Source of the DNA: Pontibacillus chungwhensis
GTDB taxonomy: Bacteria; Bacillota; Bacilli; Bacillales; BH030062
DNA: 64,000 nucleotides
Assembly (NCBI RefSeq): GCF_030166655.1
Contig: NZ_CP126446.1
Coordinates: 1,178,001 to 1,242,000 of the forward strand
Direction: 5' to 3'
Translations under genes and position numbers: made by a program
The notes under the pieces: generated by a model
Told to the model about the DNA's origin: nothing
Database searches by the model: none
What the model saw: the letters and a program-made list of their open reading frames with translations, nothing else
Shown: positions 1 through 64,000 of the stretch, piece after piece
How positions within the stretch are numbered: position 1 is the first letter of the stretch
How the letters are laid out: the number at the start of each line of letters is the position of its first letter

Positions 1-1
1 G

Positions 2-784
2 TTGGTCCGGTCGAAAGAAAAGATGAAGGAAGAGGGTCCATTCTCGTCTCCTGCTATTATGGAAGCAGTCGATGAGTTCGTCGTGGGGGATGTAGCTGAG
101 CCCGCTTCTCTGAAAGGGATTTGTTCCGATGTGGATTACGTATTCTCTTCTGTTGGTCTTACAAGGCAGAAAGGAAAATTAACGTTCAAGGACGTCGATT
201 ACAAAGGGAACCTTAACTTGCTGAAAGAGGCAGAAGAAAGCAAGGTTGAGCGGTTCATGTATATAAATGTGCACGGTGCTGAAGACTGCCCATCTGCTCT
301 TATTCAGGCGAAGAAAAAGTTTGTCCAAGAATTAGAAAAAAGCGATCTAGATTCGACTATCGTGAACCCGACCGGTTACTTCTCTGACATGACCGAGTTT
401 GCCTCGATGGCGAAGAAGGGGCGGGTGCTCTTATTTGGAAAGGGAGACAACAAAATGAACCCGATCCACGGGCAGGATCTGGCATACTACTGCGTGCGCT
501 CCATTTCTGAGAAGCACTCGCCCTTGAACGTCGGTGGTCCTGATGTGTATACCTACCGGGAAATGGCAGAGCTCGCTAGTCAGACTGTGAACCCAGAAGC
601 CAAAATCACCTCCATACCGGTTTGGACGGTGAAGGCCATGCTTCCGTTCCTGAGGATCACGAACAAAAAGCAGTACGACTTATTTCAATTTTTCTTCTAT
701 GTGATGACCCATGACGTGGTGGCCGAGCCTTACGGGAAAATCGATTTGAAGACGTATTTTGAAGAGGGAGAAGCGTCTCGTTAA
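2..784 (+). CDS. NAD(P)-binding atypical SDR / NmrA-like protein (5' end cut by window)
   Basis: This is the C-terminal 260 residues or so of an atypical short-chain dehydrogenase (NmrA/NAD(P)H-binding family). Family-like blocks are the 'VDYVFSSVG' strand after the lost Rossmann loop, 'ERFMYINVHGA', 'STIVNPTGYFSDM', 'NPIHGQDLAYYC' and 'LNVGGPDVYTYREMAELA', the last typical of sugar-epimerase-like SDRs that bind NAD(P) and act in the cytosol. The N-terminal GxxGxxG nucleotide loop is missing only because the gene begins outside the window. Substrate unknown; an NAD(P)-binding regulatory role is also possible. The gene ends just before the insertion sequence. Confidence 0.8.
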   Translation: MVRSKEKMKEEGPFSSPAIMEAVDEFVVGDVAEPASLKGICSDVDYVFSSVGLTRQKGKLTFKDVDYKGNLNLLKEAEESKVERFMYINVHGAEDCPSALIQAKKKFVQELEKSDLDSTIVNPTGYFSDMTEFASMAKKGRVLLFGKGDNKMNPIHGQDLAYYCVRSISEKHSPLNVGGPDVYTYREMAELASQTVNPEAKITSIPVWTVKAMLPFLRITNKKQYDLFQFFFYVMTHDVVAEPYGKIDLKTYFEEGEASR

Positions 785-882
785 CCCTCTCAGGCGAAGG
801 TAAGAACTTCTTTTATAAATGGCAAAACGAACTTTTGTTCTAAAATAGACATATAAATAAGGACAAAAGTGAGTGGTTTCAA

Positions 883-1923
883 ATGACATTAACAGACATT
901 ATTAAGGAGATTCAAAAACTCAATACCTCAGACCAACTACGTTTGAAAGAGTTTTTCACCAAATCTCTTGCGTCATTTTCTGCAAGTGAACCCATTTTTA
1001 AGGAGGTAGCTAAGCAGAAACATAAAGATGGCTACACTTGCACTCACTGTCATTCAAATAATGTTGTCCGATTCGGGAAGTATTCCGTTAAAGTAGGAAT
1101 GAAAACAATGGAACGTCAGCGTTATCGCTGCAAAGATTGCAGGAAAACTTTTACCGATTTCACGAACACTCCTTTACGTGGGTCTCACCTTCCTCATAAA
1201 TGGCTGGATTTCATTCAGTGTATGATTGAAGGGTACTCTTTACGCAAGGCATCTGAGATTATTGAAGTCCACTACGTCACCCTTTTCTATTGGAGGCATA
1301 AGATTTTATCCGCTTTGAAACAAATGGATTTCGACCAATTTTCTGGTATCGTCGAAATGGACGAGACCTATTTCTTGTACTCTGAAAAAGGGAAACGAAA
1401 TTTAAAAGGACGTAAAGCTCGCAAGCGTGGCGGTGCTTCTCAGTTCCGTGGCATCAGCAGAGAACAGGTTTGTGTGTTGATTGCCAGAGACCGTAAAAAA
1501 TTGACTTATTCCAAAGTGATTGGGCAAGGACGTATTGTAAAATCCCGCTTAGAGAAGGCAATTGGCTCCAAGCTATCCAAATCGAATACCTTATGTACTG
1601 ACGCGTGGCGAGCTTTCAAAACCTATGCAAAAGATAAAGGATTAGAGCATTATCCCTTCAAATCAGACGGGAAGGAACGAGTCAAAGGGCTTTACCATAT
1701 CCAAAATGTCAATAACTATCATAGCCGCTTGAAAGGCTGGATGGACCGCTTCAATGGTGTGGCGACAAAATACCTCGACCACTATTTGAGTTGGTTTCAA
1801 TTCCTGGACGTAATCAGATTCCGTAATGATTCCGCAACCGTAAGTAAAATGGTTATTGATAGTTGCTTATTATCGACCAATGCTACTTACGATAGATTAA
1901 GATTATCTTCATTTAAGGCATAG
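883..1923 (+). CDS. IS1595 family (ISXO2-like) transposase
   Basis: This 346-aa DDE transposase has the IS1595 layout. An N-terminal zinc ribbon (CTHC about residues 54-57 and CKDC about 83-86) is followed by a helix-turn-helix segment (about 95-130) and a catalytic core with D in 'VEMDETYF', D in 'CTDAWRAF' and the H/N-rich 'NYHSRLKGWMDRFNG' block. It would cut and move the surrounding element. The length is normal and there is no frameshift, so the copy may be active. The ribosome binding site before the ATG is weak (GAGTGGTTTCAA), as is common for transposases. Confidence 0.9.
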   Translation: MTLTDIIKEIQKLNTSDQLRLKEFFTKSLASFSASEPIFKEVAKQKHKDGYTCTHCHSNNVVRFGKYSVKVGMKTMERQRYRCKDCRKTFTDFTNTPLRGSHLPHKWLDFIQCMIEGYSLRKASEIIEVHYVTLFYWRHKILSALKQMDFDQFSGIVEMDETYFLYSEKGKRNLKGRKARKRGGASQFRGISREQVCVLIARDRKKLTYSKVIGQGRIVKSRLEKAIGSKLSKSNTLCTDAWRAFKTYAKDKGLEHYPFKSDGKERVKGLYHIQNVNNYHSRLKGWMDRFNGVATKYLDHYLSWFQFLDVIRFRNDSATVSKMVIDSCLLSTNATYDRLRLSSFKA

Positions 1924-1974
1924 TATTATTTTTTCAGTATGGCAAACAAATGCGACTCGTAGGGAGGGGTTTGT

Positions 1975-2430
1975 ATGAAACAAACAAGGATAGGCTCTTG
2001 GACTATCGAGGTAGATGTTAATAAAACCAAAGAATTTTATGATAATTATCATTTAATCACCGAAGATTGTGATTGTGATTATTGTGCTAATTATGTTTTA
2101 GTTTGTGAAAAGTTACCGCCAGAGATTAAAGACCTTTTTAATTTACTTGGTATTGACCCTCTTAAGGAGGGAGAGGTTTCTGAATATATGGAGAATAAAA
2201 ATGGCACACATTTATACGGTGCATTTTATCATATTGTCGGCAGAATAATTGAAGGACCCAAACTTTGGGTTCCTACTAAGGAAGGTAGCGAAGTTTCATC
2301 ACCTGATTTTGTTAAATATAATGGTGTTGAAATAGACTTCAGTGATGATTTAGCGTTAGTTCCAGAAGGATTTCCAATGCCAACAATTCAGTTCGAGATT
2401 CAATTGAATATTCCGTGGTTATTAAACTAA
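1975..2430 (+). CDS. Hypothetical protein with CDCDYCANY motif, IS passenger
   Basis: This 151-aa soluble protein starts at an ATG behind a good GGGAGGGG site. The N-terminus reads as a short beta-rich segment (IGSWTIEVD) followed by a cysteine cluster (CDCDYCANY, about residues 37-45) that could bind metal. Next come 'PPEIKDLFNLLGIDPLKEGEVSE' and 'THLYGAFYHIVGRI'. I recognise a widespread Firmicutes hypothetical family but know no function. It lies 51 bp behind the transposase and inside the candidate inverted repeats, with its own terminator, so I read it as cargo of the IS rather than a resident gene. Confidence 0.7.
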   Translation: MKQTRIGSWTIEVDVNKTKEFYDNYHLITEDCDCDYCANYVLVCEKLPPEIKDLFNLLGIDPLKEGEVSEYMENKNGTHLYGAFYHIVGRIIEGPKLWVPTKEGSEVSSPDFVKYNGVEIDFSDDLALVPEGFPMPTIQFEIQLNIPWLLN

Positions 2431-2455
2431 CGATTTATTTCTTCAATTATAACTA

Positions 2456-2486
2456 AAATCAAGGACCTATTTGAGGTCCTTGATTT
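2456..2486 (+). terminator. Rho-independent terminator-like hairpin after the passenger gene
   Basis: A nearly perfect palindrome, AAATCAAGGACC, loop TATTT, then GAGGTCCTTGATTT, followed by a T/A-rich run. It is 26 bp after the stop of the passenger gene and is symmetric enough to work from both sides. Confidence 0.75.
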
Positions 2487-2652
2487 ATATTTAATTATCA
2501 ACAATATTATTTAACAGAGCCTTATAAATAGAAGTTCTTTTTTTATGGAGACACTGTTAAAGTGGAATGTTGATTTTTTATACTTTACATAGAAGTTCCT
2601 AATAAGGAGCACCTGAAAATGAGAATGTTTCCGTTAGCGTTAGTCTGTGCGT

Positions 2653-2902
2653 AAGGTGGTTCGGGAAATCACTCGCTTTCAGCGGCGAGCTGGGAAGCCT
2701 CCTCGTTCGCTTGCGCTCTCTGTGGGGTCTCCCCTAGATAGAAATGTGCAAGCGTGGTGCCTAGGACCATACGGACAAGGCAGCTTTTTGGAAAAGGCGA
2801 TAAGCCTTTGGAAAAAAGATGACTTGTCTCGCTAGGTCCTCCACGCTGGAACTAGACTGGCTCCTACTGCCGCAGGAGTCTCGCAATTTCCCGAACCACC
2901 TT
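2653..2902. repeat. Degenerate palindromic intergenic element, copy 1
   Basis: Outer arms AAGGTGGTTCGGGAAAT (2653-2669) and ATTTCCCGAACCACCTT (2886-2902) are exact reverse complements. Between them lie GC-rich blocks (CTGGGAAGCCTCCTCG, TGTGGGGTCTCCCC, CCGCAGGAGTCTCGC) of a kind I associate with high-copy intergenic elements in Bacillaceae. Open frames across it are by-products of the GC-rich repeat, with no ribosome binding site. It fills much of the gene-free stretch between 2431 and 3276. Confidence 0.6.
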
Positions 2903-3003
2903 TGCCATATTGGGAAGAACGGAAACATGCCATATTAGGGAATAGAGTTGAATCTATTCTACGATCTAACTGGAGGGCCGTCCCATCAAATTTAGATAAG
3001 GGG

Positions 3004-3090
3004 GGTCTGGGGAACTGGGAGACTCCTGCGGGATAAAGAGGTCGACGAGACCCCGCAGGGCACGAATTTTGCCCGAGGAGGCAGAGGAAG
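3004..3090. repeat. Degenerate palindromic intergenic element, copy 2 (inverted)
   Basis: The segment holds GGGAGACTCCTGCGGGA, CGAGACCCCGCAGGGC and GCCCGAGGAGGC. These are reverse-complement relatives of blocks in copy 1, so two diverged copies sit head to head within 450 bp. No gene is supported here. The remaining gene-free sequence up to 3276 holds an AT-rich stretch that may carry the promoter of the next gene. Confidence 0.5.
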
Positions 3091-3276
3091 TTGTCACGTC
3101 CTGTGCCAACGTCGAACGACCCCATCTACACTTAAGTGTCTCAGCTTCGGGTATTGAACAAGCTTATAAAATAACTAAACTATAATATAGTCTTTGTGGA
3201 AAAAATAAGAAAATAGAGGCACCTCCTGGACACCTGGAAGCGATTATAAGGTAAAAGACTAAAGTAGGTGATTCTG

Positions 3277-4119
3277 ATGCACATCAAGCATCTGAAAGCA
3301 TATCAATCGTTTCCGTCCGTCGCGAGATTAGATGAACAGGTAAGAGGGTTCCTTCGTCAGTATAAATGGGAGCTGTCTGAAGGGAATCTTGAGATCTTAA
3401 CGTATATCTGGCGACATTCTGTGAAATATCCTGGTGTGTCGTTTGCCAAAGTGAGCACCATTGTCGCAAGCACCGGGCGTAGTCGCAGCACAGTCATCCG
3501 CACGATTAATCGGTTTGAGAAGATGAATCTATTAAAACGGATCGAAACGACACGTCCAAATGGCAAGCGCGGTGTGAATCTCTTAATCTTTCAAAATGGA
3601 ACAGATTTCTCTACGCACCGGGATGACACCCTACCTGACACCTTAGGTGACACGGTAGGCGAAGAGCCTGGACCGAATGCTCCCAACGGATCTGAGCCAA
3701 ATTTACGCGAGGAAACAGAGAAGAAGCAGGGAGAGAAACCCTTTTTAAAGAGTGAGAAGATCGAAGGAAAAGCGGGCGGAGAATTCCGGATGGATTATTC
3801 CTTTTTGCCTTCTTACATTCCAGAGACCTTTATTCAAGCAGCCAAACCATTCTACTCCCCTGTTGAAGTGGATGGGGTATGGGTGTGCATACATCGAGCG
3901 TATAAAAAAGCAGGGATGCATCAGACAATCGAAGCCTACATCGAACAGATCACACGCACATTCAAGCAGGCGGTCTTTGCTTACAAACAAGGCAAGGTCA
4001 AGAGTACGTTCCGCGGCTATTTGTACACGTGTGTACTTGAAGCATGTAGACAAGAGAAGCGGAAGGAAACGATTCGGGGCGGGGATTCGGTGTATTATGA
4101 TTGGTTGGAGGAAGCTTGA
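3277..4119 (+). CDS. Winged-helix DNA-binding protein, helix-turn-helix family
   Basis: This 280-aa protein has an N-terminal winged helix-turn-helix (about residues 40-110: 'SFAKVSTIVASTGRSRSTVIRTINRFEKMNLLKRI') and then a low-complexity acidic linker (about 115-165). A C-terminal helical half (about 170-275) includes 'QAAKPFYSPVEVDGVWVCI' and 'YIEQITRTFKQAVFAYKQGKVKSTFRGYLYTCV'. The layout recalls RepL/DnaD-like or phage-type replication or regulatory proteins of bacilli, but I cannot name the family. I chose ATG 3277 rather than the in-frame GTG at 3268 because GTAGGTG sits about 7 bp before it. A bidirectional terminator follows. Confidence 0.65.
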   Translation: MHIKHLKAYQSFPSVARLDEQVRGFLRQYKWELSEGNLEILTYIWRHSVKYPGVSFAKVSTIVASTGRSRSTVIRTINRFEKMNLLKRIETTRPNGKRGVNLLIFQNGTDFSTHRDDTLPDTLGDTVGEEPGPNAPNGSEPNLREETEKKQGEKPFLKSEKIEGKAGGEFRMDYSFLPSYIPETFIQAAKPFYSPVEVDGVWVCIHRAYKKAGMHQTIEAYIEQITRTFKQAVFAYKQGKVKSTFRGYLYTCVLEACRQEKRKETIRGGDSVYYDWLEEA

Positions 4120-4168
4120 TTTATGAAGTGTACAAGAGAGGGGAAATGAGTTTATGAAGGGCAGACAG

Positions 4169-4199
4169 AAGCGGCATGGGTCTGTTGCCCGTGCCGCTT
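4169..4199. terminator. Bidirectional terminator between convergent genes
   Basis: The hairpin has arms AAGCGGCA and TGCCGCTT around GGGTCTGTTGCCC. It lies between the plus-strand winged-helix gene ending at 4119 and the minus-strand gene ending at 4203, and is flanked by T-rich sequence on the plus side. Confidence 0.7.
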
Positions 4200-4202
4200 G
4201 AT

Positions 4203-4709
4203 TTATCTTTTCATATGCTTTTGAACAATTTTTTTAAACTGCTCCAGCTCTTCCCAGTCTTTAAAGTATCGCTTCGGCAACAAAATCGCCTTACGCTTCG
4301 ATACATACATGAGGAACAGCTCGGGGTACTCTCTGAATGAGGAGAAGTCTCTCCATTCAAAGTACGTATCCGACCGCCTCACTTTCTGATGGACGCCTTC
4401 CTCGCTAAATGTGTAGGTAATCTCATTCTGCGCGAGGTGATCACTTGAGAATTCTCGCCTCGCCCGAACCCGGTTAAACATCTTCACGAAAAGAAGAAAA
4501 AGACCAGAGGGGATAAGGGCGAATAAGGCAGCAAACCAGATGCTCACAAACCAAATCGCATCAATAACGGTCACGAACATCAGGGTAAAGAGCACCAATA
4601 GTCCGAAGAAAAAGGTCAGGTTGACTCTCCGTAAATGGTAGGCCTGGTACTTCTTGAATTCATCTAATGTAATGGTTCCGCTGACGGTAACGGATTCTTG
4701 ATTCTCCAA
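4203..4709 (-). CDS. YcxB-like membrane protein
   Basis: This 168-aa membrane protein has two hydrophobic spans (about residues 31-53 and 56-76) and a soluble C-terminal domain. The domain reads 'ITYTFSEEGVHQKVRRSDTYFEWRDFSSFREYPELFLMYVSKRKAILLPKRYF', typical of the YcxB-like C-terminal domain, in which a PH-like fold faces the cytosol. The start is TTG behind AAAGGAGTGATCG. Function unknown in the family. It is transcribed alone, convergent with the upstream gene. Confidence 0.75.
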   Translation of the reverse strand: MENQESVTVSGTITLDEFKKYQAYHLRRVNLTFFFGLLVLFTLMFVTVIDAIWFVSIWFAALFALIPSGLFLLFVKMFNRVRARREFSSDHLAQNEITYTFSEEGVHQKVRRSDTYFEWRDFSSFREYPELFLMYVSKRKAILLPKRYFKDWEELEQFKKIVQKHMKR

Positions 4710-4828
4710 ACGATCACTCCTTTAGCTAGTATTCCATACCCGAACTCTGACTTGATTATACACGCTTATAGGTCGTTGGTCTCGGATAGAGAAGGGTCTT
4801 TATGAACTTGAAAAAGAGAACACGTGTT

Positions 4829-4858
4829 GGGTGAACATTTTTTTGCTCACCCTTTTTT
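4829..4858 (+). terminator. Terminator-like hairpin in a divergent intergenic region
   Basis: GGGTGA and TCACCC pair around a T-rich loop, followed by a run of T. It sits between divergently read genes (4203-4709 minus, 4897-5490 plus), so it ends no obvious transcript. It could act as a leader attenuator of the next gene or be a stray repeat. A related hairpin is at 7118-7145. Confidence 0.5.
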
Positions 4859-4896
4859 ATATGATGAGGGTACCAAAGAAACAGGAGGAATGAATC

Positions 4897-5490
4897 ATGA
4901 AGAAATTATTCTCAGGATGTTTAACCATTATTGGAGCCATTGTGGTGATTGGCATTATTATTGCCGTAGCCACAGGAGGGGACGACTCGGCGGAAACGTC
5001 TTCAGGAAATGAAAGCAGCGGTCAAGAATCAAGCAAAGCAAAAGAAGAAACGAAAGAAGAACAAACGGAAACGATCGGAATCGGTGAGACAGCAACGATC
5101 GACGACATTGGGTTTACGGTCAATAACGCAGAAAGCAAAACAACGATCGAGCCAGACAACGAGTACGCAGAACCAGTAACGACAAACAACCAGTTCATCG
5201 TATTAGATGTAACGATTAACAACGGCAAGAGCGAAGCGATCACAACGGACTCAAACTTCTTCACCCTTGTCAGTGAAGACGGCACAGAATACAGCCCGAA
5301 AAATGATGGGGACCTGATCACGGTCATCCCGAACGACAAAATGCTGTTCCTAGAAGAGATCAACCCAGGTCTTAAGAAAAACGGAATCATCGTCTTTGAA
5401 GTCGGCTCAGATGTAGACATGAGTGGCCTGACGTTAAAAGCCAATGCTGGATTCTGGGGCACGAAGAGCGTAAACATTAACTTGAAATAA
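4897..5490 (+). CDS. Membrane-anchored DUF4352-type extracellular protein
   Basis: This 197-aa protein has one N-terminal transmembrane helix (about residues 9-28), a Ser/Glu/Lys-rich linker (about 32-62) and a C-terminal beta-sandwich domain of the DUF4352 kind: 'IGETATIDDIGFTVNNAE', 'NNQFIVLDVTINNGKSEAI', 'EINPGLKKNGIIVFEV'. Such domains sit outside the membrane and have an immunoglobulin-like fold with no known enzymatic role. The cysteine at residue 8 is too close to the N-terminus for a normal lipobox. The start is an ATG behind CAGGAGGAATGAATC. Confidence 0.8.
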   Translation: MKKLFSGCLTIIGAIVVIGIIIAVATGGDDSAETSSGNESSGQESSKAKEETKEEQTETIGIGETATIDDIGFTVNNAESKTTIEPDNEYAEPVTTNNQFIVLDVTINNGKSEAITTDSNFFTLVSEDGTEYSPKNDGDLITVIPNDKMLFLEEINPGLKKNGIIVFEVGSDVDMSGLTLKANAGFWGTKSVNINLK

Positions 5491-5503
5491 GCACAAAATG
5501 AAA

Positions 5504-5535
5504 AAGCCCGTTCCCAAATTATACGGGAGCGGGCT
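5504..5535. terminator. Bidirectional terminator
   Basis: AAGCCCGTTCCC and GGGAGCGGGCTT form a long GC-rich stem, with A-rich sequence before and T-rich sequence after. It separates the convergent genes ending at 5490 (plus) and 5551 (minus). Confidence 0.85.
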
Positions 5536-5550
5536 TCCTTTATGTATGAC

Positions 5551-5838
5551 TCATGATGCTTTCTTTAGCCGGAATGAGTATAACCAGAACACATACACCA
5601 CCACACCCATTAAAGATCCACCAACAGCGAGAACGCCGCCCCAGTGAACGGGAGATCCGGTCAGTCGCCAGAAGCTGTAGGGAACCAAGTATAGAAACAC
5701 GAAAACGAGCAGCCCTAAACAAAGGATCATCGCATTCTTGACTGGACTTTGCTTCACCTCTGTCTGAACCATGACCATCCCATTCAGGACGATCGAAAGC
5801 CCAACAAGAGACAAGATCAGCATCCATCCGCTTGCCAT
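5551..5838 (-). CDS. Small three-span membrane protein
   Basis: This 95-aa hydrophobic protein has three likely membrane spans (about residues 5-24, 34-54 and 65-86) and a short basic tail (SFRLKKAS). The ATG is preceded by CAGGGGGTATAAAC. I do not recognise the family. It is a single gene, convergent with the DUF4352 gene and divergent from the defence island. Confidence 0.65.
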   Translation of the reverse strand: MASGWMLILSLVGLSIVLNGMVMVQTEVKQSPVKNAMILCLGLLVFVFLYLVPYSFWRLTGSPVHWGGVLAVGGSLMGVVVYVFWLYSFRLKKAS

Positions 5839-5928
5839 TGTTTATACCCCCTGGAAAACCATTGTCGTCATGGCTAAAATGAATAGCCTTTATAGAAAAA
5901 AAGCGATTCAAGGTTTTTATAAATGAAA

Positions 5929-6063
5929 GTGGAATATACATATTACACCAAATGGCGGTCATGGTAGTTATATATTTCTACCCTATCTAGAAGGATCTAA
6001 ACGGAAAATTCTGTATGGAACTTGACCAAATAGTGGAATGTCTTCTAAATGGTAGTCTTGTAG
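5929..6063 (+). promoter_or_regulatory. Direct repeats upstream of the WYL regulator (candidate operator region)
   Basis: Two imperfect direct repeats precede the WYL gene. The first is GTGGAAT (5929-5935) with AAATGGCGGTCATGGTAG (5950-5967). The second is GTGGAAT (6033-6039) with AAATGGTAGTCTTGTAG (6047-6063). WYL regulators of defence loci often control their own promoters, so these are reasonable autoregulatory sites. The repeat is seen in the sequence; the role is inferred. Confidence 0.35.
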
Positions 6064-6115
6064 GGACTCCGGGGATTACAATAGAATTTGGAAATGAAAA
6101 GAGGAGGTCTCAAAA

Positions 6116-7105
6116 TTGGAAGTAAACAACAACACTAGATTATTACAGCTACAGGAGATCTTGTCCAAAGAAACAGATGAATTACACGAATTAAGTATGA
6201 AAGAAATTATGGAGAAACTGAAATTCGTCTTCGGTCCTGAGGCGAACTTCGATAAACGAACGCTTAAGCGGGACATGGAAGTTCTAGAAGAAGCGGGATT
6301 CGAAGTGATCCAGAACAAAGGCGACTTCGGAAAAACGCTCTACAGCTATCAGGACCGCGTGTTTGAAACGTATCAGCTCCGCCTGTTAAACGACGCTGTC
6401 CTATCAGCGAAGTTCATTACAGAGAAGGAGAAGAAGGATCTGATCCAGCGCATTAAGAACCTGACGAGTAAACATATCGCAAAGACATTACCGGATCCCT
6501 TGCTGTTCAATCAATCCGCAAACGATGGCTACCAGCTTGTGAAACTGAACATCGATCACGTACATACGGCCATCGCTGAACAGAAGGTCCTTTTATACCA
6601 ATACGGCAAATACAATATGAAGAAAGAGTTCGAATACAACCGCGACGGAAGCACCTACGAGGTCGAGCCCTACGCCCTGATCTGGCAAAACGATTTCTAC
6701 TATTTAATCGGCCGATTCCGAGGCACTGGAGAAATGCGCCACTACCGCCTCGACCGCATGCGGAACATCCGTTTGTCAGAAGAACGATTCCGCAAAGAAG
6801 AGATCAACATCCAAGACTACGTGGACCAAAGCTTCCACATGTTCGCAGGAGAGAACACCTGGATCAAAGTCCAGTTCCACGCCTCTCTCCTAAACGTCGT
6901 CCTCGACCGGTTCGGCCTCGACGCCTCGATTCAGCAAGTGGATGAGGAGCATTTCTTGCTGTCAACGAAGGCCAAGATGAGTACAGGGCTAGTCGCCTGG
7001 ATTATGCAGTGGGGGCGGAAGGCTAAGGTCGTTTCGCCTGAAGCGTTGAAGGAAGAGGTTCGGGAGGAAGTCCGGGCTATGTTTGAGGGGTATGGATTGG
7101 AGTAG
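6116..7105 (+). CDS. WYL-domain transcriptional regulator at the head of the defence island
   Basis: This 329-aa regulator starts at TTG 6116 behind GAGGAGGTCT. The N-terminal winged helix (about residues 1-75, with 'FDKRTLKRDMEVLEEAGFEV') would bind DNA. The central WYL domain (about 135-225) has 'VEPYALIWQNDFYYLIGRF' and 'RHYRLDRMRNIRL', the usual WYL fingerprint with YYL in place of WYL. A WCX-like C-terminal part (about 245-329) completes it. WYL proteins such as BrxR and CapW repress phage-defence operons and respond to nucleic-acid signals. It lies 192 bp before the four-gene operon, in the same direction, so it probably controls it. Confidence 0.85.
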   Translation: MEVNNNTRLLQLQEILSKETDELHELSMKEIMEKLKFVFGPEANFDKRTLKRDMEVLEEAGFEVIQNKGDFGKTLYSYQDRVFETYQLRLLNDAVLSAKFITEKEKKDLIQRIKNLTSKHIAKTLPDPLLFNQSANDGYQLVKLNIDHVHTAIAEQKVLLYQYGKYNMKKEFEYNRDGSTYEVEPYALIWQNDFYYLIGRFRGTGEMRHYRLDRMRNIRLSEERFRKEEINIQDYVDQSFHMFAGENTWIKVQFHASLLNVVLDRFGLDASIQQVDEEHFLLSTKAKMSTGLVAWIMQWGRKAKVVSPEALKEEVREEVRAMFEGYGLE

Positions 7106-7117
7106 GGAACCTTTGTT

Positions 7118-7145
7118 GGGTGCGCAAATTATTGAGCACCCTTTA
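7118..7145 (+). terminator. Terminator-like hairpin after the WYL gene
   Basis: GGGTGC and GCACCC pair around a 12-base loop, followed by TTTATAAT. It lies 13 bp after the WYL stop, which suggests that the regulator and the downstream operon have separate transcripts. Confidence 0.55.
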
Positions 7146-7196
7146 TAATATAATTATGCTAGAATCATTGAATAAAAGTTGGTTTTATAGGATCAT

Positions 7197-7264
7197 ATTA
7201 CCAATAAATATCTAAGGCTCTCTTCTCTTAAAGATGGTATCTTATGATAAAATTTACTGGTAAT
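7197..7264 (+). promoter_or_regulatory. Inverted repeat flanking the likely promoter of the four-gene operon
   Basis: ATTACCAATAAAT (7197-7209) and ATTTACTGGTAAT (7252-7264) are reverse complements at 12 of 13 positions, 42 bp apart. An AT-rich -10-like stretch (TTATGATAAAAT, about 7242-7253) lies at the inner edge of the right arm. This is the geometry expected for a repressor that loops or covers a promoter, and the nearby WYL protein is the natural candidate. The repeat is visible; binding is inferred. Confidence 0.5.
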
Positions 7265-7296
7265 CTACTTACAATTATTTAAAAGGAGTACATGTA

Positions 7297-10200
7297 ATGA
7301 CAACGGAATCTTTATTCTCATTCATGAAAGAAGTCGCTCCTGATTTTGTTACGTTAGGAGAAAAGATTGAGGCTTCTTTGTTTGAACAGCCAAATAGTAC
7401 TTTGGTTCAGGCTCGTTTGTTTGGTGAACATTTAGGAAAACTAGTGGCCAAACACGAAGGCACTGAAGAAGTCTTTTCAGTAAAGCATGTGGAACGTTTA
7501 GAGAAACTATTGCGCAGAGAAGCGATAGAAGAAGATATATTTAATAAATTTAATTGGCTACGAAAGATGGGGAATAAAGCAGCTCATGAGCCTAACTTTG
7601 GAGAAGTAGAAGTGGCAATCAGAGCGCATCGTATCATTTATGACCTTTCTTGTTGGTATGTTCAATTATACATAAGTTTTGACTTTGCCGTACCAGAATA
7701 CAGCCTTCCCAAGCCCAGAGCCAATCAAGGGGTTGATAAGGAAGAGTTAGCTAACATGTTACAACCCTTATTAAACGACTCTCTCCAATCGGTTGTAGGC
7801 CAGCAGTGGGCAGAAATGAAAAAAGAAATAGAAGAATTGAAGAAATTGAAGGAAGAGCCACCGAAAACTGATAATGAGAACGATGGTGAAAAAGTCCCTC
7901 AACCTAAAGTAAAAGAAGAAACTAAGAGTGAGGTTAAAGAGAAATCTTTTGCTTTATTCTCATACCTTAAAGAGCATGGTTTAGAAGTGCTTGATAAGCG
8001 AGCGAATAAAGGAGCTATTTGGGTAGTTGGGAATTGGTCTTTGAAAGAGATTCTATTCCCTTTAAAGAAATACAACATTTATTTCCGGTTCGCGAAGAAA
8101 GGCTCTAAGTCTACTAAACGTCGCCCGGCCTGGTTTATGCTAAGTAAATGGCGCGAGACAGAAGAGGAAGAGAAGGCTCGCTTATTTAAAAGTGAAGAAA
8201 AAGTTGAAGAAAGTAAGGTAGATGAGATATCTAGTAATAGCAGTAAAGAGGATGAGACCAAGGAATCTTATCAGCTGCCTGAAACAGAGGAAACCTATTC
8301 AGAGCAAGCTGAGTATGTAGTTAAAGAGGATCAAACATTTATTGTGCAATTAGCACCTGTAAACAAAGTAGACTACACCCAAAAAGAACAATTGTTTGTT
8401 CCAAATCATCTTTTGAACACTCCAATTGAAAGCTATGCTGAAACAGCTCTATCTTTGCTTAAAGATAAAGGAATTCAATTTGTAGCAGATGTAGATGAGG
8501 ATATTCTGAGGGATTTATACCGCACTGATCGGGAGTTCTTTTATCAAGTGGTTCAACATTTGTTTGTTCTTGGTGTAGATTTCACAGAGAAGTTATCACA
8601 ATTTAAGCCTGTAGTTCATTTTGAAGGTGAAGACAAAGTCATCGTTGTTCGTAGTCAGGAACATTCAGCAATATCCTCTTGGTTACCTAAACTTTACACG
8701 CAACGATTTGCAGAAGTAGGAATTCGAAATACGAATCAACTCAACGGATTATTTCTATCCTCTTTAAAGTGGTTATTTAAGGAATTATATGGTGAAGTGT
8801 TGACTTTTCTTTCTCAACATGAAGAAACATGGGTAGAAGAAGGGGAAGAACCCTTTGAAACGCATGTTCCAGCAGAAAACGCAGGAAGCATTTCCTTAGA
8901 CAATGAATGGATATCAATAGATGCTAACCTAAGAGAAGTTGCACTAAACACCACAAACTTTCAAGGAGTGCGTGCTTTAGTTCGTCAATTACAAGAAAAA
9001 GGCTTCTTTACATTGAATGATTTACCAGAAAATCTGGACGACCTTCACCTTCAATTCAAAGGAGTAGGCCCTGGTGCCGTGCAAAAATTATGGAATCAAA
9101 TTGCCCTTATGTCGAAGAGTATAAACACTAAAGGTGAGAATGGTAGTCAATTTGAGCAGGGTACTATGGTAGTATTTGAAGATTATGAAATTGAAATCCC
9201 TGAGATCATAAGAACCGTAGACATTGAAACAGATCGATTCTTAGGGGTAAAGTCGATATTGGAACAGTTCGGTGAGAGAGGCATAAGGGTTTATGGTGAC
9301 CTGCCGGTAGATTTAGAGTCTATTACTTCTTGGCCCAAAATAGGGAAAACGAGAGTGAAACAGTTCTTTGAACAGCTTGTAGACATCATGGAGACGGTTA
9401 AGAACGAGTTGATGTATTCACAGAAGTTGAATCAAATGACAGCTGAAGAACGTTTTCATTATTACTTTACTAAACATGAAGAGCTAGTAAGTAAACTTCC
9501 TGATTCAGTTGAGTTGCAAAAGAAGCATAAGATCACCCCACGCCAATTAAAGCTAATGGAAATGAAATATAAAGCTTTTAAAAGAGGGGATCACCTTACT
9601 CTAGAAGAGATGGGTGAAGCATTAGGTGTAACGAGGGAAAGGGTTCGTCAGGTTATTGCTAAGTTCAATGAACGTTTATTCCTCCAGGGAGAAAAATGGG
9701 TCAACGAAGTTCAGCAGATGTTGAAACATTCTCAAGTAATAGCGAATAAATGGCTCGATCGCAAAACATTTACCCATTATATGATGGGAGAATGTTTAAA
9801 CATGCTTAATATAAACTTTAGACTAGAAGACTTGTATCTAACTTCATACAACAGTGAAGAGTATGAGAATGTTAAGAAATCTATATATGAGAATGTAAAA
9901 GATTTCTTCCACCAAAAGGTGTTTACAAGATTAGAGCTTGAAGATTGGGCAGAAGCTTTATCCCACAAATTAAACATTCCTAGCGCTTTTATTAAAGATG
10001 TAAGCTCTCCTTATATGAATTGGTTTCAGAATGGGGAAGGTGTCTTAACTACCCTAAATAAGGCCGACGTAGTAGAGATGGTTATGGCGGAGTATCCACA
10101 GGGTGTAGAAATCTTTCGAAAAGAAGATGAACTGATAGAGAAGGCTAATCAAATTATGCCAGGTCAGTTTGGCGGTGAACGTTCTTTCACAAGTATCGTC

Positions 10201-11586
10201 AGTAATAGGGAAGACGCTGCTCACAAGTTCCTAATGTGGGGAAGAGGGACGTATATTTATCATCAGTTTGTGCACCCGGATATCGACTGGTTAGCTCAAG
10301 TACAATATCAGGCTCTTGATTTCTTATCAAAAGTGTCAACGGTCAATATTCATAAGTTATTCAGAGTTGTAAAAGAAGAGGCCATCGAGAGAGGAATCCC
10401 AAACGAGTATGCGCTTTATACTTTATTAAGGCAGCATCCCATTGAAGAAGTAGATTATTTGAAATTTCCGAAGATTTCATTAGCTGGAGTAGAACTAAGG
10501 AAGAACGTAGAATGGATACGTGAATTTATCCATGAATATGGTGAGCCAGTGCCTTATGATGTACTAAGAAATGAGTTTGTTCATGAAAGAGGATGGAAGG
10601 AGTTCACTTTACAACACAATCTATGGAATGATGATTCTATCATCCAGTACAAACATGCCCATTATACGTTAATGTCGTATTTTGAACATATTCCATATGA
10701 TTTCTTCCGTCCTATTATTCAACGACTAGAAGAGCTGCTGGAAGACCAAACGATTATTCAAATTGGTCGAGTGTTCGAAGAGAAGAAAACGTATTTAGCT
10801 AGTGAGGGCATAGTGAGTTCTTATCTCCTTTATCAAACCTTAGAACGATTATATGAGGGACCGTTGGATTTTGCCAGGTATCCATATCTGACTAATGGCG
10901 ACATCAATAAAGATGACCTTTCTATAACGTCTCTTGTAGAAGACTATTTGATAGAAGCTGGTGGAGAAGTACCAAGAGAAGAAGTGTATCAGTGGATTAC
11001 AGAAGAACTCGGAGGTCACGAGAAAATATTAGATAACGTACTACAGAAATCAAACGATATCTTCTACTACACTAGAGGACAATATGGGGAGTATGTTCAT
11101 CGAGACGTGATTGATTGGAACGAAGAGAAACAAGAACAGTTGCATCAGTACTGCCTGGCTCGTTTGAATGAATTACTGGGAGTCAGAGACCTTCCTATAA
11201 TAACGATCGGAGATTTATTTAATCCTAATGATCTCCCTCCATTAGACAATTATGTCCCATGGACAGAGGATTTGCTAACGGATTGCTTAAAGAATGACCA
11301 TCGATGGGAGCTTATTGGCTCTTACAACTGGATTGTAGCAGCATTTGAGACAGTGATGCCTTATAGTAGTAATCCTGAATTTATAACATATATCTTAACG
11401 TCTCAATTTAACTCCAGTGCGAAAGTCCACGACTTTTATCGTTACTTAAGGCAAGTTAAATATTCACAGGATGGAGCACTATTGAGCGAAGCGGAAGACC
11501 TCTTGGAAGAGGATGAAGCACCTTTTACAATCGAAGGTGATGAAATCGTAATGAAATTGTTAAAGGAGACTACTCATGAATCATGA
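7297..11586 (+). CDS. 1429-aa HEPN/DUF4145-like, HhH and sigma-70 region-4-like defence protein
   Basis: Large soluble protein of mixed architecture. Residues about 1-140 resemble the DUF4145/HEPN-like module of HsdR-type proteins ('NWLRKMGNKAAHEP'). A charged linker follows, then a small domain at about 220-290. Two helix-hairpin-helix segments like the RNA polymerase alpha C-terminal domain lie at about 553-600 ('FKGVGPGAVQKLW') and 648-700 ('WPKIGKTRVKQFF'). A sigma-70 region-4 helix-turn-helix sits at about 765-793 ('LEEMGEALGVTRERVRQVI'). The last 600 residues look like repeated winged-helix units ('EPVPYDVLRNEF', 'GEVPREEVYQWI'). It lacks sigma region 2, so it is no normal sigma factor. 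It may sense or hijack transcription at foreign DNA; that is inference. The gene overlaps the next by 11 bp. Confidence 0.7.
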   Translation: MTTESLFSFMKEVAPDFVTLGEKIEASLFEQPNSTLVQARLFGEHLGKLVAKHEGTEEVFSVKHVERLEKLLRREAIEEDIFNKFNWLRKMGNKAAHEPNFGEVEVAIRAHRIIYDLSCWYVQLYISFDFAVPEYSLPKPRANQGVDKEELANMLQPLLNDSLQSVVGQQWAEMKKEIEELKKLKEEPPKTDNENDGEKVPQPKVKEETKSEVKEKSFALFSYLKEHGLEVLDKRANKGAIWVVGNWSLKEILFPLKKYNIYFRFAKKGSKSTKRRPAWFMLSKWRETEEEEKARLFKSEEKVEESKVDEISSNSSKEDETKESYQLPETEETYSEQAEYVVKEDQTFIVQLAPVNKVDYTQKEQLFVPNHLLNTPIESYAETALSLLKDKGIQFVADVDEDILRDLYRTDREFFYQVVQHLFVLGVDFTEKLSQFKPVVHFEGEDKVIVVRSQEHSAISSWLPKLYTQRFAEVGIRNTNQLNGLFLSSLKWLFKELYGEVLTFLSQHEETWVEEGEEPFETHVPAENAGSISLDNEWISIDANLREVALNTTNFQGVRALVRQLQEKGFFTLNDLPENLDDLHLQFKGVGPGAVQKLWNQIALMSKSINTKGENGSQFEQGTMVVFEDYEIEIPEIIRTVDIETDRFLGVKSILEQFGERGIRVYGDLPVDLESITSWPKIGKTRVKQFFEQLVDIMETVKNELMYSQKLNQMTAEERFHYYFTKHEELVSKLPDSVELQKKHKITPRQLKLMEMKYKAFKRGDHLTLEEMGEALGVTRERVRQVIAKFNERLFLQGEKWVNEVQQMLKHSQVIANKWLDRKTFTHYMMGECLNMLNINFRLEDLYLTSYNSEEYENVKKSIYENVKDFFHQKVFTRLELEDWAEALSHKLNIPSAFIKDVSSPYMNWFQNGEGVLTTLNKADVVEMVMAEYPQGVEIFRKEDELIEKANQIMPGQFGGERSFTSIVSNREDAAHKFLMWGRGTYIYHQFVHPDIDWLAQVQYQALDFLSKVSTVNIHKLFRVVKEEAIERGIPNEYALYTLLRQHPIEEVDYLKFPKISLAGVELRKNVEWIREFIHEYGEPVPYDVLRNEFVHERGWKEFTLQHNLWNDDSIIQYKHAHYTLMSYFEHIPYDFFRPIIQRLEELLEDQTIIQIGRVFEEKKTYLASEGIVSSYLLYQTLERLYEGPLDFARYPYLTNGDINKDDLSITSLVEDYLIEAGGEVPREEVYQWITEELGGHEKILDNVLQKSNDIFYYTRGQYGEYVHRDVIDWNEEKQEQLHQYCLARLNELLGVRDLPIITIGDLFNPNDLPPLDNYVPWTEDLLTDCLKNDHRWELIGSYNWIVAAFETVMPYSSNPEFITYILTSQFNSSAKVHDFYRYLRQVKYSQDGALLSEAEDLLEEDEAPFTIEGDEIVMKLLKETTHES

Positions 11587-11761
11587 ACATGATTTAATAC
11601 AGAAGATGAAAGAACTTGTCGACGAGGAAGATCCCCTCGTCAGACAAGTGGTATCCCTCACATTGGATGAAGTAAACAATCGGTCATTATCGGTCGAAGC
11701 AACAGCCAAAAGAATGGAACGTAAAATCGATGGAATGTTGCAACAGGACGGGAGGGGCTAA
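11576..11761 (+). CDS. 61-aa small protein in the defence operon
   Basis: Small acidic-basic helical protein ('HDLIQKMKELVDEEDPLVRQ', 'VEATAKRMERKIDGML') with no membrane span. Its ATG lies 11 bp inside the end of the 1429-aa gene, and its stop is 2 bp before the ATPase gene, which implies translational coupling. I recognise no family. The size and position suggest a bridging or regulatory subunit that joins the large protein to the ATPase. Confidence 0.65.
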   Translation: MNHEHDLIQKMKELVDEEDPLVRQVVSLTLDEVNNRSLSVEATAKRMERKIDGMLQQDGRG

Positions 11762-11763
11762 CT

Positions 11764-13776
11764 ATGATTATTTCTAAATTAACGATGAATCATTTTCGCC
11801 AATTCTATGGAGACCAAACCATTGACTTTGCTGTTGATGAGCACCAAATGGTTACCGTTATCCTTGGGGAAAATGGCCGGGGAAAAACGGGAATTTATAG
11901 AGCCCTGTTATTTGCCTTATTTGGGGATCGTTTCTTAGAACAGGATGCAAAAGGTGATGGGCTGCTCTTAGCCAATAGCAAAGCTCTAAAAGAAGACCAG
12001 GAGAGAGAGAATAAAGGGATTGAAACATGTGTAGAAATTCACTTTTCTCACCAGGGAAACTCTTACATTTTACATAGAAGTCAAATTGCTCGCATCGAAA
12101 CAAATGGGAAGGTAAAAGAAGAAGATCACGATCTATGGTTAAAAAATGTAGAAGACAATGAAACCCTTACGAGAAAAGCAGACATAAACGAACTTGTCTA
12201 CTCCATTCTAGATGACAGAGTGAAACATTACTTCTTCTTTGATGGAGAACGTATTGAAAGGTTAACCAGAACAAATCAGGATCAAAAAAATGAGATCTCT
12301 ATGGGAATTAGGAACTTATTAAAGATTGATCAAGCTGTTAAATCGAAACAAGTTCTCCAGCACCTTTTAAAGAAAACAAATAAGGAATTGCAAAATCATT
12401 CCACAGGGGAATATCGTCAAGCTCTTCAAAAAAGAGAAGATCTACAGAAACAAAGGGAAGAGTACAAAGCAGAGAAAGAAAACATAGAAAATACCCTTTC
12501 AAATGACGCTCATCGATATCAAGAAATTGAAGATGAGCTAGAACGATTTGAGAAAGAGAAAGAACTCATACAACAGAGGAGACAACTTGAATCAGACCTT
12601 GATTATGCTAAGGAACAGGTAGGACATTCTCAGCACGCACTGACTTCTTTCAGTGATACGCTGTCTCTTCTTATGTCTAGAGATATTCTATTTGATGTGA
12701 AGAAACAATTAGACCTCTATCTTGGTGAGAAACGTCAAGAAGACGTGATGAGTTCAAAAGGAATACAGGAATTACTGGAGGACTTGACTTGCATATGTGG
12801 TCGTGATTTTGTTGAAGAATCTACTGAATATCAGCAACTCCAGTCTCTTTATCATGCTGTTCAGAACCAGGAAGCTAACAAGGATTACCATCAATTAAAA
12901 GCGAAGGTTATGCAATTAATTGGTTTTTTAGATGGTAAAGAAGAAGATTTAAAGAATCAGGTAGAAACCATAAAAAATGCTGAACAAAGTGTGGACGACC
13001 TTTCTTATCAGGTAGAAAAACTTAATCAACAATTAAGTGGTACGGGTGAAGAACAACTTCAATCTCTCAATGAAGAGAGAGAAGATCTCCTTAGAAAACA
13101 GACTCACCAAAGACATGAGATGGACCAGGTCAAAGAAAAACTAGACGGGATCGAAAGTGAAATCCAGAAAGTTAACCTCCAAATTAAAGACTTAAAAGTG
13201 AAAAGCGGAGCTCACCAGCAGCTAGTGAAGAAAGAAGAAACTCTATCAGCCTCTCTTGAAGCTATGAAGAGAATCATTAGTAAGTTCGAGAAGGATGTTA
13301 TGGAGGATTTAGAAATTGCTGCTACTCAAAATTTAAGCTATTTATTGGATGAAAGTGGACAAGAAAACTTAAAAGAAGTGAAAGTTCGTTCCGATTATTC
13401 ACTTGATGTGCTAAATGCCTTCAATCAGCCGTTCCTTGCGAACATTTCACAAGGACAACGACAAGTTCTTTCATTAAGCTTTATTACAGCATTAGCTCAA
13501 GTAGCGGGTGGATCGAACACTTTAGAAATGCCTTTATTTATGGATACACCATTTGGTCGCCTGTCATCTACCCACCAGGAGAACCTAATGAGCTTCATTC
13601 CACAGATCACGTCACAGTGGGTCTTACTCGTGACAGATCGCGAATACGATCAGAATGCTCAGAACAAATTTGAACAAATGGGGGTAGTTGGGAAGTACTA
13701 CATTCTAGAGAGTACTGAGCCAGGCGTCACACAAGTTAAAGAGCAGCTTTACACGCAAGGAGGGTACTCATCATGA
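11764..13776 (+). CDS. DndD-like SMC/ABC-type ATPase
   Basis: This 670-aa ATPase has the RecF/DndD/SMC layout. The N-terminal half has the Walker A motif 'GENGRGKTG' (about residues 34-43) and 'YFFFDGERIERL' (about 156-167). A long coiled coil (about 200-530) is broken near its middle by CICG (C343, C345), which looks like half of a zinc hook. The C-terminal half has the ABC signature 'SQGQRQVLSLS' (about 562-572) and a Walker B 'MPLFMDTPFGRLS' (about 589-601), typical of the DndD group. Such ATPases couple DNA binding to a partner effector. The dndA, dndB and dndC genes are absent, so this is not phosphorothioate modification. Confidence 0.85.
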   Translation: MIISKLTMNHFRQFYGDQTIDFAVDEHQMVTVILGENGRGKTGIYRALLFALFGDRFLEQDAKGDGLLLANSKALKEDQERENKGIETCVEIHFSHQGNSYILHRSQIARIETNGKVKEEDHDLWLKNVEDNETLTRKADINELVYSILDDRVKHYFFFDGERIERLTRTNQDQKNEISMGIRNLLKIDQAVKSKQVLQHLLKKTNKELQNHSTGEYRQALQKREDLQKQREEYKAEKENIENTLSNDAHRYQEIEDELERFEKEKELIQQRRQLESDLDYAKEQVGHSQHALTSFSDTLSLLMSRDILFDVKKQLDLYLGEKRQEDVMSSKGIQELLEDLTCICGRDFVEESTEYQQLQSLYHAVQNQEANKDYHQLKAKVMQLIGFLDGKEEDLKNQVETIKNAEQSVDDLSYQVEKLNQQLSGTGEEQLQSLNEEREDLLRKQTHQRHEMDQVKEKLDGIESEIQKVNLQIKDLKVKSGAHQQLVKKEETLSASLEAMKRIISKFEKDVMEDLEIAATQNLSYLLDESGQENLKEVKVRSDYSLDVLNAFNQPFLANISQGQRQVLSLSFITALAQVAGGSNTLEMPLFMDTPFGRLSSTHQENLMSFIPQITSQWVLLVTDREYDQNAQNKFEQMGVVGKYYILESTEPGVTQVKEQLYTQGGYSS

Positions 13777-14219
13777 TAGGAGAAATTGGTTCACTAAGAG
13801 TACGCGTACGTCCAGAGTACTTGCCGTTATATAAACAACTTCTAAGAAACAGTTTAATTAAACAACATAGTGAGTTCTTCACACTTTGCTGCTTTATGAC
13901 TAATTCAAAAGGTCAACTAGATGAACAAGTTAACCTCACAGAACTGTGCCAGGCGAATTCGTTTACAGAGTATCAACTTACTTCTCTATCTGCACTAGCT
14001 TATAAACATAACCAGGAGTTACTATTTTATAAAGAACTCTTTCAACAAATGGAGCAAGAAGCGGATAAAGGGTTCACTTATCTTATAGAAAACGTCTGGA
14101 GTAACCTTGTTTCTTATAGTGAAGGTGGAGAGGTAACCATTATCCCAGGGAGGGAATTTGAGGCTCAGTATTTGTTGGCAGCTCATGTTAGTCGTGAGAT
14201 GGAGGAAGTGCCGTTTTAA
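13773..14219 (+). CDS. 148-aa partner protein of the DndD-like ATPase
   Basis: The start codon overlaps the ATPase stop (ATGA), so the two are translationally coupled. The protein is soluble and mostly helical: 'VRPEYLPLYKQLLRNSLIKQHSEFFTLCCFMTNSKGQ', 'TELCQANSFTEYQLTSLSALAYKHN', then a short C-terminal beta part ('GGEVTIIPGREFEAQYLLAAHV'). Its position matches dndE in Dnd loci and the small middle component of ABC-three-component systems. I see no clear sequence match to DndE and do not recognise the family. Confidence 0.6.
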   Translation: MIGEIGSLRVRVRPEYLPLYKQLLRNSLIKQHSEFFTLCCFMTNSKGQLDEQVNLTELCQANSFTEYQLTSLSALAYKHNQELLFYKELFQQMEQEADKGFTYLIENVWSNLVSYSEGGEVTIIPGREFEAQYLLAAHVSREMEEVPF

Positions 14220-14536
14220 GTGGTTTATAAGGTTCCCATTAAATAAGCTCCTTGCTCCATACTACGCTGCCGGCATATCCTAGCTGCTGATGAGGGATAG
14301 GTAATGAACCCGATCATCAACAGGTCTTTATTAAGTTTTAGAAACTCCCCCCTCAAGTTCTCAGTTTGTTGACGATAGCCGCAAGGGTCCCTAAAATTAT
14401 ATATTATGCAGCAGGTGGTATGAGAGATTAAGAGTAAAAACAATATCGGTTTAAATGCAGGAGATTTGTTTCGATTTAAATAGATGTTTGATTATAAATT
14501 AACAACAAAGAATGTCCATGGGAGGGCAAAAATAGA
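14220..14536. other. Intergenic region between the four-gene operon and hsdM
   Basis: About 317 bp with no supported gene. A short minus-strand open frame lacks a ribosome binding site and family features. The AT-rich last 80 bp may hold the hsd promoter, and GGGAGGG lies about 9 bp before the hsdM start. I see no clear terminator for the upstream operon. Confidence 0.5.
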
Positions 14537-16594
14537 ATGGAAATGACAAATAACAATGAATATGTTCAGTTTATATGGAAAAATGCCGAGATCCTAAGAG
14601 GGCCTTATCAAAAGGAAGAATACCGTGATGTGATTTTGCCATTGGTAGTGTTACGTCGTTTTGACTCATTATTAGAACCAACTAAGGATCAGGTTCTGGA
14701 AAAAGCTAAAACCGTCAGACACGACGCAATTTTGAATCGGTTGGCAGGATATGACTTTAATAATACAAGTCCATTTACATTCAAAACACTTCTACGGGAT
14801 CCGGATAACATCGCCGCGAATTTACGCAACTATATACAAGGATTCTCTCAAAATGTGCGCGAAATCTTTGAGCATTTTGATTTTGAAGATGAAATTGAAA
14901 AGATGGATCAGTACAACCTACTTTATAATGTCTTAAAGTTGTTCGCGAGCATGGACTTTAGTGTAGAGAAAGTATCCAATATGCAAATGGGATACATTTT
15001 TGAAGAACTTATCCGTCGTTTTTCTGAAAACGCAGAAGCAGGGGACCACTATACCCCACGTGAAGTCATACAGCTTATGACTAATCTCGTATTAAACGAA
15101 GACCAGTCAGAATTGATGGAAGACGGAAAGATTGTACAGATTGGGGACTTTGCTTGTGGTACAGGAGGTATGCTTTCAGAGGCTTCAGAATACATTAAAG
15201 CTTTAAATCCTAGTACACAGGTTGAAGTGTTTGGTCAAGAGTTCAATCCGAAATCGTACGCGATTGCCTGTGCCGACTTATTGATTAAAGGACAAAATGC
15301 AGGTCATATTGCTTTCGGTAACTCTCTTACAGATCAGGATGGTCACCAAGGTCGTGAAGTCCGTTACGCGCTTATGAACCCGCCATTTGGCGTGGACTGG
15401 AAGCATTACAAAGCCCCAATTGAAGAAGAGCACGAGGAAAAAGGATTCGGGGGTCGTTACGGAGCAGGACTACCGCGTACATCTGATGGGTCTCTTTTAT
15501 TTATGCAGCATATGGTGTCTAAAATGAAACAAGACGAAAAGGGAAGTCGTATGGCAATCATCCAGAGTGGTTCTCCCTTGTTTACAGGGGATGCAGGAAG
15601 TGGAGAGAGTGAAGTGCGTCGCTGGTTGTTAGAGAATGACCTTGTTGAGGGGATCATTGCCTTGCCAGACCAGTTGTTTTACAACACAGGTATAAACACG
15701 TATGTCTGGATTCTGTCGAACCGAAAAAACGATGATCTTCAAAAAGGCGCTGTTCGAACGGGTAAGGTTCAGCTCATCGATGCACGGGAATATTACACGA
15801 CAATGAAGAAAAGCCTGGGGCAAAAACGTCATGAACTCACAGGTAAGCACATTCAAGAACTCACACGTCTGTACGGTGAGTTTAAAGAGGGTGAAAACAG
15901 CAAAATCTTTGATAACGAAGACTTTGGTTACCACAAAATCACCGTGGAACAGCCCTTGCAATTGAACTTCCAAATTTCTAATGAGCGAATCGAGGGTTTG
16001 TACGGAGAAGCAGCGTTCTCGAGATTATATGATGAGGAGAAATATCAGGAGTTGTTAGGTAAAGAAAAGAAGACAGCTGCAGACGAGAAAAAAATCACAA
16101 AGTATGAAGAGGGCCAGAAACTTCAAGAGGTGATTGTGAACATCCTGAAAGCGAATCGCTCCGATACTGTTTACAAAAATCGCGAAACGTTCTTAGGTGT
16201 CTTAGAACCCCTATTCAAAGATCATCCAGACGTGAAAGCTGGTTTGTTTAAATCTATTCTAATGGGGTTAGCTGAACGGGACAAAACGGCTGATGTCTGT
16301 AAGGACAAAAAAGGGAACAAGGAACCTGATCCTACGCTTCGGGATACAGAAAACGTACCGATAACAGAAAATATAGAAGACTACTTTAAACGTGAAGTCT
16401 TGCCGCACGTTCCCGATGCTTGGATTGATGATAAGAAAACGAAAATAGGGTATGATATCCCGCTCACTCGCCACTTCTATAACTATGAGTCGCTTCGTCC
16501 GGCAGTGGACATCCAGCACGACATTCAGAGAGAAGAAGAGGAACTACTAGGTTTAATGGAGGGATTATTCGATGAAGCGATACAGCGCGTATAA
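14537..16594 (+). CDS. hsdM: Type I restriction-modification N6-adenine methyltransferase HsdM
   Basis: The modification subunit (685 aa) has an N-terminal helical HsdM_N domain (about residues 5-130) and an N6-adenine methylase domain. SAM-binding motif I is 'FACGTGGML' (about 205-213) and the catalytic motif IV is 'NPPFG' (about 281-285). 'AGDHYTPREVIQLM' before motif I is standard for HsdM. It methylates adenine at the sites chosen by HsdS and forms the M2S and R2M2S complexes. It is the first gene of an hsdM-hsdS-hsdR operon and overlaps hsdS by 23 bp. Confidence 0.95.
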   Translation: MEMTNNNEYVQFIWKNAEILRGPYQKEEYRDVILPLVVLRRFDSLLEPTKDQVLEKAKTVRHDAILNRLAGYDFNNTSPFTFKTLLRDPDNIAANLRNYIQGFSQNVREIFEHFDFEDEIEKMDQYNLLYNVLKLFASMDFSVEKVSNMQMGYIFEELIRRFSENAEAGDHYTPREVIQLMTNLVLNEDQSELMEDGKIVQIGDFACGTGGMLSEASEYIKALNPSTQVEVFGQEFNPKSYAIACADLLIKGQNAGHIAFGNSLTDQDGHQGREVRYALMNPPFGVDWKHYKAPIEEEHEEKGFGGRYGAGLPRTSDGSLLFMQHMVSKMKQDEKGSRMAIIQSGSPLFTGDAGSGESEVRRWLLENDLVEGIIALPDQLFYNTGINTYVWILSNRKNDDLQKGAVRTGKVQLIDAREYYTTMKKSLGQKRHELTGKHIQELTRLYGEFKEGENSKIFDNEDFGYHKITVEQPLQLNFQISNERIEGLYGEAAFSRLYDEEKYQELLGKEKKTAADEKKITKYEEGQKLQEVIVNILKANRSDTVYKNRETFLGVLEPLFKDHPDVKAGLFKSILMGLAERDKTADVCKDKKGNKEPDPTLRDTENVPITENIEDYFKREVLPHVPDAWIDDKKTKIGYDIPLTRHFYNYESLRPAVDIQHDIQREEEELLGLMEGLFDEAIQRV

Positions 16595-17888
16595 AGACAG
16601 CGGGATCGAATGGATTGGCGAAATTCCAGAAGACTGGAGTGTGACAGCCTTAAATAAGGTGGCTCAAGTAATAGACCCGGAACCAAGTCATAGAGCTCCT
16701 TCTATGGTGAGTGATGGGGGGATGCCATATGTAGGGATAAGAGACCTAAATAAGGATGGAAGTATTAATGTTGATACTTGTAGAATGATTAGTGAAAGTT
16801 CTATAAAGGCACAAGAAATGAGGTTTACTAAAGAAAAAGGTGATATTGTTTTTTGTAGAGTAGCTACATTAGGCAACCCTGTCATGCTAAATAAATATAG
16901 AATGAGGTTCTCGTTATCGGCTACTCTATGTCTAATAAAAACTGATAGTTCACAAGTAGTTTCTAGGTATATCTATTATTACCTTGACAGCCTTCCGATT
17001 AAGTTACAATCTGATCTATTTTCAACAGGTTCTACAAGAAAGTCTTTAGGTATGGAAACAATACGTAAGTTCAAAGTTCATATGCCTAGTCTAAATGAAC
17101 AATTGACGATAGCCACTTATCTCGACCAACAAACGGCGAAAATCGATGCGGCGATCGAGAAGAAAGAGCGGATCATCGAACAACTGAAAGAATACCGACA
17201 ATCGCTGATAACAGAAACGGTCACCCGCGGGCTAGACCCAGAGACGTCGATGAAAGATAGTGGTATTGAATGGATTGGGGAGATTCCTAAGGGTTGGGAA
17301 GTCAAAAAGTTAAAGCACTTAGTTAAAAGAAGGGCGAAAAATGCGAGTAAAAAGGACGCTGATTTACCTTACATTGGATTAGAGCATATAAAGGGGGGGA
17401 CCGGCGAATTAGTTCGTAATAAAGAGGAGTCCACAGACGAATCAGGTGAAACTTCTATTCTGTTTAAAGAAGGTGACGTATTATTTGGGAAGTTAAGACC
17501 ATATTTAGCGAAAGTTTACAACCCAAAATTATCGGGAAAATGTTCATCAGAATTTTTGGTGCTAGACTCTCATTCCTTATCGAGCACATATCTTCAAAAT
17601 GTGTTATTAAGTAACGATTTTATTCAATTAGTTAATTCTTCCACTTTTGGCGCTAAGATGCCCAGAACAAATTGGGGATTTATAGGTAATGTAAGATTTA
17701 TGGTCCCTTCTTTAGATGAGCAAAAAGCCATCACAGACTTCCTTGACCAAAAAACGTCCCAAATCGATGCCGTAGTCCAAAAAAACGAAGGGATCATCAA
17801 AAAGTTAAGAGAATACCGCCAATCACTCATTTCAGAAGTCGTAACAGGTAAAATGGATGTGCGCGAAGCTGTGGAGGTGGACGTATAA
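16572..17888 (+). CDS. hsdS: Type I restriction-modification specificity subunit HsdS
   Basis: This 438-aa specificity subunit has two target-recognition domains, each opened by nearly the same peptide ('KDSGIEWIGEIP' at about residues 9-20 and 227-238). Each is closed by a conserved helix ('KEYRQSLITETVT' near 208 and 'REYRQSLISEVVTGK' near 418). The two halves would read the two parts of a bipartite DNA site. Both domains are full length. The paired conserved helices are natural recombination points for swapping domains, but no second hsdS or invertase gene is nearby. Confidence 0.95.
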   Translation: MKRYSAYKDSGIEWIGEIPEDWSVTALNKVAQVIDPEPSHRAPSMVSDGGMPYVGIRDLNKDGSINVDTCRMISESSIKAQEMRFTKEKGDIVFCRVATLGNPVMLNKYRMRFSLSATLCLIKTDSSQVVSRYIYYYLDSLPIKLQSDLFSTGSTRKSLGMETIRKFKVHMPSLNEQLTIATYLDQQTAKIDAAIEKKERIIEQLKEYRQSLITETVTRGLDPETSMKDSGIEWIGEIPKGWEVKKLKHLVKRRAKNASKKDADLPYIGLEHIKGGTGELVRNKEESTDESGETSILFKEGDVLFGKLRPYLAKVYNPKLSGKCSSEFLVLDSHSLSSTYLQNVLLSNDFIQLVNSSTFGAKMPRTNWGFIGNVRFMVPSLDEQKAITDFLDQKTSQIDAVVQKNEGIIKKLREYRQSLISEVVTGKMDVREAVEVDV

Positions 17889-20848
17889 TGAATACCCCTG
17901 ACATGCTGAAAGAAAAAGAATTTCAGGCGTTGGTTAAGAATCATCTCATCGGCGAGCATAGCTATTTCGAGGGGACGAATGCGGATTACGATAACCATTA
18001 CGCTATCGATACGACGCAATTGTTCGCCTTTTTAGAGGATACACAACCGAAAGCGATGCGAAAATTAACGGAGATTTATAAAGGACAAACCCGCAAAAAA
18101 ATCCTCTTCCGATTGGACCAGGAGCTGAAGCGTCGCGGTATGATCGATGTCCTCCGAAAAGGGATCAAGGATTATGGAGTCCAGTTGCAGCTCGCTTATT
18201 TCCAGCCCCCAACAACCCTTAACAAAGAGTTGCTGGAGCTTTATAAGAAAAACCGGTTATCAGTCACTGAAGAACTGGTTCATAAAAAAGGAGAGCGTAT
18301 CGATCTTGTGGTCTTCTTAAACGGACTTCCCGTTTTAGCGTTTGAACTGAAAAATGAGTTTACAGGTCAGGACGCTGCCTATGCGAAGGAACAATGGAAA
18401 CAAGATCGAAGCGGACAACATCAGTTGTTCCGTTTCAAAGAGCGAACGATTGCCGTATTTGCAATGGATACAAGTGAAGCATTTATGGCTACAAAATTAG
18501 ACGGGGAGAATACGTATTTCCTTCCGTTCAACAAAGGACAGAATGGCGGAAAAGGCAATCCAATTGTTGAAGGGAAGCACAGCACTCATTACATCTGGGA
18601 GGACCTCCTCGCTCCCGACCAGCTTCTTGAGGTGCTCGATAAATTTGTGTTCCTCTCTGTTGAAGAAGAGGAAGGGGACGATGGGAAAATCCGACGAAAA
18701 GAAAAAGTCATCTTCCCTCGCTATCATCAGCGGGATGCGGTGAAAAGTGTGGTGATGGATGCTAAGGCTAATGGGCCCGGCGCATCCTATCTCATCCAGC
18801 ACAGTGCCGGAAGCGGGAAAACCAATTCGATTTCCTGGTTATCGCACCGATTAGCGACGCTTCACAATAATGAAAATGAAGCTGTTTTTGATGGTACGAT
18901 TGTTGTTACAGACCGTAAAGTCTTGGACAAACAATTGCAAAAAGCCGTCTACCAACTAGAGCATAAAGCAGGTATGGTCGCTAAAATCGAGGAAGACTCC
19001 TCCCAGCTAGCAGACGCGTTAAATAACGAGACGAAAATTATCATTACGACGATTCAAAAGTTCCCGTATATCTTAGATAAACTTGGGACGCTTAAAGATA
19101 AGAACTACGCAATCATCATTGATGAAGCGCACTCCTCAACAAGCGGGAAGAACATGGCTGCGCTCACAACGGGACTGACGCTTGAAGAAGCGGCGGAACT
19201 TGATCAGAACGAGGAAAAAAACACACGAGATACTGAAGATCAGATCGTAGAAGATATCCGGCGCATCGGAAAACAAGAGAATATCAGCTTCTTCGCATTT
19301 ACAGCTACCCCTAAAGGATCGACTTTACGCATGTTTGGAACCGAAGGGGAAGACGGGAAGCCACGGCCGTTTCACCTGTACAGCATGAAGCAAGCGATCG
19401 AAGAAGGCTTCATTATGGATGTATTACAAAACTATATGACGTACAACATGTATTATCGTGTTGCCAAACAAATTCAGGATGACCCTGAGTTTGAAGCTGC
19501 CAAAGCGACGAAAGCTATCTCGCGTTTTGTAAGTCTTCATCCACACAACATTGATCAGAAAACGGAAGTTATCGTAGAGCATTTTCGAAAAGTTTCTAGT
19601 ACGAAAATCGGCGGTCAGGCCAAAGCCATGGTGGTTACTTCATCTCGTCTCCATGCGGTCCGCTATAAGCTTGCCTTTGAAAAGTACATCAAGAAGAAGG
19701 GGTATAAAGATTTAAACACCCTTGTCGCTTTTTCAGGTACCGTAAAAGATGGTGGGGAAGAATATACTGAGCCTGGCATGAACGGGTTCGCTGAAAAGCA
19801 ACTACCACAAAAGTTTGATACAGATGACTATCAAATCCTTCTATTGGCGGAGAAGTATCAAACAGGCTTTGACCAACCGAAATTGCACACTATGTATGTG
19901 GATAAGAAACTCTCTGGGGTTAAGGCCGTTCAAACACTCTCTCGCTTGAATCGAACTTACCCAGGTAAAGAAAATACGTTTGTTCTTGACTTTGTAAACG
20001 ATCCTGAAGGCATAAGGGAAGCGTTTGAACCCTACTATGAAGACACCGTATTAGAAGGGGACCTGGATCCTAATGAACTATATAGCATTCAACAGGAACT
20101 TGAAGCATATATGGTTTTAAAAGAAGAAGAGATTAATGGATTTGTAGACATTCTTTATAAGGATAGCCACACGAAACGAGATCAAGAGCTATCCAATAAT
20201 TACATTGATCAGGCGAAGCGACGATATGAGGGGCTTACTGATGAAGAGAAAAGAGATTTTGTCAGCAAAGCTAAAAAGTTAAACAGTATCTATATGTTAG
20301 TATTGCAAGTCACGCCGTTTGAGGATCCTGATTTGCATAAACTTTGGGTTTACCTCCGTTACCTCTTAAAAAAGATTTCTCTAAAAAAGGGGGATAAGGT
20401 AGAACTCCAGGATAAAGTTGTTCTGGAATACTATTCTCTAAAGAAAAATGAAGAAGCTAATATCTCCTTAGGGGAAGATAATGAAGCTTACACCGTAAAC
20501 CTTGACGTGAGTGGCGGGGGTAAACAAGATGAACCTCCAAAGGATCCACTCACAGCCATATTAGAACGGTTAAATACTAGAAACGGTACGGAGTTTGGAG
20601 AACACGAAAAGTTGAACATTCAGCAGATCGTGGATATTGCAACCGAAGATAAAACGCTCCAAACGCAAGCTCAAAATAACACATTTCAAGATTTTGAACT
20701 CGGATTCAAAAAACGTTTTATGGATTATGTCGTAGAAGGATACGATAAAAATCAGGGATTCTTCGATAAGATTTTGAGTGATGACTTCTTCCAGGAGCAA
20801 ATACAGGAATATATCGGAGAGTACGTTTATGAAAAGTTGACAAAGTAA
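17888..20848 (+). CDS. hsdR: Type I restriction endonuclease subunit HsdR
   Basis: The 986-aa restriction subunit has an N-terminal PD-(D/E)xK nuclease domain with 'LAFELKNEFTGQ' (about residues 150-161). A superfamily-2 translocase follows: Walker A 'HSAGSGKT' (about 304-311), DEAH (about 411-415), 'FTATPKGSTLRMF' and 'YQTGFDQPKL' (about 657-666). A C-terminal helical region should contact HsdM. It translocates and cuts unmethylated DNA with HsdM and HsdS. The ATG overlaps the hsdS stop by one base, so all three subunits are made from one transcript. No disruption is seen. Confidence 0.95.
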   Translation: MNTPDMLKEKEFQALVKNHLIGEHSYFEGTNADYDNHYAIDTTQLFAFLEDTQPKAMRKLTEIYKGQTRKKILFRLDQELKRRGMIDVLRKGIKDYGVQLQLAYFQPPTTLNKELLELYKKNRLSVTEELVHKKGERIDLVVFLNGLPVLAFELKNEFTGQDAAYAKEQWKQDRSGQHQLFRFKERTIAVFAMDTSEAFMATKLDGENTYFLPFNKGQNGGKGNPIVEGKHSTHYIWEDLLAPDQLLEVLDKFVFLSVEEEEGDDGKIRRKEKVIFPRYHQRDAVKSVVMDAKANGPGASYLIQHSAGSGKTNSISWLSHRLATLHNNENEAVFDGTIVVTDRKVLDKQLQKAVYQLEHKAGMVAKIEEDSSQLADALNNETKIIITTIQKFPYILDKLGTLKDKNYAIIIDEAHSSTSGKNMAALTTGLTLEEAAELDQNEEKNTRDTEDQIVEDIRRIGKQENISFFAFTATPKGSTLRMFGTEGEDGKPRPFHLYSMKQAIEEGFIMDVLQNYMTYNMYYRVAKQIQDDPEFEAAKATKAISRFVSLHPHNIDQKTEVIVEHFRKVSSTKIGGQAKAMVVTSSRLHAVRYKLAFEKYIKKKGYKDLNTLVAFSGTVKDGGEEYTEPGMNGFAEKQLPQKFDTDDYQILLLAEKYQTGFDQPKLHTMYVDKKLSGVKAVQTLSRLNRTYPGKENTFVLDFVNDPEGIREAFEPYYEDTVLEGDLDPNELYSIQQELEAYMVLKEEEINGFVDILYKDSHTKRDQELSNNYIDQAKRRYEGLTDEEKRDFVSKAKKLNSIYMLVLQVTPFEDPDLHKLWVYLRYLLKKISLKKGDKVELQDKVVLEYYSLKKNEEANISLGEDNEAYTVNLDVSGGGKQDEPPKDPLTAILERLNTRNGTEFGEHEKLNIQQIVDIATEDKTLQTQAQNNTFQDFELGFKKRFMDYVVEGYDKNQGFFDKILSDDFFQEQIQEYIGEYVYEKLTK

Positions 20849-20934
20849 AAGGTCGTCCTGACGTTTAAGCACAAAACGTAAACAAAATGAAAATGTTTTA
20901 TTTAGAGGTGGCATCGAAACACTAGGAAAAGCCT

Positions 20935-20973
20935 AAAGGTGATCTCTAGAATATATAGAGGTCACCTCTTTCA
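20935..20973 (+). terminator. Terminator after the hsd operon
   Basis: AGGTGATCTCT and AGAGGTCACCT pair with one wobble around an AT-rich loop and are followed by CTTTC. It lies about 90 bp after the hsdR stop. Confidence 0.65.
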
Positions 20974-21117
20974 ATTATACACGAAGAGGCTTTCATCATC
21001 GTGTGTAATTGTATAGAAAATTAAAGTCTAGTAGCAATATTATCTATAAAAGTATTTTGGATACTCTTACATGGTAGAATAATAGTAAAAATGAAAGTGG
21101 AAAAGAAGGTGAACAAT

Positions 21118-21519
21118 ATGATGGATAAGAAAAATATTCATGTAGTAGGCGCGGTAATCGTAAGCGATGGAGAAATTCTCTGTGCGCAACGAGGCCCTGA
21201 TAAGTCACTTCCTCATTTATGGGAATTCCCAGGTGGGAAAATTGAAGAGGGGGAAACTCATCAGGAAACGTTGAAGAGAGAGATTGAAGAAGAGATGCAC
21301 TGCAAGGTACATGTAGGTGAAAGAGTGGACCATACTGTTCATGAGTACGACTTTGGAATTGTTCATCTCACTACATACTATTGTAAGCTTCAGCAAGGAA
21401 CCCCTACGCTAACAGAACATATAGAGTTCAGATGGCTTGCTCCTAATGAGCTAAAGTCTCTTGAATGGGCGCCAGCTGATGTGCCCGCAATTGAAAAATT
21501 ATCACAAGCAACGCTATAA
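21118..21519 (+). CDS. NUDIX hydrolase, MutT-like, paired with a PLD-helicase
   Basis: This 133-aa NUDIX enzyme is of the 8-oxo-dGTP/(d)NTP pyrophosphohydrolase type. The Nudix box runs from 'GGKIEEGETHQETLKREIEEE' with both catalytic glutamates present; the usual glycine after the REXXEE core is His here. 'LWEFPGGK' and 'EFRWLAPNELKSLEWAPAD' are MutT-like. I chose ATG 21118 (or 21121) because GAAGGTGAAC precedes it. It lies directly before the PLD/DUF3427 helicase gene, a pairing that recurs in bacterial defence loci, so a role in sensing or altering nucleotides during infection is plausible. Confidence 0.85.
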   Translation: MMDKKNIHVVGAVIVSDGEILCAQRGPDKSLPHLWEFPGGKIEEGETHQETLKREIEEEMHCKVHVGERVDHTVHEYDFGIVHLTTYYCKLQQGTPTLTEHIEFRWLAPNELKSLEWAPADVPAIEKLSQATL

Positions 21520-21527
21520 CTACAGCT

Positions 21528-21557
21528 AAGCTACTCTAGAAATAGAGTAGCTTTTGT
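21528..21557 (+). terminator. Terminator between the NUDIX gene and the first PLD-helicase gene
   Basis: AAGCTACTCT and AGAGTAGCTT form a perfect 10-bp stem followed by TTGTT. The hairpin could reduce read-through from the NUDIX gene into the helicase gene. Confidence 0.7.
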
Positions 21558-21622
21558 TAAATTATTGAAAGCACTGCCCCTTCATAATACAATTAGACTA
21601 CAAAAGTGTTAAAGAATGGAGA

Positions 21623-24511
21623 ATGTTTGTGGGAGATATTGTTCGTAATCTAGAAGATTCACTTCATAGAAGCTTCATCGATCATCGGCACCGGTATTCA
21701 GAAATGTATTCACCGAAGCTGCTAGTAAACAGGTCACCAGGCGGGGAAACAGTACTATCTAGTATTTTAGAGGAGATTGAGCACTGTCACTCTTTCATTT
21801 TTTCCGTCGCTTTTATTACAGAGAGCGGACTCGCCACTTTAAAGTCCCAGCTGTTAGATTTACATAGTAAAGGAATTAAAGGAAAAATCTTAACCTCTAC
21901 TTTTTTGCAATTTAATAAACCAAAAGTGTTTCGAGAATTACTTAAATTAAAGAATGTAGAAGTTAGGTTAACGAGTCTTCCGGGATTTCATTCAAAAGGG
22001 TACATATTTGAACATGAGAATTATCACTCTCTTATCGTAGGCAGTTCCAATCTTACTGCACATGCATTAAAAGTAAATTATGAGTGGAATATTAAGTTAA
22101 CCTCTCATGAGAATGGGGAAATTATTCATCATTTCAATAACCAGTTCGATGAGGTTTGGAAAGAGTCTGTACCTCTAAATGAGGACTGGATTAACCGTTA
22201 TGAAATCGACTATCTAGCGAATCTCGATCGACCAGCAGAACAAATTCAGGAAATGCCTGGCGCTTATGAGATTAACCCTGTTAAAGAAGCAATAGAAATT
22301 GAACCAAACAATATGCAAGTACCCGCTCTTCAAGCTATTCAGAGACTTCGTGAAGAGGGCGAGGAAAAAGGGATTGTGGTTTCAGCTACGGGGACTGGTA
22401 AGACGTACTTATCTGCCTTTGATGTGCGCAGATATGCACCAAAGAAAATGTTATTTATCGTTCATAGAGAGCAGATTCTCAGAAAAGCGATGGCTGACTT
22501 TAGAAGAGTACTTGGTGGGGAGGAAGAGGACTTTGGGATCCTTTCTGGTACAAGTAAAGATACAAGTGCAAGATATTTATTTGCTACCATTCAAACGATC
22601 TCGAAGGATGACGTCCTTTCTCAATTTGAAGAAAAAGAATTTGATTACATTCTAATTGATGAAGTACATAAAGCAGGAGCAACCTCTTATAAGAAAGTAA
22701 TGGAATATTTTAAACCAGAGTTCCTACTAGGAATGACGGCAACCCCTGAGAGGACGGATGGAGTAAATATCTATGAGCTATTTGATTATAACTTAGCATA
22801 TGAAATTAGACTCCAAGAAGCTTTGGAGGAAGATATGCTTTGCCCGTTCCACTATTTCGGAGTTACAGATTACGAGACTCATGGGGAATTGGTAGATGAC
22901 ACTACTCAATTAGCAAACCTCGTGGATGAAGAAAGGGTAGAGCACATCCTAGAGAAGGTAGACTATTATGGTCATTCAGGCGAAAAGGTAAGAGGGCTTA
23001 TATTCTGTAGTAGAAAGGAAGAAGCTCACCAATTGTCTCGGCTCATGAATCAGAAAGGATTGAAGGCAGTAGCGCTAACAGGAGATGACGATTCTGCTAA
23101 ACGGCTTCAAACGGTTGATGACCTTGAAAATGGACTGCTCGATTACATCTTAACGGTAGATATATTCAATGAAGGAATTGATATCCCATCGATTAATCAG
23201 GTTATTATGTTACGTCAAACTCAATCGAGCATTATATTCGTTCAGCAATTAGGTAGAGGTCTAAGAAAACATAATTCTAAGGAGTTTGTATCTGTCATTG
23301 ATTTCATCGGAAACTATAAGAACAACTATTTAATTCCCATTGCTCTATCAGGTGATAAGTCGCAAAACAAGGACAATATCCGTCGGCATTTAAAAGAAAA
23401 GAATTTTTTAAATGGAGTTTCTACTATTAACTTTGAGGAAATTGCTAAGAAACAAATCTATAAAGCGATCGATGACAGTAAATTAAATGATATGAGAGTA
23501 TTAAAGGACGAATATAAACACTTGAAGAATAAAATTGGCCGTATCCCCTATCTACTCGATTTCATGAAGTTCGGCTCCATCGATCCGGAAGTGATTATGG
23601 AAAAGAACAAGAATTATATGGAATTCTTAAAGAGGGTAGAAAAGGATATAGGCACATTGAATGATTATAAAACTTCCATATTGAATTTTTTATCTCAGGA
23701 AGTGCTGGATGGGAAAAGAAAGCATGAAGTTTTGTTACTTACGATGCTAATAGAGCATGGTGATTGTACAATCACGGAGTATGAACGAATTTTAGAAGAA
23801 GCAGGATTATCATTCTCAGCATCAATGAAAAGACATCTACAACGCATCATGAATCTAAAATTCTTTACAATGACGGATCAGAAGAAATACGGGAATGAGC
23901 CTATTGCTACATTTGAGGATAACCAAATTGTTTTAAACCCTGCTATTAGCACCTCTCTTGCAGAAGATGATTTCTTTAGCGGAATGGTTAGAGACGTTCT
24001 TGAAGTAGCAGGTAGGAAAAATAGTGAATATAAGAACCCTCTCACCTTGTATAAAAAGTATACTCGGAAAGATGTGTGCAAACTATTAAACTGGGACAAT
24101 GACGAACAAGGAACCATGTTCGGTTATAAGCCTAAACACAATACATGTCCCATCTTCGTGACCTATCATAAAGGAGAAGATGTGGAATCTAGCGTAAATT
24201 ATGAAGATGAATTAATAAATAGAGATACCCTTCGTTGGTTCACGAGAAGCAACAGAACCCTCCAATCTAAAGAGGTGCAAGAAATCATCAATGCACCAGA
24301 AAAGGGAGCAGAGATTCATATCTTTATCAAGAAAGACGATGATGAAGGGAAAGGGTTTTATTACTTCGGAAAGGCTACTCCTAACATGGAGTCGATTCAA
24401 GAAAATAAAATGATTGATGCGAAGGGGAAAGAGATTCCTGTGGTGAAGATGGATATGATCTTGGAGAATACTGTGGACTATCAGCTTTATCATTATTTAA
24501 AAGACGCTTAA
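21623..24511 (+). CDS. PLD-nuclease / SF2 helicase / DUF3427 fusion protein
   Basis: This 962-aa protein has an N-terminal phospholipase-D-type nuclease domain with HSK (H123, K125) and 'GSSNLT' (about residues 140-145). A superfamily-2 DEAD/H helicase follows, with Walker A 'ATGTGKT' (about 255-261), DEVH (about 346-349), 'GMTATPERTDG' and motif VI 'QQLGRGLRKH'. A C-terminal DUF3427-like domain (about 740-955) contains 'FVTYHKGEDV' and 'WFTRSNRT'. PLD-helicase fusions of this kind occur in anti-phage islands and would unwind and cut DNA. A second, shorter PLD-helicase lies downstream. Confidence 0.85.
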   Translation: MFVGDIVRNLEDSLHRSFIDHRHRYSEMYSPKLLVNRSPGGETVLSSILEEIEHCHSFIFSVAFITESGLATLKSQLLDLHSKGIKGKILTSTFLQFNKPKVFRELLKLKNVEVRLTSLPGFHSKGYIFEHENYHSLIVGSSNLTAHALKVNYEWNIKLTSHENGEIIHHFNNQFDEVWKESVPLNEDWINRYEIDYLANLDRPAEQIQEMPGAYEINPVKEAIEIEPNNMQVPALQAIQRLREEGEEKGIVVSATGTGKTYLSAFDVRRYAPKKMLFIVHREQILRKAMADFRRVLGGEEEDFGILSGTSKDTSARYLFATIQTISKDDVLSQFEEKEFDYILIDEVHKAGATSYKKVMEYFKPEFLLGMTATPERTDGVNIYELFDYNLAYEIRLQEALEEDMLCPFHYFGVTDYETHGELVDDTTQLANLVDEERVEHILEKVDYYGHSGEKVRGLIFCSRKEEAHQLSRLMNQKGLKAVALTGDDDSAKRLQTVDDLENGLLDYILTVDIFNEGIDIPSINQVIMLRQTQSSIIFVQQLGRGLRKHNSKEFVSVIDFIGNYKNNYLIPIALSGDKSQNKDNIRRHLKEKNFLNGVSTINFEEIAKKQIYKAIDDSKLNDMRVLKDEYKHLKNKIGRIPYLLDFMKFGSIDPEVIMEKNKNYMEFLKRVEKDIGTLNDYKTSILNFLSQEVLDGKRKHEVLLLTMLIEHGDCTITEYERILEEAGLSFSASMKRHLQRIMNLKFFTMTDQKKYGNEPIATFEDNQIVLNPAISTSLAEDDFFSGMVRDVLEVAGRKNSEYKNPLTLYKKYTRKDVCKLLNWDNDEQGTMFGYKPKHNTCPIFVTYHKGEDVESSVNYEDELINRDTLRWFTRSNRTLQSKEVQEIINAPEKGAEIHIFIKKDDDEGKGFYYFGKATPNMESIQENKMIDAKGKEIPVVKMDMILENTVDYQLYHYLKDA

Positions 24512-24626
24512 GCTTTGACTGCGTTATTGTACGTTTAACTTAAGAGATCGTCCCTGGAATGCTTGGATTCTACTTAAGGTAAGCTGTAAGTTAAGAAAGT
24601 AGTATAAATTAAAACGAGGTGATTAG

Positions 24627-24950
24627 ATGCCTATATATAACAAACTAGTAAGAGACTTAATCCCGCAGGTCATTGAGAAAACGGGAAAATCATTTGACAC
24701 GACCATTCTATCAGAAGAAGAATACCATTCTGAACTTCGAAAGAAATTACAAGAAGAAACAGATGAATACATAAATGCTGAAGACGACCAAAGTGCGGTG
24801 GAAGAACTTGCTGATATGCTAGAACTCATGAATGTTTTAGCTGAACAACATGGTTCCTCTATGGAAGAAGTAGAAAAGGTAAGAAAAGAAAAGGCTGAGA
24901 AGCGTGGATCATTTTACGATAAGGTGTTTTTAATTAGTGTTGAAGACTAG
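24627..24950 (+). CDS. MazG-like nucleotide pyrophosphohydrolase
   Basis: This 107-aa all-alpha NTP pyrophosphatase is of the MazG/phosphoribosyl-ATP-pyrophosphohydrolase-like type. It has the 'YNKLVRDLIPQVIEKTGK' opening and the metal-binding acidic helices 'KLQEETDEYI' and 'EELADMLELMNVLAE' (EExxE...ExxD pattern). A good site (CGAGGTGATTAG) precedes the ATG. It overlaps the next PLD-helicase gene by 14 bp, so the two are co-translated. The pair mirrors the NUDIX/PLD-helicase pair just upstream. Confidence 0.85.
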   Translation: MPIYNKLVRDLIPQVIEKTGKSFDTTILSEEEYHSELRKKLQEETDEYINAEDDQSAVEELADMLELMNVLAEQHGSSMEEVEKVRKEKAEKRGSFYDKVFLISVED

Positions 24951-27378
24951 TCAGGAACCTAAGTTACTTACAAGCAATTTAATAGAGGATGTGCTCCATC
25001 ATATTGAAGACTCTTCTACCATTTATCTTTTAAGTGCTTTTGTTATGGAGTCAGGAGTGAAGATGGTATTACCCGCGCTCAAGGAAGCAGCTGCACGAGG
25101 AGCGGACATTAAGATTCTTACTGGTGATTACTTGTACGTTACGCAGCCTGAGGCCTTATCTTTACTTAGCGAGTTACCTCAGAATCAGGTGGAAGTTCGT
25201 TTATGGCAGAGTAATGGGCGTTCTTTTCACCCGAAAGCATTTCTGTTCAGTGGTGAAGATCAAGGTTCTTTAATCGTTGGGTCCTCTAATTTGTCCAAAT
25301 CAGCTCTAACTTCAGGAGTTGAGTGGAATGTTTCCATACCAAATGATGTTTCAGAAGAAGTATATAATGAAGCATTGGAGCAATATATCCACATGTTTTA
25401 TGCTGAGAATACAATGAAAGTAAATCCAGAAACCCTTAAATTTTACACTCAAAAGTATGCTGAATTTAAACAGAAGTATCCAGATCTAGCCCAAAAATGG
25501 TCAGAGAAGGAAGAAATAGAACTCACCCTAGGACCTGATAACCCGCCAGATGTTATTCATGATCCAACAGAACCCTATGTACCAACTAATGAAAAACCAA
25601 GTCCAAGGTTCGCTCAACCTGAAGCTCTTGAATCACTACAGAACACTTATGAAGAAGGTTACGATAAAGCGATGGTGGTGATGGCGACTGGACTAGGGAA
25701 GACGTATCTGGCTGCTTTCTTTGCTGAACATTTTAGCCGTATTCTATTCGTAGCTCACCGTGAAGAGATTCTACATCAGGCAAAAGCTTCTTTCGAACAC
25801 GTGAACGAAGGAAAGCTTGGTGGGATCTATAATGGAAAAGAGAAAAATGCAGAAGCTGATATGATTTTTGCATCGATCTTTACGTTAAGCATACAGGACC
25901 ATTTGCAAAGATTTAATGCGGATGAATTTGATTTAATTATTGTTGATGAGTTCCATCATGCTTCAAGTAGATCATACCAGAAAGTGTTAGAGTACTTCTC
26001 ACCTAAGTTCCTAATGGGCGTAACCGCAACACCTGAACGAACAGATGGACAGGATATCTTTGCTTTATGTGATGGAAATGTAGCTTATGAGATGAACTTT
26101 ATACAAGCTATTCAAAGAGGATGGTTATCCCCATTCCATTACTATGGCGTATACGATGATATTGATTATTCACAAATTACGTGGCTTGGGGGCCGTTATG
26201 ACGAAGAGGAGCTCGCAGAAGCGCAACTTCAAGAACATACGGCTAGTAATATCTTGAGTAATTGGGAGAAACATAAACAAACAAGGACTATAGGTTTTTG
26301 TTCATCAATTAAACAAGCAAATTTCTTATCGCAATACTTTAATCACAATGGCTATCAGACGATTAGTCTCCATTCCAAAACGGAGGGAATCTCTCGTAAA
26401 GAAGCTATTGAGAAGCTTGATAGAAAAGAAATTGATGTGATCTTTACCGTGGACTTATTTAATGAAGGAGTGGACATCCCTTCAGTTGATACACTTTTAT
26501 TCGCAAGGCCAACGGAATCTCTTGTGGTCTTTACGCAACAAATAGGTCGTGGTTTGCGTAAGCATTTGAAGAAATCACATTGCACGGTTATTGACTTAAT
26601 TGGGAATTACCGAAATGCAGATGTCAAATTGCAGCTGCTTGGGAAAGATAAAGGGGAGGGGAAGAAAGGGAAGATTCAACCTATTACACCAGCTGATTGT
26701 GAAATCAACTTGGACGTGAAGACTATACAACTGCTGGAAGAACTTCTGAAGAAGCGCAGTCCGAGAAAAGAGCGGGTGAAGATGGCTTATGACCAAGTCA
26801 AAGAGCAACTAGGCAGACGTCCAACCTACTGGGAAATGCATCTTAATGGCACTGAAGCTATTAAGGAATTTAAGCAGATATGGAAAAGCTATGCTGGCTT
26901 TCTTAGCTCTTATGGTGAATTAACAACTGAAGAACAAACGATTTATGAGACTTACATAGACTGGTTAGAAGAAGTAGAACGAACCTCTATGACTAAGAGT
27001 TACAAGATGGTTGTATTGAAGTACATGTTGGATAGAGGGGAAATGGACTGGGTTCAGCCTGCAACACCGGAGGAGATGGCTCCTTATTTCCATTCCTATT
27101 TAACAGAAAAGCCTTACCGAAAAAATATTGATTTTACAAGTAAAAATACCAAGGCACTCATAGAGTACGACAAAGCAAAAGTAGCAAATCTCATTAGTAC
27201 AATGCCTCTAACGAAGTGGAGCGGGAGTAGTAAAGGACTTCTTAAGTACGAAGATAATGTGTTTTCTCTTAATTTTGAAGTTCCTCTTGAAGATCGAGCA
27301 CTCTTGAAAAAGATGACTGAGGAGATATGTGAATATCGCTTGAATTACTACTTTGAACGAAAATGGAAGAAAGAATGA
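24937..27378 (+). CDS. PLD-nuclease / SF2 helicase fusion protein (second module)
   Basis: This 813-aa paralogue of the upstream PLD-helicase has an HPK PLD motif (about H98, K100) with 'GSSNLS' (about 116-121), Walker A 'ATGLGKT' (about 250-256), DEFH (about 337-340), 'GVTATPERTDGQDIF' and 'QQIGRGLRKHLKKSH'. A tail (about 580-810) has no DUF3427 domain. The start is GTG 24937 or TTG 24940, inside the MazG-like gene. Both modules share the 'FLMG/LLGMTATPERTDG...AYE...PFHYYG' segment and so are related copies with different partners. It is the last gene of the defence island. Confidence 0.85.
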   Translation: MLKTSQEPKLLTSNLIEDVLHHIEDSSTIYLLSAFVMESGVKMVLPALKEAAARGADIKILTGDYLYVTQPEALSLLSELPQNQVEVRLWQSNGRSFHPKAFLFSGEDQGSLIVGSSNLSKSALTSGVEWNVSIPNDVSEEVYNEALEQYIHMFYAENTMKVNPETLKFYTQKYAEFKQKYPDLAQKWSEKEEIELTLGPDNPPDVIHDPTEPYVPTNEKPSPRFAQPEALESLQNTYEEGYDKAMVVMATGLGKTYLAAFFAEHFSRILFVAHREEILHQAKASFEHVNEGKLGGIYNGKEKNAEADMIFASIFTLSIQDHLQRFNADEFDLIIVDEFHHASSRSYQKVLEYFSPKFLMGVTATPERTDGQDIFALCDGNVAYEMNFIQAIQRGWLSPFHYYGVYDDIDYSQITWLGGRYDEEELAEAQLQEHTASNILSNWEKHKQTRTIGFCSSIKQANFLSQYFNHNGYQTISLHSKTEGISRKEAIEKLDRKEIDVIFTVDLFNEGVDIPSVDTLLFARPTESLVVFTQQIGRGLRKHLKKSHCTVIDLIGNYRNADVKLQLLGKDKGEGKKGKIQPITPADCEINLDVKTIQLLEELLKKRSPRKERVKMAYDQVKEQLGRRPTYWEMHLNGTEAIKEFKQIWKSYAGFLSSYGELTTEEQTIYETYIDWLEEVERTSMTKSYKMVVLKYMLDRGEMDWVQPATPEEMAPYFHSYLTEKPYRKNIDFTSKNTKALIEYDKAKVANLISTMPLTKWSGSSKGLLKYEDNVFSLNFEVPLEDRALLKKMTEEICEYRLNYYFERKWKKE

Positions 27379-27512
27379 CCTTGATTTCCTACCACCATCC
27401 CCATTACAATTATATGTTGTAATAAATGATGGTAAGTGAATGTAGCACCTACTGCTACATCAATGCCTTATTTTTTATATCTGGGAAATATAAAGAAGAG
27501 GTGGAAATGAAT

Positions 27513-28481
27513 ATGGAAAATCAAGATTACCGTGTACTACTGTATTACCAGTACGTCACAATTGAAGATCCAGAGCAGTTTGCAAAGGATCACTTAACGT
27601 TCTGTAACGAGTTAGGCTTAAAAGGTCGTATTCTCGTAGCGGAAGAAGGGATTAATGGTACCGTTTCTGGAACGGATGAAGCGACTCAAAGGTACATGGA
27701 TGCCATGCATGCCGATGAGCGTTTTGCGGAGATGCCGTTTAAGGTCGATGCAGCGGATAGCCATGCGTTTCAGAAGATGCATGTGCGTCATCGCCCGGAG
27801 CTTGTTACGCTTCGCTTAGAAGACAACCATAATCCAAATGAAATTACAGGCGAGCATTTAGAGCCGAAAGACTGGATGGAACAAATGCAGCGCGAGGACA
27901 CAATCGTTCTTGATGCGCGCAATGATTATGAATATGACCTCGGACACTTCCGTGGAGCCGTTCGTCCAGATGTTGAGACGTTCAAGGACCTGCCGGATTG
28001 GGTTCGTGATAACCAAGAAATGTTTGAAGGCAAGAAAGTCATGATGTACTGTACAGGCGGAATCCGCTGTGAGAAGTTCTCTGGCTGGATGATGAAAGAA
28101 GGCTTTGATGTAGCACAGCTAAAAGGTGGTATTGCTACTTACGGAAAAGATCCTGAAGTAAAAGGCCAGCTATGGGACGGGCAGATGTTTGTCTTTGATG
28201 ATCGTTTGACTGTACCTGTGAACCAGGTTGAGCATACCATCGTCGGTGAGGATTACTTCACAGGTGAGCCAGCTGAACACTTTGCAAACTGCGGAAATCC
28301 TGATTGTGATCGCCGTATGATTATGACTGAAGAGAACGAGCATAAGTTCATGCGCAGCTGTAGCCATGAGTGCCGAACGCATCCGCGTAATCGTTACGTG
28401 GAAGAGCATGGACTTAGTGAGGAAGATGTGCAGGCTCGTTTAGAAAAAATAGAAGAAGAGGCCACTGTAGAACGGTCCTAA
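27513..28481 (+). CDS. trhO: tRNA uridine(34) hydroxylase TrhO (rhodanese family)
   Basis: This 322-aa protein is of the YbfQ/TrhO family, which adds the oxygen to U34 of tRNA in the 5-(carboxy)methoxyuridine pathway. The N-terminal domain has '[15 protein letters not shown]' and '[16 protein letters not shown]'. The rhodanese domain has '[18 protein letters not shown]' and the active-site loop '[15 protein letters not shown]' (catalytic Cys). A C-terminal cysteine cluster (CGNPDC, then CSHEC) follows. GAGGTGG supports a start at 27513 or 27507 rather than the upstream in-frame ATG. A housekeeping gene that marks the end of the island. Confidence 0.92.
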
Positions 28482-28487
28482 ACGAAC

Positions 28488-28516
28488 AAACCCTAGAGAG
28501 ACTCTCTAGGGTTTTA
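28488..28516 (+). terminator. Terminator of trhO
   Basis: AAACCCTAGAGAG and CTCTCTAGGGTTT form a strong stem with almost no loop, followed by TATTAAT. It lies 6 bp after the trhO stop. Confidence 0.85.
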
Positions 28517-28608
28517 TTAATGGTATGTTTTTTAATCCGTTCCACAATTTGCGTTCATGAAGACGTGTTTGAGTCCATGGTTTCATCTCTCTATTTACTT
28601 TTAGAAGA

Positions 28609-28944
28609 CTACCACCAAGTATTTTCATCTACATCGGGTTGTACCGTATAGTATCCACCCGTATCATGTTCTTCATTACCTTCTATATAAGAAGGGCAAG
28701 AAAACCAAACGAGTTTCTCCGCAATAATGTCATCAAAGTGTTTTAACACGGGTTGGAGGGGTTTGTTGCATTTGTAGCATTCACCAGGGTCGAAGCCATT
28801 TGGTAGTTCTATAATTGCTTGGCGTAAGCAATCCTCGCATATTTCTTTTGCTTCTGATAGTTCTCCAAACTCATCAAATAAGTTCAGGTTACTTTCATTC
28901 ATTTCTTTTTTGCAGTCTTGGCAATAGGAATGTTTTTTCATCAT
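28609..28944 (-). CDS. Cysteine-rich (zinc-ribbon-like) hypothetical protein
   Basis: This 111-aa soluble protein has two pairs of CxxC motifs (CQDC near residue 8 and CEDC near 36) and a third pair (CYKC, about 56-59), so it probably binds one or two zinc ions. The rest is acidic ('EFGELSEAKE', 'GNEEHDTGGYYTVQPDVDENTWW'). The start is one of two adjacent ATGs behind AAGGGAGACACC. No family recognised; immunity-type small proteins of bacilli often look like this, but that is only a resemblance. Confidence 0.6.
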   Translation of the reverse strand: MMKKHSYCQDCKKEMNESNLNLFDEFGELSEAKEICEDCLRQAIIELPNGFDPGECYKCNKPLQPVLKHFDDIIAEKLVWFSCPSYIEGNEEHDTGGYYTVQPDVDENTWW

Positions 28945-29017
28945 GGTGTCTCCCTTATGTATGTATAGATTCAGATTTTCAACTAGGTGATATTTTTATG
29001 GTTACATACCTACACCA

Positions 29018-29638
29018 TTACATCAACTTATTCTCCAAATAATACTTCTCATACTCCAAATCCACTTCAACCCTAACCGTAAAGTCCATAGCTTTAATAA
29101 AGGTATAGATCTCTCGCAGCTCCTCATCGTCGTAGATCTCACTCATGTTTAACAAGTGACGTTCCTGTGCTTCTTCGACTGTTTGGGATGGGTGTTTTAT
29201 GTAAGGGGAGTTGAGCGTTTCGTCTCGCTTTTCTTCTAAAAGAATCTCAAGGTGAGACTTCAGATACTCTTTCCCTTTCTGAATCGTTTCGATCATGGTC
29301 GGTCTGCCTTCGATCAGGTCAAGGTCCGGGAAGGAAAGGATGTAATGGTCTTCTCCTTCTAAAGCTAGTTTCTTCTCAGAGTAAATCAGGCCTTTAAATG
29401 TAAACGTGAACGACTGTAACTGGCTGTCTTCCACTTCTTCAGGGATCCCAACCTCGAACGCTACCACTTCTGCTGTCTTCAGCACCTTAACGGTATCTTC
29501 TTGTTCAAGGTCCCAATAGGTGAGGCGATCGAGACGTTGCTTAATGTTATAAATCAATTGTTCTCTTCCGTAGTGTCCAATAATCGCTTGCATGGTTTGG
29601 CCACTTCTTAAGTGAAAGTCTACTGGAAATCGTTTCAT
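29018..29638 (-). CDS. Hypothetical protein with HicB-like segment
   Basis: This soluble protein is about 206 aa (a 210-aa form from an upstream ATG is also open). The middle part ('HYILSFPDLDLIEGRPTM' then 'ETIQKGKEYLKSHLE') resembles the beta-beta-alpha unit of HicB-type antitoxin domains. The N-terminal half is beta-rich with no motif I recognise. No HicA toxin gene is adjacent, so it is unlikely to be a working HicAB pair. GAGGGA lies just before ATG 29638. Confidence 0.5.
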   Translation of the reverse strand: MKRFPVDFHLRSGQTMQAIIGHYGREQLIYNIKQRLDRLTYWDLEQEDTVKVLKTAEVVAFEVGIPEEVEDSQLQSFTFTFKGLIYSEKKLALEGEDHYILSFPDLDLIEGRPTMIETIQKGKEYLKSHLEILLEEKRDETLNSPYIKHPSQTVEEAQERHLLNMSEIYDDEELREIYTFIKAMDFTVRVEVDLEYEKYYLENKLM

Positions 29639-29895
29639 GCTATCCCTCATTTCTGTTGATCTATTGTTAGTATAGGGGAGAGGGGGTGCATAAAATTGTG
29701 CCCCCGAAGGTTGATATTTGCGAGTAAGGTATATGATGAACGATTTTTGGTGGGGGATATGTTACGGATTGACCACAAGAACTTTGTTGTCTAGTTTGTT
29801 AGGTATAAAGATCTTCCAAAAAAACACATTGTTTCATAATTTGCAAACTAGTATCATCGTACTATAGTAATTTATAGACGAAGGATGAACACACC

Positions 29896-32800
29896 ATGAC
29901 GTTTGCAACGAATGAGATCACCTCAAAAGAGAAAGCCATAAACTTATATTCTTATTTAATGGACTTTCAAAAATTAACGATGAAACCTGTTAAACATGTC
30001 TCGAAATATACATATACCCTTTGGTTACAGGAGGCTGTAAAAATCTCTAGTAGCCAATCTTTTCTTACTTACACTGATGCTGATGTTCTTCAATTGGACA
30101 AACCCGTTGAACCGATTCTTCCTCCAGTGCCTGAGTGCTTACAAGGGTTTGTTTCTTTTCAAGATGAACCAACCCTTAAACCTCAATTAAAGAAACGAAA
30201 ACTCATCATACCGGAACAAGGGTTAGGTGATCAAGAATGGGAACGGTTTTATGCTTATCTCTTAATTGATCATACCCACGTACAAGAAGCCTTTAGAACC
30301 TATCTAGATGAGGTTTGGAACCCATGGCGAGAAGCGTACCAATCGTATCTACATCACCAAGCGTTATACTCTTACTTGTTTAAGATGCATCAGTTTATTC
30401 ATAAAAACGAAGAAAGCTTTGAAGCTGTGTTAGGGCTAGGGCTACTGAATTGGCCTTTAAAGTCTGTGTCTCGTCACTTACTTACCCATCCAGTAACCAT
30501 AAAGATTGACCCTGAATCCGGACAAATTGAAGTGTCTCTAGCAAATGGGAAATCGATGCAGCTAGAGGATGACATGATTGAAGTGAGAGAGCTTCCGGAC
30601 CGGTCTTATATGGATTCATTGAAAGAGGAATTAAACGAGCATCCTCTTTCCCTAGATGAGTTCGAACCGATTGAGGCCGTGCTTAAAAGCTTTGTTCAAA
30701 CGCTATCTTCAGAAGGGACGTACACGTACGAAGAAGAAAAGGATGGACAAAAGCAGCATCCAAACGTCTCGTTTACCCCTGGGATTATCATAAGGAAGAG
30801 ATCGAATCAGCACTATATTCGGTCATTCCAAACGATTCGTTCTGAGTTAGAGAAGAAAGACCAGTTGCCGCGGAACGTGGAGCGTTTAGTAAGGATCATG
30901 GATGACCAGTCGCCTCGCTCATCTAATCAAACAGAAGGGCCATCTTTCCCGTTACCGGCAAACGACGAGCAAATGAAGATCGTGGAGAAATTAGAAGGAC
31001 GAGATGGCGTGATTGTGCAAGGCCCCCCTGGGACAGGGAAGAGTCATACGATTGCGAACCTCATGTCGCACCTCCTAACAGAAGGGCAAAAGGTTCTGGT
31101 AACCAGCCATACAGCTAATGCCTTAAGTGTGTTGAAAGACAAGCTACCAGAGGACCTACAGCAATTATGTGTGAACTTACTAGGTAATGATAAGAAAGCC
31201 TTTCAAGACTTAGAAGCCGTCGTGAAGGAAATTACAAATGCGCGTGAGTACTGGGACGAGGATGAGAAGCAAAGAGAAATAGAAAAGATTCAATCGGAAT
31301 TGAAAAGCCTAAAGTCCCGTAAAACTAAGTTTTCGCAGGACCTGCGCACACTACAGGAACAGGAAATTAGTTATCATGATAGGTTACATGATCCTTATCA
31401 AGGGAAGCTGCAGGAGATTGCGAAAATAGTAAACGCAAATCAGGATCAGTTTGATTGGTTAACGGATGAAGTAGATTCGAGTGTGCAGTCTACTTTCACC
31501 GTAAATGAAATGCTAACGTATGCTAGAACCGTTCGGAAAATCGATCCCTTACAAGAGCGACAACTGCAACAGTCCTATCCTCCTTCTAAGGAACTACTTT
31601 CACGAGAAACCTTTGAACGAATCGTTCACCAAGAACAAACGGTAAAACAGCAGCTGATCCAGCTTGGTCATCCATTTGAAAGTAAGGACTGGAGCGTCAT
31701 CCGGGGGCTTAAAGAAAAAGAAGCGCTTCGGGGCAAAGAAGCCCTAGATGAATATGTGTCTTCTTTGTCTTCCATTAAACAGCATGAGAGTTCCTGGTTA
31801 AACCGAGCACTTCAAGACATATGGGCGGAGCGAGAATTACTTTGGAGACAGCTCTACGACCAGTACTACAAGAACCGAGATCGCGTAGATGAAGCGGTGG
31901 AGACGATACAAGTGGACCAGCTGTCTATTCCAGAAGATATGGACGAGCAGAAAGTGTTAAGGGATGCAGAGAGCTTATTGCATCACTTCCAAAAAAACGG
32001 TGCGAAAAAAGGGATTCCTGGCTTTAGGCCCAAGCCGATTAAACAAGGGTTTTATATCTTGAAGGAAGTAACGCTTGAAGGAAGTCCGTGTGATACAGTA
32101 GATCAGCTTCAGAAACTTGTCGAGGTCTTACAGACTAAGTCGATCGTTGAATCATTGAAAAGTGACTTTGAAGATCTAACGGGAGAAACCTTTGAACTTA
32201 AAAACAAACTCGCCTTCAAATGGTTAGAACTAAAAGTGATGCTTCGAAAGCTATCTGACTTACATAACGTCATTGAATGTTATCGAACGCTTAGAAGAGA
32301 AACAGATACCATTCACTTAAAGGATAAGGATTGGACCCATACGGATAACGTGTATGCGTATAGGGATTTATTTTGGGCTTCTGTATTGCAATCGAGGCTA
32401 GAAGAACTACAGGCGCAAGTAAGAGAATTCAGAGAGCAAGCGATTGTTCCTAACTTAGGTGATCACACGCATCCTCTCGTAGATGCACTTGACGAAGCGA
32501 TTACGAATCGGGATGTAGCACGTTATGAGAGCGTGTTAAAAGACATTCGCCATCTTGAATTGTTGAGTAAAGAACAGCAACTAGCACATGCTTTCGAATC
32601 GAAAATAAGTGGCGTACTTCCTAACCTTATCCAGTCGATTAAGACGTACCCATACAATCAATGGGAAGAGCGACTTCCTGAAATTTACGAAGCCATCGAT
32701 TGGAAGGAAGCAAGCATCTGGATTGAGAATTTGCTCAGTCAAACGCCGCAATCACTAGAAGACTCCATTAAGAGCCTAGAAAGCAAGATCAAAAACTTAG

Positions 32801-34239
32801 AGATGCGTCTCATTACTCTAGAGTCTTGGAGGAATTGCATTCAGAATATTACCACCCATGAGAGTTCTCATTTGAGAGCTTGGACGAGTTCAATTCGACG
32901 CGTGGGTAAAGGAACGGGTAAGAATGCGGAATATTATAAAAGGAAAGCTCAACACCATATGGAAGAATGTCGATCAGCCGTCCCAGCTTGGATCATGCCT
33001 ATGTACCAGGTAGCCGAGTCGATCACACCTGAAGAAGGGATGTTCGACGTTGTTATTATTGACGAAGCCAGTCAATCTGGCCCGGAAGCTCTAATGTTTA
33101 TGTACCTAGCGAAAAAAGTAATCGTGGTAGGTGATGACAAGCAGATTAGCCCTCACTTTGTTGGGATCAATGAGGACGACGTACACGCATTGCAAAAGCA
33201 GTACTTACAAGGTGTGCCCCATGGTGATAGTTTTGGGGTGAAGAGCTCATTCTTTGATATTGCCAATATCCTATTTGAAGGGCGCGTTGTGCTCCGGGAA
33301 CACTTCCGTAGCATGCCGGAGATCATTGAATTCTCAAACTTAATCAGTTACCCAGATACACCACTAATTCCTTTAAAATCATATAGTTCCAATAGGCTTA
33401 AACCTGTTCAATCATTTTACTTGCCTGACGGAGTCAGAGAAGGGAAAAGTCCTAAGGTAAGAAATGTGCAAGAAGCAGATGAGATCGTTCGTCAGATTAA
33501 AGAGTGTCTTAATGATCCGAAGTACGATGGTAAAACGTTTGGCGTCATTAGTTTATTAGGGCATAACCAAGCGAATATGATTGAGAAGAAGTTAATAGAA
33601 GAAATTGATCAAAAGGAACTTTTAAAACGAAAGATCATTTGTGGAGATGCCCATAAATTCCAAGGGGATGAACGAGATGTGATCTTCTTAAGTATGGTAG
33701 CAGCCCCAGGTGAAATACGCGTGTCTCCCCTAACGGATAACAAATACAAGAGAAGTTTCAATGTGGCAATGAGCCGAGCGAAAGAACAGGTCAACCTAGT
33801 CCATTCGATTACAACGGAAGATATAATGAATAAAGAATGCATCCGTTATCAGATGCTGCAGTACTTTAAGCAACCGTATGAAGAAAAATATAAAGCGGAT
33901 AAATCCTTGTGTGATTCTCAGTTCGAGAAAGATGTGTATGATCACATCAGAAGGAAAGGGTACAATGTTATCCCCCAATACAAAGTAGGTGGCTACCGAA
34001 TTGACCTTGTAGTAGAAGGAGCGAATGGGAGGATGGCCGTTGAATGTGACGGAGATTATTGGCACGGAATTGATCAATTAGAGAATGACCAGAAAAGACA
34101 AAGTCAGCTAGAAAGAGTAGGGTGGAATTTCTGGAGAGTGCGTGGAAGTGAATTCTATCTCAATCCAGAGAAAGCGATGGAGTCCCTTTGGGAGACTCTA
34201 GATTATTTCGGTATACAACCCGGTGAGAAAGGGGCATAG
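29896..34239 (+). CDS. SF1 (UPF1-like) helicase with C-terminal Vsr/DUF559-like nuclease
   Basis: This 1447-aa protein has a long N-terminal region of unknown fold (about residues 1-340) and then a superfamily-1 helicase split by a coiled-coil insert. Motifs are Walker A 'GPPGTGKS' (about 376-383), DEAS (about 1056-1059), 'VVGDDKQISP' and motif VI 'NVAMSRAKEQVN' (about 1290). The C-terminal 110 residues are a PD-(D/E)xK domain of the DUF559/Vsr type: 'DSQFEKDVYDHIRRKGY', 'YRIDLVV' and 'AVECDGDYWHG', with E, D and E-x-D in place. Similar helicase-nuclease fusions act in anti-phage systems (Hhe-like, Mokosh-like), which is the likely role. The downstream PC4-like gene is 11 bp away. Confidence 0.85.
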   Translation: MTFATNEITSKEKAINLYSYLMDFQKLTMKPVKHVSKYTYTLWLQEAVKISSSQSFLTYTDADVLQLDKPVEPILPPVPECLQGFVSFQDEPTLKPQLKKRKLIIPEQGLGDQEWERFYAYLLIDHTHVQEAFRTYLDEVWNPWREAYQSYLHHQALYSYLFKMHQFIHKNEESFEAVLGLGLLNWPLKSVSRHLLTHPVTIKIDPESGQIEVSLANGKSMQLEDDMIEVRELPDRSYMDSLKEELNEHPLSLDEFEPIEAVLKSFVQTLSSEGTYTYEEEKDGQKQHPNVSFTPGIIIRKRSNQHYIRSFQTIRSELEKKDQLPRNVERLVRIMDDQSPRSSNQTEGPSFPLPANDEQMKIVEKLEGRDGVIVQGPPGTGKSHTIANLMSHLLTEGQKVLVTSHTANALSVLKDKLPEDLQQLCVNLLGNDKKAFQDLEAVVKEITNAREYWDEDEKQREIEKIQSELKSLKSRKTKFSQDLRTLQEQEISYHDRLHDPYQGKLQEIAKIVNANQDQFDWLTDEVDSSVQSTFTVNEMLTYARTVRKIDPLQERQLQQSYPPSKELLSRETFERIVHQEQTVKQQLIQLGHPFESKDWSVIRGLKEKEALRGKEALDEYVSSLSSIKQHESSWLNRALQDIWAERELLWRQLYDQYYKNRDRVDEAVETIQVDQLSIPEDMDEQKVLRDAESLLHHFQKNGAKKGIPGFRPKPIKQGFYILKEVTLEGSPCDTVDQLQKLVEVLQTKSIVESLKSDFEDLTGETFELKNKLAFKWLELKVMLRKLSDLHNVIECYRTLRRETDTIHLKDKDWTHTDNVYAYRDLFWASVLQSRLEELQAQVREFREQAIVPNLGDHTHPLVDALDEAITNRDVARYESVLKDIRHLELLSKEQQLAHAFESKISGVLPNLIQSIKTYPYNQWEERLPEIYEAIDWKEASIWIENLLSQTPQSLEDSIKSLESKIKNLEMRLITLESWRNCIQNITTHESSHLRAWTSSIRRVGKGTGKNAEYYKRKAQHHMEECRSAVPAWIMPMYQVAESITPEEGMFDVVIIDEASQSGPEALMFMYLAKKVIVVGDDKQISPHFVGINEDDVHALQKQYLQGVPHGDSFGVKSSFFDIANILFEGRVVLREHFRSMPEIIEFSNLISYPDTPLIPLKSYSSNRLKPVQSFYLPDGVREGKSPKVRNVQEADEIVRQIKECLNDPKYDGKTFGVISLLGHNQANMIEKKLIEEIDQKELLKRKIICGDAHKFQGDERDVIFLSMVAAPGEIRVSPLTDNKYKRSFNVAMSRAKEQVNLVHSITTEDIMNKECIRYQMLQYFKQPYEEKYKADKSLCDSQFEKDVYDHIRRKGYNVIPQYKVGGYRIDLVVEGANGRMAVECDGDYWHGIDQLENDQKRQSQLERVGWNFWRVRGSEFYLNPEKAMESLWETLDYFGIQPGEKGA

Positions 34240-34250
34240 AAAGAAAGGTT

Positions 34251-34799
34251 ATGGCGAGTTTTACCTATCATATAGAACGAAATATTGCCGTTTTATCCGA
34301 CACAGCAAAAGGGTGGAGAAAAGAATTAAATGTGGTCAGTTGGAACGGTCAGGAAGGAAAGTATGACTTGCGTAACTGGAGTCCAGACCACACCAAAATG
34401 GGGAAGGGCATTACGTTAACTGAAGGAGAAGTGGATCGGTTAAAAGAAGCATTAGGTCTCCTTGAAACATCCGATTCATCAAAAGAGGATCCTACCCCTA
34501 ACCCAGACCGACCTAGTGAAGAGGCAACTAAATCTATAGAAGTTCCTGCAAAGCTTCAACAGAAGTGGAACCCATGCAATCGTAGACTAGTGTTAGAAAT
34601 GAATACGCTCTTAACGTATGGCCGTAAACAAGGCCTTACAGTAAAACAGATCACCCAAGCTTCTGAACGCTCCAAAAATGTTTTTGAAAAACAAGTTTTC
34701 AACCAGCTAGAGCAGTTGCGCTTTGTTTATGGTCAGCAAGTGGATGAACTGTTGCAAGAAGTAGCGGAATCAATGACAAGGTTGGATTTCAAGGATTAA
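34251..34799 (+). CDS. PC4/YdbC-like ssDNA-binding protein with C-terminal extension
   Basis: This 182-aa protein's first 75 residues match the YdbC/PC4 family ('SDTAKGWRKELNVVSWNGQE', 'KYDLRNWSPDHTKMGKGITLTEGEVDRLKEAL'), whose members bind single-stranded DNA as dimers. After a Pro/Ser-rich linker (about 80-105), a helical C-terminal domain ('LVLEMNTLLTYGRKQGL', 'FEKQVFNQLEQLRFVY') is new relative to the short YdbC proteins. It follows the helicase-nuclease gene by 11 bp, so it probably supplies ssDNA recognition to that enzyme. A terminator lies further downstream. Confidence 0.85.
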   Translation: MASFTYHIERNIAVLSDTAKGWRKELNVVSWNGQEGKYDLRNWSPDHTKMGKGITLTEGEVDRLKEALGLLETSDSSKEDPTPNPDRPSEEATKSIEVPAKLQQKWNPCNRRLVLEMNTLLTYGRKQGLTVKQITQASERSKNVFEKQVFNQLEQLRFVYGQQVDELLQEVAESMTRLDFKD

Positions 34800-34955
34800 A
34801 ATTTTGTACCCTTTCAGGTGTTTTAAAGCGCGAATTATAGTCCACTAAATGTGGAAAAACCCTTATAGTAAACTAAATTTTAAACTGTAGGCAATAGTCC
34901 GCCTTCAGTAGAAATAGATTATAAAGATTAATCCCCTAATTAGTTAGCTGAATAT

Positions 34956-34994
34956 AAAGAAGGAGCTGGTTTTAAAACTAGCTCCTTCTTTATT
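34956..34994 (+). terminator. Terminator after the helicase/PC4 pair
   Basis: AAGAAGGAGCT and AGCTCCTTCTT pair around an A/T-rich loop and are followed by TATT. It lies about 155 bp after the PC4-like gene. Confidence 0.75.
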
Positions 34995-35253
34995 ATATAT
35001 ATTAATAAAACAGGGGAAGATGCTTCATTTGGATTTCAACGCTGGGTGGTATAGGGTGCAAGATATGAATTCTTGGATTCTTTCTTTATGAGCTATCTGG
35101 TTAGGCGAATTTAGGATGAGTGAGCGGTCCCTTCCTCCATATTACTAAAACTTATCACCCCCAATAATAATTAAGTATTTTCCTTATAAGTCATGAAGGG
35201 ATAAAATGTAAGTAGACTTTAAAAGAAAAGATCTTAAATAAGGGGGAGATTCA
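34995..35253. other. Intergenic region before the VOC gene
   Basis: No gene is supported in this AT-rich stretch. The last 70 bp probably hold the promoter of the VOC/GNAT pair (TATAAGT and TAAAATG are -10-like), followed by AAGGGGGAGA just before the start. No strong hairpin or repeat was seen. Confidence 0.4.
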
Positions 35254-35631
35254 ATGATACTCGGATTACATCATGCTCAAATTACGATTCCTAAAGGAGC
35301 AGAAGAAGAGGGTAAGAAATTTTATTGCGGTGTTCTTGGTCTACAAGAGAAGGAAAAGCCTGAATCCTTAAAAGGGCGCGGGGGATTCTGGTTGGAAGTT
35401 GGAGATCGGGAGGTTCACATCGGGACAGAGGATGATTTTGATCGGCTCACGACAAAAGCTCATTTAGCTTACCAGGTGGAGGACCTGTCCTACTGGAAGC
35501 GTGTGTTCGACCAGCATGAAATTGAAATCATGGAAGGCGTTCCGATTCCAGGTTTCGATCGGTTCGAATTTAGAGATCCGTTTGGGAACAGGGTTGAAAT
35601 GATTCAAGAATTAGATGGAGGGGTGTTATGA
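35254..35631 (+). CDS. VOC (glyoxalase/bleomycin-resistance) family protein
   Basis: This 125-aa single-module VOC protein has 'LHHAQITIPKGAEEEGKKFYCGVLGLQE', 'GFWLEVGDREVHIG' and 'GFDRFEFRDPFGNRVEMIQ'. Metal ligands are likely the N-terminal His and the Glu near the end. VOC enzymes are metal-dependent lyases, dioxygenases or drug-binding proteins; the substrate here is unknown. It overlaps the following GNAT gene (ATGA), so the two form an operon. Confidence 0.85.
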   Translation: MILGLHHAQITIPKGAEEEGKKFYCGVLGLQEKEKPESLKGRGGFWLEVGDREVHIGTEDDFDRLTTKAHLAYQVEDLSYWKRVFDQHEIEIMEGVPIPGFDRFEFRDPFGNRVEMIQELDGGVL

Positions 35632-36104
35632 ATCTAGTCATTCGGAACGCGGTAGAAAGCGATTACGAGTCATTGGTGCCTTTGTTTAGCCAGGTTCATG
35701 ACTTGCACGTGTCGCTCAGGCCAGATTTGTATAATGCTCATTCAAATCCAGTTGGGCAAGAACTCTTTGAACAGCAATTGAATGATGATACCCACCATAT
35801 TTTTGTCGCTACAATAGACGATGATATCGTCGGAGTGATCGTGACGAAGGTAGAAGAAATAGCCGAGAATTCTTTTGTAAAGGCAAGGAAAGTTTTAATG
35901 ATCAACAGTTTAGCCGTTGAAGAAGGGCACCGGAAGAAAGGGATTGGAAGAAAGCTAACCGAGTATGCTTTTGATCTTGGTCGGAGTCTTTCTGTTGATG
36001 GGATCGAACTCGGAGTTTCTGAGGCAAATACAGCTGCAATTGAATTTTACGAGTCCTTAGGAATGAAAACGAAGAGTCGGAAAATGGAAATTCTATTTGA
36101 TTAG
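35628..36104 (+). CDS. GNAT family N-acetyltransferase
   Basis: This 158-aa acetyltransferase has the acetyl-CoA loop 'VEEGHRKKGIGRKLTEYAF' (Q/RxxGxG/A) and the C-terminal motif 'ELGVSEANTAAIEFYESLGM'. The early 'RNAVESDYESLVPLFSQVHDLHV' is typical of small-molecule or protein N-terminal GNATs. It overlaps the VOC gene by 4 bp. Substrate not predictable from sequence. Confidence 0.9.
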   Translation: MNLVIRNAVESDYESLVPLFSQVHDLHVSLRPDLYNAHSNPVGQELFEQQLNDDTHHIFVATIDDDIVGVIVTKVEEIAENSFVKARKVLMINSLAVEEGHRKKGIGRKLTEYAFDLGRSLSVDGIELGVSEANTAAIEFYESLGMKTKSRKMEILFD

Positions 36105-36203
36105 CAGATATGGGGACGTTGAGTGAAAAAAGAAATCTGGTGTGTGCTTTTCTAATTCGTATATAAAATACATACTGTAATTTGAACGATGGAGGTGACG
36201 ATT

Positions 36204-36386
36204 GTGTCTACAGAAGGAATTTTCATATTATCAATAGCATCGATTGCACTTTGGGTTATCGTGTCTAAAGAAGCTGTAAAACCTTCAAAGGAAATCAACT
36301 GGTGGAAAATGATCCCGTTATTATCTGCCGGTTCTTTGTCTACATTGATTATAACGTTCACGCTATTTCAAAGTCTATTTTCATAG
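36204..36386 (+). CDS. Small two-span membrane protein
   Basis: This 60-aa hydrophobic protein has two spans (about residues 4-22 and 36-57) joined by a short basic loop ('KEAVKPSKEINWWK'). GTG 36204 is the better start because GGAGGTG lies 7 bp before it. The ATG at 36189 overlaps the ribosome binding site and looks unused. No family recognised. Confidence 0.6.
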   Translation: MSTEGIFILSIASIALWVIVSKEAVKPSKEINWWKMIPLLSAGSLSTLIITFTLFQSLFS

Positions 36387-36434
36387 TTTTGTTTATTGAT
36401 GCGTTTCCTGAAAACAATGTTATGAGGTGATGTA

Positions 36435-36836
36435 GTGAAAAGTAATCCATTTAACAAAATTGGTTGGCTTCTGGTCTTGGTCATGGGGGTTTCGTGGATC
36501 GTGGTTGGTTATTCAAGCTGGTTCTTATTATTAACCCCGATGGTCTACATATCTTTTTCCATTCACGACGGCAGCATAAAGAAATGGAAAAAGATCAAAC
36601 AACTGTCCATACGACAAATAATGCTTCTATTGTTTTCATTTGTGTTGGCCGTCAGCCTAGTCTATGGCCTTTTTCAATTAGCTAGTTACATAATCAATGA
36701 TGTATTGCATTTAATAGGTGGAATCAAGACCTTCAGTGTGATTTTGGCGATCATTCTTTCCTTATATCCTGTCAAGATTGCGTTTAGCAGCCTTGTTTAT
36801 AAAGTAACAAGCGGATTGAGTGCGAGGAGTCATTAG
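36435..36836 (+). CDS. Small multi-span membrane protein
   Basis: This 133-aa membrane protein starts at GTG behind GAGGTGATGTA. Four hydrophobic stretches (about residues 9-24, 26-42, 62-85 and 99-115) and a basic loop ('KKWKKIKQLSIRQ') suggest an inner-membrane protein. It lies 48 bp after the preceding small membrane gene. No family recognised. Confidence 0.65.
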   Translation: MKSNPFNKIGWLLVLVMGVSWIVVGYSSWFLLLTPMVYISFSIHDGSIKKWKKIKQLSIRQIMLLLFSFVLAVSLVYGLFQLASYIINDVLHLIGGIKTFSVILAIILSLYPVKIAFSSLVYKVTSGLSARSH

Positions 36837-36938
36837 GATAGGGAATGCGGTAGATTTGTAAAAAATTTTGGTTGTTTTAAAATCGCTTGATTCTTACGCT
36901 CAAGTTAGGTTAACAAGGTATTTGGGGGGGAGATCTAC

Positions 36939-37160
36939 ATGGAAAAAAACACAGAAGATCAAATCTTGAATGAACTTAAAAATATTAATCATTCATTACA
37001 AGAAATAAACGAGATAATAGATAATGAAGAAAGTGGAAGGAAAGGGCCTTCTTTAACGGACATCTTGAGATCTCTTTTAACAGGGGTGTTTATTGTTGGT
37101 CCTGCAATCGTTGTAGTCATCTTGATTTTTCAAATTTTAGGGGCGTGGATATTCAACTGA
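36939..37160 (+). CDS. Small single-span protein with N-terminal coiled coil
   Basis: The 73-aa product has a short acidic coiled coil (about residues 3-28, 'DQILNELKNINHSLQEINEI') and one C-terminal membrane span (about 47-70). Strong GGGGGGAGATCTAC site. A copy of the 3' repeat of this region begins right after its stop codon. Function unknown. Confidence 0.65.
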   Translation: MEKNTEDQILNELKNINHSLQEINEIIDNEESGRKGPSLTDILRSLLTGVFIVGPAIVVVILIFQILGAWIFN

Positions 37161-37206
37161 CGGGTGCGATAGTTGAATAAGAGGAAGCACAAGGAGTAAC
37201 TGGCTT
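37161..37206 (+). repeat. 3'-flanking small-gene repeat, copy A
   Basis: CGGGTGCGATAGTTGAATAA starts on the base after the stop codon of the 73-aa gene. It matches the consensus cGGGTGCGATnGnTGAAcAA shared by nine sites in 37-59 kb. Confidence 0.55.
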
Positions 37207-37293
37207 AACGCCAAACTACATATGCAGACTATGAGAAAGAATGTACTTATACTAGGGGGCAGGTTTGTTAAATAACATTTAGAGGTGAAGAAA

Positions 37294-37461
37294 ATGAATG
37301 AATTGCTTATAGTCTCAATTTTTGTATTTATTTTGTTGACTATTAAACAACTGAGAGTTCTAAGAAACAAAGAAGTTCCACGAAGCAACCGAAGAATTGC
37401 TTCGTCATTGTATATCTTTTCGATAATAGCCCTAGTAGGTGTAAACATTTATTTTTCATGA
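37294..37461 (+). CDS. 55-aa small membrane protein
   Basis: A short gene with a good site (AGAGGTGAAGAAA) before its ATG. The protein has two hydrophobic spans (about residues 4-16 and 38-53) separated by a basic loop ('KQLRVLRNKEVPRSNRR'). It sits between two copies of the same 3' repeat, like the other small membrane genes here. No family recognised. Confidence 0.6.
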   Translation: MNELLIVSIFVFILLTIKQLRVLRNKEVPRSNRRIASSLYIFSIIALVGVNIYFS

Positions 37462-37477
37462 ATCTCTTATTAAAGTG

Positions 37478-37503
37478 AAGGGTGCGATAGAGCTGAATAA
37501 TAA
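37478..37503 (+). repeat. 3'-flanking small-gene repeat, copy B
   Basis: GAAGGGTGCGATAGAGCTGA lies 17 bp after the stop of the 55-aa gene. It is a truncated member of the repeat family; the 3' part has diverged. Confidence 0.5.
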
Positions 37504-37516
37504 AATAATTCTGTAT

Positions 37517-37547
37517 AAGACTTCCAAGTAGTTGGAAGTCTTTTTTA
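37517..37547 (+). terminator. Rho-independent terminator
   Basis: AAGACTTCCAA and TTGGAAGTCTT form an 11-bp stem followed by TTTT. It closes the group of small membrane genes ending at 37461. Confidence 0.85.
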
Positions 37548-37683
37548 TACTATTATGATATTAGGCTTCTACTAAACCTTCTCATTAGGGAAGATCAGGG
37601 ATGGTTCTAGTGCTTCATCAGAATAATAAACGGGGATCTGTGACCTTTTCTATCCATTTAAAACCGTACCCAGACCTCTTTGA

Positions 37684-38637
37684 TTAAAGACTATTAGCCA
37701 TTTCTACTACCTGTATTTCTTCGTTACCTTCAGTTAGTGCCTCCCAATCACTTATCTTTTCTTTATTAAGGATTACCAACCGGAGTTCAGGAAGAACTTT
37801 CAATTTCTCAATTTTCGTGATGTTTGTATCTCTTATATCAACAGAACTGAGCTTTTTTAGAGTGGTGATTGTTTTGGTGTCTGACACTTTAGTCCCTTTT
37901 ATCGATAACAGACGTACTGACTTATCAGTTAGAGGAGATAGGTCTGTTATTGGGTTATTATTTGCATATAAACTTTCAAGTTCATTCATATCCAAGAGAG
38001 GTCTCAAGTTTTCTATGTGGTTACTCTCGATATTTAAGTATTTCAGGTTAGTGAGGTTGGACAAAGGTTCGATAGAAGTAATGTTATTTGAACGTAAGTA
38101 TAATGCACTTAATTCTGTTAGATCTCGAATAGGTGATAAATCATTTATAGAGTTCTGGTCGAGAAGAAGACTCCTTAAATTTGTTAGTTCTTGTAAGAAT
38201 GAAAGGTCGTTTACAGAGCAATTAATTAGATCAAGGTGTTCCAATTGAACCAAGTTTGAAATATCAAGAGTATTTTCGATATTCACATTCTCTATATTGA
38301 GACGTTTTAGGTTTGATAATTTACTAAGTAGATCTTTGTCTTCTGACTTTATCGGAAAGTTAACAGATAGATTTTCTAGATTTGTAAGTTCTGAGATACC
38401 GGAAATGTCTAATGGTTCAGCGACCTCTTTACTGGCATTTAATTCTAGGCTTTTTATTTCTTTTAAGTCATTCTTGGTTATGTCTTCAAAATCTTTATTT
38501 AACTTTTCTTCTAATTCTTGTTTAACAATACTCGATACTTGAGAATGACCAGCCTCTTTCGTTGCTTCATTGTTTGTGCAACTCGTCAAGATAATACCTA
38601 ATAATACAAGGTACAAGATAGATCCTTTTTTTAGCAC
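37684..38637 (-). CDS. Leucine-rich-repeat lipoprotein (internalin-like)
   Basis: This 317-aa lipoprotein has an N-terminal signal with lipobox LTSC (Cys at residue 20). A short spacer is followed by about ten leucine-rich repeats of the 22-residue SDS22/internalin kind: 'LTNLRSLLLDQNSINDLSPI', 'LTELSALYLRSNNITSIEPL', 'LTNLKYLNIESNHIENLRPL'. It would sit on the outer face of the membrane and bind a protein ligand. The start is GTG behind AAGGAGGTCATTAGA. The C-terminal cap ('LVILNKEKISDWEAL') is intact. It is the only minus-strand gene for some kilobases. Confidence 0.85.
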   Translation of the reverse strand: MLKKGSILYLVLLGIILTSCTNNEATKEAGHSQVSSIVKQELEEKLNKDFEDITKNDLKEIKSLELNASKEVAEPLDISGISELTNLENLSVNFPIKSEDKDLLSKLSNLKRLNIENVNIENTLDISNLVQLEHLDLINCSVNDLSFLQELTNLRSLLLDQNSINDLSPIRDLTELSALYLRSNNITSIEPLSNLTNLKYLNIESNHIENLRPLLDMNELESLYANNNPITDLSPLTDKSVRLLSIKGTKVSDTKTITTLKKLSSVDIRDTNITKIEKLKVLPELRLVILNKEKISDWEALTEGNEEIQVVEMANSL

Positions 38638-38755
38638 TCTAATGACCTCCTTACTATAAAACTGTAATTTACCTTTAATTTTAACAAATTGAGCACCCGG
38701 TTCCTATTTTTAGGAAATATCTAAATAAAGCAATAAAACAATTGCTATATCCAGC

Positions 38756-38788
38756 ACCCCTCCTCTTAGTTATATGAGGAGGGGTTCT
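38756..38788 (+). terminator. Terminator-like hairpin in a divergent intergenic region
   Basis: ACCCCTCCTC and GAGGAGGGGT form a strong stem, followed by TCTTC. The neighbouring genes diverge (minus gene starts at 38637, plus gene at 38986), so it ends no visible transcript. The rest of 38638-38985 holds no gene I can support. Confidence 0.6.
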
Positions 38789-38985
38789 TCGTATGTTCGG
38801 TGTTATTGGATAGATCATACTATATTTGTAAAAATAGGTTGTGATGATAGGTCTGCAAAAGTAAAATTAAATGGGATTATATTACAAGTGTAAATTGATC
38901 CAACTTATTTTTATATGCTTTAGAAGGTTCGGATGACTGTCGAAATCTATAACTTAAACACCTTATATAGAAGGAGGGGGCTGAA

Positions 38986-39360
38986 GTGAACAAATATATC
39001 AAGTTACTTGGGCTTATCCTTATCATTACCTTTTTAGTTCTCTTAAAAAGATACATGAATAAACCTGAAGAGATTAAAGTCTATAATGAAGATGATGAGG
39101 TAATTAAGGTAATAAAAGAAGAGGATAAAGTTCGAAAGTTAGATAGGGTAACAAGTGAATTGAAAAAGGTCGATCTTGAAGTAGCTATCAACCTTGGATT
39201 TGGTGGGGAAATTCCTGTTGATGAGGTATATGAAATAAGGGATAATAAATGGTTTATTTCCTACAACACCAATGGAGGTGTAGTTAGGAGGAACGAAGAT
39301 ACATTCTTTAAGGTGTCTGTTGAGCAAGCTGAGACTATCAAGAAGATAATAAATAATTGA
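38986..39360 (+). CDS. Single-span hypothetical protein
   Basis: The 124-aa protein starts at GTG behind AAGGAGGGGGCTGAA. One N-terminal hydrophobic helix (about residues 6-21) is followed by an acidic outer domain ('NEDDEVIKVIKEEDKVRKLDRV', 'IPVDEVYEIRDNKWFISYN'). No family recognised. Confidence 0.6.
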   Translation: MNKYIKLLGLILIITFLVLLKRYMNKPEEIKVYNEDDEVIKVIKEEDKVRKLDRVTSELKKVDLEVAINLGFGGEIPVDEVYEIRDNKWFISYNTNGGVVRRNEDTFFKVSVEQAETIKKIINN

Positions 39361-39476
39361 AGTTCAAAAGGAAGCACAGGGACGGTTCGGTACCAGTGGA
39401 ACAGTCAACTTAAAATAATGTCAACTAGCGGGCAGAAATGTGCAAGGAGCAAAATGCAAAAAAGGGAGATAAGGAT

Positions 39477-39986
39477 ATGAACCGAAATGAGAAAGTTAAA
39501 ACTTATGCACTTATATTGTTAAGTGGTGTACTAGTAATAATTTTTTCACTTTATTTCCAAAAAATCAATGAAGAAAAAAGGCAATATGAAGCCTATTTAA
39601 ACGAGTTTTATGCCCATCTTGATAATACAGATCAATCTGTTCAATATCTTTTATCTAGTACAGAAGAAATGGATATATCAGGTATCTTAATGAGTATAGA
39701 AAACAACCTAGAAACCACCAATTTATTACTGAGTATAGGGAATAGAACAGTGGATAGTAACATTACTTACCACCCAAGATTTTTTGTAGGAAGAATAACA
39801 ATTGAACCTGCTAATGATGATGGAAGATTAACAAAGGAACAAAGGAATGAATTGCAGAAAGTTGAAAAAGGACTTGAATATATGAAAGAGGGATTATATT
39901 CGGAACAAACTGGTCAGGAAAATAAAGATTTATCTGCAAAAGAATTTAATGAAATCATCGAAAAAGGTGCAAGTTTAGGTGAATAA
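39477..39986 (+). CDS. Single-span membrane-anchored hypothetical protein
   Basis: The 169-aa protein starts at ATG 39477 behind GGGAGATAAGGAT. The N-terminal helix (about residues 8-27) anchors a helical outer domain ('KRQYEAYLNEFYAHLDNTDQ', 'LTKEQRNELQKVEKGLEYMK'). Its shape (short anchor and helical acidic domain) is like the proteins at 41054 and 62105, but I see no clear sequence identity. Confidence 0.6.
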   Translation: MNRNEKVKTYALILLSGVLVIIFSLYFQKINEEKRQYEAYLNEFYAHLDNTDQSVQYLLSSTEEMDISGILMSIENNLETTNLLLSIGNRTVDSNITYHPRFFVGRITIEPANDDGRLTKEQRNELQKVEKGLEYMKEGLYSEQTGQENKDLSAKEFNEIIEKGASLGE

Positions 39987-40001
39987 TATTATTGAACAAA
40001 A

Positions 40002-40052
40002 GCGGGTGCGACTGCTGAAAAAAGGCACTAGTCTCTTTCATTAACGGGCAGT
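40002..40052 (+). repeat. 3'-flanking small-gene repeat, copy C
   Basis: GCGGGTGCGACTGCTGAAAA through ATTAACGGGCAGTC lies 15 bp after a stop codon. Its 3' end matches copy I (ATTAACCGGTAGT), which defines the full 50-bp unit. Confidence 0.6.
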
Positions 40053-40081
40053 CTTGCTGGATATGGGGTTAGGAGGGTTTT

Positions 40082-40375
40082 ATGATAAAGAAAAAGGCAT
40101 TACTACTCATTACGCTTCTATTACTCACTATTTCTTTAATAGGATCCTTAAAAGAAGATACAGTTAAGGGAGAAATTAAAGGTACAATCGAAGAAAAGCT
40201 TCCGCAGCAAAATATGATAGTAGTACAGGATCAGTCTAATATCCGAAACCACATTCCTGTTGATGATATTGAAAAGTATGAAATAGGAGACAAAGTAGAA
40301 ATTACTGTGTATATGCATCCTGATAAAAACGGTGCTACAACCTATGAGAATTCAAGAATTGTAATAAAAAAGTAA
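40082..40375 (+). CDS. Small secreted or anchored protein, possibly OB-like
   Basis: This 97-aa protein has an N-terminal hydrophobic signal (about residues 4-22, no lipobox cysteine) and a short beta-rich domain ('VKGEIKGTIEEKLPQQNMIVVQD', 'YEIGDKVEITVYMHPDK'). The pattern resembles small OB-like DUF3221-type proteins of bacilli, a tentative match. GTTAGGAGGGTTTT precedes the ATG. Confidence 0.55.
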   Translation: MIKKKALLLITLLLLTISLIGSLKEDTVKGEIKGTIEEKLPQQNMIVVQDQSNIRNHIPVDDIEKYEIGDKVEITVYMHPDKNGATTYENSRIVIKK

Positions 40376-40390
40376 TGGTGGTTTTTCTTT

Positions 40391-40440
40391 AGGAATGCGG
40401 TTGTTAAATAAAGAGCTTTGCTTCTACAAACGGCCAATTA
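40391..40440 (+). repeat. 3'-flanking small-gene repeat, copy D
   Basis: AGGAATGCGGTTGTTAAATA with AAAGAGC downstream, 15 bp after a stop codon. It is a diverged member of the same family as copies A-I. Confidence 0.45.
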
Positions 40441-40456
40441 CATAAGGAGTTTCGCA

Positions 40457-40975
40457 ATGGAAATATGGGATTTATATGATAAACATCGGAATAAAATAGG
40501 GAAGCAAATAACTCGTGGAGCTGAAATGACATCAGAGGAGTTTCATTTAGTCGTACACGTATGTATATTTAATTCAAATGGTGAGATGCTCATTCAGCAG
40601 CGTCAGCCCTTTAAGCATGGATGGTCAAACCTTTGGGATGTTACTTGTGGTGGGAGCGCAGTTGCAGGCGATACTAGTCAGCAGGCTGCTTCAAGAGAGT
40701 TATCCGAGGAACTAGGGGTTCATTATAACTTTGAAAAGATACGGCCACACTTTACGATTAACTTTGAACGTGGCTTTGACGATTTTTATTTGATTGAGTA
40801 TGACTTAGATCTGGATGAATTGGAGTTACAGGCTGAAGAGGTACAAGCAGCCAAATGGGCTTCTAAAGAGGAAATCTTAAAGCTGATCGAAGATAAAAAA
40901 TTCATACCTTATTATGAGAGTATGATAGCGTTTCTTTTTGAGGGTCGACATCATTATGGCTCTATCCGGATTTAA
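40457..40975 (+). CDS. NUDIX hydrolase, isopentenyl-diphosphate-isomerase-like
   Basis: The 172-aa NUDIX enzyme starts at ATG 40457 behind TAAGGAG. The order 'MEIWDLYDKHRNKIGKQITRG', 'EFHLVVHVCIFNSNGEMLIQQRQ', 'GWSNLWDVTCGGSAVAGDTS' and 'AASRELSEELGV' matches the YfcD/IDI-like NUDIX group. The Nudix box has Asp where the first Glu is usual, while the REXXEE core is intact. Substrate unknown (a phosphorylated small molecule). Confidence 0.85.
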   Translation: MEIWDLYDKHRNKIGKQITRGAEMTSEEFHLVVHVCIFNSNGEMLIQQRQPFKHGWSNLWDVTCGGSAVAGDTSQQAASRELSEELGVHYNFEKIRPHFTINFERGFDDFYLIEYDLDLDELELQAEEVQAAKWASKEEILKLIEDKKFIPYYESMIAFLFEGRHHYGSIRI

Positions 40976-41053
40976 GATAGGTAGGTTTGTATTGATAACG
41001 CATGCGTTCACTCCTTAATTAAATGTTGAAGATGAAGGAGAGGTGAATTTGAG

Positions 41054-41602
41054 TTGAGAATCCGCTCAAAATTAATATTTAGCTTGATTGGCATAATGGT
41101 TCTATTCCTATTAATAATGACTTGGTTTTATCCATATTCACCATTCAGTTTACATAAAAGCTTTACTTATAAACCAGATCAGAAAGTTGTTCAAGGTTAT
41201 GTGAAAGATATTGAAGAGTTTAAAACGTTCAAGAAAAAAGTTGATGGGACAACAGATCAACTCAGGTATGTTTTAGAAACGTACGAACAAGATTGGTTAA
41301 TGAGTGAAAGTAGTATGAAAATGGATGAACAACAATTAAATTTAATTCTATTTGAAGTAAAAGAAACAAGACAACTATTATTGGATCTTGTTGCTCAACA
41401 AGATTATACAAAAGAGGAGAAGGAATATTTAATTCATACGATTCAAACATTGTTAACAATCGAAGATTCCATCACAAATATAAAAGCTCAACCGATGTTG
41501 TCTAAAGGTAAACTAGAAACACAATTTGATAATCTACATCAGAAGTTTATTAGCAGTTTTTTTGTATTTCGTTCTTTCTATGAAGTAGCACATGAAGATT
41601 AA
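41054..41602 (+). CDS. Single-span hypothetical protein, intact paralogue of the pseudogene at 42202
   Basis: This 182-aa protein starts at TTG 41054 behind GGAGAGGTGAA. One N-terminal membrane helix (about residues 7-24) ends in the signature 'MTWFYPYSPFS'. A helical outer domain follows, with 'EQDWLMSESSMKMDEQQLN', 'EVKETRQLLLDLVAQQDYTKE' and 'HQKFISSFFVFRSFYEV'. The same signatures occur in the broken gene at 42202-42793, so this is the working member of a tandem pair. Function unknown. Confidence 0.65.
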   Translation: MRIRSKLIFSLIGIMVLFLLIMTWFYPYSPFSLHKSFTYKPDQKVVQGYVKDIEEFKTFKKKVDGTTDQLRYVLETYEQDWLMSESSMKMDEQQLNLILFEVKETRQLLLDLVAQQDYTKEEKEYLIHTIQTLLTIEDSITNIKAQPMLSKGKLETQFDNLHQKFISSFFVFRSFYEVAHED

Positions 41603-41624
41603 ATTGTAGTGCAATACCACTAAT

Positions 41625-41670
41625 GGGTGCGATAGCTAAACAGGAGCAGCGTTTATTTTACCAACCATAC
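41625..41670 (+). repeat. 3'-flanking small-gene repeat, copy E
   Basis: GGGTGCGATAGCTAAACAGG, AGCAG and ATTTTACCAACC lie 22 bp after the stop of the 182-aa gene, with the same order of blocks as the other copies. Confidence 0.55.
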
Positions 41671-41703
41671 CAATTTAGTGGAAAAGAAGTAGGAGGCACG
41701 AGA

Positions 41704-42141
41704 ATGAAAAGGAAATGGTTTTTAGCCATAGGTGTTGTCATCATAATCTTTTTTTCCGTTAAGCATTTTAATGATTTTAGAGAAAAAGATTTAGATGATG
41801 TTATCCATTACGATATTTCTAATGTCGAATCGTTTTCAATAAATGGGCTCACAGGGGAATATGAATGGAGAACGGATCAAAAGGCACACGCAGAAGAGTT
41901 TAAAGACTTCCTGAGCAACTATCGTGTTAAAAGAATGAAGGATCATGAGTGGGACAGTGATGTTTCAAAAGAAGATGGCTTCACTCTTACTATCTACTCA
42001 AAAGATAAAGAGATTCCAATAGAGGCTTCCATTTATGAAAAGCGCGTCCTTTTTTACAATGAAGGGGAGTATTATCAGGTTGTAAATGACCGAATTGATG
42101 TAGATTGGATTCGAAATTATAGTAAGGAAAATAAACTATAA
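41704..42141 (+). CDS. Single-span hypothetical protein
   Basis: The 145-aa protein has ATG 41704 behind AGTAGGAGGCACGAGA; the in-frame start further upstream lies inside repeat copy E and is unlikely. One N-terminal helix (about residues 5-20) anchors a beta-rich outer domain ('DISNVESFSINGLTGEYEWRT', 'EIPIEASIYEKRVLFYNEGEYYQVV'). I do not recognise the family. Confidence 0.6.
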   Translation: MKRKWFLAIGVVIIIFFSVKHFNDFREKDLDDVIHYDISNVESFSINGLTGEYEWRTDQKAHAEEFKDFLSNYRVKRMKDHEWDSDVSKEDGFTLTIYSKDKEIPIEASIYEKRVLFYNEGEYYQVVNDRIDVDWIRNYSKENKL

Positions 42142-42201
42142 TAATCGTTTTTCTTACATACTCAGGGAGTTAAGTTTAATAAACAGTATAGGGGCTTTTA
42201 A

Positions 42202-42793
42202 ATGGGTGAAAAGATAAAAGTGATTCGTTGGACTGGGGGAGGATTCATAGGGATCATTGTCCTTTTTATATCTGTGATGACTTGGTTTTATCCTTATTCC
42301 GTTTTTAGTGTAGATAAAAGTCTTGCCTACCAGCCTGACTCGCATTTGTATAATGGTAAACAATATGCAGAAATTTTGAGTGAGTTTAAAGATTCATATC
42401 AGAAGGATTTAGAGGCAGATGTGAGCAATAAAAAATACAAGCTTAATCATAAACCGGACACAATACATTCTTCCTATTTTTGAACAGGAATGGTTAGTTA
42501 GCACAAGTTCGGTACCCATTGACGATAGGAAGCTGAACAACATGATAGTCAAACTAAAGAATGCTAGAGATACCTTGTTGGAACTCCTCATTCAAGTAGA
42601 TCTAACTCGTGATCAACGAGATGAGTTAGTACATAACCTGAAAAGCGTTTCATCATTAGAGGAGCGTATTACAGACATCGAACATAAAAATTATGCTACT
42701 AGAGGACAGCTTAAACGACAATTGGATCGTATCCATTCGCAGTTTATATCTACCTTTAGAACTTATATCGTTTTTTATGAAAGGGCAACTTAA
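42202..42793 (+). pseudogene. Frameshifted paralogue of the protein at 41054
   Basis: The first frame (42202 onward) gives 'MTWFYPYSVFSVDKSLAYQPD' and stops at 42483. The second frame, shifted by one base, continues with 'QYILPIFEQEWLVSTSS', 'DLTRDQRDELVHNLKSVSSLEERITDIEHK' and 'HSQFISTFRTYIVFYER', matching the C-terminal half of the 182-aa neighbour. Joining the two frames at about 42445-42460 restores a full-length protein. Either the gene is inactive or a base was lost in the read. Confidence 0.75.
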
Positions 42794-42999
42794 GGGGCCT
42801 ATTCAGGACAATTTTTTTATATGTCATTTTAAGTAGGACTCCGTATTTTCCCCACTAATTTATTAACGACTTGTATGAGGAAGAGCCCTTTCATCCCTTT
42901 GCGTTTACCTTTCTCCCCCTTTGGGGTATAGGACCTAAATACTAAAGAACAGGTGAGTACCTTCCATCTGCTTTGCAAGACTAGTAGGAGGTGTGCCTT

Positions 43000-43293
43000 A
43001 TGTACAGGGGCGGTTTGGAATTTGAAGGAGGAGCGCTCCTTTATATTGCTCTAGCGTTTGTGATCTTGCTTATGGCTTCTTTATTTCTCGTTTTATTCAA
43101 GACGTTTGCTCCAAGGAGCCAGGGTAATTTTGCGGTTATGGTTGGCATTTTCTTATACTTCTCCATTAGTTCAATAATCGCGTCATTTTTTCTTTCTGTA
43201 ATGATGGGGATCATTTCAGTGGTTATTTATGGCGTTACGGCTGTCGTTATGTTTCGTTTAAAAAAGAGGCATCCGGATTTTGAATTAACTTAG
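43000..43293 (+). CDS. Three-span small membrane protein
   Basis: The 97-aa protein has ATG 43000 behind GTAGGAGGTGTGCCTT. Hydrophobic spans lie at about residues 13-33, 43-63 and 67-86, with a basic C-terminus ('RLKKRHPDF'). The gene-free sequence before it (42794-42999) holds nothing I can name. Function unknown. Confidence 0.6.
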   Translation: MYRGGLEFEGGALLYIALAFVILLMASLFLVLFKTFAPRSQGNFAVMVGIFLYFSISSIIASFFLSVMMGIISVVIYGVTAVVMFRLKKRHPDFELT

Positions 43294-43348
43294 AAACTCC
43301 ATAGTGGGGCTTCTCGTGCAACAAATTAAGTATATGAAGAAACTGAAC

Positions 43349-43393
43349 AGCTCAACTTCTCGATTCGAAATTACAGAGAAGTTGGGCTTTTTC
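43349..43393 (+). terminator. Rho-independent terminator
   Basis: AGCTCAACTTCTC and GAGAAGTTGGGCT pair with one wobble and are followed by TTTTC, about 55 bp after the membrane-protein gene ending at 43293. Confidence 0.8.
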
Positions 43394-43546
43394 TTATGGA
43401 ATATTCCTATGGTTTTAAATCGACTTCATACAGCCTATGTGATAAATATGCTTGAACAGGTAATTGGTATATTATGTTAAACTAAATGTAGGTTATGTGA
43501 AATAATGTTCTTAAACTAACAGTGCAAATTTGTTGATCAGGAGGTT

Positions 43547-43990
43547 ATGATGAAAATTATTAGAGATACAGGTAAAAGTTTTGATTTAGAAAATTTTCTT
43601 ACAAAGCCTTTAGTAGCGCATTTATCAACAGTGGTGGAGGATGAACCGAGAGATTCACCAGTTTGGTTTTATTGGAAAGATAATAAAATTTGGATAATAG
43701 GTACAGCTTCAGATACATTCCCAGATCGAATAAAGGAAAATCCAAAATGTGCGATTGGAATAGTAGATTACAATCAGCACAGTGGCCTTTTTTTACATGC
43801 AGGATTTAGAGGTACAGCAACGGTAAAGCCTTTTGATCAGATCATAGCTAACCAGTTAATTTCTCGTTACTTAGGTGTTGAAATAGAAGAATGGGATCCA
43901 CGTTTTAAAAACTTAGATGATCGTAATGTTTTAATATGCTTTACGCCTGAAACAGTCGTAGTTCGTGACCAATCATTTTGTCTTTCCTAA
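43547..43990 (+). CDS. Pyridoxamine 5'-phosphate oxidase-like flavin-binding protein
   Basis: This 147-aa split-barrel protein of the PNPOx-like superfamily has 'LAFL'-like opening 'FLTKPLVAHLSTVVEDEPRDSPVWFYWKDNKIWI'. 'TFPDRIKENPKCAIGIVDYN' and 'GFRGTATVKPFDQIIA' follow. Relatives bind FMN or F420 and reduce small molecules; some split haem. CAGGAGGTT precedes two adjacent ATGs, and 43550 is an equally good start. Substrate unknown. Confidence 0.8.
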   Translation: MMKIIRDTGKSFDLENFLTKPLVAHLSTVVEDEPRDSPVWFYWKDNKIWIIGTASDTFPDRIKENPKCAIGIVDYNQHSGLFLHAGFRGTATVKPFDQIIANQLISRYLGVEIEEWDPRFKNLDDRNVLICFTPETVVVRDQSFCLS

Positions 43991-44200
43991 ATGACCAGAA
44001 AATGTAGTTGTTCAAAGGAAGCGTTGTTTTTTGTATCAATGAACCTTCCCCTGTGGTGCTTACTGTCAATGGAGTAACTGTTATCATATGATATAATATA
44101 AGCAAGAATAACGATGAATTAGCTGGTGAAAATAAAATAATTGAATGGCCAAATGAAATTATAAGGTATTGAATCCATTAGAGGTAAGGGGGGCGATTTT

Positions 44201-44458
44201 ATGAAAAAAATAGGTGCTGAGGCTGCAAAGGTATTGGAAGAAATTTTCGAAGATAAAGATCAATCCTTTGAACTAAATGGACAAAAATATAAAATAGTGG
44301 CTATTGATCATAAAGATAATGAAACAACTGTAGCTGAAGATGTAGAAAAAGACCAAAAGCTAAAACGAAAATTACTACAGGCTAAAAAGGATATTAAAGA
44401 AGGTAATTCCTATACTTCGGAAGAAATGAGAGAAATGATACGGAGAGGCCAAGTATAA
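44201..44458 (+). CDS. Antitoxin of a type II toxin-antitoxin pair
   Basis: The 85-aa protein, rich in acidic residues, has an N-terminal fold-like part ('KVLEEIFEDKDQSFELNGQKYKIV') and a charged helical tail ('LKRKLLQAKKDIKEGNSYTSEEMREMI') of the kind that wraps a RelE-type toxin. A strong AGGTAAGGGGGGCG site precedes the ATG. Its stop codon abuts the start of the toxin gene. The antitoxin call rests on this context; the family itself is not recognised. Confidence 0.7.
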   Translation: MKKIGAEAAKVLEEIFEDKDQSFELNGQKYKIVAIDHKDNETTVAEDVEKDQKLKRKLLQAKKDIKEGNSYTSEEMREMIRRGQV

Positions 44459-44734
44459 ATGAGGTTTATTTGGCTGGAGTCCACAAAGGAAGCATTCGAG
44501 AATATTAAGAGTGAGCACTATTCTTATAATGAAACCATTGAATACAAGTTAACTTTATTAGAACGTATTGAGAAGAAAATTATAACGGTTGGAACTAGTA
44601 TGAGAGCAGATAAACCTGAATGGAAAGGAAGTCATAAAATACATGTAGATAGATTTATTATTTACTACTCCTTTTCTGATGACAATCAAACTTGTTTTTT
44701 AGAATATTTTAAGCACTCTAGTCAACATTATTGA
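44459..44734 (+). CDS. RelE/ParE-family toxin
   Basis: This 91-aa toxin has the RelE/ParE fold pattern: an N-terminal strand and two helices ('IWLESTKEAFENIKSEH', 'ETIEYKLTLLERIEKKI'), then 'MRADKPEWKGSHKIHVDRFIIYYSFSDDNQTCFLEYFKHSSQHY', ending with the strands that carry catalytic residues. RelE-like toxins cut mRNA on the ribosome; ParE-like ones act on gyrase. Which applies here cannot be told. The start abuts the antitoxin stop with no space. Confidence 0.8.
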   Translation: MRFIWLESTKEAFENIKSEHYSYNETIEYKLTLLERIEKKIITVGTSMRADKPEWKGSHKIHVDRFIIYYSFSDDNQTCFLEYFKHSSQHY

Positions 44735-44887
44735 GCTATCCTTTAGATAAATAGGGATGGCATTTTTTTGTATATAATCTAGTGCGTAAGGGGCGGGTTC
44801 ACTGGAACTTTTATTCATGTGCCAAGGGCCCTATCCCTGTGGTACTTTACGAAATAATTTAAATATCTTAAATGGGGGAAGAAAAGA

Positions 44888-45517
44888 ATGAAACAACTTA
44901 TACGATTAATCTTGTTTTCTTCAATATTGTTGAGCTTGACTGGATGTAACTTCAGTAATGATTTTTCCAACGAGATTGATGAGGATAACCCTACTAAGAC
45001 TAAAGAGGATAACGAAATACCTGAAATTAAAACTTATAAGGGTGAAAAGTTAGATCTATTAGTGGTAGGAGATAAGCCGACTATAAGAGAACAGAAGAAA
45101 ATATCATTTACAACTATTGATGTTGAAAATTTAGCAAAAAAGAGCCTGGATCGTTATGATGCGGTTGTCATAATGCCTGAATATCTTTCTGAAGCAGCAG
45201 AAAAACGATATAACAAAATTTATAAACAAAACAAAATCCCATTTTTCTTTGTAGGTTCTAGAGCTGCACATATCCCTTTTGTTGATAATGGTGAAGTTAC
45301 ATACGAGACCTATGCTGATCGAGTAGATGAATCTCAAAATTATATTTCTGGTCTCCTTTATAAAGAAGACATCGAGAAAGGCTACTACGCTTATAAATAC
45401 CGTTATCAACACGATGGGGAGAATTACGTGAAAGATAATGTGAGCAGTATATATTCAAATGTATTTAGAACGATTGACAACATTAAGTCAAACCAACCTC
45501 TAAATCATCTTAATTGA
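44888..45517 (+). CDS. Lipoprotein of unknown function
   Basis: This 209-aa lipoprotein has signal peptide and lipobox LTGC (Cys about residue 20). An acidic spacer is followed by a Rossmann-like alpha/beta domain ('KLDLLVVGDKPTIREQ', 'SLDRYDAVVIMPEYLSEAA', 'KIPFFFVGSRAAHIPFV'). Beta strand plus loop patterns suggest a small receiver- or periplasmic-binding-like fold; no catalytic residues are evident. GGGGGAAGAAAAGA precedes the ATG. Confidence 0.65.
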   Translation: MKQLIRLILFSSILLSLTGCNFSNDFSNEIDEDNPTKTKEDNEIPEIKTYKGEKLDLLVVGDKPTIREQKKISFTTIDVENLAKKSLDRYDAVVIMPEYLSEAAEKRYNKIYKQNKIPFFFVGSRAAHIPFVDNGEVTYETYADRVDESQNYISGLLYKEDIEKGYYAYKYRYQHDGENYVKDNVSSIYSNVFRTIDNIKSNQPLNHLN

Positions 45518-45626
45518 GTGAGCTGTATGAGTGCTGTTTTCTTTTCACGAAGCCTAGAAGAGTCTCTTCAAAAGCCCAATATTAATAACATAATAAATTA
45601 AGATACACACTACCTGGAGTAATAAA

Positions 45627-45725
45627 GTGGAGTGGATAGTATTTGAAGAAGATCGCCATAAGAAGTATTCAACCGTACAAGAATTATATGATGCTTGGAC
45701 GTATGAATTACCACTATACCACTAG
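45627..45725 (+). CDS. Very short open frame, 32 aa (possible gene fragment)
   Basis: GTG-started frame of 32 codons ('MEWIVFEEDRHKKYSTVQ...') with TGGAGTAATAAA before it, ending 2 bp before a perfect terminator hairpin. The peptide reads like the C-terminal tail of a larger protein, so it may be a remnant rather than a gene. It lies between two lipoprotein or membrane genes. Confidence 0.35.
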   Translation: MEWIVFEEDRHKKYSTVQELYDAWTYELPLYH

Positions 45726-45726
45726 A

Positions 45727-45757
45727 TAAAAGGATGACTGAATTCAGTCATCCTTTA
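45727..45757. terminator. Perfect palindromic terminator
   Basis: AAAGGATGACTGAATTCAGTCATCCTTT is an uninterrupted palindrome starting 2 bp after the short frame. Confidence 0.8.
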
Positions 45758-45844
45758 AATGTTTGAAGACATGTATGTATTTAAAGGTGAACGCTTAGCG
45801 TTTATATGCTTATAATTCTATTATTTGTTTGGAAGGTGTATATT

Positions 45845-46111
45845 TTGAAGAATGAAGACGATCGTTTTCTGGGGAAGTGGGCTGTTCAAAGAAGAAAAGG
45901 CAAACAGTCTTATATGGCAACAAGGAGCTTATTATTCACGCTATTTTATTTAACAATATTCCTTTTATCTTTTGATCATTATCTAGAACCTACAACTCCT
46001 ATAGGAGAATGGGTATTAACAGGTGTCTGGTACCTTTTAGTTGCGTTCTTCCTTGGTACGTTTACTGCAAACCTAAGATGGAACCTAAATGAAAAGAAAT
46101 ACAAAAAGTGA
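45845..46111 (+). CDS. Three-span small membrane protein
   Basis: The 88-aa form from TTG 45845 has GGAAGGTG 6 bp upstream; the longer in-frame ATG at 45806 lacks a site. The N-terminus is charged ('KNEDDRFLGKWAVQRRKGKQ'). Spans lie at about residues 29-45 and 56-78. No family recognised. Confidence 0.6.
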   Translation: MKNEDDRFLGKWAVQRRKGKQSYMATRSLLFTLFYLTIFLLSFDHYLEPTTPIGEWVLTGVWYLLVAFFLGTFTANLRWNLNEKKYKK

Positions 46112-46156
46112 ACTGAACTACCATAGGGACGGGTTTACTGGAACTTCTATTCCCTA

Positions 46157-46226
46157 TTGGTTCATTTAATCGAAAAAAGGTAAGAGATCCTATGTATCTC
46201 TTACCTTTTTCTTGTTATAGCAAGGG
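46157..46226 (+). repeat. Hairpin-bearing dispersed repeat, copy 1 (partial)
   Basis: The unit starts TTGGTTCATTTAATCG and contains GGTAAGAGATCC / GTATCTCTTACC, a terminator-like hairpin followed by TTTTTC. Related copies at 55995-56096 and 60446-60577 have longer 5' parts. The rest of 46227-46492 is AT-rich and holds no gene I can support. Confidence 0.6.
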
Positions 46227-46492
46227 GGAAGGTCCTGCTAATAGAAATTTGTTCTTATAAGGTGCGTTAATGCAATAAGCCAATATACCAAACAGAACGT
46301 CCATAATATTGGAGGTTCTGTTTTTTTATAATCTTTAACATTCAGCTTTAACAGAGCCCTAATTACAGAATGAACTGTTCAATTTAATTACTGAATTTTC
46401 AATCAAATAAATGGGATTTAATGTTAAAATGAGTTGGGAAGTTTTAAGTTTTATGCAAACAGGACAGTTGTACTAAATGAAGTTTATTGGAG

Positions 46493-46639
46493 GAAACATC
46501 AGAGGTTCGATGGGTAAAAAGAGAGAATGTACTAGATTTTATTTCAGCGCCAGCAATTCGAACCAGGTTTAAAGCTTATTTGGACTTTGAAGTAAGAGAC
46601 AATTATATGGAGTACGGGACTAAACCTGAATTTGAATGA
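46493..46639 (+). pseudogene. C-terminal remnant of a NUDIX hydrolase gene
   Basis: The frame reads 'ETSEVRWVKRENVLDFI', 'APAIRTRFKAYL' and 'YMEYGTKPEFE' and then stops. This matches the C-terminal end of NUDIX hydrolases of bacilli (the E-x-x-x-RWV loop after the Nudix box). The Nudix box itself and the N-terminal half are gone. It is a decayed gene, not translated as such. Confidence 0.55.
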
Positions 46640-46758
46640 AAGGGGAGAATGACGGTATAGATATCCTTTACTATGGTAAATTACTACGTAAAAAGGAGAG
46701 GATTTCTCATAAGGAAATAGGAGTTACTATAATCAAGTTTTTGGAGGGGGGAGATCAT

Positions 46759-47367
46759 ATGCAGAGATTTTTGATAAGTATTGGGTTTCTTATTATTATG
46801 TCTTCATTAGTTGGTTGTACCAATGATGAAAACCAAGAACAACTAGAATTTTCTGTGAAGACCAATTGGGGAAATAAAATGTTACATGAGCGAAATTTCT
46901 ATCAAATAATTATAAAAGAATTGTCTTCAGAAGATGTGGATAGAAGTTATTTAAAAGGTGTGGGTGCTAATCAAAGGGATTTTTATAATATAAGCCAACG
47001 AGACGATAAGAATTCAATCCAAAATATAATGGACCAATATTATGAGGAAAAAGAGATAAATAGAATTATTGAGGTTCTTAAAAAAGCAGAAGATACTTCA
47101 TCTGCTTTAGCACAACATTTGGAGAACGGAGATACATCTGTCCTATTCCATAACAAGCAATTTCTCAGCTCATTGGATGTTCTTATAAAAGAGTATGTAG
47201 ATGGTAAGGATGCTGTTGTTTCGACCGAAGATTTAACTTTAATTAATATCATAAAATACCCGAAAGATATGTCTGAGAATTATTCATCAAATGAAATATT
47301 GAACTTACTGATAAATATTGAAGATCATTTAGAGTTACTTTCTCAAGAAATAGTAAATGTGAAATGA
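46759..47367 (+). CDS. Lipoprotein of unknown function
   Basis: This 203-aa lipoprotein has ATG 46759 behind GGAGGGGGGAGATC; the upstream in-frame ATG at 46636 has no site and overlaps the NUDIX remnant. Lipobox LVGC (Cys about residue 21). The mature part is helical and acidic ('EKEINRIIEVLKKAEDTSSALAQHL'). No family recognised. Confidence 0.65.
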   Translation: MQRFLISIGFLIIMSSLVGCTNDENQEQLEFSVKTNWGNKMLHERNFYQIIIKELSSEDVDRSYLKGVGANQRDFYNISQRDDKNSIQNIMDQYYEEKEINRIIEVLKKAEDTSSALAQHLENGDTSVLFHNKQFLSSLDVLIKEYVDGKDAVVSTEDLTLINIIKYPKDMSENYSSNEILNLLINIEDHLELLSQEIVNVK

Positions 47368-47387
47368 ATGGGCTGATTTTAAAATAT

Positions 47388-47430
47388 AGGGGCAATTGGT
47401 GAACAAGGGCAATTGTTTCTTTTATTACCG
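47388..47430 (+). repeat. 3'-flanking small-gene repeat, copy F
   Basis: AGGGGCAATTGGTGAACAAG, GGCAATTG and TTTATTACCGAAA follow the lipoprotein stop by 20 bp. Block order is as in copies C and I. Confidence 0.55.
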
Positions 47431-47449
47431 AAACAGAAAGGAGGATTAA

Positions 47450-48058
47450 ATGGCACAATCAAAAGTTCATTCAAAAATCTTTTTATGGTTATCCATTATA
47501 AGCAGTCTCTTCTTCATAACTCTGAAATTTTTCCAATGGAAGCTTGTTGAGATGTTTACAGTCTTTGTTATGCCTTTTGTATGGTTATTCTTGTACATAT
47601 TCTTTTTAGTTGTTTTTATCCTGTCAATCATTCGGCTATTTAAGAAGAAGGAATGGAAGCCACTTTTTATACAGGCAATTACTATCGTTTTACTCCTTTT
47701 TATTCCGTTCAATCAAGTCGCATTAAACGTAGATTTCAAACTTAACAAATCGGAAAGAAACGAAGTAATTTCGAAAATTCAGGATGGAACTTATAAACCA
47801 AACGTTTCCCACAATAACTCCCTCATACATTTACCAGACGACTATACTGATCTATCGAAGGGCGGAGGAGACATAATAGTTGAAAAAGATGGGGAAGATT
47901 ACTCGATTTTATTCTTTACTTTCCGAGGAGTGTTAGATAACTTTTCTGGTTTTGTCTTTTCACCAAACGATAAAAAGCCACACGCACATTTATTTGGGGG
48001 AGACTTCAAAGAAGTAGTGAAAATGGAGGAGAATTGGTATTTCGTTTCTTCTTCTTAA
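47450..48058 (+). CDS. Membrane protein with extracytoplasmic C-terminal domain
   Basis: The 202-aa protein has three hydrophobic spans (about residues 12-28, 36-62 and 73-93) followed by a soluble domain ('NEVISKIQDGTYKPNVSHNN', 'GGGDIIVEKDGEDYSILFFTFRG', 'HAHLFGGDFKEVVKMEENWYFV'). The ATG is preceded by AAAGGAGGATTAA. I have seen this arrangement in bacilli as an unnamed family. Function unknown. Confidence 0.65.
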   Translation: MAQSKVHSKIFLWLSIISSLFFITLKFFQWKLVEMFTVFVMPFVWLFLYIFFLVVFILSIIRLFKKKEWKPLFIQAITIVLLLFIPFNQVALNVDFKLNKSERNEVISKIQDGTYKPNVSHNNSLIHLPDDYTDLSKGGGDIIVEKDGEDYSILFFTFRGVLDNFSGFVFSPNDKKPHAHLFGGDFKEVVKMEENWYFVSSS

Positions 48059-48109
48059 GATACTGAGTACTTTTGTTCAATACGCGTTTTGCAGAGGGAG
48101 GGGGATAGG

Positions 48110-48706
48110 ATGATTGAAGAAATCATTAATAATTGGAATAGCTATTGTACAGAAGAGAATTTTATAGGGATCGGTTCTACGCGAAAAGTATATAAAGTAT
48201 CTGGTTATGTAGTCAAAATAAACTTGCATCCTATTGGTAATAGTCAGTCTAAAAACGAGTTAGAGATTTTTAATGCGATGATGGATAAAGGGCTGCACCA
48301 CCTATTTGCTCAGACGTATTATGTAGATGAGTGTATCTCTATTCAGAAATATTATGAGCCATTAGAAATGAAGGGTAACCAAACGTTTGAAATTGATCGG
48401 AGTAGAGAAGAAGAACGGATCCCAAATCGATACCAAGAAGTTCTGACTCTTTTAGACCAGGAATTCGATAGTTTTGATCTAAAAGACAGCAGCAATTATG
48501 GTTTAAACAGTGAAGGGAAACTTGTTTTTATCGATTATGGGATGAATAAAACATTGTATGAGGAACAATGGGTGCCCTCAGCTGAGAATGGAATTCTACC
48601 ACAGATTGACTATGATTTTTGTACAGTTTGTGAGAGCAAAAAGGAATTACGTATGTACGGAGATCACGACAGGGATAAACGGTGTTATTCGTGTGGGAAG
48701 GAATAG
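48110..48706 (+). CDS. Kinase-like protein with C-terminal zinc ribbon
   Basis: This 198-aa protein has an N-terminal part resembling a protein-kinase N-lobe: glycine-rich loop 'IGIGSTRKVYKV' (about residues 18-29) and 'YVVKIN' with the candidate ATP-binding lysine. A short C-lobe has 'YGLNSEGKLVFIDYGM' (IDYG in place of DFG). It lacks an HRD-type loop. It ends in a zinc ribbon ('CTVCESKKELRMYG', then 'CYSC'). ATG 48110 follows GGGAGGGGGATAG. It could be an inactive kinase-like binding protein. Confidence 0.55.
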   Translation: MIEEIINNWNSYCTEENFIGIGSTRKVYKVSGYVVKINLHPIGNSQSKNELEIFNAMMDKGLHHLFAQTYYVDECISIQKYYEPLEMKGNQTFEIDRSREEERIPNRYQEVLTLLDQEFDSFDLKDSSNYGLNSEGKLVFIDYGMNKTLYEEQWVPSAENGILPQIDYDFCTVCESKKELRMYGDHDRDKRCYSCGKE

Positions 48707-48801
48707 GGAGAAGTTACTAACCAAACGGATGTAATTATGAAACAAGTAGTTGCTTCTTTCATAAATTGGACCGGTTGTTTAATAAGAAAGGAAGGGGAAT
48801 A

Positions 48802-48966
48802 TTGCGTTCTATTAAGTTAATGTTATTAGGTATAACGTTCATACTTGTCGCCATATATATATCACAAGTTGCTGCTTTTAGAACTGATGGTTGGGAGTTC
48901 GTTGTTTTAGTATTTGGTCTTATTTTTGTGATCATTGGCTTTTTTATAGACGGTGTTTTTAAATAA
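48802..48966 (+). CDS. Small two-span membrane protein with TTG start (paralogue of 51532)
   Basis: 54-aa protein. TTG 48802 follows GGAAGGGGAATA. 'LRSIKLMLLGITFILVAIYI' opens it and 'VVLVFGLIFVIIGFFIDGVF' closes it, two membrane spans with a short outer loop. The gene at 51532 encodes a close relative with the same TTG start and 'LRSVKWMLLGI' opening. A copy of the 3' repeat starts on the base after its stop. Confidence 0.6.
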   Translation: MRSIKLMLLGITFILVAIYISQVAAFRTDGWEFVVLVFGLIFVIIGFFIDGVFK

Positions 48967-49013
48967 CGGGGGCGAATGGTGCACAAGAGCAGGGTCTTCT
49001 TAATTTACTTACC
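48967..49013 (+). repeat. 3'-flanking small-gene repeat, copy G
   Basis: CGGGGGCGAATGGTGCACAA, GAGCAGGG and TTACTTACC start on the first base after the stop of the small membrane gene. Same block order as the other copies. Confidence 0.55.
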
Positions 49014-49095
49014 AGGATCGGCGAATCGAGTAGTTACATTAAAGATACATAAGGAAGCTGACATGAAATATTAAACAAGGTGAAGGGGATTGATT

Positions 49096-49500
49096 ATGGA
49101 GGATTGTTTGTTTTGTATTCCGAGTTTGGAACCAACCCAAAACATAGTGATGGATAATGAGTATTGTATGTTTTTACAGTTAGCACAAGCTCAAATAAAG
49201 GGGAAACAGCTTGAAGGTGCAGGGTTAATTGTCCCTAGAGAACACAGGGAAACGGCATTTGATTTAACATATGAGGAGTGGAGTGCAACTTACAGCCTGC
49301 TTCAAGATGTTAAAGAATACTTAGATGAAAACTATGGACCACAAGGCTATAACCTGGGCTGGAACTGCGGGGAAGTTGGCGGGCAGCATATTTTCCATGC
49401 CCATTTTCACGTGATACCGAGATATTCAGATGAACCAATGGCCGGCAAAGGGATTAGGTCTTTGTTTAAGGGTTCAGAAAATAATAGAAAAAGTAGGTAA
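49096..49500 (+). CDS. HIT family hydrolase
   Basis: This 134-aa protein belongs to the HIT nucleotide-binding family, which hydrolyses or transfers nucleoside monophosphates from dinucleotides and related compounds. The histidine-triad motif is 'HAHFHVIPR' (H-x-H-x-H). An early 'CLFC' pair is typical of Fhit/HinT-like members. ATG 49096 is preceded by AGGTGAAGGGG; TTG 49090 is also in frame. Confidence 0.88.
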   Translation: MEDCLFCIPSLEPTQNIVMDNEYCMFLQLAQAQIKGKQLEGAGLIVPREHRETAFDLTYEEWSATYSLLQDVKEYLDENYGPQGYNLGWNCGEVGGQHIFHAHFHVIPRYSDEPMAGKGIRSLFKGSENNRKSR

Positions 49501-49568
49501 ACTACCAGTCGCAATAAAGTAAGAAGGGAAGTTCTTGTTTTTTGCGATTGTAGAAGGGAAGAATCATT

Positions 49569-50510
49569 TTGCTAAATAAGATACACGAAGTACTTAGCGG
49601 GCTCTATCCAGTGGAAATAAATAAAGTTGAGGCAGTAACAGATGAGATGTTTCGATGCACGAGTGCAGAAGAGGAGTACTTTGCAAGGATTACAAATTAT
49701 AAAAGTTATGATGAACAATTAGAAGAGGTTCACTATACAAACTTCTTATTTAACGAAGGGTTGGGTGTGTCTCAAGCAATACCTTCTATTAATGGTAGAG
49801 CGGTAGAAAAGGTGATTCTTGAAGGTCGTGAAATCTTTACGGTTCTTTATAAATCTGCACCTGGGGCTCACTTACCAAAGGAAAACTGGAATACAGATGT
49901 TTTAAAAGAGGTAGGGCGGCAAATTGGGAAAATGCATCGATTGTCAAAAAAATATGAAGAAGTCCATCAAATCCGATCGATCAAGGATTGGCATGAAAAC
50001 GAGGAATATGCCTTTTTAAAATATATCCCTGTAGAGGAATCTATTATTAGAGATATAGCGGATGAGGTACGATCCTCGATCAAGAAAATCCCTAGAGACC
50101 CTTCGAATTATGGGTTAATACACGGTGATATATGGTTAGAGAATATACTCGTTGATGAAGACCTGAATTTGACGATGGTTGATTTTCAAGATTGTGAGAA
50201 GCATTTTTATATTTTTGATTTGGCAGTCCCCCTTTACAGTGCGCTTGAGTATTCGTTTATAGGTGGGGGGAACATAATTGAATATGGAAATCGTATTACG
50301 GGAGCCATGATCGAAGGATACGAAGAGGAACATTCACTCTCTCCAGAAATGGTAGAAAAACTTCCGCTATTTATGAAACTAAAAGAGATATTTGAATACA
50401 GTTTAATGCACATGTACTGGGATAAGGATCACCTAACTGAAGAACAGGTAAGAATAATGAATCATGTTAGAATGAGGATTGAAGGCAATCATTCCATACT
50501 TAATACATAA
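49569..50510 (+). CDS. Aminoglycoside-phosphotransferase-fold kinase (APH family)
   Basis: This 313-aa kinase-fold protein starts at TTG 49569 behind GGGAAGAATCA. It has the APH catalytic loop 'YGLIHGDIWLENILV' (about residues 182-196) and the metal-binding 'MVDFQDC' (about 205-211). 'YFARITN' carries the N-lobe lysine-equivalent region. Relatives phosphorylate choline, homoserine, thiamine or sugars. Substrate unknown; the single gene context gives no hint. Confidence 0.8.
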   Translation: MLNKIHEVLSGLYPVEINKVEAVTDEMFRCTSAEEEYFARITNYKSYDEQLEEVHYTNFLFNEGLGVSQAIPSINGRAVEKVILEGREIFTVLYKSAPGAHLPKENWNTDVLKEVGRQIGKMHRLSKKYEEVHQIRSIKDWHENEEYAFLKYIPVEESIIRDIADEVRSSIKKIPRDPSNYGLIHGDIWLENILVDEDLNLTMVDFQDCEKHFYIFDLAVPLYSALEYSFIGGGNIIEYGNRITGAMIEGYEEEHSLSPEMVEKLPLFMKLKEIFEYSLMHMYWDKDHLTEEQVRIMNHVRMRIEGNHSILNT

Positions 50511-50561
50511 CGAGTCTATTGTTGGACTTACGGCTGAATGAGGAGGAAAGGGGCCTATATT

Positions 50562-50738
50562 TTGTTTCAACAACTTCTGTTTGTGATCATAATTTCGGTT
50601 TTCACTATTTTGAGTTGGTTCGATTTTAGGAGAGATATGAAGAAGGCTCAAGGAGAACAGGAAATAAGGAATGTGTTTGTTCGCTTCTTTCTTGCGCTTA
50701 TTCTATTGATTCTATCTATTTTACTGTTAATTTTTTAG
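50562..50738 (+). CDS. Small two-span membrane protein
   Basis: Start uncertain: TTG 50562 fits the GGAGGAAAGGGG site, giving about 58 aa, but the in-frame ATG 50538 overlaps that site. Two hydrophobic spans lie around a basic loop ('WFDFRRDMKKAQGEQEIRN'), the second strongly hydrophobic ('LALILLILSILLLIF'). No family recognised. Confidence 0.55.
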   Translation: MFQQLLFVIIISVFTILSWFDFRRDMKKAQGEQEIRNVFVRFFLALILLILSILLLIF

Positions 50739-50792
50739 CTTAAACGGTGAACTCGAGGGTATTCGCTTTATTCACATTAGGAAAGAGGGATC

Positions 50793-50939
50793 ATGATGGG
50801 ATCGTATCCAGATGAAAGTTTGCGTAAGAAAGTTTTTAAGATCGCTTCAGCTATTCCTGACCTTTTAGGACAATTAGTCTTAATACCTCTCAAAATTTTA
50901 GGGAACCTACTAAAGCTTCTTTTGAATTTTATGCCTTAG
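50793..50939 (+). CDS. 48-aa amphipathic/hydrophobic small protein
   Basis: A short gene with AAAGAGGGA before two adjacent ATGs (50793 and 50796). The peptide has a basic first helix ('ESLRKKVFKIASAIPDLLGQ') and a hydrophobic tail ('LVLIPLKILGNLLKLLLNFM'), like small membrane-active peptides. It sits 14 bp before the next gene. Function unknown. Confidence 0.5.
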   Translation: MMGSYPDESLRKKVFKIASAIPDLLGQLVLIPLKILGNLLKLLLNFMP

Positions 50940-50953
50940 AAGGAGGAGAACCA

Positions 50954-51427
50954 ATGACAAATAACAATAATGACGAAAGTGGTGAGAAGTTAATCCCTTG
51001 GCAACCCACAACTGTTCTAAAAGGAGAACGGGGATTCGATTATACGATCGAAGAGGTGTTGCGCCACAATGATTATTTTAAGATCACGATAAAGGACCTT
51101 CATGGAAACGCCTTAGACATCCTATATGATGATCCAGATAATATTTGTCCTTTAGAATACTACGTATGGGGATTTATGTATCATACCGAACTAGGTTCTT
51201 TATCCAGGAGCTTTGAACAGGATGAAAATCAAACCATTAATAAAGACACCATTTGCTTATATAAGGTGGAGCATTCGGATTTTATTAAAGAGTTTAATCA
51301 TAACCCTGTAGCAAATAAAGAATTATATCCCACTCTTGAACATCATTTATTTATGACGGGGGATGAAATGGTTGAGGTTCTATCGAATTATGAACCTAGG
51401 TTTGTTGAGAGAAAGGGGGAAGATTAG
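50954..51427 (+). CDS. Soluble hypothetical protein
   Basis: This 157-aa acidic protein has ATG behind GAAGGAGGAGAACC. No signal or membrane span. Segments such as 'RGFDYTIEEVLRHNDYFKITI', 'DILYDDPDNICPLEYYVWGF' and 'LEHHLFMTGDEMVEVLSNYEP' suggest an alpha/beta fold. I do not recognise the family; small immunity-like proteins of bacilli look similar. Confidence 0.55.
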   Translation: MTNNNNDESGEKLIPWQPTTVLKGERGFDYTIEEVLRHNDYFKITIKDLHGNALDILYDDPDNICPLEYYVWGFMYHTELGSLSRSFEQDENQTINKDTICLYKVEHSDFIKEFNHNPVANKELYPTLEHHLFMTGDEMVEVLSNYEPRFVERKGED

Positions 51428-51531
51428 TTTGATATAGATTAAAATGTTGATCGCTAATACATAGGCATCAAATAGGAAGGTTAGACCTGTCACATAGTAA
51501 AAAATAGTTGAACAAGAAGAGAGGAATTGCA

Positions 51532-51711
51532 TTGCGTTCTGTGAAATGGATGTTATTAGGTATTGCAATCATGCTTGCAGGGAACTATATCCCCCACGAA
51601 TTTAGAAGTCGCGGATATGAGGTATTCATTTTAGTATTAGGTTTTATAATTGTGGTTATTGGCTTTTTCAAAAAAGACAAGAAGGAACTACAAAAAGGAT
51701 GCGATCGTTAA
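51532..51711 (+). CDS. Small two-span membrane protein with TTG start (paralogue of 48802)
   Basis: 59-aa protein from TTG 51532 behind GAGAGGA (an in-frame TTG at 51508 is possible). 'LRSVKWMLLGIAIMLAGNYI' and 'ILVLGFIIVVIGFFKKD' parallel the gene at 48802. Repeat copy H overlaps the last four codons and the stop, so the repeat has become part of the coding sequence. Confidence 0.6.
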   Translation: MRSVKWMLLGIAIMLAGNYIPHEFRSRGYEVFILVLGFIIVVIGFFKKDKKELQKGCDR

Positions 51712-51742
51712 ACATGAATAAACGCCTCTTCTATTAATGGAG
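51697..51742 (+). repeat. 3'-flanking small-gene repeat, copy H (overlaps a stop codon)
   Basis: GGATGCGATCGTTAAACATG and CCTCTTCTATTAATGG match the family. The copy supplies the last codons of the preceding small gene. Confidence 0.5.
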
Positions 51743-51763
51743 TATTTACTAGAAGAAATAGCA

Positions 51764-52183
51764 ATGGAAAAACGGGAGGAAGTTATTATAAATAAACCGG
51801 TAAAAGCAGTGTTGTTTGCAACTTTGACATTATTTTTACTTGCAAGCTGTGGTGTAGCTGATGGCGGCAGAGTAACGGCAAGAGATGTGTTGAAACAGGA
51901 CAAAGATGCGGACATTCTGAAGTATAACGGGAGAATCTTTAGCAATGTGACAAGTTTAGAGTGGTTCGAAGATGATAAGCAGAACGTTCCATTTTCTAAA
52001 GACCACTATGTAGCCGAGGTTAAAAATCAGACAAAAAGTATTCGGCGGTTTAGTGATCTCAGTGCAACCAAGTTACCAAAAGGGACGAAGGTTTATTCGG
52101 CTGCTAAAAACGAAGAAGGTATTTTATTAGTGGAGTACGAGGGAGAAGAACTTTATTATATGGAGCTACTTGAAGGGGGGTAG
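51764..52183 (+). CDS. Lipoprotein of unknown function
   Basis: The 139-aa lipoprotein has lipobox LASC after 'AVLFATLTLFLLASC'. The start is uncertain: ATG 51764 has only a weak site, whereas a strong GGGAGGAA lies further inside, directly before codons GTT ATT ATA, which are not normal starts. The mature part is charged ('VKNQTKSIRRFSDLSATKL', 'EGILLVEYEGEELYYMELL'). No family recognised. Confidence 0.6.
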   Translation: MEKREEVIINKPVKAVLFATLTLFLLASCGVADGGRVTARDVLKQDKDADILKYNGRIFSNVTSLEWFEDDKQNVPFSKDHYVAEVKNQTKSIRRFSDLSATKLPKGTKVYSAAKNEEGILLVEYEGEELYYMELLEGG

Positions 52184-52300
52184 GTTGGAGTTTGAGAAGG
52201 ACAGCATTAACAGGGACGGCTCAACCATAAAATGATAAGTCGTAATATTTTGTTAATAGAGGTTGAATGTGAAAAAGAATGTAGAAGGGAAGGTATTCAT

Positions 52301-53032
52301 ATGAAGCCAACGATCCTGTTAGTTGGAACGGACCATTTCTCTGATCAAGCAAATGGAAATCTGTTTAATACCAACAAAGTGGATGTTTTATCACAAGAAA
52401 GGCAAAACGAAATGAGAGAAATCATTCACTGTCTAAAGCAATTCGAACCTACGAAAGTAGCTCTAGAGGTGATTCAAGAAAACGAGGAAGAATTGAATGC
52501 GCAATATGCTTCTTATCTCAATGGAAATTATCCGCTAACAGTTAATGAGATTGATCAAATCGGTTTCCGTTTAGCGGGTGAGTGTCATCTCAACCACGTA
52601 TACGCAGTCGATTGGAACGAGGAACAAAGAGACATTCCTAATAGTGATGATGGAAAGAATTCCGTTATGTTTAAAGAAGTGATGCGACTTGGAGAACGCA
52701 TAATGGCTGAATCCAATACATATCTACATAACCATACATTGAAAGATTATTTGCTTTGGCTTAATGAGTCCGAGAATGTATCTAGAGGACAGGAATTTTA
52801 TATGAAGCTGGCTCTAGTAGAAAAAGATGGGGATCCCGTTGGGGCAACATGGACAGCGAAGTATTGGTATTACCGCAACCTATTAATTTATAAAAACTTA
52901 GTAAGCTTGATTGAGTCTGAGGAGGAACGCATTTTCGTCTTATATGGCAGTGGCCATCTTCACTTACTTTTAGAGTTTTTGAAAGAGAGTGGGATGTTTG
53001 ATGTGAAAGTAGCCAGTGACTATTTAATATAG
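52301..53032 (+). CDS. DUF5694-type (TraB-like fold) protein
   Basis: This 243-aa soluble protein has ATG 52301 behind GAAGGTATTC. The opening 'TILLVGTDHFSDQAN' (G-T-x-H) and the closing 'ERIFVLYGSGHLHLL' (G-S-G-H) are the paired histidine motifs of the TraB/ChaN-like fold found in DUF5694 proteins. The middle has 'PTKVALEVIQENEEELNAQY'. A metal-dependent hydrolytic role is possible in this fold, but no function is known for the family. Confidence 0.7.
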   Translation: MKPTILLVGTDHFSDQANGNLFNTNKVDVLSQERQNEMREIIHCLKQFEPTKVALEVIQENEEELNAQYASYLNGNYPLTVNEIDQIGFRLAGECHLNHVYAVDWNEEQRDIPNSDDGKNSVMFKEVMRLGERIMAESNTYLHNHTLKDYLLWLNESENVSRGQEFYMKLALVEKDGDPVGATWTAKYWYYRNLLIYKNLVSLIESEEERIFVLYGSGHLHLLLEFLKESGMFDVKVASDYLI

Positions 53033-53062
53033 CTTTGTTACGTATAGCATCTTTTCTGTGGA

Positions 53063-53097
53063 GCTGAACCATACTGGATTTTGCCTGGTTCAGCGTT
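53063..53097. terminator. Bidirectional terminator
   Basis: GCTGAACCA and TGGTTCAGC flank a 14-base loop, between convergent genes ending at 53032 (plus) and 53098 (minus). Confidence 0.7.
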
Positions 53098-53595
53098 TTA
53101 TGGTTCGTGAGAATGGAGTAGTTTTTCGCGTTTTTTTACAAATCTTTCTATGAAAAATCTAATCGTAAACATAATTAAAAGGCTTGGTAAAATAATTACA
53201 GACGCTATCGAGAGGTTATCAATATATTTTGTGAAACTTAAAAATAAAAAAGCAAATACAATACTAATTGGTAAACCCAGGTAAAGCGATGCCTTTTGTA
53301 ATTGGTTTATCTTAACTGTATAATATTTTTGTTTTTCATTGAGCCCACTTTCCTCAAAACAAGTATTGAATACATCATCGCTTTCAAGGTCCTCTTTGTT
53401 TTGATGTAATCTTTCCTTAGATGAATTGGTGAGCAATTCTACTATTATGCCATAGGCCATCATAAACATCATGGTGGAATTGAGCAGGTTTGTAATAGAT
53501 ATTCCAAAAAAGAAATATTGGAGTAGTAGAGCAGTTAGAATAGAAGCTATAATAATGATCACATTATAAAAGCCTTTCGGACGATGTTCAGACAA
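53098..53595 (-). CDS. Four-span membrane protein
   Basis: 165-aa protein from a TTG start behind AGAGGTGATCG. Spans at about residues 9-27, 30-53, 102-120 and 128-146, with an acidic inner loop between the pairs ('HQNKEDLESDDVFNTCFEESG'). Basic C-terminus. Function unknown. Confidence 0.6.
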   Translation of the reverse strand: MSEHRPKGFYNVIIIIASILTALLLQYFFFGISITNLLNSTMMFMMAYGIIVELLTNSSKERLHQNKEDLESDDVFNTCFEESGLNEKQKYYTVKINQLQKASLYLGLPISIVFAFLFLSFTKYIDNLSIASVIILPSLLIMFTIRFFIERFVKKREKLLHSHEP

Positions 53596-53663
53596 ACGAT
53601 CACCTCTTTTCTCTTGTAAATTGCGGACTTCTGAAATGATAAAAATAACTTCCCTTTTCTCAT

Positions 53664-54164
53664 TTATTTGATCGTTTTTGCAGAAACAATCGCATCAGAG
53701 GTAACGGTAGGGGAGGTCTTGAGCGTGTGTCCGTTGCCTACATTAAAATAAAAGGTTCGTTCTGGTACATGAACAGAACTTGCCAGGTTTTCTTCTTTAT
53801 GGAATTGGATGGAGTATTCATTCTTAGCTGTACTCGTAAATTCCCATCCCATCCCGATGCCCCCTCTTAAAGAGGTTACTCCAGAGATCGTGATGGCTTT
53901 GTACTTCCCTTCTTCTTCAAGTAATTCCCCAATGATATATTCATTTCGATTATATTCTGCTATTAGAAGTTGCTCATCTTTGTTGGTTTGGGCCATGATG
54001 ATGTGGCCTTTCAGTTTCTCTTTAGCAACGAAATCATCGATCGCTTCTTGCTGTGAGGAGAACGTTTCACCTTGAAAAAGATCATTTTGCGCGGACTCAC
54101 TACTGCAACTCGCTAACAGCAAAACGAGAGGGATAGCGAGTATCCATAAAGTTTTCTTTAGAAT
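53664..54164 (-). CDS. Lipoprotein with a missing or unusual start codon
   Basis: The frame gives a complete lipoprotein signal, 'LKKTLWILAIPLVLLLASC' (lipobox LASC), but has no ATG, GTG or TTG at its head. The only possible starts are ATT (54162-54164) behind AGGAAGGATGAGG, or an ATG at 54172-54174 that is one base out of frame. Either a rare ATT start is used or one base was gained or lost near 54165. The mature domain is beta-rich ('TFYFNVGNGHTLKTSPTVTSDAI'). No family recognised. Confidence 0.55.
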   Translation of the reverse strand: MLKKTLWILAIPLVLLLASCSSESAQNDLFQGETFSSQQEAIDDFVAKEKLKGHIIMAQTNKDEQLLIAEYNRNEYIIGELLEEEGKYKAITISGVTSLRGGIGMGWEFTSTAKNEYSIQFHKEENLASSVHVPERTFYFNVGNGHTLKTSPTVTSDAIVSAKTIK

Positions 54165-54202
54165 AGGTCCTCATCCTTCCTGGTTAAATATATACATCAG
54201 CG

Positions 54203-54484
54203 TTACCCACCAAAGGAAAATCCAAATAAGAAGAGCAACATAATTCCTATAAATAATAGACTGAAGCCGATCGTTGCGATGGGGATGAATGTGTTATCTT
54301 TTTCCTTCTTTAAGCTAATTCCGCCAAAAATAATTCCGAGTATCCCTGTTATGGAAGTGACCTGGATAAACTGAACCATCGCGCCTAACCCGTTCACAGA
54401 CATCATATTGATAAACCAAACGAGTTGAATAAGAAATACGGCTAAGATGAGTAGGGATAGCTTCCCTGAGACTGTTTTTGCCAC
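54203..54484 (-). CDS. Three-span small membrane protein
   Basis: The 93-aa form from GTG 54484 is preceded by AAAGGAGGGATCTT; an upstream in-frame ATG at 54538 has no clear site. Hydrophobic spans at about residues 10-28, 41-57 and 70-90; the first two enclose 'MMSVNGLGAMVQFIQVTSI'. The lipoprotein gene lies just downstream, so the two may be one transcript. Function unknown. Confidence 0.6.
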   Translation of the reverse strand: MAKTVSGKLSLLILAVFLIQLVWFINMMSVNGLGAMVQFIQVTSITGILGIIFGGISLKKEKDNTFIPIATIGFSLLFIGIMLLFLFGFSFGG

Positions 54485-54729
54485 AAGATCCCTCCTTTTG
54501 TTTTCGTTAATTGTAGCACTTATTCCATATTCATCCAAGTGAAGTTACGCTGTGTCATTTCAATGGAATGAGCGGAATAGGGGGCCGGTGAGGTGTATAG
54601 CAATGGTTTTGTGGTATGAATTTCCCACGTCAGCGTATTGTCATTTTATGTTAAGATGGAAGCGGATTATGAGTATTCGGATACATATAGGTTTTTACAG
54701 TGTAACGTTACAAAATGGGGAGTTATGAC

Positions 54730-55983
54730 ATGAGTAAAGGAATATATGTGCATATAAGTGAAGGACAGTTAAAGAAGTATGCAGAACTTGCTGTAGGTGC
54801 AGGTGTGAATCTGCAAGAGAATCAATTAGTGGTGATCCATAGCGATATTCAACATGCTCCGTTTGCACGTCTGATCCAAATGGCGGCTTATGAGGCTGGG
54901 GCTTCAAATGTATGGATAGATTGGACAGATGAACAGTCTACTAAAGCATTTTACATACACGCGGCCGACCGTGCGATCGATCATATTCCGGATTGGAAGG
55001 CTGCCCGTTATAAGGAGTGGGAGGATGCAGGTGCTGCTTACATCCATATTATTTCTGAAAACGTCGATATCTTTGAAGAGGTACCTACAGAAAGGATCAA
55101 CCGTTTCGATAAAGCTTCTCGGACTAAATTAAAAGATCATCATGCGAAAATTAGATCCCATCAGGTCCGCTGGTGTCTTATAGCTGTTCCAAACGTTGTA
55201 TGGGCAACGGAAGTTTTTCCAGATCTAAGGGAGGAAGAAGCCTTACAATCATTGTGGCAACTCATTTTAAAAGGGTCACGAGCAGACGGGGAAGACCCTG
55301 TGAAAGATTGGGAGCGTCACCATAGAGCCTTCGAGTCTCGAAAAGAATACTTAAATGAGAAACAATTCGAAGCCCTGCATTTTACAAATAGCCGTGGAAC
55401 GGATTTAGTAGTGGGTCTTCCTAACGATCACCTTTATATCGGTGGGGGTGTTACAGATCCAAATGGCATACCTTTCTTTCCGAACATTCCTACGGAAGAA
55501 ATATTTACAGCTCCTCATAAAGATAACGTGAATGGCAAATTGGTAGGGACTAAACCTCTTATTTATGGAGGGAGTGTCATCGATGATTTTCACCTTATTT
55601 TTAATGAGGGGCGGATTACTGACTATTATGCTGCTAAGGGGCAGGAAGTGTTACACCAACTGATCGAAACAGACGAAGGTTCTCATTATCTCGGTGAAAT
55701 TGCCTTGGTCTCGAGTCAATCTCCTCTTGCCCAGGCAGATACTCTTCTATACAACACTTTGTTTGATGAAAACACGTCCTGTCATATCGGCATCGGAAAT
55801 GCATCCCCCTCCAATATCCAAAATGGCGCTGGAAAATCTGAGGAAGAGTTGAAGGCAGCGGGGCTGAATACTTCGCTCCTGTTAGTCAATGTGACCTTTG
55901 GGACTGAAGATATGAAGGTAGTGGGTAGGAAAGAAGATGGAGCTGAAGACCTGCTCATGAAGGATGGGGAATTTGTTATTTAA
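54730..55983 (+). CDS. M29 aminopeptidase-like protein lacking key active-site residues
   Basis: This 417-aa protein has the M29 (AmpS/AmpT) layout: 'IPTEEIFTAP' with the metal-binding Glu region, 'LGEIALVSSQSPLAQADTLL' and 'NTLFDENTSCHIGIG'. Three usual positions are changed. The catalytic Tyr seven residues after the H of 'CHIGIGNASP' is Ser, and the late HVD metal-binding triplet is LVN in 'LLLVNVTFG'. The protein is full length, so it is probably a binding or regulatory relative rather than a working peptidase. ATG 54730 follows GGGGAG. Confidence 0.8.
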   Translation: MSKGIYVHISEGQLKKYAELAVGAGVNLQENQLVVIHSDIQHAPFARLIQMAAYEAGASNVWIDWTDEQSTKAFYIHAADRAIDHIPDWKAARYKEWEDAGAAYIHIISENVDIFEEVPTERINRFDKASRTKLKDHHAKIRSHQVRWCLIAVPNVVWATEVFPDLREEEALQSLWQLILKGSRADGEDPVKDWERHHRAFESRKEYLNEKQFEALHFTNSRGTDLVVGLPNDHLYIGGGVTDPNGIPFFPNIPTEEIFTAPHKDNVNGKLVGTKPLIYGGSVIDDFHLIFNEGRITDYYAAKGQEVLHQLIETDEGSHYLGEIALVSSQSPLAQADTLLYNTLFDENTSCHIGIGNASPSNIQNGAGKSEEELKAAGLNTSLLLVNVTFGTEDMKVVGRKEDGAEDLLMKDGEFVI

Positions 55984-55994
55984 ATGAGCATACG

Positions 55995-56096
55995 TGACTT
56001 TTTGGGAGCTTTCTATCTGCAAAAGGTCACAGATCGCTTTATTCAATGACGTTTTCGTTCATAGAATAAGGAGAAAGGTAAGAGATTCGCTGTATG
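55995..56096 (+). repeat. Hairpin-bearing dispersed repeat, copy 2 (3' arm missing)
   Basis: AAAAGGTCACAGATCGCTTT, ATTCAATGACGTTTTCGTTC and AAAGGTAAGAGAT are shared with the 60-kb copy. The second arm of the 3' hairpin is absent; the sequence runs on to the GrpB start. Confidence 0.55.
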
Positions 56097-56126
56097 CTGA
56101 AGCACGATACTAAGGGGGGGATAAGC

Positions 56127-56657
56127 TTGAAATTAGGGCTTAAAAGGGATGAAGTGAGAATAGTGGAATATACTCCTGGATGGCAGGAAGAATTTAATAG
56201 AGTAAGAAAAGAACTAGTGGAGTATACAAACATGGATGAACATCGCATTCAACATATTGGCAGTACAGCCATTAGGGGGATGGCTGCAAAACCAATAATA
56301 GATTTAGTGGTAGGTGTGGATGATTTAGGTCAGGTTGATAAGCCTTTATTGAAAAATTTTAACGAAGCGGGTTTCTTAAGATTGAAAGTGGAGAGGCCAG
56401 AAGAGATTGTGTTAGCCAAGTTTACGGATGATACGTATGAAGAAAAAACACATTTTATCCACTTGGTTGAATATCAAAAGGAACTATGGAACAACCTGAT
56501 CTTCTTTCGGGATTATCTTAATTCAAATGAAACAGCAAGAAAAGAATATTTAGACATAAAGAGGGAGTATTTGAAGAACTCTTCCACTGGTGTCAGCGAG
56601 TATACAAACTTTAAAGAAGCGTTTGTTAGAAGTATTTTTGAAAAAAGAAGAAGTTGA
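56127..56657 (+). CDS. GrpB family protein (nucleotidyltransferase-like fold)
   Basis: The 176-aa GrpB/UPF0157 protein starts at TTG 56127 behind AGGGGGGGATAAGC. Family blocks are 'EYTPGWQEEFNRVRKEL', 'IQHIGSTAIRGMAAKPIIDLVVGV' (GS...D-x-D-like), 'FIHLVEYQKELWNNLIFFRDYL' and 'EYLDIKREY'. The GS-x(n)-D motif recalls nucleotidyltransferases, yet family function is not established. Confidence 0.85.
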   Translation: MKLGLKRDEVRIVEYTPGWQEEFNRVRKELVEYTNMDEHRIQHIGSTAIRGMAAKPIIDLVVGVDDLGQVDKPLLKNFNEAGFLRLKVERPEEIVLAKFTDDTYEEKTHFIHLVEYQKELWNNLIFFRDYLNSNETARKEYLDIKREYLKNSSTGVSEYTNFKEAFVRSIFEKRRS

Positions 56658-56759
56658 ATATGGAACGAGTGAGGGATTTAAAGGACATGAGGCTGTTTCT
56701 GTGAGACCTAAACCAAAAGGGAGTTGGAACAAGAACTAGTCGAGACAAGGAACGACATA

Positions 56760-56793
56760 AAAAAAGAGTAAGCAACACTAGGTTGCTTACTTG
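56760..56793. terminator. Bidirectional terminator
   Basis: GTAAGCAAC and GTTGCTTAC around ACTA, with an A-run before, serve the minus-strand gene ending at 56834 and the plus-strand gene ending at 56657. Confidence 0.7.
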
Positions 56794-56833
56794 GTTGGCG
56801 TAACTGATGATGTAGCTTATTTATTGAGGAGGA

Positions 56834-57013
56834 TTATTCCTCTACCATGAGTGTAGTATCATTTGTGCCGCAATTCGAGCACTGAACCCATAACCTGGTG
56901 GCTACTTTATCCGTAAACTCATTCGGGTCTACCTTTAGAACCGTTTGTTTATCATGAAAGCAATTCGCGCATCTCTTTATGATGGTATTACCTATGGAGA
57001 ACTTTGAATCCAC
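56834..57013 (-). CDS. Small zinc-ribbon protein
   Basis: This 59-aa protein has two CxxC knuckles ('RCANCF' near residue 15 and 'QCSNCG' near 46) joined by a short charged region, a complete treble-clef/zinc-ribbon layout. The GTG start follows GAGGTGAGAAT. Probably a nucleic-acid- or protein-binding module; function unknown. Confidence 0.55.
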   Translation of the reverse strand: MDSKFSIGNTIIKRCANCFHDKQTVLKVDPNEFTDKVATRLWVQCSNCGTNDTTLMVEE

Positions 57014-57121
57014 ATTCTCACCTCATTCATTTAATTTTTCACAAACATTTACCTTACAGCAATTTAAATACTCAAACAATGGTGGTTTTTGGTAATGGTT
57101 ATAAGCGTACTTTCAAGTGAA

Positions 57122-57262
57122 TCATAGGTTGCATAACACTCTACTAAAGAAAATAATTTCATCTTTTATTTTTTGTTTTATACAAGGATTATCGCAATAC
57201 ATATACTCGATGGAGATTTGTTTCAGGTGTTTAGTGAACATGAGCAAGTCAAAGTCTGTCAT
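57122..57262 (-). CDS. 46-aa small hypothetical protein
   Basis: The ATG at 57262 is preceded by an excellent TAGGAGGTGTAAACAGG site. The peptide is helical with a pair of cysteines ('MYCDNPCIK') and no membrane span. No family recognised; a small Spo0E- or Sda-like regulator was considered but the motifs do not match. Confidence 0.45.
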   Translation of the reverse strand: MTDFDLLMFTKHLKQISIEYMYCDNPCIKQKIKDEIIFFSRVLCNL

Positions 57263-57605
57263 CCTGTTTACACCTCCTAAAACTAGTATGGAGGTTGGTT
57301 GATAGATAAGATATAGCTTCGACAAGACCTCTTAAGAATCTGGTTATTTTTTTCTGTAGTTAATAAGGAAAACACAGTGAAAATCTATTGTCTCTTTGAC
57401 CAAAAGAGATGTTTGTTGAAGTTTGAATTTTAAGTTCCTAACTAAAGAGCGTAGTAAACAAACATCGTTTTATTCAAATGAAAAAAAGATTGGTTAGAAT
57501 AAAGTTCTTTAAATGAATGGTAATAAGTAAATGGAGAGAATTACTCGTAGATGGTTATTTAGTACACAGTAATAATTGCTTAGACACTTTTTTAAGGAGG
57601 TACAT
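57263..57605. other. AT-rich intergenic region, likely promoter of the S51-type gene
   Basis: About 340 bp between a minus-strand gene and a plus-strand gene. It contains a weak inverted match (CTCTTTTGG/CCAAAAGAG region near 57390-57410) and ends with TTAAGGAGGTACAT, a strong site for the next gene. No gene is supported. Confidence 0.4.
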
Positions 57606-58271
57606 ATGAAAACTCATTATTATTTAGGTTGGTTTAACAACTTTCTCCCGGAGACTCTGGTTAGGTTGCTGCAAGAGGATATTACTGATCGTAAATCGAT
57701 TGCTATGATTAGCTCAAATCCTTCTGTGTATGAAGATGATGGGGCTACTGAGCGTTCTTGGCTTGATCAGGCTGGCATTCTATTTGATGAATACCATTTA
57801 ATTAATCACGGTGTAACGAAGGAAGATGCCCAAGCGAAAATCCAACATGCTTCGGTCATTTTTTTGCTGGGCGGGGATGTTCTTAAACAAAATGATTTTT
57901 TGATGAAATATAAATTAACGGATTCGATCAAAAATAGCAGTGCTGTTGTAATGGGAGCAAGCGCTGGTGCCATCAATATGTCCGCGAAATGGCTGTGCTC
58001 GAATACATTTGGATTTAAAGTGGAAGGAAGCTCTGTTTACAACGGAATCGGTCTTGACCATTTCTCTGTCCTATCTCACTTTGATCTTGAAAATAATATG
58101 GAAATGGTCCAAAGCGAACTTTCACACCTATCCGAGGAAATCAATATATATGCGTCGAATAAAGATTGCGCTATACGTGTGAAGGGTGACAAAATGGATG
58201 TTTTGGGCGATGTATTTTTAATTTCTAACTCCAGGATTCAGAAATTGGATGAGACGATAGGTACTTACTAA
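57606..58271 (+). CDS. S51-type peptidase E-like / glutamine-amidotransferase-like protein
   Basis: This 221-aa alpha/beta protein starts at ATG 57606 behind TTAAGGAGGTACAT. Class-I GAT-like S51 landmarks are '[18 protein letters not shown]', '[18 protein letters not shown]' and the nucleophile elbow '[15 protein letters not shown]' (Ser in GASAG), followed by '[17 protein letters not shown]' carrying the likely catalytic His. S51 members are cytosolic dipeptidases or cyanophycinases; substrate unknown. Confidence 0.8.
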
Positions 58272-58296
58272 ATTAGTAAGAAAGGCGCGTTGTGAT

Positions 58297-58737
58297 ATGA
58301 ATGATTCTTTTTCAATCCTAGAACTACGATCACAAGAAGAGATACTAGAAGCTTTTCCTTTGATGAAGCAACTGCGGAGCCACCTGGATGAGGAAACTTA
58401 TGTTGATTTAGTTTTAGATGCAAAGGATAAAGATCGGTATAAACTGTTTGCTCTTATCAATGGGGGAGAAATAGTTGCATTAACGGGCTTTAAGCCAATG
58501 ATAACTCTATATTACGGTAGATTTGTCTGGGTTTGTGATTTAGTGACGGATTCAAAACAGCGCTCAAAAGGATACGGTGAAAAACTCCTAACCTATGTTC
58601 ATGAGTGGGCAAAGAGCAATAATTACGAAAGTGTTGCTTTGTCTTCAGGATTACAACGTACGGATGCTCACCGTTTTTATGAAGAGAAAATGGATTATAG
58701 CAAAGTGAGTTATGTATTCAAATCGAAATTACAATAA
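58297..58737 (+). CDS. GNAT family N-acetyltransferase
   Basis: This 146-aa GNAT protein has '[53 protein letters not shown]', the acetyl-CoA binding and C-terminal motifs of the family. The opening '[24 protein letters not shown]' is common in GNATs that acetylate small amines. It follows the S51-type gene by 25 bp, probably in the same transcript. Confidence 0.88.
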
Positions 58738-58752
58738 GTAGATCCTTAAGTG

Positions 58753-58804
58753 ACGGGGGCGATTGCTGAACAAGAGCGATCGCTTTTTTTATTAACCGGT
58801 AGTT
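58753..58804 (+). repeat. 3'-flanking small-gene repeat, copy I (fullest copy)
   Basis: ACGGGGGCGATTGCTGAACA, AGAGCGATCGCTTTTTTT and ATTAACCGGTAGT start 15 bp after the stop of the GNAT gene. The AGCGATCGCT palindrome with a T-run gives it a terminator-like look. Confidence 0.65.
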
Positions 58805-58873
58805 TGGCCCTCCTTTAGGTTTTTTGTCATTTTCTGTTAAAATGTAAGTAAGCAACTAGTAAGGGGGATAAAC

Positions 58874-59491
58874 GTGCTCAAAATCAGTAGGCTACTTATT
58901 TTGTTTACAACGACTCTTATATTAGTGACTGGATGTCAATCAACAGCCAATAAGCAAGTAGAGATAAAAATGAAGAGCAAAGAAGAACAAATGAAGAGGT
59001 TGGATACCTATACTTACGATGATTACAAGAAGGTTTTTGATAAAGCAGTATCTGAAGCAAACCGATTAGAAGAAGATGATGAGCAGTTAAAGAAATGGAT
59101 CATTAGAACATTGGCTCAGGAAAAGTTGTATTTCGAAACGGATTTAACGGACAAACAAGTAATCGAAAAGTCTAAACAGGCGATGGAAAAAGATAAGGTG
59201 TGGAAGGACATTGCGAAAAAACGATACAGTATTACTGTATCGGAAGAAGAGGTTAATCATTTTATTGAGGAAGGACCAGACACCAGCGAGTTGCCAGAGC
59301 ACCGAGCCTTTGCGAATGCTTTAGGTCTTTCAATAGAAGAATTAAACCACACGTTCGACAGAGATATTTATGTGAAGAATGCGATGTGGTTGAAACTGAA
59401 ACCTAAATTAGAAAAGAAATATAATGCTACTGACAATAGTACACAGCTTGAAAAATATGAAGAGGAGGTAGAAAGTATGTTGAATAGGTAA
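58874..59491 (+). CDS. Lipoprotein with SurA/PrsA-N-like helical domain
   Basis: The 205-aa lipoprotein starts at GTG 58874 behind AAGGGGGATAAAC. Lipobox VTGC after 'LLILFTTTLILVTGC'. The mature part is helical ('SITVSEEEVNHFIEEGP', 'ALGLSIEELNHTFDRDIYVKNAMW'). The pattern of 'ITVSEEEVNHFI' resembles the N-terminal chaperone domain of SurA/PrsA-type prolyl isomerases, but no isomerase domain is present. Confidence 0.65.
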   Translation: MLKISRLLILFTTTLILVTGCQSTANKQVEIKMKSKEEQMKRLDTYTYDDYKKVFDKAVSEANRLEEDDEQLKKWIIRTLAQEKLYFETDLTDKQVIEKSKQAMEKDKVWKDIAKKRYSITVSEEEVNHFIEEGPDTSELPEHRAFANALGLSIEELNHTFDRDIYVKNAMWLKLKPKLEKKYNATDNSTQLEKYEEEVESMLNR

Positions 59492-59654
59492 AAATTATTT
59501 CGAGGCAGGATTATTTAAATAGAAACGTATACTTCCCGTGTAGCTTAACTATTATGTATATTCCCCTGGTTCACGAACTAAACTGAACAGAGAGTATAAG
59601 TTTTGTGTAAACATTAAGAGGGGTGTTAAAATGATGAGCAAGGAGGTACTTGTT

Positions 59655-59891
59655 ATGTCAACTAAAATTCAAAAATTGGGGGATGGGTTAGCAATAAGAA
59701 TACCACCCCATGTTGCTGAGCAGCTCCAAGTACAACAAGGAAGTGAGGTGGAAATCAAAATCGAGGGAGGCATCGTTACTTTACAGCCTGTAAATAGAAA
59801 GCTTGATTTAAATGAATTGCTGTCTGAGATCACGCCAGAAAATCGTCATGACGAGATTGATGTTGGCTCTGAAGGGAACGAAAAACTATAG
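59655..59891 (+). CDS. mazE: MazE-type antitoxin (AbrB-like fold)
   Basis: This 78-aa antitoxin has an N-terminal SpoVT/AbrB swapped-hairpin domain ('TKIQKLGDGLAIRIPPHVAEQLQV', 'GSEVEIKIEGGIVTLQPV') and an acidic C-terminal tail ('LLSEITPENRHDEIDVGSEG') that would block the toxin. ATG 59655 is behind AAGGAGGTACTTGTT. Its stop overlaps the toxin start by one base. The pair should repress its own promoter. Confidence 0.88.
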   Translation: MSTKIQKLGDGLAIRIPPHVAEQLQVQQGSEVEIKIEGGIVTLQPVNRKLDLNELLSEITPENRHDEIDVGSEGNEKL

Positions 59892-60220
59892 TGAATGCTC
59901 CGAAAAGAGGAGATTTAGTTTATTTAACATTTGATCCCCAAGCTGGTCATGAACAAAGGGGAAGAAGGCCTGGTATTGTTTTATCTCCTCAACCTTTTAA
60001 TAATAAGACAGGCTTCGCCCTTTGTTGTCCCATTACCAATCAACAGAAAGGTTATCCTTTTGAGGTCTCTTTACCTGTAAATCGGAAAATATCGGGTGTT
60101 ATCTTAACAGATCAAATTAAAAGTCTTGACTGGAAAGCCAGGAAAATATCTTTAGTAGATGAAGCTCCAAATAGCGTAGTGCAGTCATGTTTAGAATTGG
60201 TAAAGACGTATTTAGATTGA
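59891..60220 (+). CDS. mazF: MazF-type endoribonuclease toxin
   Basis: This 109-aa MazF/PemK toxin has 'PKRGDLVYLTFDPQAGHEQRGRRPGIVLS' (catalytic RPGIV arginine), 'CCPITNQQKGYPFEVSL' and 'GVILTDQIKSLDWKAR' (catalytic Ser/Thr region). MazF proteins cut single-stranded mRNA at short sequence motifs. The start is GTG, overlapping the antitoxin stop by one base. Full length and intact. Confidence 0.9.
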   Translation: MNAPKRGDLVYLTFDPQAGHEQRGRRPGIVLSPQPFNNKTGFALCCPITNQQKGYPFEVSLPVNRKISGVILTDQIKSLDWKARKISLVDEAPNSVVQSCLELVKTYLD

Positions 60221-60445
60221 AGGAATAGATTGTGAAAATAGAATCTATTTTTGGTCTTCTGTTATTTAGGCATCTCCCCTTCGCTCTACCACCTTTATCT
60301 CCATCATAAAAAACTCACTTATTTATAGCCCCCCTATCTCAAATTTTTTATCTGATTTTATTAGAATAAAGTTGACTTCTAGTCACTAATGAACGATGGA
60401 AGTGGTTATAGTGCTAGATTGAGCAAGCATCTAGTACTTTAAAAT

Positions 60446-60577
60446 GATCCTCTGTGACTTTTTTTAAAATCTACTTCTTCAAAAGGTCACAGATCGCTTC
60501 ATTCAATGACCTTTTGGTTCGTTTACTAGAAAGAAAGGTAAGAGATCCTCTGTATCTCTTACCTTTTTCTTGTTTTG
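60446..60577 (+). repeat. Hairpin-bearing dispersed repeat, copy 3 (fullest copy)
   Basis: It contains GTGACTTTTTT...AAAAGGTCAC, then CAGATCGCTTCATTCAATGA, GTTCGTTT and the hairpin GGTAAGAGATCC/GTATCTCTTACC followed by TTTTTCTTG. The rest of 60221-60783 holds no gene; the last 60 bp supply GAGAGGAGGGATTGG for the transporter gene. Confidence 0.65.
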
Positions 60578-60783
60578 TAAGGGAGAAAGGGTACAGATAG
60601 AGCGTCTCTCTGACCTTTTGAATCCATTTTAATAATGAAAAGTCAGATAGGAATACTTCCTTTCTTTTATAAGGGGAAGCGTGTGGCCTATTTGCCTTGT
60701 TGGTTATAAGTGATGCGGATTCGGGAACCTTTACTCATAGGAATCAGTAGCCATAGCTGTTTTGGTGAGAGAGGAGGGATTGG

Positions 60784-61959
60784 ATGATTGAAGCCAGTAC
60801 GAAAGAATTCTGGCGCAATACACTTGCTTTAAGTATCGGGTCTTTGTTCGTCTTTGCGAACGTTTATTTCACGCAGCCGATCTTACCGGTTTTGTCAGAT
60901 GAGTTCGGGGTCTCTCCTCTGACCGCGAGTATGTCTTTGTCGCTTGTTATTCTAGCGATCGGAGTATCGTTAATTTTTTACGGACCGGCTTCTGATAGTC
61001 TTGGTCGAAGAGGGGTTATGATTGTGGCAATGGGTCTCGGGGCGCTTGCGACGATTCTTGCCTCCTTCTCAACTACGTTCAGTTTCTTCCTGACGATGCG
61101 CGTTCTGCAGGGAGTGTTTCTGGCTGGGTTGCCTTCTTTAGCCCTTGCTTACATAGGAGAAGAGTACTCTCAGCATGCGCTACCGCTCGCAGTTGGGGTG
61201 TTTATTGGTGGGAATACAATCGGCGGGATGTTCGGTCGTGTTTTAAGCGGGGTGCTGACAGATTTTCAGGGGTGGCATTTTGCATTTATGACGATGAGTG
61301 TCATTAGTGTGGTCTGCTTTGTTCTCTTTATCTTCTTATTACGTCCCTCTCAGAACTTTGAGCCAAAGACGTTCAGGTGGAAACAGGCGATGCTTGATTA
61401 CAAAGGCCACTTACAAAATAAAGAATTGCGCTATGCCTATTTCATAGGAGGCTTACACTTTCTCGTATTTGTGGGGCACTTTAATTACATCACATACAGA
61501 CTGACCGATGCTCCATTCTCCCTGCCATCAAGTCTTGTAGGCATTCTTTTCTTAACGTATATTGCGGGCACGATCAGCTCCCAGCTTTCAGGTCCCGCGT
61601 CCAAAAAATACTCCCAGTCCGGCTGCATTAAGATCGGGATTGGTATTATGATGACGGGTTTTCTAATCACACTTATCCCCTCAGTGTGGACGATTATCCT
61701 CGGCCTGTTGTGTAATTGCTTTGGGTTCTTCTTCGCCCACTCCACGGCTAGTTCATGGGTGAGTGGGAGAGCGACGTATAGTAAGGCCAGTGCCTCTGGG
61801 CTTTATTTAATTTCCTATTATATTGGTGGGGGAATTGGGCCGGTTTATTTGGATCCGTTCTGGAATTGGATGGATTGGAGTGGGGTTGTCCTAGGGGTGT
61901 TTCTTATTTTTATTTTGACGGGGATTGTAGCGATGAAGATGGGGCGGTTGGAAGGGTAA
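60784..61959 (+). CDS. MFS transporter (drug-exporter type)
   Basis: The 391-aa Major Facilitator protein has 12 likely spans. Landmarks are 'YFTQPILPVLSDEFGVSPLTASMSLS' at the start, motif A 'YGPASDSLGRRGVM' (G-x-x-x-D-x-x-G-R-R) between spans 2 and 3, and 'RVLQGVFLAGLPSLALAYI' around span 4. The family exports drugs or small metabolites by proton antiport (YnfM/Bcr-like). GAGAGGAGGGATTGG precedes the ATG. Substrate unknown. Confidence 0.9.
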   Translation: MIEASTKEFWRNTLALSIGSLFVFANVYFTQPILPVLSDEFGVSPLTASMSLSLVILAIGVSLIFYGPASDSLGRRGVMIVAMGLGALATILASFSTTFSFFLTMRVLQGVFLAGLPSLALAYIGEEYSQHALPLAVGVFIGGNTIGGMFGRVLSGVLTDFQGWHFAFMTMSVISVVCFVLFIFLLRPSQNFEPKTFRWKQAMLDYKGHLQNKELRYAYFIGGLHFLVFVGHFNYITYRLTDAPFSLPSSLVGILFLTYIAGTISSQLSGPASKKYSQSGCIKIGIGIMMTGFLITLIPSVWTIILGLLCNCFGFFFAHSTASSWVSGRATYSKASASGLYLISYYIGGGIGPVYLDPFWNWMDWSGVVLGVFLIFILTGIVAMKMGRLEG

Positions 61960-62104
61960 TATCACTTAAACCGTCCACGCGCTTCTTCATTAAACAAACG
62001 TATTCCGGAATCGGTCTATTTTTAACAGCATAATAGAATGGTTGTTTCTCTAACATATTTTTGAAATAATCTTCTGAGAGATATTGATTAGAAAGAGGGG
62101 TAGT

Positions 62105-62662
62105 ATGAGGAGAAACATATGGAAGACCGGCTTTTTCGTCCTACTCATCATATGTATTGTGATGGGTTACTTTTGGTATTCGGAGACCCAAAAGGTAGAA
62201 ACGATGAAAAAAGATGGTGTCATATATATTTTGGATAAGCAAATTGATATAACAAAGCGTTTAGAGTGGGCTTTAGATAATGTGGAAGAAAGGGAAAAGT
62301 TCAAGAAAAGCTTGGTAAATATTGAAGATGAGATAGATGATCTATCCAGTGCAATGGGAAATGTTAGATATATCGGAAAGCATGTTGATATTCCTATTGG
62401 CTTTTTTGATTTTTATTTTAGGGAATCCGATCCTGTTTATAAAGCCTTAGATGAGCTACAAGATCATGAGTTATCAGATCAAACGTTGAAAGAACTAAAA
62501 GGCTATTATAAAAAACATTCTGATTTGACTGCCCAAGTAAAACTAGAGGAATTTGAGAATATGAGTTTCGATGAATATATGGAAAAGTTAGAAGAAGTGA
62601 ATCGTTATATGAACAAGTATGAAGATTGGAGAACTACAAGGGGGGACAAGGGGGAAGGTTGA
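62105..62662 (+). CDS. Single-span membrane-anchored hypothetical protein
   Basis: The 185-aa protein has ATG 62105 behind GAAAGAGGGGTAGT. One N-terminal helix (about residues 6-21, 'TGFFVLLIICIVMGYFWY') anchors a helical, charged outer domain ('ITKRLEWALDNVEEREKFKK', 'DEYMEKLEEVNRYMNKYEDW'). Same shape as the proteins at 39477 and 41054. No family recognised. Confidence 0.6.
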   Translation: MRRNIWKTGFFVLLIICIVMGYFWYSETQKVETMKKDGVIYILDKQIDITKRLEWALDNVEEREKFKKSLVNIEDEIDDLSSAMGNVRYIGKHVDIPIGFFDFYFRESDPVYKALDELQDHELSDQTLKELKGYYKKHSDLTAQVKLEEFENMSFDEYMEKLEEVNRYMNKYEDWRTTRGDKGEG

Positions 62663-62779
62663 TGGGAATAAGGAGTCGGATGATTCATCCTTACTATCAA
62701 GCCTTCTGGTCTTCTATCCTTACCCTATATGCGAGAATGATTAGCTCATAGCTTTCACTGGGTCCGCGTTAAAAATAAA

Positions 62780-62815
62780 GGCAGGGAGTCTATAAAGAGA
62801 TTCTCTGCTTTTTGC
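62780..62815 (+). terminator. Terminator-like hairpin
   Basis: GCAGGGAGTCT and AGATTCTCTGC pair with two mismatches or wobbles and are followed by TTTTTGC, about 120 bp after the preceding gene. Confidence 0.6.
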
Positions 62816-62822
62816 TTCAGGT

Positions 62823-62857
62823 AAAGGATGCGTTTATTTAATAACGCATCCTTTGTT
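62823..62857. terminator. Second terminator-like hairpin
   Basis: AAAGGATGCGTT and AACGCATCCTTT form a perfect 12-bp stem just after the first hairpin. The remaining gene-free sequence up to 63022 is AT-rich, ending with GGAGGTGCGTGGAAC before the next gene. Confidence 0.75.
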
Positions 62858-63022
62858 TTGGTAAATGCACTGCTTTTACCGTCTTCTATTAAGTAACTTC
62901 TTAATTGTTAGAGGTATTTGGATATATTTGGAGAAATTGAAATAATAAGAGAAAAAATATGTGAATACATGAGAAGCACGGGAGGCTGGCTTTAGTGCTC
63001 CCGCATTGGAGGTGCGTGGAAC

Positions 63023-63427
63023 ATGAAAAAGGGGATACTGCTCCTTTTTTTCGTATCGTTCGTAACAACAGCTTGTTCTGGAAATCTAGGAGAGCTTACG
63101 AGAGTCGATGTTCAACAGGTCATGTCAGATGGGAGCCCCGCGGAGGCTGAGAGGATAACAGATAAAGAATCAATCCAATCGATCCGAGATGTGATGAAAG
63201 AGGTGGATTGGGAGGATAAGTCTGTTGATATGTTGAGGGAACCAGAAGCGAGGGCGGTGTTTTACTACCAACAAGGAGAGGATAGTCAAGAACATTTAGT
63301 GGAATACGACATTTGGTTTACCGATGGGCCAGGATTCGCAGTGCTGATGAGTGAAGAGGAGGGGCGGAAGTATGGTGTGGTCCAGTCGGAACAGACGGCG
63401 ATTTTGAGAGAGATGTTTGTTGAGTAG
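63023..63427 (+). CDS. Lipoprotein of unknown function
   Basis: This 134-aa lipoprotein has a signal 'KKGILLLFFVSFVTTAC' with lipobox TTAC and a strong ribosome binding site. The mature domain is a small alpha/beta unit ('ITDKESIQSIRDVMKEVDWED', 'HLVEYDIWFTDGPGFAVLM', 'GVVQSEQTAILREMF'). This pattern is frequent in Bacillus lipoproteins of unnamed families. Function unknown. Confidence 0.65.
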   Translation: MKKGILLLFFVSFVTTACSGNLGELTRVDVQQVMSDGSPAEAERITDKESIQSIRDVMKEVDWEDKSVDMLREPEARAVFYYQQGEDSQEHLVEYDIWFTDGPGFAVLMSEEEGRKYGVVQSEQTAILREMFVE

Positions 63428-63464
63428 GCAGAAATTAAGGGATACTTAAAGAGAGGAGAATTCG

Positions 63465-63869
63465 GTGGAAAAGAAGGCAATCGTGAAAAGGTGGTTTGGG
63501 GAAGTTTTTACACAAGGTAATGTAGAAACGTTGAAAGAAATAACTAAGAAGGATTTCATCAGCCATGTGCCTGGGCATGATTTTAATGGTCATGAGGAGT
63601 TTATTCATGATTTCATGAATTGGTTTCGGGAAGTATTTCATAATGATGTGTGGACCATTCATGATTACGTAGAGGATGGTCATAAGTTTGCAGTTCGCTA
63701 TACAGGTCATATGACATACAAAGGGGGATGGGATTCCATTCCTTCGAGTAATCAGCGAGTAAAGGAAACGGGGCTTATGATTATTTATTTCGAAGGTGGG
63801 ATTATATCTGAAATGTGGTGTGAAATGAGCGATCTGGATGTGATGAACCAACTCCGTTCCACTCCATAA
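63465..63869 (+). CDS. SnoaL-like polyketide-cyclase-fold protein
   Basis: The 134-aa NTF2-like protein starts at GTG 63465 behind GAGAGGAGAATTCG. SnoaL/ester-cyclase marks are 'VKRWFGEVFTQGNVETLKEITKKDFISHVPG', 'EFIHDFMNWFREVFHN', 'KFAVRYTGHMTYKG' and 'GGIISEMWCEMSDLDVMNQL'. Such proteins bind small hydrophobic ligands or catalyse ring closure or hydrolysis; the true ligand is unknown. Confidence 0.8.
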   Translation: MEKKAIVKRWFGEVFTQGNVETLKEITKKDFISHVPGHDFNGHEEFIHDFMNWFREVFHNDVWTIHDYVEDGHKFAVRYTGHMTYKGGWDSIPSSNQRVKETGLMIIYFEGGIISEMWCEMSDLDVMNQLRSTP

Positions 63870-63922
63870 GAAAATGAAGTCTTACATAGAGTATACATAA
63901 ACAGTCAAAAGGAGCGGATGGA

Positions 63923-64000
63923 ATGTATTCAATTGAACCATTACAAGCACAGATGGAAGCCAGTCGGAACGAAGAGAAAGCCGAAAAGATGGCCAAGTAT
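63923..64000 (+). CDS. DNA alkylation repair enzyme, AlkD-type (3' end cut by window)
   Basis: Only the first 26 residues are in the window ('MYSIEPLQAQMEASRNEEKA...'), after AAAAGGAGCGG. The R-N-E-E-K-A-E-x-M opening matches AlkD/YhaZ-type DNA glycosylases of bacilli. The gene runs off the end, so the call is a likely but incomplete identification. Confidence 0.6.
   Translation, partial: MYSIEPLQAQMEASRNEEKAEKMAKY

Follow-up and report, generated by a model that had tools for sequence, protein, structure and literature searches.

A PbeABCD variant in Pontibacillus chungwhensis with an unnamed large protein in place of PbeA

The operon and its neighbourhood

A tightly packed four-gene operon lies in the genome of Pontibacillus chungwhensis, within a stretch of 64,000 nt that we refer to as the window (assembly GCF_030166655.1, contig NZ_CP126446.1, positions 1,178,001–1,242,000, forward strand). 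The coordinates of these genes and of the WYL gene before them were confirmed. The genes, their recognisable parts and their neighbours are as follows, in positions of the window:

6116–7105, +, WYL protein, TTG start, 329 aa
7297–11586, +, multi-domain large protein in the PbeA slot, here called BIG, 1429 aa
7369–7599, +, DUF4145-like N-terminal domain of BIG, residues 25–101
7933–8151, +, 'EH signature' stretch conserved in BIG, about residues 213–285
8854–9411, +, helix-hairpin-helix units of BIG, about residues 520–705, alpha-CTD-like by homology to a relative (L170)
9529–9663, +, sigma-70 region 4 of BIG, residues 745–789, recognition helix TRERVRQ
9730–11583, +, winged-helix array of BIG in the predicted structure, to residue 1412
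11576–11761, +, small protein in the PbeB position, 61 aa
11764–13776, +, PbeC, ABC ATPase of the CxC clade, 670 aa
12790–12798, +, diagnostic CxC motif of PbeC (C343-I-C345)
13773–14219, +, PbeD, DndE-type double ribbon-helix-helix protein, 148 aa
14537–20848, +, type I restriction-modification (RM) locus, a separate defence system: HsdM 14537–16594, HsdS 16572–17888, HsdR 17888–20848
21623–24511, PLD-helicase, type IV, of the stand-alone kind (PADLOC, 1018 bits)
24937–27378, PLD-helicase

BIG and the 61-aa gene overlap by 11 nt, a gap of 2 nt separates the latter from pbeC, and pbeC and pbeD overlap by 4 nt, which confirms the tight coupling described in an earlier note on this DNA. Judged by eye, a purine-rich stretch resembling a ribosome-binding site precedes every start. 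The order BIG–small gene–PbeC–PbeD recurs in five further genomes, with large proteins that are 31–46% identical, and the operon is therefore beyond chance. At one of these loci (L034), the small gene was located in the intergenic gap. The type I RM locus begins downstream at 14537, as had been proposed, and its methylase comes with its own HsdR.

The WYL domain of the 329-aa protein scores 45.9 bits in Pfam (cut-off 21.8). Together with the left flank, the WYL gene is found again in two other Pontibacillus species, where it precedes different cargo; in a sister species, a dnd–pbe cassette occupies this flank. Among the six loci of the window type, a WYL gene stands directly upstream of BIG in only two, the window and L034, based on blastp and on Pfam for some of the upstream reading frames. 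The earlier view of the operon as WYL-regulated is thus unsupported as a feature of the system, and we regard the WYL gene as a probable resident of an insertion hotspot, not a core component.

Kinship with PbeABCD

The 670-aa ATPase matches PbeC over its full length (549 bits, PADLOC), gives an AAA_23 match of 59.5 bits in Pfam, and has conserved nucleotide-binding motifs, with K41 in Walker A. It carries the CxC apex motif and falls outside the DndD group in the tree; the DndD equivalog model TIGR03185 scores 163 bits, below its cut-off of 245.85. Judged by its sequence, this protein is PbeC of the CxC clade. Profile comparison and the predicted fold identify the 148-aa partner as a divergent PbeD of the DndE-type double ribbon-helix-helix kind; Foldseek alone ranked DndE low for it. 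The 61-aa gene is probably that of PbeB, a small, fast-evolving protein encoded before pbeC, by its slot: 6/6 PbeA-less loci have a gene there whose place and size fit. A Sp-DndD profile matched neither the 61-aa protein nor the small proteins of three dnd-linked loci.

The operon shares with PbeABCD the order small protein–CxC ABC ATPase–DndE-type protein, an ATPase in the PbeC clade, and protein sizes of 61 and 148 aa, compared with published lengths of 66 aa for PbeB and 152 aa for PbeD (PMC6459918, PMC10853773). It differs in having BIG instead of PbeA, in a genome without detected DndC, and in a PbeD that the NCBI model TIGR04062 fails to reach, as it does that of L033. Because PbeA is absent, we class the operon as a variant and not as PbeABCD itself; because it contains PbeC and PbeD and a third gene in the PbeB position, it cannot count as a wholly new system. 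We conclude that this is a previously undescribed PbeABCD variant whose large component has no name. The suggestion of a new defence system is borne out in part: PbeC and PbeD had already been described in PbeABCD (PMC6459918, PMC10853773). Two of the four genes, probably three, come from a named system, and BIG does not.

In a comparison of 24 Bacillota PbeC loci, nine lack BIG, and eight of these adjoin dnd genes; another nine have a BIG-family gene (BIG′) preceding PbeABCD; six, including the window, consist of BIG–PbeB–PbeC–PbeD without PbeA. In the tree, the BIG-bearing ATPases form one clade, with the PbeA-less ones as a subclade within it. Profile searches found no PbeA (PLD/HKD nuclease plus SF2 helicase) in any of the six genomes with a PbeA-less locus, that of the window included; it is present in 18/18 remaining genomes, although in two of them the match at the pbe locus covers the helicase part only. 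The BIG′–PbeABCD loci (L038, L163, L164, L166–L171 and the plasmids L188 and L193) resemble the window in combining the BIG family with PbeB–C–D, but they retain PbeA, and the BIG′ proteins scanned have no DUF4145 head.

DndC was not found in the window genome, in agreement with the earlier observation that dndC is missing. Across the Bacillota draws, DndC exceeded its cut-off in none of 15 BIG genomes versus eight of nine BIG-less ones; the ninth has a 41-bit DndC match in a PAPS-reductase reading frame near pbeC. This exclusion counts as one event, since the tree requires a single change between BIG-bearing and BIG-less loci. L188 and L193, both alphaproteobacterial, differ further in that dndD, dndE and a cysteine desulfurase accompany a sigma-like gene before PbeABCD. 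In the NCBI annotation this gene encodes a 'sigma factor-like helix-turn-helix DNA-binding protein'; it belongs to the BIG family by profile in L188 and by annotation only in L193. The single change in the tree and this co-occurrence led us to reject the rule that BIG replaces dnd modification. DndABCDE itself pairs an ABC ATPase from the sister clade with a partner of the DndE fold, but DndD lacks the CxC motif and the window lacks DndC.

The large protein

Sequence, tree or predicted fold show that BIG is conserved, contains DNA-binding domains and accompanies PbeBCD. Its sigma-70 region 4 scores 29.7 bits in Pfam (cut-off 24.1) and retains the helix that reads the −35 element; other sigma regions were not detected in BIG. 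The helix-hairpin-helix units have no Pfam match in the window protein, and the relative L170 matches RNA_pol_A_CTD above the cut-off. DUF4145 lies slightly below its cut-off in BIG (21.7 versus 23.1 bits) and reaches 24.6 bits in the relative L036. Of the original description, 'HEPN/HhH/sigma-4-like', the sigma part stands by its own match, the helix-hairpin-helix part through L170, and the HEPN part only through DUF4145. That the protein is transcription-like is borne out by region 4 and the alpha-CTD-like DNA-binding parts. No nuclease was recognised in BIG.

The head of BIG resembles parts of other defence proteins. Residues 4–205 match the N-terminal part of type I HsdR-like endonucleases (NF008521, 89 bits), and residues 154–265 match the C-terminus of ZorC (E 7e-6), overlapping part of the EH stretch. 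Zorya ZorC, HsdR and DptF likewise have DUF4145 and EH-like stretches, but the likeness is confined to the head, and the operon has no Zorya motor or helicase. MzaA of the MZA system is likewise large and has a sigma-70 region 4, but its match to BIG is restricted to that region (57 residues, E 2e-5), and the MzaA model scores 23.4 bits on BIG against an NCBI cut-off of 800. Pfam holds models of the middle component and the C-terminal domain of ABC-3C systems; none matched the five proteins at E ≤ 1, a missing profile match being a weak sign.

Profile searches found no family model covering BIG and no named component that corresponds to it, as the earlier note had supposed. Full-length BIG is patchy, with 6 carriers among 299 genomes from the order. 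Searching genome contigs with BIG gave seven stretches, none a relative; with an alignment of its C-terminal part, the best 80 of 118 candidates match at or around region 4 only and look like sigma factors. The same alignment 'matched' 381 of 398 genomes of the phylum, a result swamped by sigma factors, and among the matches listed only long non-sigma ones were followed.

Proposed mode of action and alternatives

We favour, with a probability of roughly 0.7, the reading that the operon represents the PbeABCD anti-invader system in a form without PbeA, forming a BIG-guided DNA-scanning complex that arrests invading DNA. PbeC and PbeD would act as a clamp of the Rad50 kind, scanning DNA or loading onto it, and BIG as a large platform directing this clamp to its site of action by reading promoter-like DNA through its region 4 helix and alpha-CTD-like units. 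For the BIG′–PbeABCD form, such reading would feed the PbeA nuclease-helicase. In the window form, PbeA is gone, BIG bears the DUF4145–EH head, and the complex would block replication or expression of the invading DNA without cutting of its own. PbeB may restrain the complex, as proposed by Rakesh et al. (2024). More speculatively, BIG could be an immune sensor that mimics the RNA polymerase holoenzyme, using its region 4 helix for −35 elements and its alpha-CTD-like units to mark promoter-rich or densely transcribed invader DNA, and licensing the PbeC–PbeD clamp to freeze it without a nuclease or a DNA modification that marks self; we consider this unlikely.

Cutting might instead be borrowed, with BIG–PbeBCD finding the invader and recruiting an island nuclease through the DUF4145–EH head, for which either PLD-helicase of the window or HsdR would be a candidate. 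PLD-SF2 helicases other than PbeA are found at 6/15 BIG loci (window, L036, L037, L163, L164, L168) versus 0/9 BIG-less loci, a count that is suggestive at most because the stretches examined varied in length; L170 has short fragments of one. This reading, which also draws on the head that BIG has in common with HsdR-type and DptF proteins, is doubtful: the type IV protein is a stand-alone enzyme, and the PbeA model matched helicase parts only in G198 (best E 8e-11) and G078 (best E 3e-9). It is improbable that BIG itself is the killing effector, a HEPN-like RNase freed for abortive infection when PbeC and PbeD sense invader DNA. DUF4145 is placed in the HEPN superfamily, and R89, N93 and H97 are identical in all six PbeA-less BIG proteins; however, their R-x7-H spacing departs from the R-x4-6-H motif of HEPN RNases, and in HsdR- and DptF-like proteins, which it also heads, DUF4145 is not known to be the catalytic part.

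The sigma region 4 and alpha-CTD-like units would also suit a transcription regulator of the operon or island that stands outside the machine. We think this quite improbable for a gene that occupies the PbeA slot and overlaps or abuts pbeB in five of six loci (in the sixth, 6 nt separate them), and whose product has no other detected sigma regions and more than 1000 residues outside the sigma part. Least of all do we expect a genome-maintenance operon without a defence role, even though the only solved relatives of the PbeC profile at E ≤ 0.001 are Rad50 (four sequences). Against it stand the patchy distribution of BIG, the dnd–pbe cassette at the same flank in the sister species, and the surroundings: all six PbeA-less loci adjoin RM, Zorya, McrB-like, GmrSD or type IV genes. 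The earlier placement of a DndD-like ATPase operon in a defence island is upheld.

The antiviral mode of PbeABCD is disputed. Xiong et al. (2019) saw no cleavage of viral DNA (the system is covered in PMC6459918 and PMC10853773), whereas Rakesh et al. (2024), pointing to the nuclease of PbeA, argue that it is cleaved. A naturally occurring variant in which the ATPase core remains and PbeA is lost makes this question directly testable. Should BIG read promoter-like DNA, this would be a new route of target choice for a defence system. We saw no mention of a BIG-type gene in the related literature consulted; a 2020 survey of ABC ATPases, reportedly the first description of CxC systems, may contain one. 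The loci compared point to an unnamed fifth gene, which encodes a sigma/alpha-CTD-type DNA-binding protein ahead of PbeA in Bacillota and probably also in Alphaproteobacteria.

PbeC locus types and their history

The earlier note had described a WYL regulator gene followed by four tightly coupled genes (11-bp overlap, 2-bp gap, 4-bp overlap); re-reading of the window sequence returned all five ORFs, their overlaps and the gap at the same positions. The region opens with two features:

6116-7105: WYL gene
7297-11586: first operon gene, encoding a 1429-aa protein (BIG)

BIG is followed by a 61-aa gene in the PbeB position, PbeC (a 670-aa CxC-clade ABC ATPase) and PbeD (148 aa), and PbeA, the PLD nuclease-SF2 helicase of the PbeABCD system, is absent. 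Since this ATPase core is already known, the operon counts as a variant of a described system rather than as a new one. For the BIG family, the libraries scanned held models of its domains and no whole-family model. No mention of BIG was found in the literature listings searched or in the sections consulted of PMC10853773, PMC6459918 and PMC12707154; Krishnan et al. (2020), outside this scope, may mention it.

Full-length BIG relatives occurred in 6 of the 299 genomes of the order, the window's own included, with 46% identity to the window protein in L004/L033 and 31-33% in the others. The gene order BIG-PbeB-PbeC-PbeD is conserved at all six loci. A PbeC profile (E ≤ 1e-60) matched 17/299 genomes of the order and 9/398 of the phylum, giving 24 distinct loci that were assigned to three types by reading the surrounding stretches. 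Type I (n = 9) is PbeABCD without BIG, counting L177, which has no visible pbeB ORF of at least 45 aa, and L180, whose PbeD was assigned by position only. Type II (n = 9) carries a related large protein, BIG' (958-1320 aa; one shortened to 519), ahead of PbeA, PbeB, PbeC and PbeD; no pbeD ORF was found in L167. Type III (n = 6) is of the same kind as the window operon.

The homology of BIG' to BIG extends over hundreds of residues by blastp (e.g. L163 against the L034 BIG, 891 columns, E 6e-68), the L168 group being tied to BIG through intermediates. BIG profiles lacking sigma region 4 had no match in any type I stretch and matched type II and III proteins, most of them by construction as profile members; the shortened BIG' of L169, outside the profile, was matched at E 3e-118. 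PbeA was detected at E ≤ 1e-140 in 18/18 type I and II genomes (in G076 and G006 the match at the pbe locus spans only the helicase part) and, by the same search, in 0/6 type III genomes. DndC scored above cut-off in 8/9 type I genomes, the ninth having a 41-bit match, and in 0/15 others. For one BIG'-type gene (L165 3624-6788), neither the stretch around it nor, at E 1e-60, its genome gave a PbeC.

In a PbeC tree rooted with DndD, types II and III form one clade (100/100), within which type III is nested as one clade (100/100). In the sample examined, a single BIG change and a single PbeA loss suffice. The BIG change may be either a gain or, if BIG' is older, a loss in type I. As it is one event, the missing dnd genes are not independent evidence.

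Domain content and proposed role of BIG

A profile scan of BIG and its relatives identified a DUF4145-type N-terminal head, shared with HsdR-type proteins (NF008521, 89 bits) and with a protein annotated DptF. It is followed by an EH/ZorC-like stretch (E 7e-6), by HhH units, for which the relative in L170 gives an RNA_pol_A_CTD match (28.1; cut-off 23.8), and by sigma-70 region 4 (29.7; cut-off 24.1). The long C-terminal region is predicted to fold as winged helices with pLDDT mostly above 75 (whole model: pLDDT 78.3, pTM 0.42), and Foldseek returned UFL1 and SelB entries among its best rows. Of the 71 matches of the BIG profile to solved sequences, the best 60 were sigma factors, aligned at or around region 4. 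The recognition helix reads TRERVRQ, against TRERIRQ in four RpoD-type sequences from loci matched by a scan with the BIG C-terminal alignment. Its residues are kept in the relatives (R780 and Q785 in 15/15, R782 and R784 in 14/15, E781 in 13/15), and in sigma-70 these are residues that read the -35 element.

Proteins of ~370-540 aa, common in the order, combine the head and HhH part of BIG without the rest (L011, L013, L015 and L032 among the order-level matches) and are a possible source of the head. Separately, a 759-aa protein adjoining the dnd cassette of G076 (L182 8866-11145) has a DUF4145-type N-terminal domain, as in BIG (34% to the L036 BIG); it is probably DptF.

From family knowledge and the proposal of Rakesh et al., the ABC ATPase-DndE pair would scan DNA. 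BIG would provide target choice by reading promoter-like DNA, and the type III outcome would be arrest of the invading DNA. According to Xiong et al. (PMC6459918), PbeABCD and dnd genes block archaeal virus replication with no visible DNA breakage, PbeB and PbeD are each essential, and low-level resistance persists without PbeA, which fits a natural PbeA-less form. Against PbeA-less arrest count the argument of Rakesh et al. (PMC10853773) for cleavage and the dependence on dnd genes that Xiong et al. observed.

Defence neighbourhood and insertion site

The type I RM locus begins 317 nt past the last operon gene and stands apart from the operon, with the ordinary HsdM-HsdS-HsdR make-up; the HsdR reaches 199 bits where the family cut-off is 284.55. 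Further window features are:

883-1923: IS1595-type transposase, close to the left end of the window
21623-24511: PLD-SF2 helicase, classed by PADLOC as type IV restriction enzyme (1018 bits)
24937-27378: second PLD-SF2 helicase
29896-34239: 1447-aa SF1 helicase with MTES_1575 nuclease domain (PADLOC PDC-S37, 242 bits)

Type III loci and their defence neighbours
Window: type I RM, type IV and other PLD-helicases, SF1 helicase-nuclease
L033: ZorA- and ZorB-like genes
L034: HsdM/HsdS, endonuclease V
L035: McrB-like, GmrSD
L036: GmrSD, PLD-helicase
L037: ZorA (811 bits), PLD-helicase

Genes similar to the window PLD-SF2 helicases were seen near several BIG loci. A 1930-aa relative of the SF1 helicase-nuclease in G129 (L051 4053-9845) also contains the HhH and sigma region 4 part of BIG and matches the region-4-free profile at E 1e-29; this module therefore looks portable between defence proteins.

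The left flank (4813-5850) and the WYL gene have counterparts (75% and 84%, respectively) in two further genomes of the genus, G076 and G213; what comes next is a dnd-PbeABCD cassette in G076 and different genes in G213. The WYL gene was found in 4/8 genomes of this genus, counting that of the window, and is interpreted here as resident in a defence hotspot, although it may also regulate the genes downstream of it. A 107-aa ORF (window 24627-24950; L181 15255-15578; ~81% nucleotide identity) lies directly 3' of the WYL gene in G076 but 17.5 kb farther along in the window; judged by this, the operon and RM locus seem to have been inserted between the two.

Plasmid loci

PbeC/DndD matches occurred in 34 plasmid records, and 13 of the regions were read. 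In L188 (Ruegeria sp. THAF33) and L193 (Pontibrevibacter nitratireducens), both holding dndD, dndE and a cysteine desulfurase, the dnd genes precede a gene that carries the annotation 'sigma factor-like helix-turn-helix DNA-binding protein'; after it come PbeA, a small gene, the ATPase and PbeD. A sigma-type protein ahead of PbeA can thus coexist with dnd genes, and its link with PbeA probably extends beyond Bacillota. An unannotated Arthrobacter plasmid has a 732-aa sigma-like ORF ahead of PbeA, with DndD nearby. The annotation of the remaining 8/13 regions, itself incomplete, lists no sigma-like or BIG'-like gene. Among 850 ORFs searched, homology to BIG without region 4 was supported for L188 (E 2e-5), L187 (7e-5) and the L192 fragment (1.1e-11); L191 and L193 gave no such match. 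Two plasmids of L. plantarum (Bacillota) carry a BIG'-like gene or fragment ahead of PbeA, with no dnd gene annotated in their stretches. Just upstream of the BIG'-like gene of the Lactiplantibacillus plasmid L187, three tandem ORFs 309 bp apart (3126-4007) copy the first 87 residues of its protein at 98% identity.
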